NCBI GenBank assembly: GCA_023078555.1
Contig: CM041203.1
Coordinates: 4,610,538-4,674,537, forward strand
From: Ulva prolifera
Lineage: Eukaryota; Chlorophyta; Ulvophyceae; Ulvales; Ulvaceae
Length of the DNA stretch: 64,000 bases
Direction: 5' to 3'
Under the pieces are notes generated by a model, which worked only from the letters and a program-made list of their open reading frames with translations, did not search any database and was not told the origin of the DNA. The stretch's first letter is position 1; every line of letters starts with the position of its first letter. Below, piece after piece: positions 1 through 64,000 of this stretch. Both the position numbers and the translations under genes were made by a program.

Positions 1-699
1 CCATACGCATGTGATGGCCGGCTGTATGACGGCCTTGGCAACCAGGCGCCCGGGCGGGACGTGCCTCGAGCTAACGTAAGCGTTCACAGCTTGAAGCCCC
101 CGCAAGCACGGCAGTTACAATTCGCCTCCCGCTTTCGTCGAGTGGCAGCTTTCGCTGGCCAGCTGGCCTGAGCGGGAGGCCGCCGCTGTCTGCCGTCGTG
201 GCATCACCTCTCATGCGCCTCCGCCGCGCAGCTCTTCGGCCCGCCCGCCACGCGGTGTTGCCGGTGGCTGCGTGGCCACGCGTGGCCGTCGTGTCAGGGG
301 CCACACTGCCTTGAGCAGCCAGCTTTGGGTGTGGGAGGCCTTCGAGGCAGTGCAGATGTATTTGGATCCAAATACATCTCGAGAGGGTTGGGGTTGGGGC
401 TTCAGGGCTGCCGTGCACTCAAGCACCTCAAGCACGCCATATATACATCAATGTGTGTGTATCACATTGTCTATCTATGCTGTAGAGTTGGACAGGCAGG
501 TAGCATGCAGGCTACAAACCAACGACAAAGTAGCTGTAGCAGCTCCATGTGCAGGGTGCGGGGTTGTTTGCTTGGTGCTGGTGTTCAGCTAGCTACTGCA
601 GGGTTCCGCTGCCCAGGGTGTTGGCTTAGGTGTGAAGAAAGGAAAGCGGATGCTGCGCAGCATGCCATGCTACCTGCCTCCTGCCAGTGTCCAGAGAGG

Positions 700-985
700 G
701 GGGTCTGCACTCGGGACATGCACACGTCCACCGGGAACGCGAGCCACTCAGACATCGCCCAGGGCCCTGGGCGGTGTCTATGGACTCACAATAACGTACT
801 GAATGCACACAGGCGGTCGTCTCACGTCGCTGGGCGAAAGCAGTCTTTTTGTCGAAAAGCGTGTGCATGCCTGGGCAGAATGACCCATTTCGCCCAGGGA
901 GCGCCTACAGCGCCCAGCGCGTGCCCAGAGCACGCCCAGTGAGCCTAGGACACCCTTATTATATTTATATTCCATAGTGGGACGT
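700..985 (+). repeat. Rep-A dispersed repeat, copy 1
   Basis: First of four related elements of roughly 260-300 bp within the first 4.4 kb. One end carries the motif CACGTCCACCGGGA followed by a CGCGAGCC-like block; the middle is rich in GCCCAG/CTGGGC; the other end carries GCCCAGCGCGTGCCC and then an AT-rich tail. About 110 bp at the left end is nearly identical to the reverse complement of copy 2. No coding potential is evident. It looks like a non-autonomous mobile element, but no terminal inverted repeat or target duplication was established, so the class is unknown. Confidence 0.65.
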
Positions 986-2301
986 TATCTTTAATGTTAT
1001 CGATTGCTGTGGAAGGCGTCCTAGCCGTTGTGACTTGTGGGGTCATGTACTGCCACATGTAGGCAGCTGCTCTGCGCGATTGGAGCGCTATAAAGAATCA
1101 ATACAAGTGTTGTTCACTCTTGGGGATGGGTTGCTTTGTCGCTCTGCGGTCGATTGCTTCAGCGGCTCTGACCCCATTTCGTTCTGGCTTGTCCCGTACA
1201 TGGCATGAGTATACAACAACAGGCTTCAATAGGCGTGCATGCTTAAATTATGGTACAGTAGGGATGCCTTCAACGACATCGGCAGCTGTGATCAAGGCTG
1301 ATCAGGCGGCTGTCCACATGATGAAGGTCATTGTATTGACACCACATGGATGCAACTGGCCTGGTTGATACATCTAGCATGTTTGTCATAAATGACAGTA
1401 TCATTTAGTTGCATCTAGATTGTATTGCAAGCGATGTCACATCTGAAGGATGCCAGCTGACTAGTCAGGTTATATGCTGATTGCATGGTAGCATTTCGCA
1501 CAAGGCAGAAAACCGATGCAGTTGACCGTATACTGCTGTGGACAAGAATGCAAAAGAATATTTACGCGAGAAGGACTCAGCATGCGCTCTGCATCGCTGT
1601 CATGGGATTCTGAACCGCATCAGAGGTGTAGGAAAGCAAGAATGCCTTACACACAGCCTGTTTGTGTGCTTGCATCTGTGACCTGCCACATTACGCCCAC
1701 TGATGACATCATGATTGACCACGAAACACTCACGTGGATCGGTGCTGGTTGAATAGCGATACGTTATTGCGTAGTGCTGAATACATCTGTGTGAAAATTA
1801 TTATGAACATGCCGCGACCGTCACAGCCAGATTCGCAGCGCCTCCGTGCCCTCCAAAACGAAGAAGGAGCTGGTGTAAACAGGCGAAAATTATGACTGTG
1901 ATTTGTAGATCGCGCAGGGATCATTCTTGCCGTGGCTTTGATGAGCCGGTGTACGGCAGCGTGCTTTCAATCACTGTGACAGAAGAACAATGCTGCCTTC
2001 CCCACCGAGATTAGAGATCCTGAGCCATCTGGGGCTGGTGATTTTTGGTATGTGTACGTACATGCTGTGGTCGATTGGAATGATATGTTGCGTCTTTGCT
2101 GACACACTGTTTTGCGTCTTTGCAAACTCACGAGGTGCAGAAATTGCACGCAAGTTCCGGCAGAAACCAATAGAAATGCCACTCAATTCACTCAATCGCT
2201 GAGTCTGTGGCGGCTAAGCCGGTCTAGGCCGGCGTGGTGTCCGCTCTCCATGACTGCATCACAGACACGTCGGACATACCCGCACGACACCGGTTGATAG
2301 G

Positions 2302-2597
2302 TGCTGAACATCCATGAGACATGTTATAGTGTTTTTGGGGTGTTCTCAATCCACTGTGCTCACTGGGCGTGCGCTGGGCGCCAAATCCGCGTCCATGGGC
2401 GAAATCAGCATTTGGGGCGAAAACAGGCCTTTCCCTGGGCACCTTTCTACGTTTCGCCCAGGGACCGCCTGTGTGCATTCAGTATGTTATTGTGAGTCTA
2501 TAGACACCGCCCAGGGCCCTGGGCGATGTCTGAGTGGCTCGCGTTCCCGGTGGACGTGTGCATGGCCCGAGTGCAGACCCCCCTGTCCAGAGATAGT
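2302..2597 (-). repeat. Rep-A dispersed repeat, copy 2
   Basis: Reverse-oriented copy. Its right end reproduces the left end of copy 1 on the opposite strand, including CCCAGGGCCCTGGGCG and the block that reads TCCCGGTGGACGTG on this strand. The left end carries GGGGTGTTCTCAATCC and CACTGGGCGTGCGCTGGGCGCC, which are shared with copies 3 and 4. The closeness to copy 1 suggests recent duplication. Confidence 0.65.
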
Positions 2598-2774
2598 AAT
2601 TGTGCTTGTAGCACGACTCGGCAGCTCCTCTGTACGAAGTCTCCCGCAGCTGGAGTGCATCAGCGTGCTGCAGCGGTGCGATTCGGAGCAGTTGGTGACT
2701 CCGAACTTTTGTCTGAAGGTTTTCCCAGAGGCCTTCGAAGAATGCTCAATGGCCGCGGCCTTCTCGTCAGATAG

Positions 2775-3062
2775 GGGGGTGGGAACTCGGTCTGCATGCA
2801 CGTCCACCGGGAGCGCGGGCACCTCAGAACGCTCTGGAACACGCTTTAAAGAGCTATAGACTGAGTAGAACAACCTGAATCGATCTTAAGCATACTGGGC
2901 GAAACAGGTGTGAATGCCCAGCGAAACGAGGGGTTCTTGACCAAAAGTGCTGTTTTGCCCAGCACGGCTCATATGGCGTCAAACGGCGCCCAGCGCATGC
3001 CCATTGTGCTCGGTGGGCCGAGAACACCTCGAAAACACCATAATATGTGTCACTGGTGATCA
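2775..3062 (+). repeat. Rep-A dispersed repeat, copy 3
   Basis: Forward copy starting near GCATGCACGTCCACCGGGAG and ending near GAGAACACCTCGAAAACACC. It shares with copy 4 the stretch GCGCGGGCACCTCAGAACGC, which is more diverged in copies 1 and 2, so copies 3 and 4 form a second subfamily. Together with copy 2 it makes an inverted pair around 2600-2770. Confidence 0.6.
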
Positions 3063-4059
3063 TTGATAAGTCAGCTGGTTGTTGGTGTCCGTCTGACTTG
3101 ACGGCACGGGTCGCGACGACTCGTCAGCGTGGCCACGGCGAGCGACCAGCTCGCCGGGGCTGATCACCACGATTAGGCATATATTGCTGAATAATATGTC
3201 TGGTATCTACTCTACAAATCATTTGTGTCGATCGGCCGGAACAGGTTGATGAGGACACCATCCTGGCTTCGAGCTGAAAGCTCGATATCCAGACTCGACC
3301 AGCGCGAATTTTACGTGTCACTTTCCGATCAGTACCTGGCCACTAGGCAAGAAGCAGTTCATTACTGGCCGTGGTCCACTGATTCTGAATTCACAAGACG
3401 GAAAGGCTGTGCTGAGGCCAAGCCTTCAGCATTGATCTGGCGTGCAGTGCACAATGTCATGAGAGTGACGCACAACGCACGCTGCTTTGGTTTTTCTCAT
3501 ACCATGAAGTAACAGCTCTGTCTCACTGCGATACATGACCTGATGCATCAGACCTGTGTGGTGCACGTTCACAAACATGTCAGCACGCCTATATGTGCTC
3601 ACACCTGGAGTGGCTTGCAACAAAACATAGTTGACTCCACACCGGACGCGACAATTGATAAGTCTCCGATTGAAAGACGCAGCAGCATCATATGGACTCA
3701 TGGCATCTACACACGTATCTTGTGTCACACAACTTGATGTTTCCAGTGTCACACGACCCGAGCAAGGTTTAGCTCGTACACCACCCAGCCTTTGATACTG
3801 ATGTGAGCAGCCAGCCATATACTGGTAACTCAGTCTGTGATTAGTGTGTTGCTCACTGCACAATGCTTCCTGAGCAATCCAGGCAGCGCAATAGCATGCA
3901 CATCAGCAGGAGAGCTAAATACTTGACATCACACTTCTATGGTGCTTGTTTCGTGCAGTGTCGCTTCCAAGAAGGCTGCAGGTGGTGTGCAGCAACCCAT
4001 ACATGGCAAAACTGCTGCTGAACCGCCCACAGCACCACCAAATACCAAGACAACCTCGT

Positions 4060-4316
4060 TGTGGGCCATGTATAACTATAATGGATGTTCTGAGCCCAAT
4101 GGGCGAGCGCTGGGCAGCGTTGGGCAAAACTTGTCTTTATGCCCAGCCATGCATACGATTATGACGGAAAAGTGCGACTTTGCCCAGCGACTTGAAACAA
4201 AGATACAGTGGCACCCAGGAGGCTTTAATTAGTCTGTAGACGTTCCCAGCGCTTTCCAGAGCGTTCTGAGGTGCCCGCGCTCCCGGTGGACGTGCATGAG
4301 CGCTGAGTGCCCACCA
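4060..4316 (-). repeat. Rep-A dispersed repeat, copy 4
   Basis: Reverse-oriented copy ending in GCTCCCGGTGGACGTGCATG. It directly abuts a Rep-B element that begins with CCAGTGCTCTACA, so the two families are joined or nested here. Confidence 0.55.
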
Positions 4317-4575
4317 GTGCTCTACAAACCGCCGGTTTTCCCGCTGAAATAGACGTTTTTCCTGAAAATGCCGCCAAGGTTTTGAAAAGTCGACGGTTTA
4401 CGCCGCTGAAAAATGGGCTGTTACAGCAAAGGCCAGCGGGCGCAGCCCGCTGTGTCTCTGGCGTCTGAGCGGTCTTGCCCGCTGAAATGTTGCCCGCGAA
4501 GCACGCGGGATGTGTTCACATATATAATGCTGCGAGCACACGAGCGAGCGAAGCGAGCGATCTTGACGCGCAGCT
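4312..4575 (+). repeat. Rep-B dispersed repeat, copy 1
   Basis: Starts with CCAGTGCTCTACA followed by an AACCG-type block with TTTTCCCGC. It contains short inverted-repeat hairpins such as GCGGGCGCAGCCCGC and GCGAGCGAAGCGAGC. The same terminal motif marks three other copies in the window. The right boundary is uncertain. No ORF. Confidence 0.55.
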
Positions 4576-5717
4576 GCACCTAGGTGCACAGTGTAGGAGA
4601 GATAATGCCAACTTCGTCTGCCCAAGTCGAGCGGGGCTTCTCTCTGCTCAAGCTGCTAATTGGTGACCGCCGCATATCGACGCATGTGGCCACCCTTCTC
4701 AAATACGTGTGAAACGAGCTATCACATACGAAGACTTGCGCGAGCAGCATTTTGATCCCACCAGGCCCATTGTGGCAGCACAGACTTCTCTGGGCTGTGA
4801 GAATGAGTCATGCTAATATTGTAGTCAAATGTGAGGTGCAGCAGTGGCTGCCTCATTGACCGATTGTCCTCTATTAGTGTTGCATGCACACGTGAGACGG
4901 ACAGTGAAGACTCAGGAAAACGAGTCAACACACACGCATGCAGGCAGATGCCTGGCATGATGCGTGACACGACGCGTACGCAGTCGTGTGAGAGCACCAC
5001 ACATCCTATGGTATAGTATGATGTGATGGTGTGGATGATTTGGTAGATCTGAGCTCCACAGAGCCAGAGTGTTGTGCTCTGTGCACCATGGTGTGTGCGT
5101 GGAAATGGTATATATGCAGCCGTGCACTCTGTAGCAGACATCTTGTCTGAACAGAGAATGCACAGGTATGCACATCCAGCTACGGTAGTTTGGACTGCAT
5201 GTTGTGTTCGTGTGCTGAGTGTCATTGTGAGAACTGTGGGTAGCATAGAGTTCATAGAACAGATGCTGCAGGTGCTGTGTATGTATTGAGCAAAGGCCAA
5301 TACAACAAGTGACAGATCACCTGTTTATTCCCACACCCATAGATGATAAGGAGGGTGCACTCACCATGATAGACATGTATGAGAAACTGGCGAAAGATTC
5401 AAATTGTGACCTCCTCGTCCGTAAGCTTGCTGAGGCAGTAGCCATATGCAGCCTGATGAGGCGTGGGACGCAGTTTTGTCTGATGTGCTTCCAGGTGCTG
5501 AAGGTGGTGAGGAGGTAGGTTATAGTGACAATGATGATGAGCAGGACATTGAGCGTGATGAGTTAGAGCGCTTGCTGACCTTTGGTATGCAAGAGGGCGA
5601 CTGAACGTGTATGTTGCTGTTGTTGCCCACACAAACAGGCCTTGGAGGTAAATGTATATGATTGCAAAGGTCATTCCTCACTACCTTACTTCAGCAGACA
5701 TATATATATGTCTGCTC

Positions 5718-5893
5718 ATATATGATTGAGAGCGCAGCGAGCCCGAAATATTTGTGGCATCCCTCCAGAAAAAAACAATTACGGCGGGACAGCCCTTCGA
5801 AATTTCAGCATACCAGCGGTGCTTGCCCTCTGAAAAATGGAAAAACTCAGCGGGAATCCCTCCATAAAATACGGGGGTTGTAGAGCACTGGTG
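5718..5893 (-). repeat. Rep-B dispersed repeat, copy 2
   Basis: Inverted copy that ends in TGTAGAGCACTGGTG, the reverse complement of the Rep-B start motif. Its interior has the same style of CAGCGGG and TTTTTC blocks but is considerably diverged from copy 1. Confidence 0.5.
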
Positions 5894-6473
5894 CCCACCC
5901 CCCTCGTCAGATCCTCTGTTGCCGCCGCGCCGTATTTGACGATCTCTTCCACAAGTCTGCACAGGCAGCATAATGTACATGCTATCTAATCGTCGCATAC
6001 GGTTAACCATGACTGTCCACTCAGAATCGATCGAGCAATAGGACTAGCATGAGCTGACACTGTGGCACTGTGTCCACTGCAGTACTGGCACATGCGTACG
6101 CGTGAACTGACGCACTGACAAACAATTGCAAGACAAAATATCCACAATCACAGATATCCACACGCACCCACATGTCCGCTAAATCAGGAGCATATGGGAT
6201 GTGCTTTCTGTTCCTCGTGTGAGGCCGTGTTCAGTGGCGAGCGGTCACATTGCCTGCCTGCAATTAGTGCAACCAGTACGAACTGCTCCTTCTCTGCAGA
6301 AAGCGCTTTGAAAAATCGCAATGGCACTCGTACACTGCATCTTGAATGCCTTCGGTGCTACATAATGTCCCGTGGTGTCTTGCGATGGATCCTTTGTCAG
6401 CGGACGATGTGACCTGGGCACAGCTGCGTCGCAACCGCGAATGTGACGTGGCCCTGTGATCCCGGGAATGTAC

Positions 6474-6475
<2 letters not shown>

Positions 6476-6512
<37 letters not shown>
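6476..6512. repeat. Poly(C) tract of 37 followed by a G8 run
   Basis: An uninterrupted run of 37 C is followed by GT and then eight G. This is a homopolymer length rarely fixed in ordinary DNA. The C/G arrangement could fold back on itself, and the exact length may be an assembly estimate. Confidence 0.9.
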
Positions 6513-6513
<1 letters not shown>

Positions 6514-7612
6514 TGGGGGGGGTACGCGTACCCGGCGGTTCAAATGTCCAGAAGATCGACTCAGATTTCCAACGACATCGACATCAGACACGCAGGAATA
6601 TCAACGCAGGAATATGTCAACGTGTTTCTGATTAACTTTCACGCTTCGTTCATGCTTTTTGAGTTTATTTAGACACGGCCTTAAATGATGCTTCGCCGCA
6701 CCGCTTCATACTAGTCGGTAATGAGATTCGGTGGATGTACGCCACAGCACAACGCCAGCAATGCGCATCGTCTATCCTGAAGCAATGTTAGTCGTAGAAG
6801 CATGGAGGACGTGAACTCATCCCAGTCTACCCGTGAAGCCGTCGGCAAGAACTGCAAGAGCTCGCGTGTACGTGTCCGCGAAACGCTTCTTCGAGATGAG
6901 CGACTCAAATTTCGGAGAAGAAATTCGCCAGAGTGGATCCGTGGTCGACAAAGTCGTGGTATGACTGCGCAGCATGCACGAAAGGGAAATCCTTTGAAGG
7001 CAGCTTGGCTCACCGTGACGCGAGTCCCCGCGTTAATGCTGTATTCCCGACTGCTGTATAGGGCTCAAACATACTCTGTGAGACGCTCGCAGGATTCCGG
7101 CGGAACGAGATGCGAGATTGACTAGCAACCAGCGACAGCGCACAGCATGTCGGCACCTTGGATGCACGTCCCCAGCCCACCAAGCACTGCCACGTGCATG
7201 GAGCATACATTGTTCGCCATATTCGACTTCAATCTTTCATTTCGCTGCATGCTGCGTCCACTGGGCTAGCACACTGTCAAGATAAAGCATGGACCGACAA
7301 AATGTACATGCTGCATGTTGCATTCGCCACACTCACAGGAGTGCAGTTCTGGCTGCGAGTAGCTCACTGTCCACACATCGGCGACGTTGATGCCTGGCTA
7401 CACATGCATATCTGAAGGAGCCTGGTCCCTGGATTAGTACTGGCCATGTGTCTTCAGGCCTCGAGCCTGCATGTGGCTCATGGGTGGGCAAGTCTATGCA
7501 TACGATCGGGTCTCACATGCTTGTATGATGCCGATTGTGCCACTGTCCTTTGTTGCTGGTATCTTGTTTGTTCCTGGTGCTGCACACCGCTGCCCCACCT
7601 ATCTGTCACCTT

Positions 7613-7706
7613 AGCAACAGATATACGCAGCTGTAGTCACCAACCTCGTCACAAGACTCAGCAACAGATATACGCAGCTGTAGTCACCAACCTCGTCACA
7701 AGACTC
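7613..7706. repeat. 47-bp direct tandem duplication (2 copies)
   Basis: Two adjacent identical 47-bp units begin with AGCAACAGATATACGCAGCT and end with CACAAGACTC. The perfect identity implies a recent slippage or duplication event. Confidence 0.9.
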
Positions 7707-8628
7707 ATCACAAAGTATCAGCATAATGTCAGCACACAATAATGTAAAATATCTGATGCCAACAAGAACAGGTAGTCTTGACTTCAGATGACATTGTGCA
7801 CATGGTGTTACCTTGTGCGGTGACAGGTCTCCTCAAGGTGTTCTACACCGATTGCACCAGGTCAGCTACACCCAAGACAACATGCACAAGCGGTGCAAGA
7901 ACAAGCATCCGCAGCATTAACGTCAGCTGTGTGACAGTACTCCCCACGTAGGCGGGGCGCTGCGTGTTCACGCTCACATTGAGCCTCTGCTCAGGCATGC
8001 CCTCACTTGTGCACTCCATCTACATGCAGCAATCACCATCCGAAGTGTCGCCTGTGTGCCTGCATGTGAAGCAGCAGGCTGCATGCCTCACCCCGCTGCT
8101 GTTCCACATCGCAATGACGCATTGTGCTGGTCAGCTGAGCAGCACATACATTGCCTTTCTCTGTGTCCGGCATGCACATGCAGCAGACAGTGAGAGCTCG
8201 AGCACTGCTGCCATGGGCCATGCATGCCGCATCTGACACCACCACAGCAACAGTGGTACTGCAGCTCTTGGCCTGGTGACTGCTTGTGCACACTCATGGG
8301 TGGTGTTGCTCTTGGGGTCAGGTCGGTGCCTCCTGCCCCCCCCCCAACACACATGGGATCGTGCTCCTGCTCGCGATCTCGTTGCAACTGCATTCACCGC
8401 ATGGGTAGAAACAATATGCCTTGTCATTGAGGGTCTTGACAGGACCTGCACATCACAACTGCCATGATGACAGTGCTGCTGGGTGGCTAGAAGGTGCGGG
8501 CAGCGAGCAGCCACCAGGAAGGTACCACCGCACACCACACTGCCCACGTGTACGTCAACAGTGCCAGCGCTTCGTGCATGCAATACCGCAGCTCCAGCGT
8601 TTGATTCGGCGGCTGTCGGCCGGTGCAG

Positions 8629-8697
8629 GCGGGCCGGTTGGCTGAGGGGAACGTGGTGCTGGAAGTGCACGCAGAGGGCGGCGGCGGCGGCAGCGGT

Positions 8698-8728
<31 letters not shown>

Positions 8729-10826
8729 GCGGCGGCGGCAAGGCGCTTCTGCTCGCCTTCAGCGTTGCCGGGCTGCAGCATCGGCTGCCCGAGTGGCTAG
8801 ACGAGCTGCTACTCTTCAGGTGCTGCCCCCCATGCCCCTGCGCCTACATGCCCGCTGCGGCTGCCTGGCTCCGCCGTTTCACATGCATGTCACCCCTGAA
8901 CCTCCATGGCATGTCACCGTATGAAAGTGTAAAGAGCGGGTGGAGAGACCGGAGTGCTGCTGCTGCTGTCCATTGCTGCCAGGCGACTGCTCCGTGTGGC
9001 CGGGATCCGCCAGTTATGACCCAGAACCGGCAACATCTGAATGGAATCCAAGGTAGATCTATGCGCAAGTACAGTGTGCATGCATATGCAGCTCCCTCTG
9101 CCACCCCCACCTCGCCACCCTCCACGCGATCTTCCGCACCGCCACCTCCGTCTGCCTGCGGCTGCAACACTGCAACGGCGGCTGCGTGTTTGAGGTGGTC
9201 GCGCGCGGCCGCGGCGGCGGCGGCCGCGGGGGCCTCCCGCTCGCCGCGGCCGTCTTCCTCGTGCAGCAGGCCGTGCTTGCGGTCGAGTTCCTGCACCTCA
9301 GCGAGAAGTTCCTCCACCCCCTCAGCCCGCAGGCGCTCCGCGTCGACTGGAATGCTCAGAGCGTGCCGATCTTGAAGGTCGTCGCCGTGCCCTTCCCGCC
9401 GACGGTGCGTGCCGCCCGCGCGCCGGTGGCCACCTCTACGCGCTCCGCCCGCTGTCTGCCACCCCCGCTGCTTTGCCCCGGGCTCCGGGACGGCCCGGTC
9501 TGAAGGGCTGTCCCTGAGCGTGGGCAGTGTCTCCCGTTGGCCCGGATGGTGGTGCTGAACGGATGCGTCGGCTTCGGCGCCGCGGTTTGCGACATCTCGC
9601 CTTCATGCAGTCCCGCGCACAGCCCAGCTACGCCGCGCGGTGGCGGTCCACAGCGCGAGCGTAGGCATGTTTTCGTGCCCCAAATGCATGTAGAGCCCGG
9701 GTGGAGGCAGTCATGACCACCGCGGCCTCCTCTGAGGCGAGAGGCAACACACCTGCACTCACGGCCTGGTGCACCAAGCTGGACGCCCCAGCAAGGTGGA
9801 AAGTCGTGCTGGACCTGTGCTGTATCTCAGACCTCTCAGAGTCTTCTCACACTGACTCGCCGCGGCCTCCGCTTGCAGGCGCCGCGGGGCGGGAGTCCCA
9901 GTAGCCACAGTTCCAGCTCTGAGGCTGGGGCAGCCCGGGTGGTCGCGTCGATGTGGACGGCGCCGCACCTGATCCGCGCAGACCCCACCCGCAACGACGG
10001 CTCGGCGCGGTTCCGCTGCGCGTGCGACGTGTGGGCGCTCGCGGTCGTCGCGTACTTCACGCTCTTCGGCGCGTGGCCGTTCACCAAGCAGCAGATTTCG
10101 CAGTGGGGCAGCACGGCAGCAGAGGCGTGGGAGGATTACAAGGCAGTGCAGTTCCCGGGTGCGCTCCCCCGAGATCCTGCATGCATGCAGTCTGCCCATG
10201 TGCTCCGGAGTCCGGCCTCGCGGCCCGATGCCTGTGGCGTCTTGTTCTTGTTCCCTGGCATGCTTTGAGTGCGCCGTGCGGCGTTGTGTGTTGCTTTGGA
10301 GGACCTCAGTCCGGCTGTGCCATGAACATGCCACCGTTGCCATGCATGCAGCTGTCGATGCAGATCTCCTGTGCGTCAGCGTGCCTGCAGCTCTGCCATC
10401 TTCATGCTGGCGCCATGCACGCAACATCCATGTGTGTGGCTCTCTGAGCAGATGTCCACACGCACCATGCGTGTTGATGCCCAGCTCTCCAAGCGTGCAG
10501 GTCCCGACGAGCCGCAGCCAGAGGCCGAGCAGGAGGCGGCTCTGCTTCGCTTCCTGCAGGAGGTCTTCGCCACGGGCCACCTCAGCGCCGCAGCATTCGC
10601 GGAGCAGCTCGGGGACCTCTCATGCATCACGCAGGCGGAGTGGTTCCAGCAGGGCCTGCCGGAGGGCGCCGGGAGCATGACGGCGACGTACCGCGAGAAG
10701 ACGGAGGAGCGCCGCGCGTCGGCGGACTTCCGCACCCTGGCCGCGGAGGTGCAGCGGGTGCTGGCCGTGATGGGAGGGGGGTCTGGGCCGGCACGGCCGG
10801 GCGGCAGCGGGGGCGGCAGTGGCTGA
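8629..10826 (+). CDS. Protein kinase-like protein, probable pseudokinase (5' incomplete)
   Basis: Four exons with matching phases: 8629-8819, 9092-9404, 9879-10158 and 10501-10826, giving 369 residues. The true 5' exon with the start codon was not found. What is seen: a poly-Gly insert in the N-lobe (about residues 20-45), a helix C/beta4-like HPHLATLHAIF, an FLVQQAVLAVEFLH helix E, and CDVWALAVVAYFTLFGAWPF, a clear subdomain IX. At the HRDLKPEN position it reads HPLSPQALRVD, and at DFG it reads VVAVPF; the VAIK lysine is not evident (KALLLAFSV). The APE motif reads APH. So the fold is retained while the catalytic and metal-binding residues seem lost. The C-terminal exon is acidic and helical, ending in a Gly/Ser tail. 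The calcium/SNF1-type kinase group is the nearest resemblance, but that is inference. Confidence 0.75.
8688..8741. repeat. GGC trinucleotide tract inside an exon
   Basis: A run of GGC/GGT/AGC codons encodes about 18 mostly glycine residues in the N-lobe of the kinase-like protein. On the other strand it produces spurious poly-Ala and poly-Pro frames. It is likely length-variable. Confidence 0.8.
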
Positions 10827-11162
10827 TGCGGCATGTGCAGCCTCATTGAAGGAGACGGGGCCGGCAGTGCGGCGGTGCGGGGGGGATGCACGCCGCAGGT
10901 ACATGCTGGCTGCCACAGATGGAGAGCCTTGCAGCACGGTGCTGCTGAATCGCAGGGGGGCAGACGGACGCGGCTGGAGAGACGATCGCCGCCCTACGTT
11001 CACCATCTTGACAAGGGTCATGTGGGAGCGTGGATGGGCCGCCAGTGGCTCGCCGCCAGTGGCTCGCCGCCAGTGGCACGGAGAGGCTGGCAGAGCACCT
11101 CGAGCATTCTTGATGCTGATTTTTTATTTTTTTCCAGTCATGGACTGGGGGGATGTCGTTGA

Positions 11163-11198
<36 letters not shown>

Positions 11199-13487
11199 CT
11201 TTTTCGGGCCGAAAATGCTGCCGTGGAGGCTGTGAGTGCGTGGCACTCTGACAGAACTATTGAACGTGTAACTCCTTCTGGAGACAATAGATCAGATAGA
11301 ACACACGCGACCGCAGAATACGGCTGCGATAGTTTGTGCATTCCGTTCTAGGTGTTTCATAGGCGCTTTTCGCACCAACAAAGTGTTGTATGGCACTGGG
11401 GGCAGGAGGGAGATCTGGCAGGAGGGAAATCTGCCGACTGCATGTCTGGCCACCGCCTCCAGTGTGGATGGCCGCCGCCTGTGCTGCTCAGGCGGCAGCA
11501 GACACGCCGTTTGCATTGTTGCGAGTGTTCTGATGGGGCATCGGCCAGGTGGCTGCTTGTGATCCGGGTGCTCAGAGATGCCGTTGCGGCAGGGGCCTGT
11601 GGAGACGGCGAAAATCTTTCTGGTCACAGGAAACCTGGCAGCGATGCTGTGGTGTGTGATGTGGATTTTGCTGCTACTGCATGTTGCAAGTCTGCTAGCT
11701 TGTGGACATGGCAAGGCATGTTTTGTACGTAGATGTCTGCCGATTTGATGGATGTAGGATGTTATGTGTATCTGGGCACTCCTGCGGGACTGGCACGCCA
11801 CCTTCGTGATCATGTGGGTGTGGCTTAGGCCCTTGGATGGGCAGGGCTAGAAGTTTATTTGTTCTGAGTTAGGTGAGTGTTCCTGAGCTGGGGCAGCTTG
11901 TACATTGTGGGTCATGGTCAGCCGAGGCCGGATGTGGAGCTGAGCATCCGGAACGATTGATGGTTTGATCACCTGTTCCCTGGCTAGGGATCCCACATCT
12001 GTGGCACATATCTCTGCAGGAAACTGGTCCAGACGGCAGCTGCAGCTGGACAGCTGAGCACCAGCCAAGAGTTGTTCAATACTTCTTGAATGCGATCTGT
12101 TCTCCGTTCTTTAAACAATTGCCACTCCAGAATTTCTATCGAGTACATGCGATGCGAAGCCTCCACTCGCATCGTTGCTTCCACAGAGGGCTCACTGGGA
12201 GTATACACGTGGCAAGGCAGCCACTGGGCGCCTGTGTGGAGGTGTCAGTGCCAGCGGTGCTGAAAAAGTCAACACCTACTGAGTCGTTTTGGATCCATGC
12301 CCCGTGTCAGCTGCGAGTGCATGGGCCTGAGTGCATGCATGCCTGCTCTTTGCTGCAGCAGCTTCCCAGGACTGTAGACCTGGCCAGTGCTGCGGTGATG
12401 TGTACATGAAATCTGAATGCCGTTATGGTTGCACACTTGTGTTTGGGATGGCTGAACTTCGACGCCATGCTGCTGTAGAGCCAATCCTTCAGAACTCTGC
12501 CACCTGCAGCGCACCAACACCAACGCATCATCTCTACACAACATCTACATGATCTATACGTAGAAGAAACTCTACATGGCCCTATGCATCATGTTGTCAC
12601 CACAGCCACGGCCAACATGTCGATCGCTGCGGCGCGTACTGCTGGCCCTGCACGCCCCGCTGACTGACCACCATGCAGCCAGACAGCACAGCTGCAGTCT
12701 CAGCTCGCCCGCATCACTGGCCAGTAGGCCTCCATGGCTCTGTGCCTTCCTGTGCAACCTAGCGGCTGGCCGGCAATGTACCCCCCCTGCACTGCACAGG
12801 CATCAGAATGGTATGCAATAGCGCCATGCACACATCAACCAGATGCCGGAAAGCTAATTGATTTTTTTTTTGGTGCCTACACCAGTTTTGCATCACCTCA
12901 GCAGTGCACATTGAAACCAAGAAATAGATGAATAAATGAAACAGCAAACTTCCAGGCACCTGGCCGCAGACCACAGTTTCTGATACCTCCACAAGGACGC
13001 AACAGTCACTGCCATTTCAACTCTCTCACAGTGCCTCAGGCAAACAGTGGTGAGTAGCACTGGCGGGCCTCAGCCGCCGCGATGTGCATGCACCCAGCCG
13101 TGCCGGCTCCCCCAGACGAGAATCACACGGTCCCGACGGCCACCCCTACGTCCTACACAGACCAAACATACTGTGTACGTGACGGACGCATGTACGTGGC
13201 AAACACACATGTAATCATGCATGCCTACACACACAATAGCAACCGCCAAGGCTACCGTCTGCCGCGCCACCGACAGTCAATCATGCATGCACAGTGTGTG
13301 CCATGCATGTGCAGCGCGTGCATCCGCCTCCAGCCGCTGCCCCACCCAACCCACGAACACAGCACAACAGCCAAATTATGCGAACGCCACAGTTACATCG
13401 CACGCTTGCTTGAAAACCCGGAGGCTTCAGAGGCGTCCCGGCACGGGCCGCGAGGCCAGACGCCCAGCAGATGTGCTGTCGCAGCGC
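10827..13487. other. Intergenic stretch with a poly(G) tract
   Basis: Lies between the 3' end of the kinase-like gene and the 3' end of the FAD monooxygenase, so the two genes converge here. It holds a threefold 14-bp direct repeat (GCCAGTGGCTCGCC, about 11040-11080) and the G32 tract. The open frames have no recognisable content. Confidence 0.5.
11164..11195. repeat. Poly(G) tract of 32
   Basis: An uninterrupted run of G directly follows GTCGTTGAC. This is one of several long G or C homopolymers in the window. Confidence 0.9.
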
Positions 13488-16453
13488 TCATGCGCGATGC
13501 AGCCGCCTCGCGCCGGCCCCCGCGACCGCGGCGGCCCCCCGCACCCCCTGCACCCCCGCAAACCCGAGGCCCCCCGCGACCGCGAGCACGGTGACGAGGG
13601 TGCGCCAGAAGTACACCGTCGCGGAGCGCTCCGCGGCACGGAGCTTGCCCTCGTTATGCAGCAGCTTCATCATGTCGCGCCGTGGCTTCAGGATCTCTGC
13701 ACGCCACAGGGGAGTGTGTCACGTGCGGCGGGTGCCTTCGCAAACGACAGCTGAGCCGCAGGTGCAATAGAGGAACGACGATGTGCTGCGCCGGCATTGA
13801 TCGGACAGGCATTTGGCCAGCCATCATACGGTGAGAATGTACAGCAACAGCAAGAGGGCAGGCATGGACACACCCCGACGCACACGTCCGACGAAGACGT
13901 CCACGGCGGCAATCATACAGCGAGTAGGGCGCAGCCTGCTCCAGTGGAGCTGCTGTAGAATGGGCCGCTGGTGCGGGCGTGGCGTGGGCACTGCGGTGTG
14001 GGGAGGGGGGGTGGGGGGGCATGGAGTGTCTGGGGCGCACTCGGAGTTTTGGGCGACTTGAGGGCGAGCCCGGCCATCACCGAGAGGAGCACCGGCGCCC
14101 CCCACAGCAGCTTGCGCAGGCTGCCGTGGTACGGGTGGTTCACGGCGTCGTTGAGTTTGCGGGAGATGCGCGTCAGCGCGCGCACGTCGCGCAGCCGCGC
14201 CGCGTTGAATGCCGCTGCGATCGCGGCGCAGCCGCTGCCGCTGCCGGCGCCGGCCGCCGCGGCGCAGCCACCGAGGACCTGCGCGTCGGCGAGCGCGGAG
14301 TTGCAGCCCATGCCGAGGTTGGGGGACATGGCATGCGCGGCGTCGCCGATGAGAACGGCGCGACCGGACGCGATCTTGTTGCAGTTGACGAACTTGAGGG
14401 GCCTGCACGCTCTGTGATGTGAAAGACTGTGTGCCCCCGCTGCGCCTCCTGCATGCCATCGTGGCGCCCGTTGTTGAGTCGCGATTTCCCGACATCGATG
14501 CCCTGCGCTTTCGGACATGGAAGGGGCCAGGCAGGGACTCTCATGAATCAAATCGAGGTGAAGTCTGGGTCAAACCTGTGTGACCAGCATGCGGAAGTTG
14601 AGGTATGGGCCCCAGCCATCCAGCTCGTCCGCACGCGGGGCAAGCTCCCGCAGCGACTGCGACCCCCCGGCTGCGCCAGCTCAAACAAAGGCATTCAACA
14701 ATTTCCGCAGCGCATCACCAAAGGTACGGGCCGACAGCGCCATCCTCGATCGTGCCCGGACAGGGGCGGGGGCGTAAGGGGGGGGGGGGGCACGCACCGG
14801 ATACGAAGGCCAGAGCTCTCCCGGCCACACACCGCAGCCACAATCTCCTCCAGCCACACCGTCGGCATGTGCGCAAACGCGGCCTCCAGCGCCGCCCGCG
14901 CCGGCGCCTCCGCGCCCGCGCCATGCTCCTCAAACCACTCCCGCGTGGCGGACAGCCCCGCCGCGACGTTGCTGCCGCCATCCCCGAAGCTCAGCACCAC
15001 CGCGTTGAGGCCGGGGTTCGCAACGGGGTCCGTCATGACGAAAGCCATGGAGCTGCCGGTGATGGGGGCGTCGTGGTGCGGGGGTTTGCCGACGAAGGGG
15101 GAGCCGGAGGGGGTCGGGAGGGTGGGGTAGGTGGCGGGGTTGCCCTGTGGGGTGAGAGGGCAGCCGAAGATGTACAGTTCGCTATCTGCGATGTCCACCT
15201 TCATGTCTGCATCCTGCAGTGGCAGTGGCGGCCATGTACAGGATTATGCCGGGGGGGGCTATCATCCTGACCGCAGGACGGGCCATGCATCACACAGGAA
15301 GCTCCTCCTTTGCTTTCACAGCATCTCAAGCTTGGCAGCAAACATGCACCGTGCGGATGGCCACCAGTGCGCCCGCCAGGCTGTGGAGAAGGAACTTCCA
15401 CTGACTCAACCGCAAGTGCACAAGGGGCACCCTTCCTACGTCCGAGGGCGCTGTTTGCTGAACTCAACAACAAGAAACACAGCATTCCGGGAGTAAATCC
15501 ACACACGAGCAGAGCTGGGGCTCGAGGTGGTGGAGTGGGAGGCACACATGCTGCTGCATCAGCGACCGGGCCACAGACCACAGCCCGTCCGCCCCGACGA
15601 CGAGGTCAAAGGTGAGCGCCTGCTGGCTGCCAGCCGGCGACTCGACGATGACCTCGCCTTCACAGATGTTCCCTCCCACCACCTGGCTGCCTCTCTGCAC
15701 CCGGATGAGGCCGCCGTACAGCCTCTCTGCCTCGCGGGTGAGGTGCTGCACGATGCCCGGCTGGGTGATGAGCGCCAGCTGTATTGCATTGTCGTCTGGG
15801 TCCCAGGTGCCCATGTAGATGGTCGGTTTGCCGAGTTGGTAGACTGCCATGCCCTCGGGCCTGCATGGGGTGTGCACGGGAGGGTCAGCGAGCCGTGGTA
15901 CGGCAGTTGTCACCTGGCATCTGCACTCGTGAGGCTGGCGGGTGGGTTTTGTCTTGTGCTGGACAGGGAGTCTGGGAGTGATCTGAGCAGGCCCGGGCTG
16001 GTCAGGTGAAGCGGGCGTACTTGTGTCTGGTGTAGCGGATGTCACACAGGTGGCTACGAGGGGAATGAGCGCAACGGCGCGTGGGATGGAACAGTGCGAC
16101 TGTGAATGGTCCTGTGGTCGTTGATCTGCTGGTGGTATCGTGTCTCGTTTGGCCATGGCCTGCCACGAAAGCCATGAGGACGAGGTTCTGGAGGCCTTAA
16201 GGGAGGTAGCATACTTGAACTGCGGCTCAAACTCAGCAGACAGGCCTGCTCCCTCGATCGCTGTTCGGGAGATCTGGCTCAGGCCGATGTTCCACCACGG
16301 ACGAGGCTGCCCGGACTCGGTGTCCGTGGACGGGTCATACCGCTCCAGCACAGTCACAGATGCCCCATTCTTGGCCATGTAGGCCGCGCAGAGCATGCCC
16401 GCGGGGCCACCTCCAATGATGCCCACTCTTTGGCCTTCCATCGGCCGTGACAT
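13488..16453 (-). CDS. FAD-dependent monooxygenase with C-terminal membrane anchor
   Basis: Exons in order: 16453-16215, 15860-15548, 15213-14798, 14744-14687, 14656-14576, probably one near 14496-14420, then 14402-14041 and 13696-13488; about 520 residues. An N-terminal Rossmann motif VGIIGGGPAGM (GxGxxG) is followed by VTVLERYDP, the acidic end of beta2 that binds the FAD ribose. GADGLWSVAR matches the DG motif, and VLIGDAAHAMSPNLGMG is the GD motif binding FAD phosphate. These three define class A aromatic hydroxylase-type flavoproteins (kynurenine 3-monooxygenase, zeaxanthin epoxidase and similar). The last exon has a hydrophobic helix (TVYFWRTLVTVLAVAGG) like the KMO membrane anchor. The substrate cannot be told. 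The start chosen is MSRPMEG; an upstream targeting exon is possible because the frame stays open to 16606. Two junctions are odd: a 30-nt intron, and a frame mismatch before 14402. Confidence 0.85.
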
Positions 16454-19400
16454 CTCGTGTTCGCCTCTGTAGATATGTTGGACACCTGCAGGTGGATCAA
16501 TTGTGCAATCAACAAAGCCAAATTTGCCGAGGTTTTGATATGCTTGTGATTTATCAAATGTCTCTATATGAGTCGTTTTCGCGTTGAACCCTCCCCCTTT
16601 TAACAAATATCCGTAGCCAGGTAGACAAAATGCGATGACCAGCCCTACCCCCTACCCCAGCGAGCTCCGGTCAGCGAGGAACACAATGACGCTCACAGAC
16701 AGTGATTCTACCTTGTCCACTCTATCGGGATGCGTGTGGATGTCCGCATGACGCCTATCGCCGAGCAACAGTAGTTCACGTCGCGACTTCTGCGCGATAC
16801 CCGACCTCCCGACACGCCCAAACTGCCGTGAACTTGAATTGTATTTCATCCCGCAACAAGTTTCAAATGATATTTCACATACGAGTGTGGCGTGGTCGGC
16901 ACAGTGACCGCAAGCGCTGCAGCTGCAGACGAGGATTTGCGGGTGCGTGAACCTCGAGTCGCATTGTGCCGCTATTCATGCCACTCTCCAGACATCGACG
17001 AATAGGCTTCTTCAGCGCGGACCTCTAACATCGAGTCAGCGTACCTGCAGCCAGCCCGGGGCAGGTATGTATCGCGGTGAGGAGTGCGTGACGGTTGTAG
17101 CGATCGTGAATCTGAAAATGCTTGGCCTGATTACACGTCGCCCGCCAGTGTTTGCGACAGCTCTACGTCAAAAAACATGTTTGTGAGCTCTTCGACTGCC
17201 AGTCCGACTCATGCACAGGCGCTGTGTGAGGATTACATGGCAATTCTGCGGACTCGGGAGTGGCGACGCGTGACGCACGCTTGACGCGCCTGCGCACCAT
17301 CTTGGCGGCGCCGGAAGTGTCGGAACATGTACAACTCAATCAGCGCTTCAATGCGATGTGTACAGGTCACCCCCGCAGGCACTGCAGTACGCTTGCACCT
17401 ACGATCATGCTGCAGCGCTCGCAGCTTTGGTATGGATTGTCATGCGTCCGGGTGTGCATGCGCGACACGCTCACTTCTCTTCACGTGCGATGCTTTGTTG
17501 CGCCATGGCCCGCCAGGCTCACGCTGCTGCCCCAATGATGGACCGCCATGCGGCCAAGGCAGTGTTGACGGCACTCACAGGCCCGTGCGATGACGCTCTC
17601 GCCGCTCATCGGCGATGGACCGCGGACTCGGCCTGAGCGGCGGGCCCCCCGGCACCTCCCCGCTGCACCTCCTCTCGCCGGCCTCCTGATCCAAACGCCG
17701 CAGCTTTGCGGGCTGTCGCGCGCCAACGCGCTAGCAGCCGCCTTTGCCGTTCGCCGGGATGTCCCGGCACGACCCTAGCGGGTGCTGTGGCCTGGACATG
17801 CCTCTGTCTGACGGTGTGGGGTTCTACCGGCATTGCAGGGCCCACACGCCACGCGGGCTCAACTCCGTTGAAGGGTGAGTTGCCCGGGACGGGGACGAGT
17901 GGGGGCCCGGGGGGGGGGGGTGGGGTGCCGCCCCGCATTACGTGTGGCCGACAGACTCCAAGCGGTCAGCTTAAGCTGTTGGGCCAATTGAGCCACCCCG
18001 GCACACCCCGCAGCAGCCTCCCGGCCAGACTCCCGTGCAGCAGCACATCTTGCCTCCCCAGCCCCGAATGCCGTGACCGTGCCACTGTCTCTCATGGGTC
18101 CCGGGCTCCTCCAAGCACCGCATACGTAGCACATACGGAGCTGCTGTTGCACCCCCAGGAGACGCCCGGCGGGCGTCCGGCGTCGCGCCCCTGGCCGCGC
18201 AGGCCGGGCCTGATGCGGCAGCAGATGCCGTGCCTGATGCCGCAGCAGCCTTAGGGGGAATCCCCCACAGGCTCCTTCGGCCTCTCGGCTGCTCAGTGAT
18301 TGACCTGCATCCAAGGCCGCCCTCTACCTGCCCTGCCTGATCTCGCAGAGGCGCATAGCGTGATGAGTCAGAGTTTCAGCACTGGTGATATTCTCAAGCT
18401 CACTCCGGGGGCACCGATGACAGGCCACGGAGTGCGTCACTCACGCATGAGCGGGCTTGCAGGCCAACGCCACGGCATTGTGCGACGGCGCCGCTGCAGC
18501 CGTTGCTGACCGGCGGACACGTGACAAATACGGTCACGCCTGCGGGGCATTCACCCTGGTCCCACGGCGAGCTTGCCGACCCGGCTCTAGCGATCGAGCT
18601 GATTTTGCGTCCCCCACCAGGCTGGCTGACGTGGCAGCGAATTTGGGCGTGTTGCCAAACACAATCTCTTCGAGAACACGGCATACCATCTGTCCACTAC
18701 CAAACACAAATTCTGTGCCGGGCAGGTGCCCATCTGATGACACGCCATCGCAATTCATCCCGGATTTGCGTTTCCGTGATGATCTCTCACTGTTCACAGA
18801 CCGATTGAAGTGAGCAGAGGGCTCCTCAACTTCACTACACTGGTCCACCTTCCGGTAGCGTGCACGACTCAGTGCAGAAGCTTTGCACAGCGTGTTGGGA
18901 TGCAGCAGGCTTTGTCTATGCTCGGGATGCCTTGGACGACCCTAGCAAGCCAAAGTGTTTGCCATGGCTGGGGTATGCCATGCGGCAGAAGCTACGCTCG
19001 ACATGTGAGCCAGGGAGGGCTTAGACAAGTGGACAGTGTTATGTGCCGGTCTAGGTGCGGAGGTTAGGACCCCTTCTCACATGCCATGCTGTGCTGCCTC
19101 ATGTTCAGCCGTACAGGCTGTGCATGCGGCAAGTGTATTTGGATAAGTGTGTGTGCGGCAGTGTGAAGATTACCCACTATGCATGTGTGAGTAGGTGCGG
19201 AAAGCATGATTGCAAGGGTGCATGGTTGCAAGGGTGCATGGGTGTGAGGTTTGATATATTATGTGCAGTGATGTATGAAGAATATGTACAGGTGTTGACA
19301 TGTGCAATGAATAAATAGTATCCTCTTGTTTTACATTTAGTGTCTGGGAGAGGGACAAGGCATGACACCATCGATGTACATGTCCCTCTCCAAACCTCCC

Positions 19401-20021
19401 GGTTGGTTGCGAGACATGAATGAACGCAAGCAGAATTGTTTTGTTAGCAGGTAGTGAAGTTGTTGTGACAACTCACATCACATGAACTCAATATCAGATC
19501 GATGGGGTAATAGTAGTATGGTCCTTGACAAGTCATGTCGTTAATTCTTGAGCCAGAGCAGCGATATGCTTGCTTACTATGTCCAAATTTGTCAGCAAAC
19601 ATGGTCGAGTAAAAGAAAAAATAATATAAGAATTTGATCATTTGATGAACATGACAGATGAAAAGTGACATGTGAACAGGTAATGGCTGACAAAATGAAA
19701 CAAGGGAACATGTGTGAATGATGTACATATACTGGTAAATAGGAATGTTGTTGGAACATCTTTTGACCTGGGCATTGGAAAAGTTGCTGATTTACATATC
19801 TTGAAACTGTGCTCATAGCAAAACGATCTTTACTGCACAATCCTGTGCCAGTGCAGGAGAGTGGCTGAATATCGATGAGCACAATTGCACTATCACAACC
19901 ACATGTGTTTTGGAGAGTAACCAGGATTTGCTGAGGTATTTGAACAACATATCATTCTGGGGTCAAATATCACAACATTCATCAATCGTCTCACAATTCT
20001 CTGTTATGTCGCCACTGCGTC
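16454..20021. other. Intergenic stretch with possible coding fragments
   Basis: A GC-rich portion at about 17240-17880 (+) has protein-like open frames (for example DHAAALAALVWIVMRPGV near 17400) and a textbook donor GGGTGAGT at about 17875, so an unrecognised + strand gene may lie here. No domain was recognised. A G-rich tract sits at about 17905-17922. 18300-20021 becomes AT-richer and shows nothing identifiable. Confidence 0.3.
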
Positions 20022-21044
20022 TTAAGAGCTGGCCTTAAGGTTCTCAATAATGCCCTGCTTGTTTACCAGTTCTTGTGCGACGAAACCGGCGACAGCGATC
20101 ATAGCCAGGCGCCCATTGTTCAGCTCCTTGGTTTGCAAGGTGTTGAATTCCTCAGCGCTGGTGGGCTTCAAGCCCAGTGGGTCAAACCTGCACGAGGCAT
20201 TGTATCAGATCAAATTCAAGAACTGGTAGTGGTGGATGATGTAGCGGTATCACAGCTACATACATTGGCACATGTGCATCACAGGAACTACGATTATGCA
20301 ATTGGAAAATGCATTATGCCGGATGGTAGTTCATGTCGGAATCGTACCCAAGATCACCTGGCGCATATTCATCCCTGAGAGTGAATGTTCCCTTTTCAAC
20401 TGGGTTGGCCCACCCAACTGACACACGGTATGCCTCACAAATGCCAATGACAAGCACCAGGGGCTCCCAGAATCCTTGCTTGGTCTGCTGGAAGTGAACA
20501 ATGGCTGGGCCTGCACAGTCACATTCGTTGGTGTTTTGCTGCACGAAAGTATGAGACAGCTCTATATGTGCAGGTACATTGACAAGAAGGCGTTGACGAT
20601 AGACAGTTCGTACCGCTGATGTTACCCTCCCAGTTCATGAACAGGGGAATGTTCTCTACGGCCTCGCCGGCGAGGAAGCCTAGTGCCGCAAGCATGCTCA
20701 CACGGCCGTGAGTGAGCTCGGCCTCGCGGTAGCGCTTAACTTCCTCGGGTGTTGTCTGGGCGGACATGGACAGAGGATCGAAGAAACCAAATGGACCAGT
20801 GATCCCGTTGAGAGTCTTCGCATCTGCACATCAAGTCTGCTGATTAGGAAGCGCATGACACTCAAATTGCCATGCTTGCGTGAGAAAATATTGGATTTCC
20901 GTGACTGGCGCAGTCGAGACGATCAAAGGTTGACGACCGAGTCGGTACAGGCATACGCATCGCTTTGCGCGACGGTCCACAGGCAAACGGAATGAAGCTG
21001 ACGGACATGAGTAATGTTCCAGCAAACACACATCGAAAATACAT
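20022..21044 (-). CDS. Light-harvesting chlorophyll a/c-binding (FCP/LHC) protein, plastid precursor
   Basis: Four exons, 21044-20921, 20823-20614, 20510-20348 and 20187-20022, with matching phases, encode 220 residues, a normal length for the family. It is a thylakoid antenna protein that binds chlorophyll and carotenoid and passes excitation to a photosystem. Helix 1 has [20 protein letters not shown] with the chlorophyll-ligating E and H plus the conserved R. Helix 2 has [18 protein letters not shown]. Helix 3 has [20 protein letters not shown] with the paired E and N ligands. GPFGFFDPL and [10 protein letters not shown] are the usual loop motifs. The N-terminus ([20 protein letters not shown]) looks like an ER signal peptide followed by a basic, Ser-rich transit-like stretch, as expected for a four-membrane plastid. 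The first donor (about 20920) is the least certain; an alternative lies at 20914. Subfamily (Lhcf, Lhcr or Lhcx) is not assigned. Confidence 0.95.
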
Positions 21045-21385
21045 GTTCACACGTTGCAATTTTAAAAGTATTAGATGTCAGTGCGGAAAATCCAGTGCTG
21101 GTACGCAGCTGCGCTGCAGTCTCGTTCACCCGACATGTCAAAAAGACATAGAACAGAATTCAGTATCTGTGAGGTGACTTATGGCGGAATGAAGTTGACG
21201 GACATGGGCAATGTTCCAGCAAACACACATCGAAAATACATGTTCACACGTTGCAATTTTAAAAGCATTAGATGTCAGTGCGGAAAATCCAGTGCTGGTA
21301 CGCAGCTGCGCTGCAGTCTCATTCACCCGACATGTCAAAAAGACATAGCAGCAGAATTCAGTATCTGTGAGGTGAATAATGGCGG
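20992..21385. repeat. About 197-bp imperfect tandem duplication at the 5' end of the LHC gene
   Basis: Two head-to-tail copies (about 20992-21188 and 21189-21385) differ by a handful of substitutions and one indel. The gene-proximal copy contains the start codon, the first 17 or so codons of the signal peptide and the 5' flank. The distal copy therefore carries a duplicate start ([20 protein letters not shown]) that ends at a stop codon. The copies include the immediate upstream region, so promoter elements may also be doubled. Confidence 0.9.
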
Positions 21386-24173
21386 TGAAGATTCTGGGAA
21401 ACACAGTTCGGGACACCAATCGAAGGTGCCAGACTACAGCATATGAGTCGTTAGTGTGGTTGTTTTGGTACATCCGAAGCCGCTTCTGCCAGGTCACAAT
21501 ATCTCGAAAAAAAAGCAGACGGTGACAGCATGGGCATTGCTGTTTTGAGCGCGACACTGCAAGCCGTCGGCAACAGCATCCTCACAGTCTAGGTTAGCGC
21601 TGCAAGCCTGGACCGATCGAACACCTGCCAGACCTGAATCGTGAATTTCGTGTACTTTTAATTGGAGGTACAAGAGCCATGTACATGCAGTGCAAGTATG
21701 GTCAACGCTACAGTGCCACAGCGTTCCCGAGGGATGGCCGTCGATACTGACCACAATAGTATGGTGACGTGTGTTGCACGGCTGACGTTCACTCGAATCT
21801 GTTGCACAACTCGGAACCGCTCAGATCTGCAGGGGTGGGCATTGAATGGAAGCAGGCACAGGACAGCACGTATATCAGTCATAGAATCGTACAGTCCTCG
21901 CCGGGAGTAGCGCGGGCGGCAACCATGCGGTTGTTTGCCGGGCGAGCCGCGACACGGCTGTGGCAGAGAGCAGACATGGCCATCATTGTTGCTGTGTGTT
22001 GTTGCTGATTGAAAGATAGAACTGTACTGCGTGTGAATCTGGTGATCATGGCTGTCAGGCCGCGCTATATATGGATCACGGCGCATGCTGTTCCGCTGTG
22101 TACGCGTGATCCATGTGCTGAGACGCTTTTGCACGCGGCTGGCCACAGACCACATGTGGCTGTCGTGTGTGACTTCCTGCCACACTCCCGAAGTCTCGAC
22201 GGCTTTTTGCAGGAGCATGTGGTAGCCTATCGCGTGCGCAGAGCAGCCGCGCATCTCGGAGATACATCCGTTTGTGAACAGTGATCATCTGAGACCACAA
22301 ACGACGCTACACAACTTTCTTTTTTTTACGTTTTGGCCCGTCCGCCGCACAAAGTGTAAGACCTTTGTGCGGTCGCTGCTCGGCTGTGCTAGCAAATATT
22401 GGCAGGAAAGACCTGAATAAGAATCTGTGCACAGAGCTCGCATGATGGCACGGCTGTTCCGACCGTAGCCGCGTCGCCAGGACCGGCACCGGGCGGTGTG
22501 ACAAACTACGTTAATGTATCACCCATGCCCCAACGCGCGATCTGCATGTATACAGCAATTGCATAGCCTTCAAGCGACTACCTGCCAGACCTTAGTTCTC
22601 CTTGCATGTGGCCAGTCATGTTGTCGCAGTAACACATCACGACAGCGACCTGCTCGAAAGTGCACCGATGAGCTGCGGTATACAACATGACCTAGCAAAC
22701 GCAACCATCTTGACAGATCCATGCAACATAGACACGTCTGTAGATGTCTGCTCTGAAAAATGCCCGCAGCTGGCCTCGTGGACTGCATTCCAGCATTGGA
22801 GGTAGTCCGCGGGTCACAAACAGCGTGATAAAACCATTAATGTTGACGATGGAGCACTACGACAGTGAAGCACGGCATGATCTATGGAAAGGCCAAACAG
22901 TAACCATCATACAAATAGTCAAGACGTCTGTGTATGATCATCCTCCAGGGTAACTTCTTGAGATCACAGTCATGGTCAGAGGCTGCGGCAGGTTCAGAAT
23001 TCCTGCGTGAGCTGTGACACCAACTGCCATGATATGGTCGATGCAGACCATTGTGTGTGTACAGGTGATATTTCTCTCCTGCACAGTGGTGAGACTGCAA
23101 GATGACCTTTGTCCATGGACCACAGCTGGGCATGCAACCAGACGGTCGCAGGCGCAAATGTTGTGTGCACATGTGAAACACAAACAGCGTATACCGGCAG
23201 GCACTTGTGCCTTTTTCCGATCGATGTCGGCTGCGACAAGTTGGGATGCAAAACTGTGTGGCCCACATCCTTTCATCTCGTCATGAACTTGTATTGGAGA
23301 TGAAATTAATTCCAACATCACCAAAAATATCAGTTGCTGCTGGTAACACTGCTCATCATTGCGGGCAACCTGACAACACCTCGGATCCAACAATCCCCAA
23401 CAACAGTATTCATTGAGATGACGTGTAAGAGCCCCACGAAAGTATGCACTCAGGCAGTGCAGAAGCAAAATGATAACACCATAGAGAACGCATATCGTGA
23501 ATATAATCTGTACTCATGTCACCCCGGTGAAGCACAGACAGCGCCATGCACATTTGTGTTCCTACGCTCATGCGGCACACACCTCCTATGCAATCTCCCT
23601 CTTGCAAACAGTATGAAGCACATCTGGCACGTAGACCAGGCATGGCGTTTGCATCTGTTCCATCTATCTCATGCCAGACTCACCAATGCCTACCAGAGGC
23701 ACGCAGCATGTACTTCAACTAGGCAGCCTAGCGTGACACACTGCAGCTAGACTAAGCCATGATTGCAGCAGACACATGTACTTCCACAGTGAGCATCAAC
23801 GTGGAGGCAAGTTGCCGATTGGATCGGAACGCTGTCTTTGCCTGATGCCCGCACCCCCCAGACACTCACCCTGGCAACTCATGTACATCAGTTGGTGTAG
23901 CCCAACAAGGCAGCCGAAACACACTTGAGCACAAGCAGCCAACTGCCCAAGCCTGCACTGATGTCGCATTATGCTTCCTTGCAAGAAAACCCCGCATGCA
24001 TGTGTGCGCGTGCTTGGAGCCACCAGCGCCGCACGTTGACATCAAATACCAGACCGACGGCGCCGAACACACGCTGCAGCCCTGATTGCCACCTCTCAGT
24101 ACCAAGATTGCTAATGCTCTGGCATCTACCACAGGGGACACCCCACCCACAACCCCTAGACCGCTGCCTGGAA
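21386..24173. other. Intergenic stretch, nothing identified
   Basis: Lies between the LHC promoter region and the 3' end of SEL1L. The open frames on both strands are short, cysteine/histidine-rich and without recognisable domains. An A/T-rich run at about 22319-22326 is the only compositional feature. No RNA gene was recognised. Confidence 0.4.
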
Positions 24174-27100
24174 TCAAGAGGGGCTGCCTCCGGCTGACTC
24201 CCCAGCCGCCGCAGACTCGGCCTCGCTTGCCACAGCCGTACTGCTGCTCTTCGCCTCAAGCAAACGGGGTGCAGAGGTCATGTTGCCGCCTGCCGCACCA
24301 CAGGCAGCAGCGGTGGACACGGGGAGCGTGTTGCCCGTGAGTGTTACTGACTGCAGCGTCTGGCACCCTGTGGGATCTAGGTCTGGCAGGTCATCCTCAT
24401 CAGGTGGAGGTGCATGCATGTGCACATCTCCACAATGCGTGGGCGCGTCAAGCCCACTTGCATCGGACCCAGACGGCCGCGCCGGCATCTCCAATAGGGG
24501 GAACCCTGCAAATGCACCACCTGGCGCGGTGGCATCGCCGACAGGGCTGCCGAAACCGAATCCACGGTCATACCCGGTGCTCCCCACATCGGCAGAGCTA
24601 TGACCGATCTGTACCGCTGCCAGCGCGTTGGCGCCTCGAGCCTCTGGCCGTGACACATCTAGCGTCATCTGTGGGGGCGATGGCAGCGGGGCACTCGAGG
24701 CCGAGGCCTGCGCCGCATCGTGGCACAGGTCAAACGACGGGAACGAAAACCCACACACCGGCGGCGCCGCCTCGGCTGGCGCAGAGGCAGCCTGCTCCTC
24801 TGCGGCTTGCATGGAATGGCTGAGGGGTGACGGCTCAGAGAATCCCTCAACTCCAGTGGAGCCACGCAGCGCAGACGTCAGTTGAGAGAATGCTGTCGGG
24901 TGCGGCCTGGGGCCCGGCCCGCCTGCAGCCGCAGGTCCAGCCGCCCCAGGCGCAGCCCAGAACCCTGCCAGCGGGCCAGCAGGCTCAGCAGCCACACTCC
25001 CAAACCCTGCCCAACCTGAGTCCGGGCTGTCTGTGCTTTCACCGCCGGTCGGGGTAGCGGCAGCCATACCACTGCCCCTGCCCACCTGGTCAGCCGATTC
25101 TGGCTCCTCTTCACCCCCCACGCCCTCGTCCATGTCATGCTGCCACCCTGCCCCGCGCAGCCGGTTCGACACCGGCTCCTCCCCCCCTGTGATCTCCCCT
25201 ACCCGCTCATCCGCAGCCGACCCACTCGGCTGTTCTGACTCCGCAACAGCACCGCTGTCTGCCGCCTGCTCCGCACACACGCTGCTCGGCGAGGCGGCAG
25301 GAGGGTCCTGGCTGGAACCAGCCGCATCCACAGCGGCTTGCGATCGCATGCGCGCCATCGCGGCCGCGACGCTGCGCCGGCGCGCCTCATCTACCGCCTG
25401 ATCCATCGCATCTCGCTCACCCGCTGCTCTGTCTCTCGCATCCCTGACCTGCCCCGCCCCTTCATATGCCAGGACAGCACCTGTGCTCGGCCCAGCCCCG
25501 TCGCCGCCGACGGCAGCAGATCTGCGGAGCCCATCTTCGACAGGCAGCTGCTGTGCTAGCGGCGCTGTGGTTGACATGGGATCCTCTGAACCTGGCTCAA
25601 GTGTGTCGGAAAAGCCTGATTCGGAGGTCATCGAGCCGGGGGAAGGCACCAACGGCTGTTCCGCGACAAGGATGTCGGATAGCGCATCATCGTCAGCATC
25701 GTCTGCTAAGTCATCCCCGCCGCCTCCAACCTCCCGCCCCTCCTCTCCCTCCGCTCCCCCAGCAGCGCCTTCGGCGCCCTGGTTACCGTTGGCGCCACCC
25801 CGGCCCTGCGCCATGAGTGCCTCCATCACAAACTGCAGCACGATGCGCAGCACGAGCAACCCGACGATAATCGCCGTGCTCGGCGCGAAGCCCCCATCCA
25901 GCATCAGCATCGTGCGCATGAAGCGCTTCACAAAGGCGATCGCCCCGCCGACCTCCGCACGCACGCGCCCCCACCCCGCGGCCACGAAACCCGGCATGCC
26001 GGTGCGGCGCGGCACACGCCGCGGTGCCGCTGCGTCCGCTGGAGCGGCCGTGGCCCCTGCACCGGTGCCCCCAAGGGGCTGCGACGGCGGCGGCGCGTCT
26101 GCAAAGCTGTCGATCCCCACCTCCCCGGGTATGAAGTTTGACGGCGGGAGGGTCGGCACGTGGAACGCGTACACTGGGTCAATGAGGCGGCGGCTGTGGT
26201 GCAGAGCCCGGCGCACCGCCTCGGCGACCGGCCGCTGCAGCGCGCCGAGGAAAGGGTACGCTGAGGCGGCTCGGCGCCATGCGCGGTGCGCGCGCAGCGC
26301 CGCCACCGCGATCCGCGGCGGCACCCACGCCGGCCCTGCGGCCTCCAGCGCTGCCTCGTAGTGCCGCTTCGCGAGGTTCAGGTCCTGCGGCACCCCCGCA
26401 CCGAACTCGTGCAGGTACCCGAGCGCGAGCTTCGCCTGGATCGGCGCGAACAGGAACGATGCGACGGCGGGGGCATTGCCGAAGCCGGCAGAGGCGGAGC
26501 GGTAGTGTGCGGCAGCGTTGGCGCCGTTGGCGGGGACTCCAAGGCCAAGTGCGTGCGCGTCGGCGAGCGCGGCGTGGGCGGCGGGGACCGCAGTCTTCGC
26601 GCCGTCGCTATCGGACGACGCGACGGTGGCAGCGATCCGCAGCGCGACCTGGGATCCGTACTCACTTGGAGGGATGTGCCTACAGACCAGCTCATGTGTC
26701 AGGACTGTCTGACCTCGGGGCATTGCCTGTGCAAGTGGATCGCGCAAGACGGTGACAAAAACCAATTTGTTTCCCAGTTGTGCTCGCATGCAGGGGTAGA
26801 CGAGCAGATATTAGCACAGCTGCCACGAGGCAGGCGTCACCGTGCGCCAGTGCCTCTGATCACTGTATGCCGGGGCCGGTATCTCTGCGACGCGGAGCAG
26901 GGGCATCGTGGCATGGCTGATTGCAAGGGCAGACTGCTGCAGCACCGGGCGCTCTCAGGGCACTGCTGGCACCATGTAGGCAGCTTGGGCCTGCGGCTGA
27001 GGGCTGCATGCAATCCGAGGCGACTAGGCCCTTTAAAACCGAGCAGCACAGATGAGAGCCATCAGGTCTGCAGGCTGTGCCAACAGCTCATGCAAGAGTC

Positions 27101-30024
27101 CACTTGTGGGCCTGTAGGGAACAAGGGAGGGGGGGAGGCAGGCGCACCCGCGAGCCAGGATCCAGTGCGCGTTCATCAATGCGATCTCTGCACCAGCCTC
27201 CCCGGCCGCGAGGAAATGGAAGAAAGCACGGTGCGCGTTGCCGCGTGTCCATGCATGCCGGCCGAACGCGATGTGGTGGATGGAGGGCTTGCGGAAGGCG
27301 AGGTTCTGCAGGAAGCCGATCGCGCTGGGGCACTGCGGCTTGGTGGTGTTCAGGAGCAGCATCGCCAACGTGTGCATCGCGACAGGGTGGTCCCCCTGCA
27401 ACAGTGCGCCGGCGTCAGCGACATCGTTACAGCTGCACCATGCCCCCCCAGCAGCAGAGGCCATTCACTTGCGTCCGGGGGTGGTCTGCCACTGCATTGC
27501 GCAATCTCCCACACAGCTAACCTGCCAATGGTTGCGGATGCCGGTCAGGAGAACAGTCTGCGTGCTGGGCCATTGGGTATATCGCAGCCCTGGCCCCAAC
27601 CTGGTGTCGCTCCCCTCCACACCAGTTCATTCAGCATCACCTGACCGCACATCCGAGCGTCTCGATCAGAGCAAGGCAAGGTCACCCATGCTCACGCCGT
27701 CAGCGCGCGGCCTGCAGCCTCCACCCACCAACGATCGCTGGTGCTAGTCACCCAGCCCTTCCTGAGAGGAAAGGGGGGACGGGGCTTGACTCCGGGCAAT
27801 GCACCCACCGGCAGGCGAGAAAGCGGGGGCACACGGTGGCGGCCTCGAGGAGGTGCTGCTGCGCGGCGTCCACATTCTGCGGCACGCCCTCGCCGTGCAG
27901 GTGCATCACGCCGAGGTGGAACCGCGCCTCGACGTTGCCCGCCTTCGCGGCCTGCTTGAACAGCGCCACCGCCTCCGCCGGGTCCCGCTCCACGCCTGCA
28001 GCCGCGGCCCACCACCTTCGTTGCCGCTCAGCTCCCACACTACTGCATGCCTACCTCCAGGCAACGCCGACTCGGCAGCCTCGGAATACACCCCTGTAGC
28101 CACGGCGCTGGGACCGCGGGAAAGAGATACTTTGCGCGCTGATTGAAACGCACTGTCTGCGTGAATTGATCTGGCCAGCCATGACGTCTGGTCGCCGGCA
28201 CTGGCAACCGCGCAGCGATCACAGCGGGAGGCGCACCGTAGCCGTGGAGCTGCATGTACCCGAGTCCAAACAGCGCCGAGGCGTCTGCGGGGCCAGACTC
28301 CTCCGAGGCGGCGCGTGTGAACCACTCGATTGCAGTCGCATTGTCCTGTGCAACGCCGCGGCCGTTCGCATACATGTGGCCCACAGCCGCCATCGCAGCC
28401 TTATCCCCTGCACACAGCTCACGTAATGACAAGTCTCCACCGGGCCACCGGCGCAGGTGCCTCACTGGTCCATTCGGAGCTGCTTTCCGGGGTCGGGAAC
28501 CAGCAAAAAGCGAGGGTTGTTGGGCTTGATGGCGGACAGCATGTGTGGCAATGCAGTGACATGACCACGAGACTGCTATGGCATGCAGCAGGCTGGCAGG
28601 GCGCACCCGCTTCAGCAGCCTGCAGGAAGTACTTCATGCCCTCTGAGGGGTCCTTCGGGACGCTGCGGGAGCCCTGTGTAAGGAAGGTGCCGGTGTGGCG
28701 GGCGTAGTCGACGCTGCCCATGTCCGCGACTGCTTGGAAGAAATGCACCAGGTCCCAGTCGGACACCGACTGTGTGGCAAAGTGGTCGTTGCTGAGCACT
28801 GGGATCAGCACCTGCACACCGCTGGGGCGACCTGGGGTGCTGAGCTCGGAGCTGCACTGTGCTGTGGATGCCGGAGACGTGAGGGATGCACAACCTACGG
28901 TGAAAGAGACTAGTACTTTACTGGGGTGCTGGCTCATGCACAGGGTGGAGATCTCTGCTGCTTTGTAATCAGACTGTCAGTGGGATTAGTACTGCAGCGG
29001 TTGATACAGTAAGCTGCTCTGTCAACTCCTCTCAAGTTCACAGACCGCAGTGAATTTGACTCGAGGATTTGGATGTCCAGGTCGATGACTACAGAGATTC
29101 AAGGCATCAAAGCAGTTGAAAGCCTAGATCATGACTACCTGAGGGAGAGAGAGACACAACAGCCGACTCTAGGGTGATCAGGCCCACCATCCCAGCATGA
29201 CCGGCACAAGCAGGGTGGAATCGCAGGTGATAACATACCGGCGGAAGCTTCTTCGTCGTGTCTGTGACTTGACTGATAACCTCATCTGCAAGAGGCTGAA
29301 AGTACATTGATGCGGAGGGGCACACATTTGGGACACCCAACCCACGTCTGAACTTGTGGCCAAGAGCCGCCCTACCGAAGGCATCGCCCCCAGTCGCTGA
29401 GAAGAAAAGATGTGTGAGTGCTGCGGTTTCGTCTGGAGCATCGAACCCACCAAAATCAGCTCTGGAGTTCATAGGCGGCGGCGTCATGCCATACAACTGC
29501 ACTAAAGCCAGCTCTCCTTGAGCTTCTGGATTACCAAGAGCTGCTGCAACCTCACGGAGTTCCCAGATGAGCCTGTACACAACGAACCTGGGAGTTCTGC
29601 TGCCACAGCAGAGCACCATGACAAGCGCTCCGCAAGTACTGCAGCACTGACACGGCGTGAGATCAAGGAAGCACCTGCCACGATGTTGTTTGCTGTATGG
29701 TCTGAGCTTTGCAGGATTTGTTGACTCGAGCACGCGTAAGCTCACTGCAACCGCCATCAGGGCTTCATGTGGCACATCAGATGCCAGGTGCACTCCGGAG
29801 AAGCTCGGAAGACTGCCGCGAGATCCTGTTGCAGAATCTCCAATCATACAGTCCACTATAAAAGTTAGTTCATCTTGGCTTGGCGCTTCTGTCGGATCCT
29901 CGGTTACCATGAGCTTGCGGAGCAGAGTTGAACTGGTCGACGAGCAATTGCTGCTGACTGAGGACACCGAAGACTGTAGAAAACACAAAATGAGGGATGC
30001 AAAGAGACATGATGCCCTCCCCAT
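24174..30024 (-). CDS. SEL1L: SEL1L/HRD3-like ERAD adaptor with long C-terminal tail
   Basis: Seven exons with consistent phases (30024-29726, 29572-29239, 28811-28607, 28407-28237, 27995-27805, 27395-27148, 26679-24174) encode 1317 residues. SEL1L/HRD3 is the ER-membrane partner of the HRD1 ubiquitin ligase, recruiting misfolded luminal proteins for ERAD. A signal peptide (MGRASCLFASLILCFLQSS) is followed by Sel1 repeats throughout about residues 100-600, such as GHMYANGRGVAQDNATAIEW, FHLGVMHLHGEGVPQNVDAA and LALGYLHEFGAGVPQDLNLA, and a FRRGLGVPNVCPSAS block typical of the N-terminal SEL1L domain. One transmembrane helix lies at about 750-772 (TAIIVGLLVLRIVLQFVMEA). After it, about 540 residues of low-complexity Gly/Ala/Ser/Glu/Asp sequence extend the protein far beyond the roughly 800 residues usual in yeast and human; most of this tail is in one 2.5-kb exon. 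Most introns here use GTGCGC donors and TGCAG acceptors. Confidence 0.93.
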
Positions 30025-31448
30025 ATTGATCAAAGCAGTCCCTCGGGTTCCTGGACCGAGAAGCGAGTGCATACGACACGGCATCATCACCACTCTGTGC
30101 ACAGCTCAAACAGGCCAGCTGGATGCCATTTTCACAATATAGACACCTTCATAGCGCTATCACAACAAGTGACGGCAGCGTGATCACAATTGCTGTAACA
30201 TCACTTGCGTCTTCGCAATGCCTACTGGATCTATGCATACCCGGTCGCGGCCGCTACAGATTCGTAGCGTGGGTACGTGGCCTCGGGTCACAAAGTGATT
30301 CTGTGATATATGTACATTGTTACAGCTTCTTGAGCGCTTTGCGACTCAAAGCACGACTTCGGCAAGATAATCTCGTTGTGTCGCCACGTGCAGCCGGATC
30401 GCGCGCTACTGCTTGCAAGCTCGTGTATGCGTTGGGCGGCAACATTGTCAGATGTCCTTGTAACCAAGGCTGAGACTTGAGATCTTTCGTGCTTGGCTGT
30501 AGCTGCCTGCGGACTACTCTTGCGTGCAACACTGCCCGTCGCCCACCCCCTGCGGCCGCAGATAATCCGATCAGTGGACTGATTGACGATTGTATACTTC
30601 ATTCGTAGCAGCAGCTATGAACGACGAGGTCTTCACTGGTTTCTGGGTGATGGTGTCGTTCGCGATCATTTGTGTCGCGTTCATCAAGGCCTTCAACTCA
30701 TCCTTCTGACGTACGACCCAATTGTAATGCCGTTTGCCAAGTACGCGTTGACTTGTTTGATGGGTGAGTGACACTGATCTGGATGTGTTCGGCGAAAAGT
30801 GCGGGTCAATGCGAGAACATGTTTGTAGATGCAGATGAGGCCGCCAAGATGACACCCGAGCGCTTTAGGCAGGAAAAGATGGCTTGTTCTGCTGGAATGG
30901 CTGTGCGCAAGAGACAGTAGACACCACAGCAAGGTGTCGTCTTGCGCGTATGGACATGTTTAAACTGACATCTAGACTCTGTAACTTTTGAAAGCGCTAA
31001 TCATGCGAACTTGATGTTAGTCTACAGCTTCGCGATGATACTGGCCGTGTATCTGTGAGACACGCCATCCCGGCAGCACTGCAGCTATTGTTTCCAGCTG
31101 CATAACCCCCCTTTGTCCACGAATCCAACGCTTCAACCACCTTTCTTGTTCTGTCGAGCTTGGAAGAAAGGATTTGCCTGTGCATCATTTATCACGTCTT
31201 GTGGTGCTGGAACCATACATCAGAAGAAGACGTCTTCCATCAGCAGCATGACATTGACTGGCCGCGGAGTTCATGCGTCTGGGGTTGATCAACCTTAAAT
31301 ACAGTATAAATAGGCGATGATCATGGATACACATCGTACACATGTTTATCTGTCTGCCGTGTTGATCAATGTGCCATATTGTTGGGCAAAACGCCATGAT
31401 TCCATAGAACCTGCCAGCATAATCAAGCCAAATTGTGGGAGCATGTAC
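30025..31448. other. Region between SEL1L and the thioredoxin-like gene
   Basis: Contains the probable 5' flank of SEL1L and the 3' end of the thioredoxin-like gene. Part of it (31000-31440) may hold one more C-terminal exon of the latter, but no unambiguous one was found. A possible 30-codon ORF is listed separately. Confidence 0.4.
30617..30709 (+). CDS. Possible 30-residue single-pass membrane microprotein
   Basis: ATG to TGA encodes a 30-residue peptide whose middle, FWVMVSFAIICVAFIKAF, could form one transmembrane helix. Its layout (acidic N-terminus, one helix, short polar end) resembles small membrane subunits of the OST4 or photosystem type, but no family is recognised. It could equally be a terminal exon or chance. 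The opposite strand is also open here (LGKRHYNWVVRQKDELKALM), so which strand codes is undecided. Confidence 0.25.
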   Translation: MNDEVFTGFWVMVSFAIICVAFIKAFNSSF

Positions 31449-32117
31449 CTCTGCTTCGTCTGCGTCTGCAGGGGCTCGTGTCAAATCCATAATCAGTGTG
31501 CTCAGCAGTGGAGTGTTTGCTCCAAATACTATGTTCTCCTCTTTGCATACTCCATTCTGCAAATTGCAGTCCATTTGTTGAAAAGAGAAACACACGCACG
31601 TATGAAGGTGCTGCTTTAAAGGTGGATGTCTACAGTCCATGTGAGGCCCAAACAGGCAGTGTCCAAAATAGCCATCACAGTCAGTCCGAGATGCTAATTA
31701 CCCTGAACAGATGAAACACAGGCTCCGAATTCCCTCGGTGGGCCACAGCTTCGGGGAGCAGCTCGCAATTATCTGCGCAGACCTGTAGCAGCACACGCAT
31801 GCTCCGTTGGTCCCAGCAGCGCAGTGGTCCAAATCTACACCGTCCAGTGGCGCACTGTGAGAAACTTCAGAAGGGCTTCATCGTCTTTTTCCAATCGAAT
31901 GCGTTTGAACGTAGGCAATACGCTCTTGCATGGTCCACACCACTGTGAGTAAAGCTCCACCACTGCAGTGCAGCTACCATGTCACATGCAGAGCGCACTA
32001 GTCGCAGAGGATTACTTCACCTTGCTGAGCACCTTTCAGCCCGGGTTCGCTAAGGTGTTGCTCAAGCACGTCGTCATCTTCCACTTCATATTGCAAAGGA
32101 GGCAGCTTTGCAGCCAT
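31449..32117 (-). CDS. Thioredoxin-like outer-dynein-arm light chain
   Basis: Exons 32117-32021, 31962-31856, 31782-31702 and 31556-31449 join in phase to give 131 residues; the C-terminus may continue in a further exon after a GTACAT donor. The first exon is acidic (EVEDDDVLEQHL). Exon 2 has the thioredoxin core VVELYSQWCGPCKSVLPTFK with a canonical WCGPC redox site (Cys41 and Cys44), then KRIRLEKDDEALLKF. Exon 3 reads VCADNCELLPEAV, and exon 4 FGANTPLLSTLIMDLTR, the usual final strand and helix of the fold. The CKSVLPTFKRIR pattern with a DDEA loop matches the axonemal thioredoxins known in Chlamydomonas as outer-arm dynein LC3/LC5 and in animals as the thioredoxin part of NME8/NME9. The expected role is redox sensing on the outer dynein arm. 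It is transcribed divergently from CYB5D1, another axonemal gene. Confidence 0.87.
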
Positions 32118-32572
32118 TTTCTCTCAGACAAGCTCACTCAAAGTCAGGGAGCCGGTCACAAATTTGCTGCAGCTGTCCCTCACAAATACTGCCAAGCAGC
32201 AGTGGCAATGGCCGGCGACCTGACCCCGTTTCCAGCGAACAGATGGCTGATTCGACCGGCATGTAACAAAGCTGTGCACGCAAGCGTGTATAGCGCATCG
32301 TGCACCAGATTCCGGGATTCATTCCGGCATCGCTCCTCTCGAGTTGCAGGCTGCTGGCCCTATTTTGACGAAGGTAAAGACACCGTGGCGAGCAGTGTGC
32401 TAGATCTATAAGCTGGAGCGCGAGATCGCGAATTTCGAAAGAGGATAAAAAAAAATAGCGTCCATGCACTGCGAAGATGTTTATGTGGTCGCTTGCATCA
32501 ATGTTTTCCCGCTAGAGGAGTGATAGGTCGGCTGATACTCCTCCTGTGCATACGCGAGAGCCGTGTTTGGAC
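32118..32572. promoter_or_regulatory. Shared divergent promoter region of two ciliary genes
   Basis: The 455 bp between the start codons of the thioredoxin-like light chain (-) and CYB5D1 (+) must hold both 5' flanks and UTRs. An A-rich run (AAAAAAAAAT, about 32448-32457) lies in it. No defined factor-binding motif was identified. The bidirectional arrangement is inferred from gene positions only. Confidence 0.5.
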
Positions 32573-34432
32573 ATGGTGGGTTTACATCCAGGCACCTTAC
32601 CATACTGTACTCCATACGAAGTTGCGAAACACAGCAGCCCCCAGGATTGCTGGGTCTCTGTGTACGGGAAGGTTTTGGATGTGACCAAGCTAGTGAAGGT
32701 GTGGCAGCATATGTAATGCTGTGGCATAACTGCAGCTTTCTTGCCTGAATGACACAGGCAATAAAGCTTGTAGGAACACAGAGGCGTTTTAGCTGAACCA
32801 ATTCTTCGTTTCGCTGGATCTGACATCTCTCACTGGTACGTCCTTTAGGCTTTCTAGATGTTTGACAGTTCCATACCAGCCGTGCTCCACACAGATTGAC
32901 GCTTGGAGAACTCTTACAGGTTTTCAAAAGGCTCTGATGGCCAGTTGCAGCCCAAGACACATGTGTGCCCAGTGACAAACCTGGTAGTTCCATACTGTCC
33001 GCAGGTGTGCTTCCGCATCTGCAAAGTCGACCGGAGGCGCAGCCTCTGTGCAGACGAATATTTGCATAGTGTGGCTGAGCTACATTGTGAGCTTTACTTT
33101 TGCTCAAGATCTATACAGGGGCGCTTCATTCACGTCGCGGCCACCGCACCGACAACAGACTGGAATTGCGAGATAACTGTGCCATGGTGGAACAATCCGA
33201 AGTATGTGGTGCGTCACTTGGGATCACCAACAACTGGACTGCTGCATGCCCATTCCAACAGGTTGAAGAGACGTATTTGTGCGCCACATTCTTCGGTTGA
33301 GTCCGCTTGGCAGCGCTTCGCCATGTCGGTTCAAAACCTCCAGATCAGTTCGTGCCATCATGCGTACCCTGGTGTATTTCGACGGAGCAATGATTCCATG
33401 CGAGTCTCTTGTGCACCATGCACATCCCATTTTTTCGTCTGCTCTTGTTCCAACTCTCCACTGTTATGCGACCCAAGTTGCACACCAGCACAGCTTGCCA
33501 GAACGTTGAGCCTGCACATGCTGCATTGTCATTGTGGAATCGCTCACGTCTATGCTCTCCAGCCTGAGTCGTTTCACAAGGGCAAATAGTGCCTCTGTCC
33601 AATCATTCTCACACATCCCAACTGGAATTCCACAGCAGCATGTTGACCTGTCAGAGAAAATGCCAGCCGGTTATCCCTTTGCTGCTGCACTGTCCACATC
33701 AGGCGCTGTCATGGCACCAGATTTTCACAATGAGCTGCACATACAATCTCATCTGCTCATGTAGCGGTCGAGACTCCAGTAGTCCTCACAGCAAAACCAC
33801 AAGTCAAATGTGCCTCTCTCGCGCTCTCCTTACAGTAAACTTTGCATTGCCTGCACAACAGCCACCACGTCCCTTTACCACAAAGCCACTCCCGTTGCAA
33901 CCATGAGCCCATGTGCCTCACTCTGATGCAGCGCCTGTGGTGACATATGTCCAGCTGTAGCTCAAGTGTACTGTGCTGACTTGATGACCCTGTCCTGAGG
34001 CCGGTCGCTGTACCTCTAGTGCTGTCTGCCTCTCCGACTTTGTTGTCGTGAGTGTGACTCGTAACACATGTACCCAGCGCCAGGACAGACCCGGTGCAGG
34101 TCGGCCAGCTGCCATCGTCGTGCCGTCTCATCCGCATCAAGAACATGCTCACGAGGCAGGAGGACGTGCTCGAGGTGCCGAGCGAGGAGACGGTCGCGGG
34201 CATCCGGCAGCGCTACCTCGCGCTCAACGCGCACGCTCACGCCTACATCTGGAAGGCCTTCCTCCCGAACGCCGCCGGCGTGCTCGAGCCCCAGGAGGTC
34301 GACATGCAGCGCACGCTCGCGGAGAACGGCGTGCCCGACGAGCGCGCCAACTTCGAGGCCTGCCAGCTTCCCCCCGACTTCTTCGTGCCGGTGCTACACC
34401 TCTTCTGGGCGGACGACCTGACCGTCGCCTGA
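32573..34432 (+). CDS. CYB5D1: Cytochrome b5 domain-containing protein 1 (CYB5D1)
   Basis: Five exons (32573-32698, 32774-32835, 32920-33004, 33119-33205, 34100-34432) join in phase to encode 230 residues, matching the human protein's 228. The N-terminal cytochrome b5-like domain has PYEVAKHSSPQDCWVSVYGK, LDVTKLVKEHRG and FAGSDISHWF. A conserved linker follows (PYCPQGRFIHV, then VPWWNNPKY), and then a ubiquitin-like C-terminal domain: RLIRIKNMLTRQEDVLEVPS, AHAYIWKAF, and the closing VLHLFWADDLTVA, which is diagnostic of this family. CYB5D1 is an axonemal protein linked to control of ciliary beating. EHRG (residues 43-46) sits where classical cytochrome b5 has the haem-ligating HPGG; the second ligand is not obvious. 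The start ATG is the first in frame, just ahead of the conserved domain. Confidence 0.93.
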
Positions 34433-35164
34433 GTACGCCCACCCTGCGTGGCACCGCTGACATCGTGCCTCAGCTTCTCGGTGGCGCAGTTTAAGGTCAA
34501 CATTGTACCTCAGCTTCTGGGTGCCTTGTATCGAGTGTAACCTGAAGGGGAGTTTGCCTGCTGGGGATCACAAAACATGCACAGGCGCTGGTGATGGCTG
34601 GCTGCATGCACGACAGAGCCGCAGGAGGATACAGATGTGACTCAGTAGAGCTGCTGCATTGAGGCGAGGTGTGCTGGGTTGTGATGTGGAAGTCGTGCAT
34701 CAGTGAGATGGTGTCTTTGGACTGAGGTAGGTGTAATATGTGGATCTGGCACAGCAGGAGGTGAGGGCACCTGGAGCTGGCGCCCGTAGCTGCCTCTGGT
34801 GAGAAACAATGGACTGTCTGTATGGATCGATGTGGGGATTCACAGGACCGGAGGATGCTGTTTTAGTGGGCTTTTGGAAATCACAGGGATGCTTGTTCCT
34901 CCAATTCTTGGAGACGGCTGTGTGAGCAGTGGCACCGCGAAAGCGAGATCAATTGGTGCTTTCGGAGCGTGTTCGTTGTTTACGGACCGCGTGGCAGGCT
35001 GTGCACCGCCTGTTTTGTGACTCGCTTGCAAACAGAGCCTCGTATGGAAGCTGTGGCGACTGGTGGACAAGACTGATGGTTCTGTCGAAGCATCACAAGT
35101 CACTGAGAACCATGTTGTGCGGTGACGTGCACCGGGACCTTAGCCAGCTCTCTGTTGGCCGGAA

Positions 35165-35338
35165 ATGGTGAAGCCTGCCCACCATATCTGCGATAGCCTG
35201 AGGCCGCAGCTGCGCGCGGAGCTTGTCATTCATCCCAAGCCAGAATGCCGCTTTGGATTACTTTCGCGACACATCTTTGCTGCACTCCTCCGAGGTGGGC
35301 AAGAAGGTTGTGTTGTCCACAAGCTCAGCTTTCAAGGT
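35165..35338 (+). other. Exon-like segment with strong donor site, unknown gene
   Basis: An open frame containing ICDSLRPQLRAELVIHP ends exactly at CAAG|GTAAGT, a near-perfect splice donor, and the frame stops ten bases later, as expected if the exon ends there. No partner exon or family was recognised. Confidence 0.3.
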
Positions 35339-35820
35339 AAGTTCAAGTGAACGCGGTCCTCTATAGCCATGTCCTTGTCCGACGTTGACAATTTCATAAA
35401 AATGGGACCATGCAACGGAGGGGTGAATCACCTAGAAGTCGCCTTCAGACAGTCATATAGATCTCACAAGGCCTGCACCTGTGCTGAGCATGGTATGTAC
35501 GGCTCATTCGCCCCAGCGCACGCAGTGTCGAACCCACGAACTCCATGCGGGGGTGACAGCTTTCATGTTATCCTCCGGCCATTGCATTCGATCGGGTGGA
35601 CGCTCTCAGTGAGCTACAACCGCATCATCGGAAAGGCAAGTCTTGCCGCAGGCGACGCACAGCAACACAACATAGCCCAACCGCATCACCACAGCCCCCG
35701 GACACACAACAACGATCGAAGATCACCGGGTATGTCAATGGAGCGGATCATCACCCGCTCACACGCGGCTACGTGCACACTGGCGCTGCACTATATATAT
35801 AGCTTCACTATATTTGTGAA

Positions 35821-35939
<119 letters not shown>

Positions 35940-36041
35940 CTTCACAGCACGCTCCCAAGTGCACCGCCTGGCGCCCTTCAAGCACATACACCCACTCACA
36001 AGCACACACACCGCCTCCAGCTCCCGACAGTGCGGCATCGT

Positions 36042-36077
36042 CAGTGCCGCACGATCCAGTGCCATCGTGCGGCACTG
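36042..36077. repeat. 14-bp perfect inverted repeat
   Basis: CAGTGCCGCACGAT and ATCGTGCGGCACTG are separated by 8 nt. Partial copies of the same CAGTGCCGCA word occur on both sides (about 36029 and 36089), so this is a small cluster of nested inverted repeats. Confidence 0.8.
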
Positions 36078-37691
36078 GATTAAATGCATCCAGTGCCGCA
36101 TGGACGCATTTAACCCCCGCCCGCCACCGAGGCAGCTAATCGCGTGGCCTCGCGGCCCCCGCCGGCCGCAAACATGCCGCGCAACGGCACCCCTCCCCCC
36201 GGCCCGGGATACATGCAGAGCCCCTGTTCTTCACCGCTGCGCACCCCGCCGCACGCAGACCCCCAGCCGAGACCCTCCGGAGCAATGCACCTTGTGTGCA
36301 CAAAGCAAACCCACTGGTCCCGTACAATTGCAATGCAGTTGCCGGCTGCGCCGCTAGCCATGCAGATTTCGGGAGCCGAGTGGCGGACCCCGACAGAAGA
36401 TGGCGCCAGGGGGGCAGCCCAGCGCTTCAGCCAGCTGGCCAATGAGCAGAGATGTACAAGAGTCATGCTGTCAGTGTGCATGCATGTCTTCTGAGGTGGT
36501 CTGACGATGCACCCGCTAGGTGGCGGCGGCATGGACTGGGAGCATGCAAGTGTGTCAGTGACGTTCACCAGCCATTCCAACTAGTGCTTGTCAAATCACT
36601 TACACTCGTGTCAGAGAAAGGCATCATGATGTGGCTGTGTGACCCCCTTGACCACATGGTGTACAGGTGGCACTGCAGTTGAGCAAAGCACGCTTTGACC
36701 CGCCAACATGCCTGGTCAAGCATGAAACATATCCACCCCAACGCTCTAGATCTCATTATCTCTATGGAACCGGGCACAGCTGTGGCATCCGTGCACCACA
36801 CAGTGCCCAAGCCTTCCCCGGCAGATAATTCGCACCAGGCACAATATAGGTGCACGGGCAGCTCAGGTCTTGTAAACAAAAGGAAATCTGGTTTAATGAT
36901 CTGAGCTGTATCCTGAAGAGGACATTGACAACTCCGAGTCAACGGGGCCAAGTATGCCAAAGGGGTTATTGTCGGCCACTGCAAGCCTTTGCTAGAGCCC
37001 CCCCGCCCTCACCTATACACGTGCGACCTGTTTGGACTCCAGCTCCGCCGACGCAACGCTGGGCGCCCGCAGCACACATCACAATTCATGCGTCTAGATG
37101 ACCCGCCGCATCGCTGAAATTATTTTGGCAATCACACAGGCTACCAGCAACACCCGTACGCGTAGCACGCCTCGCCAGCAGAAACTTCAACTGCCCCACA
37201 GCCGACCAGACGGCAGTGGCTACATCCGCAGTGACTGTGTACATGCATATGCAGGGCCACTGGGGATTTGCAGGCGATGAGGTCTCGGCGACCACAGCCG
37301 CAGCCTGCTCCAATTCACGATGCATCTCGCGCCGCACCCGGAGCACATGCGATGCTGCCACTAGTTCACCAGCTGGGCCAGGCGGGGGGCATGGTAGGGG
37401 TACCAAGTGCCACCACCACAATTTGCCGCCACCACCGCCGAGCCTGGGGTTGTGCTGTATTACGGCTGCATGCCAGAGACTCCGTTCGCATCAATGGCAA
37501 TGCGAGTGAAGCCCTTCAGTGTGGTCTCACTCACCGGATCTGGGGCTAGTGACGGACACGATGTAAATCATACATTTCTGCATGCGAAATGACGCCCCAC
37601 GTATTTTGAGATACCCCTACCCAAGCGTCCAGAAGGGGGTCTACACGTGCGCATGGACGGGCTGCGATCCTGGCTCGTTCGAGCCCGTCCA

Positions 37692-40607
37692 TCACCCGCC
37701 CAAGCTCACCGGCACGCCATACCCAAGGTACACCACATCATGCGCAAACTGCTGCGCGATCGCGTACGCGGTCCCCGCCGTCACCACCTCCGCCGCGGCC
37801 ACCGCTGTCCCGTTGACGCATGAGTGCTTCACCCCTCCCGCCTCCGCCGTGCCGCGGCCGTTCGTGTTGCGCGGCGCCGGCGCCGCAAAGTCGGTCCCGG
37901 CGCGCGCATTAATCCTAGCAACGATCGCGGCCCACGACCCCTCTAGATCCTCTGAGAATCCGATGTAGTCCACAACGGGGTCCCCGTTCGGCAGGAACAC
38001 ACAGTGGCTCTGGTCGCTGATGTGGGAGTCCACGAAGACGGGCAGGAAGCCGCGGCGGGGGAGGTAGGCGCAGCAGGACTCGGCGGCGCAGATGCGGCGC
38101 ATGCTGTACACGTCCTCTGCGAACTGAGAGAAGGGGAGGCCGCAGCGCTCGAGGGCCGTGGGCGCGGCGCGCTGCTGCCGCCCGGGCCCGGTGCCTGCGG
38201 GCATCCTGCAATGCGGCCGGCTGTCAGCGCGCTGGCGTCCTGGCACCGTGGCCACAGAGCTACCAGTACACCTGGTACCTGGAAGACCTGATCTCAGCGG
38301 TCCAGATGGACATCTAATTTAAGCAGCTCTTAAGCATTGTATTGTCCAGGCCACGCACATGCCTAGCTGCCTTGGAACCATCCTGGTTCAGGGCCTTTGT
38401 AAGATCATCACAATCAACTGACGTGGACGTGAGCACGGTGAGCACCAGCATTCGGCATATGTGGTCCCGTTCGGAGTTGTCAATGTCCAGCAGGATACGG
38501 CTCAGTAAATTCGAAATTTGCTTTACTTTACCAGCAGTATATCAATTAGATGTGCACATGTGTGGTGTCCCCCTGGACGTGTCCAGTTGGCACGTCAGGG
38601 CACGCAGGAGGCACAAGCACGTGTCCGCCCCTGAAACCTCCTCTCAAGCGTCACATTCAAATGAGAACATCGCGCGCACCGTTTGAGGAAGGAGGTTGTG
38701 AACATGGTGTATGCGCTGAGCGCCCGCAGCCAGGGGTTGCGCACAACGGTGAACACAAAGTACTCCCCCCACACCGGCGCGAGCTGCGACATGTGGCCAA
38801 CGCGGCGCAGCTGCCCGCTGCTGCAGCTGCGGCCACACATCTGGTTGCGGATGGCTGCCAGCACCGCCGTCGAGGAGGCCTTCGCGTTGCGCACGTATAT
38901 GAACCTCCACGCGTCACTCACGTACACCTGCACTGCAGCACTGGTCTCATTCTATCTCGAGACGCCAGACAGTCCACCTGAAGAGTGGAGATTCATTGAC
39001 AATTGTAAGAGATATCTTATATGATGTGCGGCGCAGGGCTGGGATCCATCCCTGCACCGCATCTTATCTCACAATGCAACATGCATGGCTGCAGCTCGAT
39101 CTGGTATCAAGCTACACAGATATCTCAAGAGATACAGCGACCCCGCCTCCTGGTCTTGGTTGTCTGTCAACTGGTCCAATAGGATACGGCACAGTAAATT
39201 CAGATTTACTTGACTGTACTGGTCCTTGTGGCCCAGTGACAGATCGCGCGCGGCCCTGAACACCAATGGCTGCCTAGGCAGCTGCAGTGTGCACTCGTTG
39301 CTATGTTGATGACAGCTGTGATAACATTCAAATTCTGCTGCTGCCTTTGGTAACGAATGATTTCATACAACTGTGAGTTTTAGAGGAGTGTCCAGTGTTC
39401 ACAGAGGGCGGCTGCACTGGCTTCCGCTGATCCAGAGGCTGCAGCCCCAAACAGCAGCTATCAACAATGATTGACTCACAGGCATGTAATGAGCTGCAGC
39501 AGCTGATGTTGATTGGCTCCTAAACTGTCATCGTCAGCACTTCTTGGCTCCCAAGGCACTGGTGTCTGCCTCCTTGGCTTTGTCCTTGTAGGACATAGCA
39601 TGCACTGGCCACGGTTGTTCGTTGAGCTGAGCTGTGGTCTTTGACTGCAGCATCTTAATGGCGCATGAGATTATCGAGGTGCATGTGAAATCAGCAGCCG
39701 AGGTATACTTTCTACATTGTTAGCCCTGCCTGCCTTGCACTGTTGTGGTGGAGGGGGTATTGACTACTGCTTGCCACAGGAGTCTGCAGGTGTGAGCAAG
39801 CTTGACCGGACATGACTCAGTAGCCCTCCCCTCCCTTTGTGCAGTGATGCAGGATGCACGGGTTCGCACACAGTGAAACAGCTAGCCACCAGCAGAGCTA
39901 GCGAAATTGCGCATGAGGCAGAGGGCAAAGCTTGAGCAGGCAGGCCTAGGCAGGCAGGCCTGCAAGCGCTTGTTGACCAGATGTAGCATTTGCATCGTCA
40001 GCAGATGCCTCCAATGTCAACTGGTCATTATGCACAGATTGGGGTCGCGTATGCGCTTGGTGTACTTGTGCACGCGGCATGAGCATACAGTGGCCCGCGA
40101 TGCAAGGCATCGTGGACCGACCTAAGTGCAGACGCGGCCGTACCTGGCACGGGATTCACCATCACGACAGCATTCTCATGATTCAGCGTTCCATACACCA
40201 TATGGTACTTCGGTAGTGGTAAGTAAGAAGAGTTGTTGCTAGGCCTCCGTGGCCTACGAGCTCATGCATTCGAATTCAGTTCTGCCATGGGCGCACACCT
40301 GGCACGCAGAGTACACCGGGACACCTGCTGACCGCAGAGAGTCGATTACAGGAACCGATGCTGTCACAGCTGGCGCCTGCCGGATGTTGTAGTTCTTCAG
40401 GACGCTGCCTGCGTTGGCTGGCACCGAGCACAGCAGTTCCTGCAGCGGCGGTTCCTGCGTGGCCCAGATGCGTTCGACCTCGGCTCGAGCAGCAGAATGC
40501 CCCGACTTCAAATCCTCCGCACTGCTTAGTCTCGACCTAGCTTGAATTGGAGATGCCAATATGCCGTGGCATGACAGCAGAAGCGCCACGGCGGTCAGGT
40601 GCCTCAT
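37692..40607 (-). CDS. Secretory-pathway sulfotransferase (PAPS-dependent, family 2-like)
   Basis: Three exons, 40607-40317, 38927-38638 and 38205-37692, join in phase to give 364 residues. It transfers sulfate from PAPS to a carbohydrate or similar acceptor, probably in the Golgi lumen. An N-terminal hydrophobic leader (HLTAVALLLSCHGILAS) is a signal peptide or anchor. Residues 108-120 (YVRNAKASSTAVL) form the 5'-phosphosulfate-binding loop with a catalytic-type Lys. FTVVRNPWLRALSAY (about 157-170) is the 3'-phosphate-binding motif with the RxPxxR-like arrangement and Ser. The C-terminal exon has cysteine pairs (CGLPF, CAAESCCAYL), DSHISDQSHC and the family's closing HDVVYLGYG. The first intron is 1389 bp, much longer than the others in the window. 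The acceptor substrate is unknown; sulfated cell-surface polysaccharides are a reasonable guess for a marine alga. Confidence 0.9.
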
Positions 40608-43527
40608 TTTCACACGCCGAGACGAATCGCCCGTAGCTACTGCGCAGCAATCGGCCGGGACGAATCGACTTTCCACATGGGGCACGTCAGGGCCGATCCA
40701 AACATGCCCCTGTATACCACCACTTATATGGCTGAATTCGTGCTAGGTGGCTGCCCAGGTCAACGATTGAGATAACAAGGCTGCAATGCGGTGTTTTCGA
40801 GTGTGAGCGTTGCCTTGTCGCCACCTTGTTGATTGCTGCACGCCTATCGCAAGGCCGGCCCATGCAAGCGCAGATACCATAAGCGACAGCAGAGAGCCAC
40901 ATAATGATCAATATGTCTATTAATGGCTTACGCGTCATGGAAGCAGCTCAGCGCCTGTGGATGCTGTCGCTGCGCAGCGCGGGCCTCGAGATGTAAGAGC
41001 AGCGGAGCTCGAGCGACGCCCAGACGCGAGGCTGTGCACTCCACCCTAGCGGCTTGCATATCACACATCTGGGATATTTGTCTGCGTTGATGTCTCGTAG
41101 CCATGCAGCTGCCTTCGCCTTTGTGTTGCCTGCTTCCGAAGCCAGATGTGTCGACTAGACTGCAGGCGCCACCCTTGGCCACCCTTTCCCACCTTCTGCA
41201 ATTCCAGATTCTTCCCAGGATAACTTCGCAAACGACCTACCAGCATGCACTGCACTCAGACTTCTGGTCGAGTTGCCCCATATGGGAGCTCCCACGGACA
41301 TGACTTTCGCAACCCTTTCCCTGGACAAGGGCAGCACTGCCACGCGACGGCATCACAAGCACGTGAGCATACACGCCTCAGAACTCATGAAGTACGGGCG
41401 TGTACGAGTCACGCTGGTGCCGGTCTCGACAGTGGTATTGGCGATGGTCTGTGAATGTTGCCATGTTTCGTCGGGAGCATCCTTGCTCGCTGTATGGGTG
41501 TGACACCGCCATTGTCCATCTTCGTGCGGGCTGCACACGACTATTTATACACGAGCTCATTGGCTGTAGAGTGATCGAGGCTGTTTACGAAGATGGCTGC
41601 ACACAGTGCTGATCACACAGGTTCATGTACTGGCGGACCACAATACGGTCTGCATTCTTTTCTGTTGCGAATGTGAGCGCTGTCTGCAAAAGCAACATTT
41701 CTTACCTTGCCCTGGCAAATGTTGAACGCGCGTGAGGCTGATCAGACGTGTTTAGATCTGCGGGCAACGTGTCCTAGCTGCTCTCATCGCGCGCCAAAAC
41801 ACCGCGAGCAGCACGTCATCACTACCAGACACTGCTTGAAAACATGATGTATCTCCGGGTCAGCATAGCATGCGAACTGGTTCCCATCGTGTTTTAGGCA
41901 GCTTCTATGTGCACCAGATATTGGCTCGAGAAATGGAGCTTGACATCTCTCTTCTTTCGAACAAACACGTGCGGCAGATGTTTACAACGCATAATTGGAC
42001 CTTAGGCACTATATCATAAAGATTTCATGTGATGATCCCCAGGTCGGACAGTAGCAGGACGTATTCACTGGCACATGAAGCACACGTGTCCAAACACAGA
42101 CAGCATGTCCAAACACAGACAGCAGAACTTGGCACGTCAGAACGTCTGCGCCAAAACACAGAATCATATACCTGAGAGCATGCACGTGCTGATGAGGGTG
42201 TAACTGCTCATGGTCAGACCACAGCCGGAGGCTGCTGCTAGGCATAAGTACGCAGGCCCGAGTGATGTGAGTGATCTGGTCAGCCCTACATAGTGAGAGA
42301 CATGCATGAGGACTTGACTGTACACGGGACTCTTGCTTGAGACCGTACACAAGGATATCACCTGCTATGTCCTACGGGGATCAAACCTTCAAGTCTGGTC
42401 AAGTCATTTCGCCTCACAACACCATTGCAAGGGTGTGGCAACAAGGTGCAGAGGCCCATCACCTGTCCACAGACAAAAAGCATCCCTGGCATCGCCTGTG
42501 TGGCAATTTGGTGCCAGTTCCTAAATAAGTCCCAGTGGTATCATGGACATGCAACCACCAAAGCATGAAAGCAGTGCTGCTGTTGCATGCTGAAGGTGCA
42601 TCTGAGTGAAGCCCAGTCTCAGCGCAATGCAACGAATATCTCTTGATGCTGCTGGCGCGTTTGCTTTATCAAGCTGTCTAGACTCGCATGTATCACACTC
42701 TGAGACATTGAGGAACGGTAGCTTAGTATCAGCGAAATTGGCCAATTACATGCAAGGCAGTCTAAGATAGTAAAAACACAAAGAAAATTCCTCGCAGATG
42801 CTCAATTTGACCTCGACCCCGGGCCAGCAGGTCAGTGCAGCAGGCAACCAACGGCCTCCTGCAACTGTGTCAGGCTACTAATGTACATCAACAAGCAGTC
42901 AAAAAGCCAAAAAACCTCTAGTCATCACCACAGTCACTGCCAAAGGCTGCACCCTGAAGTGCACTGTCAAGACTCGACAGCACCCAAAACACCGAACAGT
43001 AGAGAAGTGTCTCCACAGAAGGTTCAGAACTGAAGACTCTGGAGCGCTGCAGGGCTCACGCTACTCGGGATTGCACTCACACAGGCAAGCTGCTCATTGC
43101 AACTGTGCCCAGGCCTATCTCCTGCTGTGCAGGCATGCATGCCCGGACAGCAAAGTCACCATGCATGCATGTGTATGCTCAACGTCACATGCACACAGCC
43201 CCTCCTTCCACGGAGGCCCCGCCCCGCCAGATGACTCGACGACCAGGCTCGCTCAAACTGCAAGCAACTCTGGCTCTGCACAGCCTAATTAGTCACCACA
43301 TCTCAGGATGCAGCATTCCTTCTGCTGCATCCGACCTCACTCGCTTGCTCCCACTCGGCTGCTCTACGCCATTCCCTTGCTATCACTCCTTGCCTACCAC
43401 TCCCTTGCTACCACACGTGCCTGACGTTCTCAATGTTGCCTATCGGCATGCATGCCTACCCAACTCAAACAGTCCCCCCCCCCCCCCCCCCCCCCCCCTT
43501 TCGTGGAACCCCACAGTGTTGGCCCTC
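40608..43527. other. Intergenic stretch
   Basis: No gene was supported. An open frame at about 41288-41503 (+) containing TFATLSLDKGS and a hydrophobic VTLVPVSTVVLAMVC segment is the most protein-like part. A 19-bp direct repeat (GTCCAAACACAGACAGCAT-like) lies at about 42088-42124. The C25 tract precedes the next gene. Confidence 0.4.
43474..43498. repeat. Poly(C) tract of about 25
   Basis: A homopolymer C run ends about 30 bp before the start codon proposed for the gene at 43528, so it would lie in its 5' UTR or core promoter. Confidence 0.85.
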
Positions 43528-44321
43528 ATGCCTCGGGACCACTCGCCTGACGGCAAAGAAAAACATAAAACGGAAAAAACAAACAAACGTATCAATAGAA
43601 TTGAACTTCTCGGCGAAGGCTGCGCCGCCTGGGTACGCCTCGCTGGCACCGACGATCACCACAGGCAGGTGCACCATTGACGATATCATCACACATACAT
43701 GTGATGATGTGCATATGCACTGTGGCACGGACAGGCGTCGGCAGCGCGTGCTGGCGGCGGCGGAGGCGCAACGCCTCGAGCGTCCATCACTCGATCAGTG
43801 TACATCACTCTTCACCAGAACCGACAGTCGCAGGGCTGCTCCAGGCTGTCCAGCCACTGCGCGAGCTCGAGTGCCCCCTGCATCTAGATCGCAGCTGCGC
43901 CTGCGTGTTCACACAACCACAGATGTCATCGTGAGCACGCCCGGAGCGCTCCCATCAGAGTGCTCAACCGGTTCATCATCTCGCCTGGGGCAGTGCTGTA
44001 GCATCCCAGACGCCACTGCAGTGCATGCTCCCCGCACCGACGACAGTCTACACAAAAATACAGGAAAAGACCGTCACGTACGCAGCTTCCTCGTGTACGG
44101 GCGTTCCGAGCCCTGGTGATCAGAGAAGGGTGGAGCCATCTGAGTTCAGAGGAGGTCAAAGGACGAGGAGGAGTCGTGGTCGAGGTTCATCGAGGCGGCG
44201 GCCAGGCTGGCTGCGGAGGAAAGAGAGCGGCGCAGGGAGCGGCAGGTGGGGGTGCCGGGGGAGCTGGGCGTCGGGGGGGGCGCCTCGAGCGGCAGTGCAG
44301 CGGCCTGGTTGCGCCGCTTGA
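43528..44321 (+). CDS. Predicted 128-residue protein of unknown function, five exons
   Basis: I do not recognise this gene. Five pieces join with matching phases and GT-AG borders: 43528-43668, 43745-43781, 43834-43930 (donor GTGAGC), 44155-44245 and 44301-44321. The product starts with a Lys-rich stretch, then INRIELLGEGCAAWVRLAG, which resembles a protein-kinase glycine-rich loop (GxGxxxxV). No catalytic lysine follows: the next strand reads RVLAAAEAQRLERLLQ. A Cys-containing middle (CPLHLDRSCACVF) and a charged helix (RFIEAAARLAAEERERRRER) complete it. It could be a short kinase N-lobe relic or an unrelated small helical protein. The exon-phase agreement is the main support. Confidence 0.4.
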
Positions 44322-47300
44322 TCTGCGAGAGTGTGAGTGTCGCGATCAGCTGGCGTGGCTCGCAGGGTGCCTGGTCCTCAGCATGTGCCTGCATATGGGG
44401 TCACACACAGTCAAGTAGAGTAGAGTTACGTAACTCTGCCGTATGTTGAAGTCATTCTCGTGCGAGGACATTGAAAACTCAAGGACAAGATGTTTTGTCT
44501 ACGTAGTACCCCTGTGTGTGTGCTATGGCCCAGACATGTCCACAGGGAGATCAGCATATGGAGTCGTGTTGAGCTGTGGCTACTCCAGTGTACATACAGA
44601 CTCCTGCATCTAGGTAAACACATTGCACGGGTACAAATTTTCAGATTAACGGTACTGTGCTGATCTCAAGACGCGTCATTCCTGGCGGGATGGGCTATCA
44701 AGTTTTGGTGTTGAGAGGGAGTGGACTGCAGTGCCTCTGCGCCATGACGTATGCAACAAGCATCTCTCTCGCCCGGATTCTGTGGGTGTGTGTTACAAGG
44801 ATCAAGCCAGAGAGGTAGGTAGCACCACAGGGCACAAACACACCCACGCAACTCAGACCAGCACATGCCAGCACCCACCCCCACCAACAGCCATCCTGTG
44901 GGTGTGTGTGCTACAGAATTGTGGACAGGATGCTGCACATGCGCATGCAGGTGGGCTGGTGTGAATTGCTGTGTGCCTGACAAGGGTGCAAGTCTCCTTG
45001 CAGGCATAGTCAGAAACAAACCTGAACTTGTTGTGGATGTGGGCACCGCAGGTTGCACACTCTGCCTCGCAGGCCATGGGACTCATTGGTAGAAAGAACC
45101 CTTCATAAACAATCTGACAGGGGAAGTCGTGTCAGTGCAGTGCGGTGCAGGCTGAGTGGCGCTGGGGGCTATCTCACGTATCTCGGATGCTTCGATGTAT
45201 CTCAGACGAGATATGTTCGACCTGACTGTGCAGCTGGCAGACTATCTCGCTGGCAATCGCGCACCTGCTGAGACTGGGTGTCATCATTCTCATCTTGATG
45301 GATTTTGCTTTGGTCTAGCGCTGGAGCCGCACAATCGCCGTGGTCATCCAGGCACGGGTCATCAAGGCCGGCATCGTAGGCGAAGTGACTGTCATCTCGA
45401 ATCAGGCCAGCTCTCAGCACCTTCGACACCTTTGCCCTTGCAATGCTCAACTTAAACATTGTCATTCTGTTCGTGGCAGTGCTGTGTTCTTCGAGAGGCG
45501 GCTGGCGAATTGGGGAAGCAGCGCTGAGATATTTGTTGGTGGAGATACCTTATGTACTTGGCTGCTTTGACAGAGTTTCCTCGGCTCTCCCTAATCAGAG
45601 AGCAATGTATTGCGCACAGACAGGACAATACAGTGTGCTTGATATAAATGCAACAGTCGAGCGCTCTGGCGAGGACAGCAAGCTCTAGCTATAGAGAGCG
45701 TGTGCGTGTTACCGTACGCGTGGTCAAGAGGTCACGCACGTGCAGAACTATCAACAGATTCCAAGCACGTGTGATGGTGGGCTCCCTCGAGTCGTTCACC
45801 ATTTATACCATTTGCGGTCGTCCATCCGCCGCGTGCGATGGCTGCGTTCTGTGGGCGATGGTCTGCCATGATTTGGCGCAAAGCGTGCAGCTGTCGCGGA
45901 AATGGTCATCAGCCTCGCGACGAGGCCTCGTTCATGCTCGCGACGAAGTGCGACATGCTCAAGGTAGTTTGTGCCAACGACGACGCGCTGTTGACGACGG
46001 CCAGCTGCGGCGAGATCTTGGGCCCAATCTATCTCTCGATGAGATAGAATCAGCCATGCAATGCAGCTCCGCGCAATCGCACAGACCCTGCCCAGTATCC
46101 GCTAGCACACGCACAACTCCCGCAAGAAATTCTGCGTGTAGGCATCCCCCGTTGGAGGTCCCTAGGTTGACGGTAGAGCTGCACGACACGCAAGTGGGAA
46201 CAGGACCCAATGATTCACCCGCACCCGCTCGAAATTGTTGTGCACAACAGTGGTGACTCACAGTCCCGTTCAACAACCTCTCGTCGCTTGTAGGCCAGCA
46301 GCTCTGCGCGGGGCTACTCCTCTTATCCCCGCCCAGTGTCATCTTCTGCTGGCCTCCGCCGACCAGCTCTCGGAGTCTACTTGGCCTGCGGCGCAGTCGG
46401 TGCGCGCAGCTGTGTTGCCTGTGTGTTGGGTGTGCGATATACAGAGGTGCCACAGTGTGTTGTGGCACCCTCAGAGCAGAGCAAAGACACTGAGGGGGGA
46501 CTGAGGGGGGGCTGAGAGGGGGGGGGGGGGAGGGGGGGCCAGAACCTCTAGAGATCTTGCATGCAGATGGGTTGCCGGGGGTGGTGAGGGCCTGGCGCAC
46601 CAAGTTGGCTAGAGCACATGCTTCATGCCAGCAAGCATATGTGGGAACGTCCGTGTGGCACAGCTGGGAGTTGGATTAGTGTTCCCATGAGTGTGTGTTG
46701 TGTTTTGATGGATCTGATGGCAGTGCGTTTTGGGGGTTCGCCCGGGGTGGTGTCGTTGTTAGGCTGCACCAAAGTGGCTCAGTAACTTTGAATGTGGAAC
46801 ATTTGGGGGGTAAGGGCGGTGTGTTTGGATTGTGAGATGGCACTGCGTGTTGCTCCAGCACCACGATGGTGCACATGGTGGTCTAGTGTTACAAGGACAA
46901 AGTCGAGTGGCACGGGTCTACCATGTGACACCATGTGACCCATGACACATCAGCGGGGGCACGTGCATAGTGAGCACATCCAGCCACCAATACTCCGGGA
47001 GTGCTGCTCTGGAGCTGCTCTGGAGCAGCATGCAGTGGTGTGATGGTGACTCCATGTTGGGCTGCAGCCATACGCGCATGTATGCAGTCAAGTTGGTGCG
47101 CGGTGGCAGACAACTGGCCCATGCAGTTCTGGAAAAAAGAAACAACACAGCCACTTCAGCCAGTTGTGGTCAACAGGTTGAGATAGTCACGGCCGTGCAC
47201 GGTCCCGCCAAAAAACATGTACAAACTTGATTCTGCAGCAGAGTCATCAGCCATTTTAGGCAAGCTTGCAGATGCGCATCCAGACATGGTTCATAAAGCA

Positions 47301-47642
47301 AGAGGGCTGCCATGAGCTGCCATGATATATCGGCATAGCCAGATGCATAGCCAGATGCAACGGCTAATATTGTTTAATATTGTTTATCAAGCTAATGCGT
47401 ACAACACCAGCCCCAAGCTTTCACTGTGGGTTACATAGCGTGGTGGACCAATGCGTCCTTAACTGAGCATGATGTCACCCTGGGCAGATGGCCATGTGCG
47501 TGGAGAGGAGCTGTTTGAATAGGTACATGACCAGGCATCCTATCACGTTTGGACCCAGCCGCTCTTCTGGCATGCTCTCACATTTGTCCCACATGCAGTG
47601 CACCCCAGCCTGCAGCCTCCGCCACCTGCTTTTGCCGTGCTT

Positions 47643-47683
47643 GGTGCTGCCTGCTTCGCCACCTTCATCCTTGTAACACAGCT
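47643..47683 (+). repeat. Rep-C short dispersed repeat (representative copy)
   Basis: Reads GTGCTGCCTGCTTCGCCACC then TTCATCCTTGTAACACAGC. Near-identical stretches on either strand occur at about 39558-39601, 44788-44828, 46885-46915, 47845-47886, 47911-47948, 48047-48083, 49290-49342, 57630-57665 and 57903-57941. The consensus is about GTGCTGCCTGCCTCTCC, then GCTTTGTCCTTGTAACACA. Confidence 0.7.
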
Positions 47684-47910
47684 CCACCACCACCACCACC
47701 GCCACCACATGCACCCACCACATGCACCGAGGGCAATACTCCCCATCGCGTTGCTGTGATGTTCATCGGAGTGGTTCTGCGGTAGGTGACAGCTACGGTG
47801 TGTGCTGGGTGTGCTGTGATCCAGTGCTGGGTGTGCCGTGCTCCTGTGCTACCTGCCTCTCCAACAAATCTGAATCTTGTCACACATACCTCGAATGTGT
47901 GGTTGGCGTG

Positions 47911-47948
47911 GTGCTACCTGCCTCTCCAGCTTTGTCCTTGCAACACAA
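47911..47948 (+). repeat. Rep-C copy
   Basis: GTGCTACCTGCCTCTCCAGC is followed by TTTGTCCTTGCAACACAA. It lies about 100 bp before an inverted copy at 48047-48083, making a local inverted pair. Confidence 0.7.
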
Positions 47949-48046
47949 ATATCTGATAAGGCTATCTGATGGGGCACCTGCACCAGGTGGCTCTGCCCAG
48001 CATGCAAACCAGCTGCCCAGGTCCCGGCCACTGTGCACAACCACTG

Positions 48047-48083
48047 CAGCTGTGTTACAAGGACAAAGGCGGGCAGTACCGCG
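48047..48083 (-). repeat. Rep-C copy (inverted)
   Basis: AGCTGTGTTACAAGGACAAA is followed by GGCGGGCAGTACC, the reverse complement of the consensus. Confidence 0.7.
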
Positions 48084-50184
48084 AAAGAAGCAAGCAGACG
48101 AAGCACACACCCAGACACCCACGCACGGAACACCCACCACCACGCCCAGAAAACCCATCACCGGCGCAGCAAACGACACAGATCCGCAGACCGCCAAGCA
48201 CACACCCACACACGGCCCACACACAACAACACAACCGCTAACACCACAACCACTGCAGCTGTGCAAACTGGCACGACTGCGCAAGCAAGCAGCCTACCGC
48301 TGCAACCAGCCACAGGCATGACAGCAGCAGCAGGTTTGGCGCCTTCTGGCAACCATGAATCTGAACTTATCTCAACACCTGCACGGACGCCCACCTGCAC
48401 CCCCACAGCGCCGAGGGCAATAGTGTGGGTGCGGCCAAGATTGACATGAAGTACACACCATAAACACCACCACACCAACCCATCAACATCACTGGTCTCA
48501 GATCCGCAACTCACATCGCCTCACATCTTGTGCCAGGCTCCCTGCTAGCAGCGAGGTCAGCAACAGTTGGCATCTGGGCTTATGTGATGAGCGCAACAGG
48601 GCACTGGGCGGCAACAGAGCACTGGGTGGCAGCACCACAGCAGCATTGTCCCTAAGGTCATCACTACACATGCATAGCCTGAAGATGTAGCAGCATGTCA
48701 GGTGCATGTGCATGAACAAACCTTTTAGCATGCATGTGTGCACAGAAGGGTGGGTCTAAAAGCCTGGTGTATGAAGTGCCGGCTTTCAGGTGTGAAGCTG
48801 CTGCCACGATTGGTGAGGTGAGATTCCTTATCAACTTTATCTCCTTCTTCAGTATGTATGGATAATTCTGCTGCCCCTGTCACAGGGGCGTTGACCGCTT
48901 TGACTGCTGTCAAGGGCTCTGGAGCCAGGTTGCCACCATGCCACAGGGAGCCACAGCCTGTGCGTCAACAGGATTCCCGACCAGGATGGTTTCCGACCAG
49001 GCGCGCACATGCCATGCCTCCACCTGTTTGACACTGCTGTCAGCTGTAGTCATGCCATTACAAGAAGTCCGTGGAGGCCTGTGGTCTTTAGTATGAGGCA
49101 AAGCAACGTCTCAGTATCGATTTGGTTACAGGGAGTCTGACCAGGACTCAGGACTATGGAATGGGGACGGCACATGGGAACATGCTATGTACACGTGTTG
49201 ATATTATCCCTGGGCCTCTCTGCTCACTCTGGCAAGACTTAGCCCGCATCAGCTGGGACATCCGCAGTGAAGCAGTGAAGGTGCTTGTCCCACAACATTG
49301 CAGTTCACAAGAACCAAGCAGGAGAGGCAGGTAGCACAACAGTGCAACGTAGCTGCACCCATGCAGAGCAGAATGTGCCTGCACAGGCTGCGCAAGAGGT
49401 GAAACCTCATGAGGCCTCAGTATGGCAACCTCGGCACGTCGCAAACATACTACATTCTCTTCAGAAGATCGCCACAACGTCGCGGCGTCGCAATTATGGT
49501 GGCATGCATGATCGTACTGCCCATGAGGCAGTTGTGTGACTCTGTCACAGCTGCCTCGGCTGCAAGGCTGGCACCAGACACCCTGCCCTGCCCATTAAAA
49601 TCAAACACAGAAGCATTCGTAAAGTTCTGCGCCTCTTCTCACATGCTAAGAAGAAGCGTTCGCTGATTTTGACAGAGAAACTTGCTGTGTGAGACAGAGT
49701 CGTTGCCACAGGTCCCATGGCTCATCGCTGCTGCAGAAATCATGATGTGAGCTACCTCGCAACCATCATGATGAGCGCTTTTGTTGGCAGACCATTGCAC
49801 ACTGCAACTGCAGCCATGGAACGAGCGCTCCGTCAACTGCTGGCCTATGCGCAGTTGAGCTGAGAAACATGGTCTCTCCTGAAAGAACCATGTGGTCGCA
49901 ACTTCTGATGGTCTGTTGAACAGCAGCGAGCTGCAACATCTGCATCTGAACGATGCGGTAGAGGTGGGGTGATCTGCGTCAGTCTGCTCATCGACGCGCT
50001 GCAGAGATCAGGTCTAACCGAGGCATGCATGCGGGCTGGCCACAGGCGTTGCACTGCATCAAATCGTGGACTGACTGACGAGAGCAGTGTGTGTGGCTCG
50101 GCATGGCGGTGCTTCGGTGCTGGCGGACTGATGCGTGGGAGTGTCTGAGGATTACGACACTGACGAAGAGCGAGCGCTGGGACC

Positions 50185-50405
50185 AGTGCTCTACAGACCG
50201 ATCGGTTTCCCGACAAAAATTGGAAAAAAGGCGAAAAAACCGATGGCCAGCGAAGCGAGCCATCGGTTTTCCCGTCAAGCCACGGGGGGGCTGGCGGGCG
50301 AAGCCCGCCGGCCGCCACCGAGGCATGGCGGGAACCCCGACAGAATTCCGACAGCTCGGCGGGCCTGGTCAAGACTCGGGAGTCCCGACAGCTTGTCGGG
50401 CCTGG
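50185..50405 (+). repeat. Rep-B dispersed repeat, copy 3
   Basis: Begins with CCAGTGCTCTACAGACCG, followed by a TTTCCCGACAAAAATT block. It contains successive perfect short hairpins: CCGATGG...CCATCGG around CAGCGAAGCGAG, GGCGGGCGAAGCCCGCC, TCGGGAGTCCCGA and CGACAGCTTGTCGG. No ORF. Confidence 0.6.
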
Positions 50406-50934
50406 TCCGGCCAGAAGAACACTAAACGGAATGAACTATTGCTGACATCGGTGTTACCTGTTGCTTGAGTGTTGCGAGAATGACCTTGCATAACTTCGGG
50501 TTTACCGGCCGAGTGCCCAAGCGCACAGCTGATCATGATAATCATGATAATGCTTCATCATCAGCTGACAAAGACAGGAACGAAGCCAGTTGTTCGAAAA
50601 GAGTAGCTGCGGATGGCTCTGTCGTTCGGTAAAGGTTGTCTGATACCAAAGTGCACGCACGCCAGCTTGAGTTTCCATGGGTGGAATACGAAGTACGATC
50701 ACAAATTAGTGAACGGGAGAAGACAAAAACGAAGGCGTGGTCAACAATTCTCACCAGTGGCACTGTACGATATGTGACTCTTGTAAGAACAGCGACTTTA
50801 CGAAGTACAAGTTCAAAGATGCGCACAAAGATGCGCACAGAGCTGTGCCGCACCCATTCTTTAATTGATTAGGCTTCGTGCAATAATCAGTTGGCAAATG
50901 CTGTAATGCAAATGACCCCGTAATTTGGTTTGAA

Positions 50935-51075
50935 CATCCCCGACAGATTGCCACAGCGTTGGCGGGAAACCCCGACATCTACCGACCGTCTTGGAGGGGG
51001 CAGCCCGACCAAAACAAGGGTTTGGCATCGGTTTTCCCGCCAAGAAAAAACCCAACTGTAGAGCACTGGCTGGGA
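50935..51075 (-). repeat. Rep-B dispersed repeat, copy 4 (inverted)
   Basis: Ends with TGTAGAGCACTGGCTGGG, the inverse of the Rep-B start, preceded by CGGTTTTCCCGCCAAGAAAA. It forms an inverted pair with copy 3 about 530 bp away. The DNA between them (50640-50870) has a short cysteine-containing frame (WHCTICDSCKNSDFTKYKF) that could be a zinc-finger remnant. Confidence 0.55.
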
Positions 51076-52560
51076 CACCTCAGATCTAGCCAACCTCCGG
51101 ACAAAGCTCTCATCAGACATTTTGCAGCAACTGCATATGGGATGCTCGCGCGCAGTTTACGGATGCTTACATCTGAGCACACGACAGAGTCCGGAAACAG
51201 CGACTCATGACTACAGGGCACACTCTGCACTGCAGCATGGAGACGTCGATGTGGGCTCGTTGCAACCAAGCTGCAGCGTCACGACGTGCTGAAGGATTGC
51301 TGGCGAGCATCAAATAAAACCTCTCAAAAATCTCAAGGCAGCTGAGGTGTGCTCGGTCATATCATCTGCTGTTGCCCATTGCTGCGACTCCAGTAGAGAT
51401 GTCAGTAGACTGACAGAGGGGCTCGTTAGCTGCCAATTATGGAACGCTAGAGACCCATAGAACCGGTTTGTTCGGGTGTATGGGTCATTACAACGGAGTT
51501 ACAACTCCGTATACGTATACATTTACCGTACAGCTACACGTTTACGGGCTTACGCGTATAATTCGTGAAAGTTTATACGGTGTGTACGGCGTGTACACGG
51601 CAGTATAAGCTGTGCAGTGTCCACAGGGGAATATGCCGCAAACAGCTGCGAAGCAGCCCTGACGAGCCACGAACACTGTAGCAGTGCGCGTCACACAATG
51701 AATTAATTACTATTCTTGGGCAGAGTGGCAACTTTCGTTTGTGACGACGCACTCTGCACGATGGACGAGTCAACAGACCTTGGTACATCGTCCGCAGCAG
51801 CGTCGGGCGAGCTGTTCGCGATAGAGCCATCCGATGGCAAAGTGTGTAATCCTGAACTGCCTCGTAAGGTTGTGCGTAAGAAAATGGGTGGTGGAAAAGA
51901 GTACAGTGCATTTACATGCCAAACCGAGCTAATTTAGGGCTGGAGCAGGCACAGAAAAGCATTTTTCGTGCAGCAGAATGCTCTATTGACTCGCAGTGAG
52001 CGTGACCTGCATGTGATGGTGGTATGAGATGTGTGTGCAGTCAGGAACCGGTGAGCATATGCACAATGAGCTTGTCACATTGTACCTCATGTTCCTGAGC
52101 ATATGGTAATTGATACTGATTCATCGCGTCGAAGCTGTATAAGGCATGATCACGCGGTTGTATAGCAAAATATGGTGTATACGTCTCGATACGGTATAAT
52201 TTTTCCACATGTAATCATGCATACATACATACATTGTGACGAATGCTCTGCGCCGGTTGAGTGTGGCGTTGTGCAAGGGGAATGCTCTTGTGCTCCGTGC
52301 GGGGCTTCAATCTTTGGCTGGCATCGCCGGCCGAGCTGTGGTACGTGCTCGTGCCCGGCCTAGTGCCATGACTACGTGAGTGGATTTGCGTGTGTGTTCC
52401 TGGCGACGGCTCGCTGCCCGGCCTCTGTCCTTTGTAACTACATACATACATGTTTGTTATCCCCTAGTCATTACATCTGTAGTATGTCGAATTGTGTCGA
52501 ACGCAAACGCATCTGGACAGCGAATATGATTCGCATGTCAAGCTTAATCATGGCCTTCCC

Positions 52561-53415
52561 ATGGGCAAGAAAATCGTGGGACAGCCGTTTCAAGCAAGCT
52601 TCGATCAGTCTGAAATTTCTCATGTCTGGTCAACTGCCTCAAGCGTATGTGGTGTCATGCTGGACTCTCATGGTGCTGTGATTGCTGCTGACACCATAGA
52701 GCTTTCAAGAGGCCCCAGGAGGCCTTTCCTGCAGCCTTTGGCCTTCCCAATGTTAGTCTACACGTTAAGGCTGTCCAGTTACACCTGGGAAGATACAATG
52801 GGGCTGGGTGTTCACCTCGGTTGTCTGAAGGGAGTTGCCAGGTGGTGTACCTCTTCGGCATGTGGTCCTGTTTACCTGGATCCGTCAATGTCCAATGAGA
52901 ACATGGCTACAAGATCAGATTCCACTGAGTGGGTCATAAATCACTTCACTTCACCCCCCTCATGGCACCATCGGCCGCAGCTTACTCGGGCAGTCCAGAT
53001 TGGAGCTTGCTTCTGTCGGCAGTCATCAGCCTGTGGTCGAAACACCGGCGTATCTAGAGCACAGGCGTATGCACAGCAATCATGCAGCGGTAAGAAAGCC
53101 ATGAATGTGCGGCGGCACAGTGAGATCTGCTCAACCCAGTTGACCATAGAGCCTATCTCAAATTCAGCCCCTGCCCCCCAAGAACAACAACCAAAATCCA
53201 AGAAGTGTTCATCAATGATGGTCCACCACCACCATCAATCAGACGTGCCCCCTCTCTGTCAGACTGTGGCCTGGAAATGCTGCAGCTGGCCCCCTGCCTC
53301 AAGCGCAAGCCCAGGTGGAATATCAAATTACCTGCGTACGTCGATCGCCACCAACAAGCAGCACCCTGTCCTATTCATGTCCGCTGCGGCATCGGCGGCC
53401 AGCAGCATTCAGTAG
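52561..53415 (+). CDS. Uncharacterised ORF of 284 codons
   Basis: The longest open frame in the window that does not belong to a recognised gene. It starts at MGKKIVGQPFQASFDQSEIS and stays open upstream to 52492. No domain, signal peptide or repeat is recognised. It has a histidine run (MMVHHHHQS) and a Pro/Gln-rich part (PAPQEQQPKSKK). Its codon composition is less GC-rich than the confirmed genes, so it may be a chance frame or part of an unrecognised mobile element. Confidence 0.25.
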   Translation: MGKKIVGQPFQASFDQSEISHVWSTASSVCGVMLDSHGAVIAADTIELSRGPRRPFLQPLAFPMLVYTLRLSSYTWEDTMGLGVHLGCLKGVARWCTSSACGPVYLDPSMSNENMATRSDSTEWVINHFTSPPSWHHRPQLTRAVQIGACFCRQSSACGRNTGVSRAQAYAQQSCSGKKAMNVRRHSEICSTQLTIEPISNSAPAPQEQQPKSKKCSSMMVHHHHQSDVPPLCQTVAWKCCSWPPASSASPGGISNYLRTSIATNKQHPVLFMSAAASAASSIQ

Positions 53416-53448
53416 TGCATGCTGTTGAATGCACTACTGAATGTTGCT
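53401..53448. repeat. 20-bp inverted repeat (stem-loop)
   Basis: AGCAGCATTCAGTAGTGCAT and ATGCACTACTGAATGTTGCT pair with one mismatch around an 8-nt loop. The stop codon of the 284-codon ORF lies in the left arm. Confidence 0.85.
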
Positions 53449-55404
53449 GAACGGTGTGTGACGTGCATGTGGGTCACGCCTGATGCTTCTCAATACAGGC
53501 CGCACGAACAACAGGCTGACCACGGGCCAGTGCTGCTGGAGCTTGGCCTGTCTTGTGCCTGCCTGCCACTGCACTTGTGCTTCACTGTTCATAATTGATA
53601 TGAGGATGTGTGCTGGACGCTTGGGCCACACGTGACTGCACACGCAACACGCAAGACAACCCGGTCAACATATGACAACATGAGCAGTATGTGCTGGTAA
53701 GTGTACCCACGCTCATTGCCATGGCAGTTCCTGATACTATACATGGCAGTCGTCCTCAATTCTGGTTCCGCTGGGGTACTGGTCTTGCTCCCTGATCAGT
53801 GCAGAAAGGTGTTGCAAGGGAGCAGGGCAGCTGTTGCTATCTATGACATGCACCTGCTTCGCTGCAACTCCAACCCGGCAACTGATCATTCGAATGGTGT
53901 GCCATGTTCAGTACTGGACGTGTACGGCATAGTAGCTTACACAACACTACACACATCTACCCACAGACTTGCACGCTGTCATGTCTGCCTGACGCCATCT
54001 CACTCGCATTCATACAGGCGCGCACCGCTATGCCCCTGTGGTCACAAGCGGCGGGCGCAATCACTGCTGCCACACCCTTTGCACCGCTCCGGCAATACCA
54101 CATGCATGCAACATGGTGTCACAGCCCTCACGCCAGCGGCACCCCCCGGGGACCGACCATGGGGGCGTCCTCTGCCCAAACAACCTCCAAATGACAACCG
54201 AAAAAATAATATTCATGCTGCAGACACCCAAGCACCCTGAACCTCCGCTCACTCCTGCAACTCTGCAAACATACACATATTACCCCTCCCCGTAAGTACC
54301 CACTCCCAGAATGAGCACTGCCCGCACAGCCGCATTCGTGCTGAGAGCCTGGCAGATATAGTACAAAGGCGCAGAGCACAGCATAGCTGACCCGGATCCC
54401 CGCAATCATCACGAGGGGACAAGTCCGGAAAGACACTGCTCCGGCAAACGCAGGGGCCCCACCCCAGCCTGGGGTCTACTAAGGAACAGCGTCGCCCCCA
54501 CCCTCGCCACTTGCCGGGCCATCCTTGACACTCGTGGCGCTTCCAGCAGAAGCACACCTGTGTCACATGCATATGTGCAGCTGCCACAAGCCCGTGATTG
54601 TGCAGGTTTGCCGGCGCACGCCCCAACCCAACACCTCATCTGGTTCCGCTGCCGGCCGCAGGACGAGGCCACCTCTCTCAGCACCGCACACTCCGACACG
54701 TGCATGTATGCTCAAGCACTGTGCTAGGGTCAAGCACCCCGCCCCCCGCTACTGGACTCTACTGGACTACTACTGACTTCAAATCGAACACCCATGCATT
54801 GCAGGCCGCGTACGCCACAAGCGCTCGCCCACGCAGCCTGCCTCCCCGCCACGCACACAGTGGCCGCTGCGCACGCAGCCGCCTGTGCTGCGCTTGCTCA
54901 CACTACGGCACACATCCGCGCGATGGAGTGCGTGAAACCTGTGCGGCCGCCCACCTAGCCACCACCCTCGTCCCCCTCCGTGTGTACGCATGCGGCAGCG
55001 CACACTGTGGCTTGAGGTAAGCCGGCCACTCGTGCACAGGCACCATTCCCGCCCTAGCAAGCCGCCGCACACAACCGCCGCAGCCTTGGCCCAGACAAAC
55101 AGACCTCCCTGCACGGGCCTGGGCTCGTCTGTCGGAACTGCTCAGTTCATGCATGCAGAGCAGCGGCTCCCACTCCGGAACTAACCCTGTTTATCAGCTC
55201 CCATCGTCCCGCCATCACAAGTTGTACATCGATACATAATACATAGCGGCATTCATCCGCCATCTGCCGCTCTACGCAGGCATCCGGTGCCTTGGTACCC
55301 GGCTCAACGCGCGGTGGCGGAAGATCGGCTTCATTGCGCTGCAGCGCAGGCGCATGCATGCGCCGGTCGGGCAAGACCGCAGCCGCGGGCTGTGAAATCA
55401 GGAC
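53449..55404. other. Intergenic stretch, nothing identified
   Basis: The open frames are short and rich in His, Thr and Cys, as expected of CA-rich noncoding DNA. No RNA gene, repeat array or recognisable domain was seen. Confidence 0.4.
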
Positions 55405-55703
55405 CTGTGCTCCCGGATACTGTTGCTGCGGCAGAACAGTCCGGAGAGTTCTGTCGAGTTCGGGGTGGTGGACGAGAGGGTGTGGCGCTCCGAGTCGGCG
55501 ATCGAGCGGTCACGCTGGAGGCCGGTGGCAGGGGGCTTCAGGCTGCGGGACGGCTGCAGACTGCGCGAGGGCGCAAGCGGTGCATGCACGCTATGCGTGT
55601 GGTACCCCACGTTGCTGAGGGTGATTGACCGGGTCTGCGGGGCGACGCCTCCGGACCCTTGGGACGGCCTGCGCACTCGGAGCAGCAGGGTGCCATCGGA
55701 CAA
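55405..55703 (-). other. Exon-like segment encoding a Ser/Arg-rich piece
   Basis: Open for 299 nt between a GCATGCAG acceptor and an ACAG|GTCCTG donor. The translation has DGTLLLRVRRPSQGSGGV and TRSITLSN, then a Ser-rich part with repeated RS and DRSIAD motifs typical of phosphorylated linkers. No family was recognised and neighbouring exons were not found. Confidence 0.4.
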
Positions 55704-55851
55704 CTGCATGCATAGGATGCATGAATGTTAATGACGGCAGGAGACAACGGGCACATGGAATAGGAGTGTAACTTTCATACATGCGCACGCATGTGCACGT
55801 AGACAATTCAGCGGGCTCAACATCAGCCGGCGGACAAGGGGAGCACCGAAA

Positions 55852-55869
55852 GGGGGGGGGGGGGGGGGG
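55852..55869. repeat. Poly(G) tract of about 18
   Basis: Homopolymer run following CACCGAAA; the fourth long G or C tract in the window. Confidence 0.85.
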
Positions 55870-57902
55870 CATGCGAGATGCACCAGTCAGGATACATCAT
55901 CACAAATTGTCTCCATATACTTTCCTGTTTACCATTGCTTTTGAACCGGCGGAGCGGTGTATGGGGATGTGTTAGCACAAGGACACTTCTAAGCAGTAAA
56001 ACGCCGTGAAGACGCATTGACCTAACAGATTACCAGAGGATTGTTGAGTCGGCTTTGATGCAGGGGCGATGTTTGTCGCAAGCTTGGGGGTGTCCAGGCT
56101 GCGCTGTGACCGACTGTGGCTACAGGCAGATGCACCGTGCGGTTGGTCAGCGTGCTAAGCCGGCATCGGCAAGAGCGCCAGCTTGCGTTGCCAGCAGCCG
56201 GTAAACTGACAAAGATGTCACAGGTCGCAGGGCGACGGGCATGTCCGTGCGGGCCCGCCTGCTTGTCCATGGCGCCAAGCCTCGTCCTGAGCACGGCCAC
56301 ACACCTGTTCAGCTCGAATGATGCCGGCACCATCGCCGGCGCCCGCTACTTTATGAGCATCATCTAAAAACTCACATATGTTTTCGCAGTCGTCCAGGCC
56401 AGCGTCGTACACGCATGGGCTGGCTGATCGTGGCAACAGCGATCTCAACAGCTTCGACATCTTTGACTTCGGCATCGCTTCTGAGATATCTCCACTTCAA
56501 GCAAGCAATTACAGTGTAGACCAGTCGTCAATCAGTGGAATCGGCGAGATGCTCTGACGAGCCTCAGTTGCGTGTGAAGCTGGCTTGGTCTCAAGGAATC
56601 TCACCGAGGACATACTGACAAAGACGGCTGGGTGTACCGCTGTCACTGCCTTATACATTTTGCTTTCGTGACTTGACTTTCTGCATGATCCAGATCAGTC
56701 GCCGTGATTGCATGCGCGTTTCTTGACCAGCTTGGACAGCGCTTCCCGACTCAAATTGCGAGCGCGTCAAGCTGACTGCTGACATGTCGGCGCGTCTGTT
56801 TGACGGAAAACTGCGCAGGTGCCATTACATTTCCACGGTGTTCTGGCGCCAGGAGGGTGCTGCCGTAATTCGAATTTATCCTCCACGTGTCGCTTCCATG
56901 CATGATCCTGCGTGCACACCTGAACGCCATCATGGAGCGGATTCAGGTACCAAGCTGGTCCACAGGCAGGCCCCAGTCCAGAATTGGCTCGCTTCTGGCT
57001 GCACGAAGAAGTTGCTGCCCCCTTGTCCACTGACAGGGAGCCTGCCTCCTTTGAATTGGCCTGGTTTGCCCTGTGCAGCACAGGCCCCAAGCCTCTCTGG
57101 GTGTGCTGCATGACCCTCCACTGGAAGAGACTGTAGTCCGATTTGGTGCTAATCAGTGTTTGTAACCCTGTGCCATTTTCGAAAGCTTTCCCCTGGAGCC
57201 ATGCTTTGTCTGCCGTGCTCAACCTTGCAACCTCAGCACAATTGCAGCAAAGTTTGGGCCTGTCTCACATGGCCTGTGGACAAGCTCAGGTATTAGTGGC
57301 ACAGACAGCAGCTGCCCTGGCCCTTGCCGTCTTGACTGCCTGATCTACTCCCCAGTTTGTGCACAACTGAGAGTGGCCCTGCAGCAACAGGCAACAAACT
57401 TAATCACCAAAGATATCGTATTACAGCACAATCTGGACTCGTGACTGCCTTGCCTGCCTTGCCACACGGGGCTCCATGGGCATGTGTGCCAGAACACACA
57501 AACAGTGAATGACACCACCACTGGCCCATCGCTGCCTGGCTGAAGTGCAGGCGTAGCCTGTGCTCGGGCAGGTTGTATGCCAGTTGGCTGTTTCCTGACT
57601 CGTTTGGCTGCTGGTGGATGTTTGTGGTGCCTGCAGCAGCTACCTAACTCCCTGACTTTGTCCATGTGGCAATCCACTGGTGGGTAGTCACACCACTGTA
57701 TTGCCAGACCTTGTGACTACTCGGTGTCCGGTGCCCCAGCATGAGGCAAGATGGATGGCAAAGACAAGTCGGTTGAGATCTGCAGCCATGCCTGGCCCAA
57801 ATGGGCCTCAGGAGTGCTGAGTCAGCACGCTTGGGTTGGACAGATGATGTGTGTTCTGCTTGCGCTGGTTGCGGCTGGCTGTGCGGCTGGCTGTGCGAGT
57901 GT

Positions 57903-57941
57903 GGTGCTGCCCGCCCCGCCGCCTTTGTCCTTGTAACACAT
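57903..57941 (+). repeat. Rep-C copy
   Basis: GTGCTGCCCGCCCCGCCGCC is followed by TTTGTCCTTGTAACACATA, a full-length match to the consensus. A weaker copy precedes it at about 57630-57665. Confidence 0.7.
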
Positions 57942-58148
57942 ACCACCGGCAGGCTGCATCGGAGTAGCTGGGAAGACTTGTTGTTGTCTTATCGTTGGGA
58001 GCAGTGCTGTTGTGATGGGGTTGTGAGCTGCTTGCGTGTACTGATGCCACACTGATGCCGTGGCAGGGGAGGGCCAAGGAAGGTGGGCCAGTAGCACCTC
58101 CTGACACCATGCTTGCTTGCAACGATGTGAACATGTGCCTACAAGCCT

Positions 58149-58175
58149 TCAGCCAGCCAGCCAGCCAGCCAGCGA
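58149..58175. repeat. (CCAG)n short array
   Basis: About six CCAG units. Confidence 0.9.
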
Positions 58176-61100
58176 CCAGCGCATCTTATGCAAACTCTGG
58201 TCACAGGCCCCCGAGCACTGTTGCATGGCTGGCTCGCATGCTGGGCACAACCCAGGTGCCTAAGGGCGCAAGGATGTGCCCAAGGGGAGACTGGTTTGCA
58301 GGAGTAGAGGGATGTGCACAGGCATACTCTAGCTTGCCAACAGGGGCATCCCAGGGCTGCACATCCTAGACATCATCCGTGAAGACATGGCGACATGGTC
58401 AATTGATTGGGAGTGGCCGGGGGTGGATGCTGGAGCAATGCACTAGCTTGGATGCTGCACGGACACTCCTTCGCATTGGAAGCTTGGCACATGCGTTGCA
58501 CTGCGCAGCAAACAACTGTGTGCTGAAGAATAGACAAGTCCTCAATCAAGTCATTGTCGCGAATTGACTGATGTCATTGGCAGCTGGCCGACACCCGCCC
58601 ACCAGGCCATGGCTGCTCCACGCTTCCGGATGCAGGGTGTAGCTGGGTCAGGCATGCTGAGAAGAAGCTCAGTCGAGACACAGTCTTGTTCCCAATAGCG
58701 TTCACTACAAAGAGACAGACTCACACAAAGTGCTACCTTTCTTGCCGTGTCTGAATCCAAGCTGAATTCGATCATTCAGATTTCTCGGCTGCGAGGTCAT
58801 CACTGCAGCTAGGAATACAAACTTAAACCTCACCTGCATTTCTCCGATTCTTAGTTGCAGACAGATCCGCGGGCAGCTCTCATGCCTCTGCTTCGTGACA
58901 TCGCACCGCGGTGTCGCGTGAATGTGGCGTGATGGAGAGGTCGTGCAAAGCCAGCGCGCTCCCATGAAGCGGATGTCACTGGCTCACGATGTCTATGCGC
59001 CTCGACGTGGTTCAGACATTCCATCAAGTTTGTGGTTGTTGAATTTGTCCAAGTATGGCGTATCACGGAGTCCTGCGCTGTCGGAGCTTCTGTTGCACGC
59101 ACCCCTGCAGAGCCCTGACGTGAACGTTTTACCATTTCCGTTTGTAGGTACAAGATAAGTTGCCGCTGAATGGCATTTCAACGACATTGCGACATCGCAA
59201 CGTGTTGTTCGATCCTCTATGTGCCGCAAGCTGTCGCTCGAAAAGGTGCCAGTCTTCGCAATGCCGAGTCGGCACTCAAAGGCTGCAACAACGCGTTGTT
59301 GCAGCCTTGCTATGGGCCCATAGCAACTTCATCCCATGCCAATCTGTCGCCATGTCACATACACGAGGATTCTCGATCGGGCTGAACGACCTTGTCTAAG
59401 GTAGTGGTCTTCATTACGAGGCAGTATTGTCCAGCTTGTCGAAGGTAGACTTCAGCTTCTTGCATGCCACATTCGGCAAGTCTGGTCATGTATGCTCCAC
59501 ATGCCAGATTCTCCAACTTGCCTGGTTGCCAGCGAAGGCTTGTTCACGGTGACATGGAATTCAGCGCTCACGTGTACTCATGTGTTGGCGATTGGCCCTC
59601 ACTTCGTTCTGACCCAGCATTGTTGCACACCCTTGGAGGTGGAGTCCAATGCTGAAAATTCAGCAGGTAGACGCAGATCGCTCGCATCACAGGCATTGCA
59701 GGCTGTGGAAGGGGCTGTGTTACAAGTTTGGAGACGACGTACCACTCCAGGCATTGCTCATGAACTGTCCAGGTGTCTGTTGTGACGCAGCCTGCAGCCT
59801 GCACACCGCCTGTCATAGCAATCCCACAATGTCTTCACCCACACGAGCATTCACAACATCAGCGCCGGCAAGAGCAGCCCCTGAGGGAACAAGGTTGCTA
59901 CCGCACGCCCACACAGGCCCGCCACGCACGTAACGCACCTGTCCCACAGACCCGCCTCCAGACACCTCCAGACACCGCCGTCCTGCACACCGCCACGGCA
60001 ACCCACCCATCACATGCGCCAGGGACAAGAGACACCGCCACATGCGGCCAAAGTCACCCCAGCGCCCCCCGATCCACCTGGCGGCATGCATGGGAGTGTG
60101 GCACCTGCAGGTGGGGACCAGACGGGGCACGCTGCCCGACAAAGTTGCAGGTACGAATCTGTGTGATCTTTGGGAAATCGGACCAGTCATGTGCTATCCT
60201 CCAGCACTGGAGCAGATCCTGCAAGTTGTGGACAACTGTCTAAGGGGACTTTTTGGTGGTTCAAGCCATCGACATGTCATTCCGCTCGTCTGGAGCTGCC
60301 AGGTCCAATAAGTTGTGGTGAACAGTTTCATCGTTTCCTTACACACAGACCATCGACTGGTGCACAGCCAGCCATGCAGGCCCACATGCTGCGTCCGCAA
60401 CATGGGCACAGCTAGGCTGAGTGGCTGTTGTGCATTGCAGTTGTTTTGCGCTACGTCAGGGCTGCGGTGTGGCACGGTACCGGTTGTGCTGTGGCTTGGT
60501 TGTGTTGCGGTGTGGCATGGTTGTGTCGTGCTCCTATGCGACCATGCGACACAGCTTGCCTCTCCAACTTTTTTGTCTGCCACGGGTAGGTTTCCGGGGG
60601 AGCCCCCATGGCGATGGGCCCCACGTGGCCACAAGTTGCGGGGGCAATATGCAGGAAGCCTGCGCACAAGCCACGCGCATGCCACAGCCACAGCCACGCT
60701 GATCGTGCCTGTGGTGCACGCTGCACGATCAAATCAAACATCAAACGTGCATTGACCTAAGTAGTAGTAGCCGAAGACGTGCGCTGCAGCAGGGAAGCTT
60801 TGCTGCTGTAGCTTCGGTGACCAAGGCGTCAGGTACACGGAATGACATGCAAAGAACTGTCATTGATGCTTACAGAAAGATCTGTCGTCACAACAACGCA
60901 ACATCGATTTCATGCCATTTTCCATTTTCCAGGCGTGCTAAAACGTGTACACGTCTGTTGTCCACATTACTGCAGATCTTCTTGAAGTGGATGGATGGAT
61001 GGAAAAGCATGTCAAGCACGACTCAGAGGTGGACGCATGTACTGCAGTGTCGCAATGTCTCGTCTGTTTTACACTGAATCAACTTGAAAACATGGACAAC

Positions 61101-61599
61101 TCGAACACAACCAACATGCCATACCTGTGGTGTATGCACAGTATGCATCCCGCAGGCAACAGCATGAGCCTTCACCTATCTACGATTGACGGGCCACTAG
61201 TACCAAGGCCGGGCTCTTGATCCATTTCCCTGCTATCACAACGCTGCTGCTTCAGCTCAGGCACTGTCAAGTTGTGGCCGTTGGCAAGCTGAGGCACTGC
61301 TAAAACAAGCTTCCCAACGCGGCCCCATCACCTACGCATGTGTACCAACGTTTCACCTCATTCATGTGCCCAGCACGACATGGCTGCAGTTTCTGCAGCC
61401 AGCCGGCCTGTCGCCGCTACAGTCTCCCCTACACTATCCCTTGTCATAGCTTTGCTCGCCCACAACCGGCCAATTGCTCTGCACGTGGTCGTACAGGGCC
61501 CCCCCACTACTGTTCTCCCTGCAGCAATATTCCCCCGCCCCACCTTGGCACACACTGTGGCATTCCACACCCCGCCACTCAACCCCGCATTCAAACACA

Positions 61600-61601
<2 letters not shown>

Positions 61602-61679
<78 letters not shown>
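61602..61679. repeat. (CA)n dinucleotide array, about 77 bp
   Basis: About 38 AC/CA units, followed by a short GCACAGCGCACAGCGCGCAC degenerate extension. It explains the His-Thr and Cys-Val repeat frames found on both strands here. Confidence 0.95.
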
Positions 61680-61680
<1 letters not shown>

Positions 61681-61781
61681 CGCACAGCGCACAGCGCGCA
61701 CAGCACTCATGCAGCAGGGTACCCTGGTGCTGCCCTTCACCCATATTTGTACAGTGCCGCCTTCACAGCGGCCGGCGGCGC

Positions 61782-61861
61782 TAGCTGCAACTGCAGGAGG
61801 CAGGCTGGTGTGCCGTGCTTAACCCGGCGGCCCACCAGCCTGCCGCCTGCAGTTGCAGCTA
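61782..61861. repeat. 29-bp inverted repeat with 22-nt spacer
   Basis: The left arm begins TAGCTGCAACTGCAGG and the right arm ends CCTGCAGTTGCAGCTA, with a single mismatch over 29 bp. No ORF or transposon feature is attached. Confidence 0.85.
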
Positions 61862-62132
61862 CAGAGCTCTCAACTCAAGCTTGAGGCGGTGTCGCGAGAA
61901 CCAAGGACGAGTCCGGCTGCACGCAGACGGCGGCCTGTGGGTTCAGATGCATGCTGTCCATGCATGCTGGCCGCACATGGCCGGCAGGGGACGCCGGCTC
62001 GCGCACCCACCCAAGTCCTGCCTGGACCTGCATGCATGCGTAGCATGTGTTAGAGAAGAGCAGACGGGTGCAGTCAATCTGCAGTTGATCGTGACACGAA
62101 AATCTGTGCTGAAGCCTCGCTCACGTGTTCAG

Positions 62133-62168
62133 CCACACCATATGCATGGTGTGCACACCATATGGTGT
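62133..62168. repeat. Nested palindrome cluster (ACACCATATG)
   Basis: CACCATATGCATGGTG is followed at once by GTGCACACCATATGGTGT; both are dyads and share the same half-site. Confidence 0.8.
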
Positions 62169-62755
62169 TAACGGCAGAACCACAGAAGCATATGGCGTGG
62201 CCACGCGTGGCCCCTCCAGCTAGTCTGGCAGGAGCGGGGACACGTGGCACGCATGCACACCGGCAGGCACGACTGGATGCCAGCCGCTGGACCGACATCT
62301 CGAGATATCGGGGCAGCATGTGCATAAGCGCACGCAATTGATTGCAACGCAAGCTTTCGACTGCCTCGATGGCCACATCGCCGTCCACCGGTGCCATTGC
62401 ATCACGATGTTGCGTAGGTACATGCATGGCGCCGTATGGATTGCTATGGTCTCTTTACATATGGCATATCTCGAGATGTATGTGATATCACCCGGCGATG
62501 CAATGCAATGCAATGCATGCAGGCGTCCGAGGCGAGCGGCGCCACATGCACTCGCCACGATCGGCGGTGCACCGCGGTGCCCAGGTCATGCGCAGACGTC
62601 AGCATGGACGGTGCAGCTCTACGCGTACCGTTCCTCAATTTCCGTGCAAGCCCTGCAGTCTCCTGGGCGCGAGGTGTCGGCGTCTCGCTGCCCTGCAATA
62701 GCCATATGGGCCGTATGACATGTCATATATGATTTACATGTACATATGTACATGA

Positions 62756-62815
62756 CGCAACGTTGTACGATGCCGTGCCCATACGCATACGGGCACGGCA
62801 TCGTACAACGTTGCG
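62756..62815. repeat. Perfect 25-bp stem-loop
   Basis: Arms begin CGCAACGTTGTACGATGCCG and are perfectly complementary over 25 bp around a 10-nt loop ATACGCATAC. It is far stronger than chance and sits between copies of the ATCTCGAGAT palindrome. Confidence 0.9.
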
Positions 62816-63031
62816 GTATCTCGAGATCAACATACACTCACACACACACGAACACTACAACCGCACCGCATCTCGAGATACGTTGACGTTGCGCGTCAAG
62901 GCCACTGTGAGCACGGAGCGCCTCTACGACAGCGATTAGCCCAGCCGCATGTGAGGGCCACTTACATGGAGTACTTGGTTTCCGTGTGCACGACTACAGT
63001 GAGTATCTCGAGGTAGAGGCTTCGTTCGCAC

Positions 63032-63196
63032 CTTGGAGTGTCCGAGGGCGCCCGGGATGCGGAGCCTCTGCACCACGACCTCGTCGCCTTCCTCCTCATA
63101 GCCGCACTCATAAGGCGCTGGAAGGTTGTGCTGGTCTCGCATCTTTCGGAGAAGAGCTTTGAACGCCATCACGTCGGTGGTTGTGGAGGTCAAAGA
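63032..63196 (-). other. Exon-like segment, 55 codons, unknown gene
   Basis: A phase-0 exon between a GAAAG acceptor and an AAG|GTGCG donor, the donor type used by the confirmed genes in this window. The translation includes AFKALLRKMRDQHNLPAPYE then CGYEEEGDEVVVQRLRIPG, which is globular and charged like real protein. No family was recognised. A candidate 28-nt next exon (TCGTGCACACGG... ending at CCAT|GTAAGT, about 62964-62991) lies downstream. Confidence 0.45.
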
Positions 63197-64000
63197 CTTT
63201 CAAGGCTTCAGGCTTCCGGCAGGTGGTGAGCCAGTGCCGCTGTGCCGCTGTTGCAGCTGCTCACAAGCCACAGCTGCTGCTTTACGACAGCTGTGTATGC
63301 GTAGCTGGTGTATGTGGCTGCTGCTCTGCCTTCAGCTCAGCTGCGCTTGTCCTGGGAGTCGCTGGCGCTGCAATTTCAGAGGGGCTACCGATGCCGTGTG
63401 CAAGGGAATCGATACCGACGGGAGCTCCGGGGTGGGCAGAAGCTGAAACGCCTCTGCGCTCTGTGATTGGCTGTCCTATTGCATGCCCTGCGGTCTCAGT
63501 TACACTTATATGCGGCCGTGGCCGTGCGCACAAGCGCTGCGGACGTCGATCGGCATGTGCCGATGCGTCGGTGCATTGTTGTTCGTCACATTGACCCCGA
63601 ATTTTCGTGGCGCTGTACGAGAGACGGCGTGACGTGATGCGTCGCGAGGCGCCGTGCGCCACGATATATCGCGATACACGCCATGTTGTGTCGGCGCACG
63701 CCATGGGGAGCATCAAAATGGCCGGGCGGACCCGATCAGCCCGCGCCGACCGCGGTGGCCTTACAACTACTGACTCTTCGTTGCCCATGCATTGTCTGCC
63801 GCTATTTCGACACATTTTCGGGGTCGGGGTCCACAGCAGTCAGAATTTTTTCCCTGAGGTTCAGGACCCGGGTGGCCATCCAGCGGTCCAGCACACAAAG
63901 TTCGCATCGAGAGTTAGCCCCGGCCGTCAGCCGCAGCCCTTCAGATCTGCGCCACATCGCCGTGGCGACGTGCACTCACCAGTTTCTGTACAAGTGCCGA
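63197..64000. other. Right edge, nothing confidently identified
   Basis: May contain further upstream exons of the minus-strand gene represented at 63032-63196. The long minus frame at 63282-63815 is arginine/serine-rich and without recognised domains. Confidence 0.3.

Follow-up and report, generated by a model that had tools for sequence, protein, structure and literature searches.

A head-to-head pair of predicted axonemal genes, LC3 and CYB5D1, around a 455-bp spacer in Ulva prolifera

We analyzed a stretch of 64,000 nucleotides of Ulva prolifera DNA (the window) together with the genome to which it belongs (88.9 Mb, 44 contigs). Two genes with predicted axonemal products, LC3 and CYB5D1, lie on opposite strands of the window, head to head, and the pair spans 31133-34432. 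The gap from ATG to ATG is 455 bp (32118-32572), in agreement with the earlier note on this DNA, which had placed the two starts about 455 bp apart on opposite strands. The features discussed below are the following.

31133..32117, minus strand: predicted LC3 orthologue, outer-dynein-arm thioredoxin light chain (splice-consistent reading, phmmer, Pfam)
32117-32033, 31962-31856, 31782-31702, 31556-31449 and 31177-31133, minus strand: LC3 exons 1-5, with GT-AG at 4 of 4 introns
32118..32572, no strand assigned: spacer between the start codons, 455 bp, candidate divergent promoter region (presumed role)
32573..34432, plus strand: predicted CYB5D1 orthologue, radial-spoke cytochrome-b5-domain protein (spliced reading, phmmer, Pfam)
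32573-32698, 32774-32835, 32920-33004, 33119-33208 and 34100-34432, plus strand: CYB5D1 exons 1-5, GT-AG throughout
32774-32835, plus strand: CYB5D1 exon 2, EHRG loop with His44 (alignments to 1cxy and three CYB5D1 homologues)
34100-34432, plus strand: CYB5D1 exon 5, compositionally discordant (GC3 105/111)

The spliced reading of the minus strand gave a product of 141 amino acids with a WCGPC motif. Its start codon is the earliest ATG downstream of an in-frame stop. The final 14 codons and the stop codon lie in exon 5 (31177-31133), and the tail reads ANPFFQARQNKKGG. We compared this product with all PDB sequences by phmmer. The best match was 8glv_DO, 'Dynein 16 kDa light chain, flagellar outer arm' (161.1 bits, E 1.3e-46), where residues 1-138 were aligned, C-terminal tail included, at 56% identity. 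There were 60.7 bits to TXNDC6 and 53.2 bits to LC5, and every other chain scored 45.1 bits or less (thioredoxin h, 34.2 bits). The Pfam Thioredoxin family (PF00085) was matched with 36.1 bits (cut-off 23.5). The score to LC3, the alignment into the LC3 tail and the 56% identity argue that the minus-strand gene is, as judged from its translation, an orthologue of LC3 and not of a broader 'LC3/LC5' type, an assignment made by bit score. Of the 'LC3/LC5 type' WCGPC thioredoxin that had been proposed here, the WCGPC motif and the outer-arm type stand, and LC5 is dropped: we tried it as the identity of this thioredoxin and rejected it, with LC3 as the best match and LC5 at only 53.2 bits. The boundary of the gene had been set at 31449, which is correct as the end of exon 4 but not as the end of the gene, as the fifth exon lies further on.

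Exons matching PF00085 are numerous in the genome (n = 38). Among the best-scored candidates there we found one copy of LC3 and no second LC3-grade match. We further observed an LC5-like outer-arm thioredoxin exon at C8:1361578-1361832, and both Chlamydomonas-type thioredoxin light chains seem, from their translations, to be present in this genome. The active site of the LC5-like exon is WCGPCKPCKELCK, and extra cysteines are present. That the thioredoxin of the window is another WCGPC type (LC5, thioredoxin h or a PDI domain), hence that there is no axonemal pair, gains something from the abundance of Thioredoxin domains, but it is hardly credible given the distance from 161.1 bits to the 60.7 and 53.2 bits of TXNDC6 and LC5 and to the rest, the existence of a distinct LC5-like exon elsewhere, and the lack of a better LC3 among the genome candidates scored.

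The product shares with Chlamydomonas LC3 (16 kDa, DLX1; 8glv chain DO) the N-terminus MAA.LPP.QY, the segment WCGPCKSVLPTF, the motifs FLTVCA and GANTP, and an acidic tail ending ..NP... It differs by two additional residues in the KEENIVFGAN strand and by a shorter tail, the whole product being 141 amino acids long compared with 156. The symbols DLX1 for LC3 and DLX2 for LC5 are those of a table in PMC10605206. Available sections of two further papers assign LC3 to the outer dynein arm, where it sits on the beta heavy chain (PMC12338079), and report a redox link for LC3 orthologues (PMC10886578), the latter describing the route from LC3 redox chemistry to dynein as not clear.

On the plus strand, the spliced reading gave a product of 231 amino acids, whose start codon is likewise the earliest ATG downstream of a stop in frame. 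The best PDB match was 7jtk_k (240.4 bits, E 1.8e-70, 50% identity, residues 10-231 of 231 by phmmer), in what we take to be the structure of the Chlamydomonas radial spoke. The same CYB5D1-type b5-domain chain occurs in both 7jtk and 8glv, and three further CYB5D1 chains were matched with 161.5, 160.2 and 157.6 bits. The E-values of the two best PDB matches rule out a chance resemblance for either gene. The protein consists of an N-terminal Cyt-b5 domain (Pfam 45.9 bits, cut-off 23.7) and a CYB5D1-specific C-terminal part. By orthology, this gene is CYB5D1 and its product a predicted radial-spoke component, which bears out the name that it had been given from the first reading, as well as the 3' end at 34432. 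A genome search with CYB5D1 returned its own exons and one match that covers just the b5 domain (residues 16-65; contig C5), with no second copy among the best candidates scored.

We adopted the donor AAG/GTGTGG and the acceptor GTAG/GAACAC (the slash marks the splice site), since with these the product reached the 240.4 bits to 7jtk_k and 45.9 bits to Cyt-b5 given above, with a loop of the same length as in 7jtk. A model with the donor GT/GTGGCA (229 amino acids) scored lower (233.7 bits to 7jtk_k, 38.1 bits to Cyt-b5) and was rejected. When the product was aligned with known CYB5D1 proteins (7jtk chain k, 8glv; human 8j07), H62 of D(I/L/M)(S/T)H, GRF.H, PWW and DDLT were invariant in the 4 aligned sequences. 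It differs from them in a three-residue insert shortly after HWF and in a GC-rich last exon. The title of a 2021 paper by Zhao et al. reportedly links CYB5D1 to redox or heme. The human origin of 8J07 is taken from a label in PMC10886578, and in the available part of PMC10774353 mouse Cyb5d1 is fitted in the stalk or base of RS1 and RS2. The statement that both proteins act in the cilium and both are linked to redox, made before these comparisons, follows from such work on the orthologues (available sections of PMC10886578 for LC3, a paper title for CYB5D1).

Exon 2 of CYB5D1 encodes the loop VKEHRG, where 7jtk has IKANQG and the human protein AQEYKG. In the alignment with 1cxy, a cytochrome b5, His44 of this loop falls on the histidine of the HPG motif, at the first heme-ligand position; Asn stands at this position in 7jtk and Tyr in 8j07, 9fqr and 9e5c. 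In the cytochrome b5 family the HPG histidine coordinates the iron. For the second canonical ligand (VGHS position), we saw by eye no His at the expected offset, and the invariant H62 lies earlier. The Pfam Cyt-b5 score of 45.9 bits compares with 35.6 bits for 7jtk and 38.3 bits for the human protein, the latter two being fragments without the first residues. The presence of His44 depends on the splice between exon 1 and exon 2; this was chosen by similarity to the b5 and CYB5D1 families and therefore favours the observation of His44.

The last exon of CYB5D1 is unusual in composition. GC3 was 105/111 in exon 5 and 67/121 in exons 1-4 (Fisher p = 1.7e-12, exon 5 having been singled out post hoc), and 70/142 in LC3. 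Little of the GC-rich stretch extends beyond exon 5. For comparison, the range of GC3 within genes was determined for 14 dynein heavy-chain loci (median 0.08, maximum 0.28; all 50 of the 50 DHC_N2 segments, 7 with an internal stop counted as is, one locus with a single segment), and the jump at exon 5 was larger than any of them. In the 11 light-harvesting genes with more than one segment, GC3 differed by at most 0.19. The values cover 29 of the 38 light-harvesting matches (17 loci), 2 of 2 RSP3 and 4 of 38 thioredoxin matches; among the 9 light-harvesting matches omitted are the second segments, with in-frame stops, of two genes. Judged by the dynein and light-harvesting ranges, exon 5 is unusual in this comparison. 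Between dynein heavy-chain genes of the same genome, GC3 varies strongly, from about 0.5 to 0.97. The identity of exon 5 and of exons 1-4 to three homologues offered nothing that would explain the GC content, and local GC-biased gene conversion is our guess.

We then consider the spacer. LC3 and CYB5D1 resemble bidirectional gene pairs in lying on opposite strands with no gene recognised between them. In such pairs the transcription starts are at most 1000 bp apart; here it is the start codons that lie within this distance. The ratio of observed to expected CpG reached 0.99 in the spacer, compared with 0.62 across the LC3 gene and 0.66 across 32573-33400 of CYB5D1. CpG was raised in about 32201-32550, nearer to CYB5D1, and approximately 130 bp beside LC3 were CpG-poor. 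There was a single A9 tract (32447-32455). The raised CpG and the A9 tract make the spacer look promoter-like, which is a soft sign. The CpG signal is weak: when the window was stepped through in overlapping stretches of 455 bp and the 1370 with matched GC content were compared, about 230 (16.8%) equalled or exceeded the spacer. A high-CpG centre was found at most 250 bp away from 25% of 5000 random positions, and the LC3 start has none. A similar rise of CpG occurs at the start of a neighbouring Sel1-repeat gene. Around the starts of LC5 and RSP3 elsewhere in the genome the picture, judged by eye, was not clean: the region upstream of LC5 is GC-rich with a ratio of at least 0.83 for more than 3 kb, and near RSP3 ratios close to 1 occur also away from the start. 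We scanned the 455 bp for CTGGGGTG (at most 1 mismatch), for the tub-box (at most 3 mismatches) and for the X-box, in the definitions that we assume for these motifs, and obtained no match.

The surroundings of the pair were analyzed as well. Beyond LC3, the nearest gene that we recognised is non-ciliary. It is a Sel1-repeat gene at 24177-30024 on the minus strand, which starts about 1.1 kb downstream of LC3 in the same orientation; Pfam gave Sel1, and from its translation we presume it to be SEL1L/HRD3-like. Its 3' part is GC-rich. When 30 stop-to-stop ORFs around the pair were compared with Pfam, 6 had a family at E 0.01. For 3 of them the score passed the curated cut-off (Sel1 twice, FAD-binding once), and for 3 it did not (Sel1 in the same Sel1 gene region, DUF6817 and Pkinase). 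No ciliary neighbour was seen among these 30 ORFs, which means little because the genes are intron-rich. Rfam gave 0 matches in 24000-40000 of the window. RSP3 is followed downstream by an INTS11-like gene and LC5 by a YqgF-like ORF in convergent orientation, names that we presume from the translations; this comparison concerns the downstream side, and a true head-to-head comparison would be one of the 5' neighbours. Further observations in the window were a light-harvesting chlorophyll a/b protein gene at 20067-20818 on the minus strand (two PF00504 exon matches), an ORF with an FAD/NAD-binding oxidoreductase motif at 15467-16651 on the minus strand, and a long (AT)n tract at about 35823-35938 with inverted copies of AGCTTCAC on both sides. 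In the whole genome there were 50 DHC_N2 matches of dynein heavy chains, grouped into 14 loci, and 38 exon matches of light-harvesting proteins, and RSP3 was present. With this set of predicted proteins the organism should be photosynthetic and equipped to make motile cilia. Its ciliary proteins have their best matches in Chlamydomonas, a weak sign of a green alga given how few algae the PDB covers.

Relatives of the two proteins were searched for in viral contigs and in prokaryote genome contigs, collections without algal genomes as such. The single CYB5D1 protein had no pattern match in the viral contigs, and with the CYB5D1 alignment 37 stretches were pattern-matched there, 0 of them relatives. 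In the prokaryote genome contigs, 269 stretches gave 0 relatives. The LC3 alignment had at least 600 pattern matches in the viral contigs; among the matches listed were 96 relatives, 80 of which were kept as loci. From their listing (26-50% identity in the best segments) we took these loci for generic thioredoxins, and none was used. In the literature on flagellar divergent pairs, on LC3/LC5 and on CYB5D1, by titles and the starts of abstracts, we found no description of the LC3/CYB5D1 pairing. Chlamydomonas locus numbers for LC3 (DLX1) and CYB5D1 were likewise not found in that literature, and the available part of PMC10605206 gives none for DLX1.

For the likely behaviour of such a pair, Arabidopsis offers a comparison. 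According to the available text of PMC2648788, bidirectional pairs take in 13.3% of Arabidopsis genes. Co-expression exceeded the random cut-off in 170 of the 1392 pairs with expression data, a base rate that calls for caution since most pairs are not clearly co-expressed, and in 11 of the 25 pairs of similar function. The available text of PMC2851598 describes strongly enhanced co-expression for divergent pairs with less than 400 bp between transcripts. As two 5' UTRs have to lie inside the 455 bp, LC3 and CYB5D1 would fall in this class, which makes a shared or overlapping promoter region plausible, with chances perhaps a little better than even.

The explanation that we consider best, and probable, starts from what was directly observed, namely the gene structures, the orthology, the single copies found and the spacing. 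LC3 and CYB5D1 would be two ordinary axonemal genes that stand head to head by happenstance. The spacer would hold the promoters of both and, because it is short, these probably overlap or work as one divergent region. Each gene would be expressed with the general ciliary programme, and the two proteins would act at separate sites, namely the outer-arm beta heavy chain for LC3 and the stalk or base of RS1 and RS2 for CYB5D1. During flagellar regrowth a joint rise of many ciliary genes is to be expected, so that induction at that stage would not tell a shared promoter from the common programme. If 5% of 12,000 genes are assumed to be ciliary and to stand in random order, we estimate that some 7-8 divergent neighbours, whatever their distance, would both be ciliary. 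The overlap of the promoters, the co-expression within the ciliary programme and the absence of a dedicated module are steps that we infer. Two Arabidopsis results weigh against this explanation and favour some real co-regulation, namely the stronger co-expression when divergent pairs lie close together and the 11 of 25 co-expressed pairs of similar function.

It is unlikely that two separate promoters stand back to back without common elements, in which case regulation of the two genes may even differ. The position of the CpG-rich stretch nearer to CYB5D1, the CpG-poor bases beside LC3 and the scan without a match to CTGGGGTG, the tub-box or the X-box would fit such an arrangement, but 455 bp leave little room for two full promoters and two 5' UTRs, and the CpG-poor stretch could equally be the 5' UTR of LC3.

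A selected, co-regulated redox-sensing module, in which one bidirectional promoter would set a fixed ratio of LC3 as dithiol sensor to CYB5D1 as heme sensor, seems to us quite improbable. It could draw on the close head-to-head spacing, on the redox or heme links reported for orthologues of both proteins in the partial sources named above (for CYB5D1, a paper title), on the more frequent co-expression of functionally similar Arabidopsis pairs and on His44, which would fit a redox-active b5 centre. Against it, LC3 and CYB5D1 belong to different axonemal complexes and bidirectional pairs are common, as the Arabidopsis proportion indicates. A dedicated redox unit of the two genes is unsupported. 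Only as a very long shot would we regard the pair as a divergent unit selected and conserved within one lineage of green algae, its single redox-responsive promoter serving both a dithiol sensor in the outer arm and a heme sensor in the spoke. His44 would then endow the spoke protein with a redox-active heme like that of b5, and the arm would be tuned together with the spoke in phototaxis.

In summary, two ordinary axonemal genes that became neighbours by chance remain our preferred reading. The confirmed part of the analysis adds well-resolved gene models of LC3 and CYB5D1 from another flagellate alga, and it offers a candidate divergent promoter for attempts at expressing two ciliary proteins jointly. 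The change to His44 yields a testable prediction on how CYB5D1 holds heme. If the module were real, a single regulatory switch would link the outer arm and the radial spokes in their redox control, which would bear on the way in which the sign of phototaxis is set by redox state.
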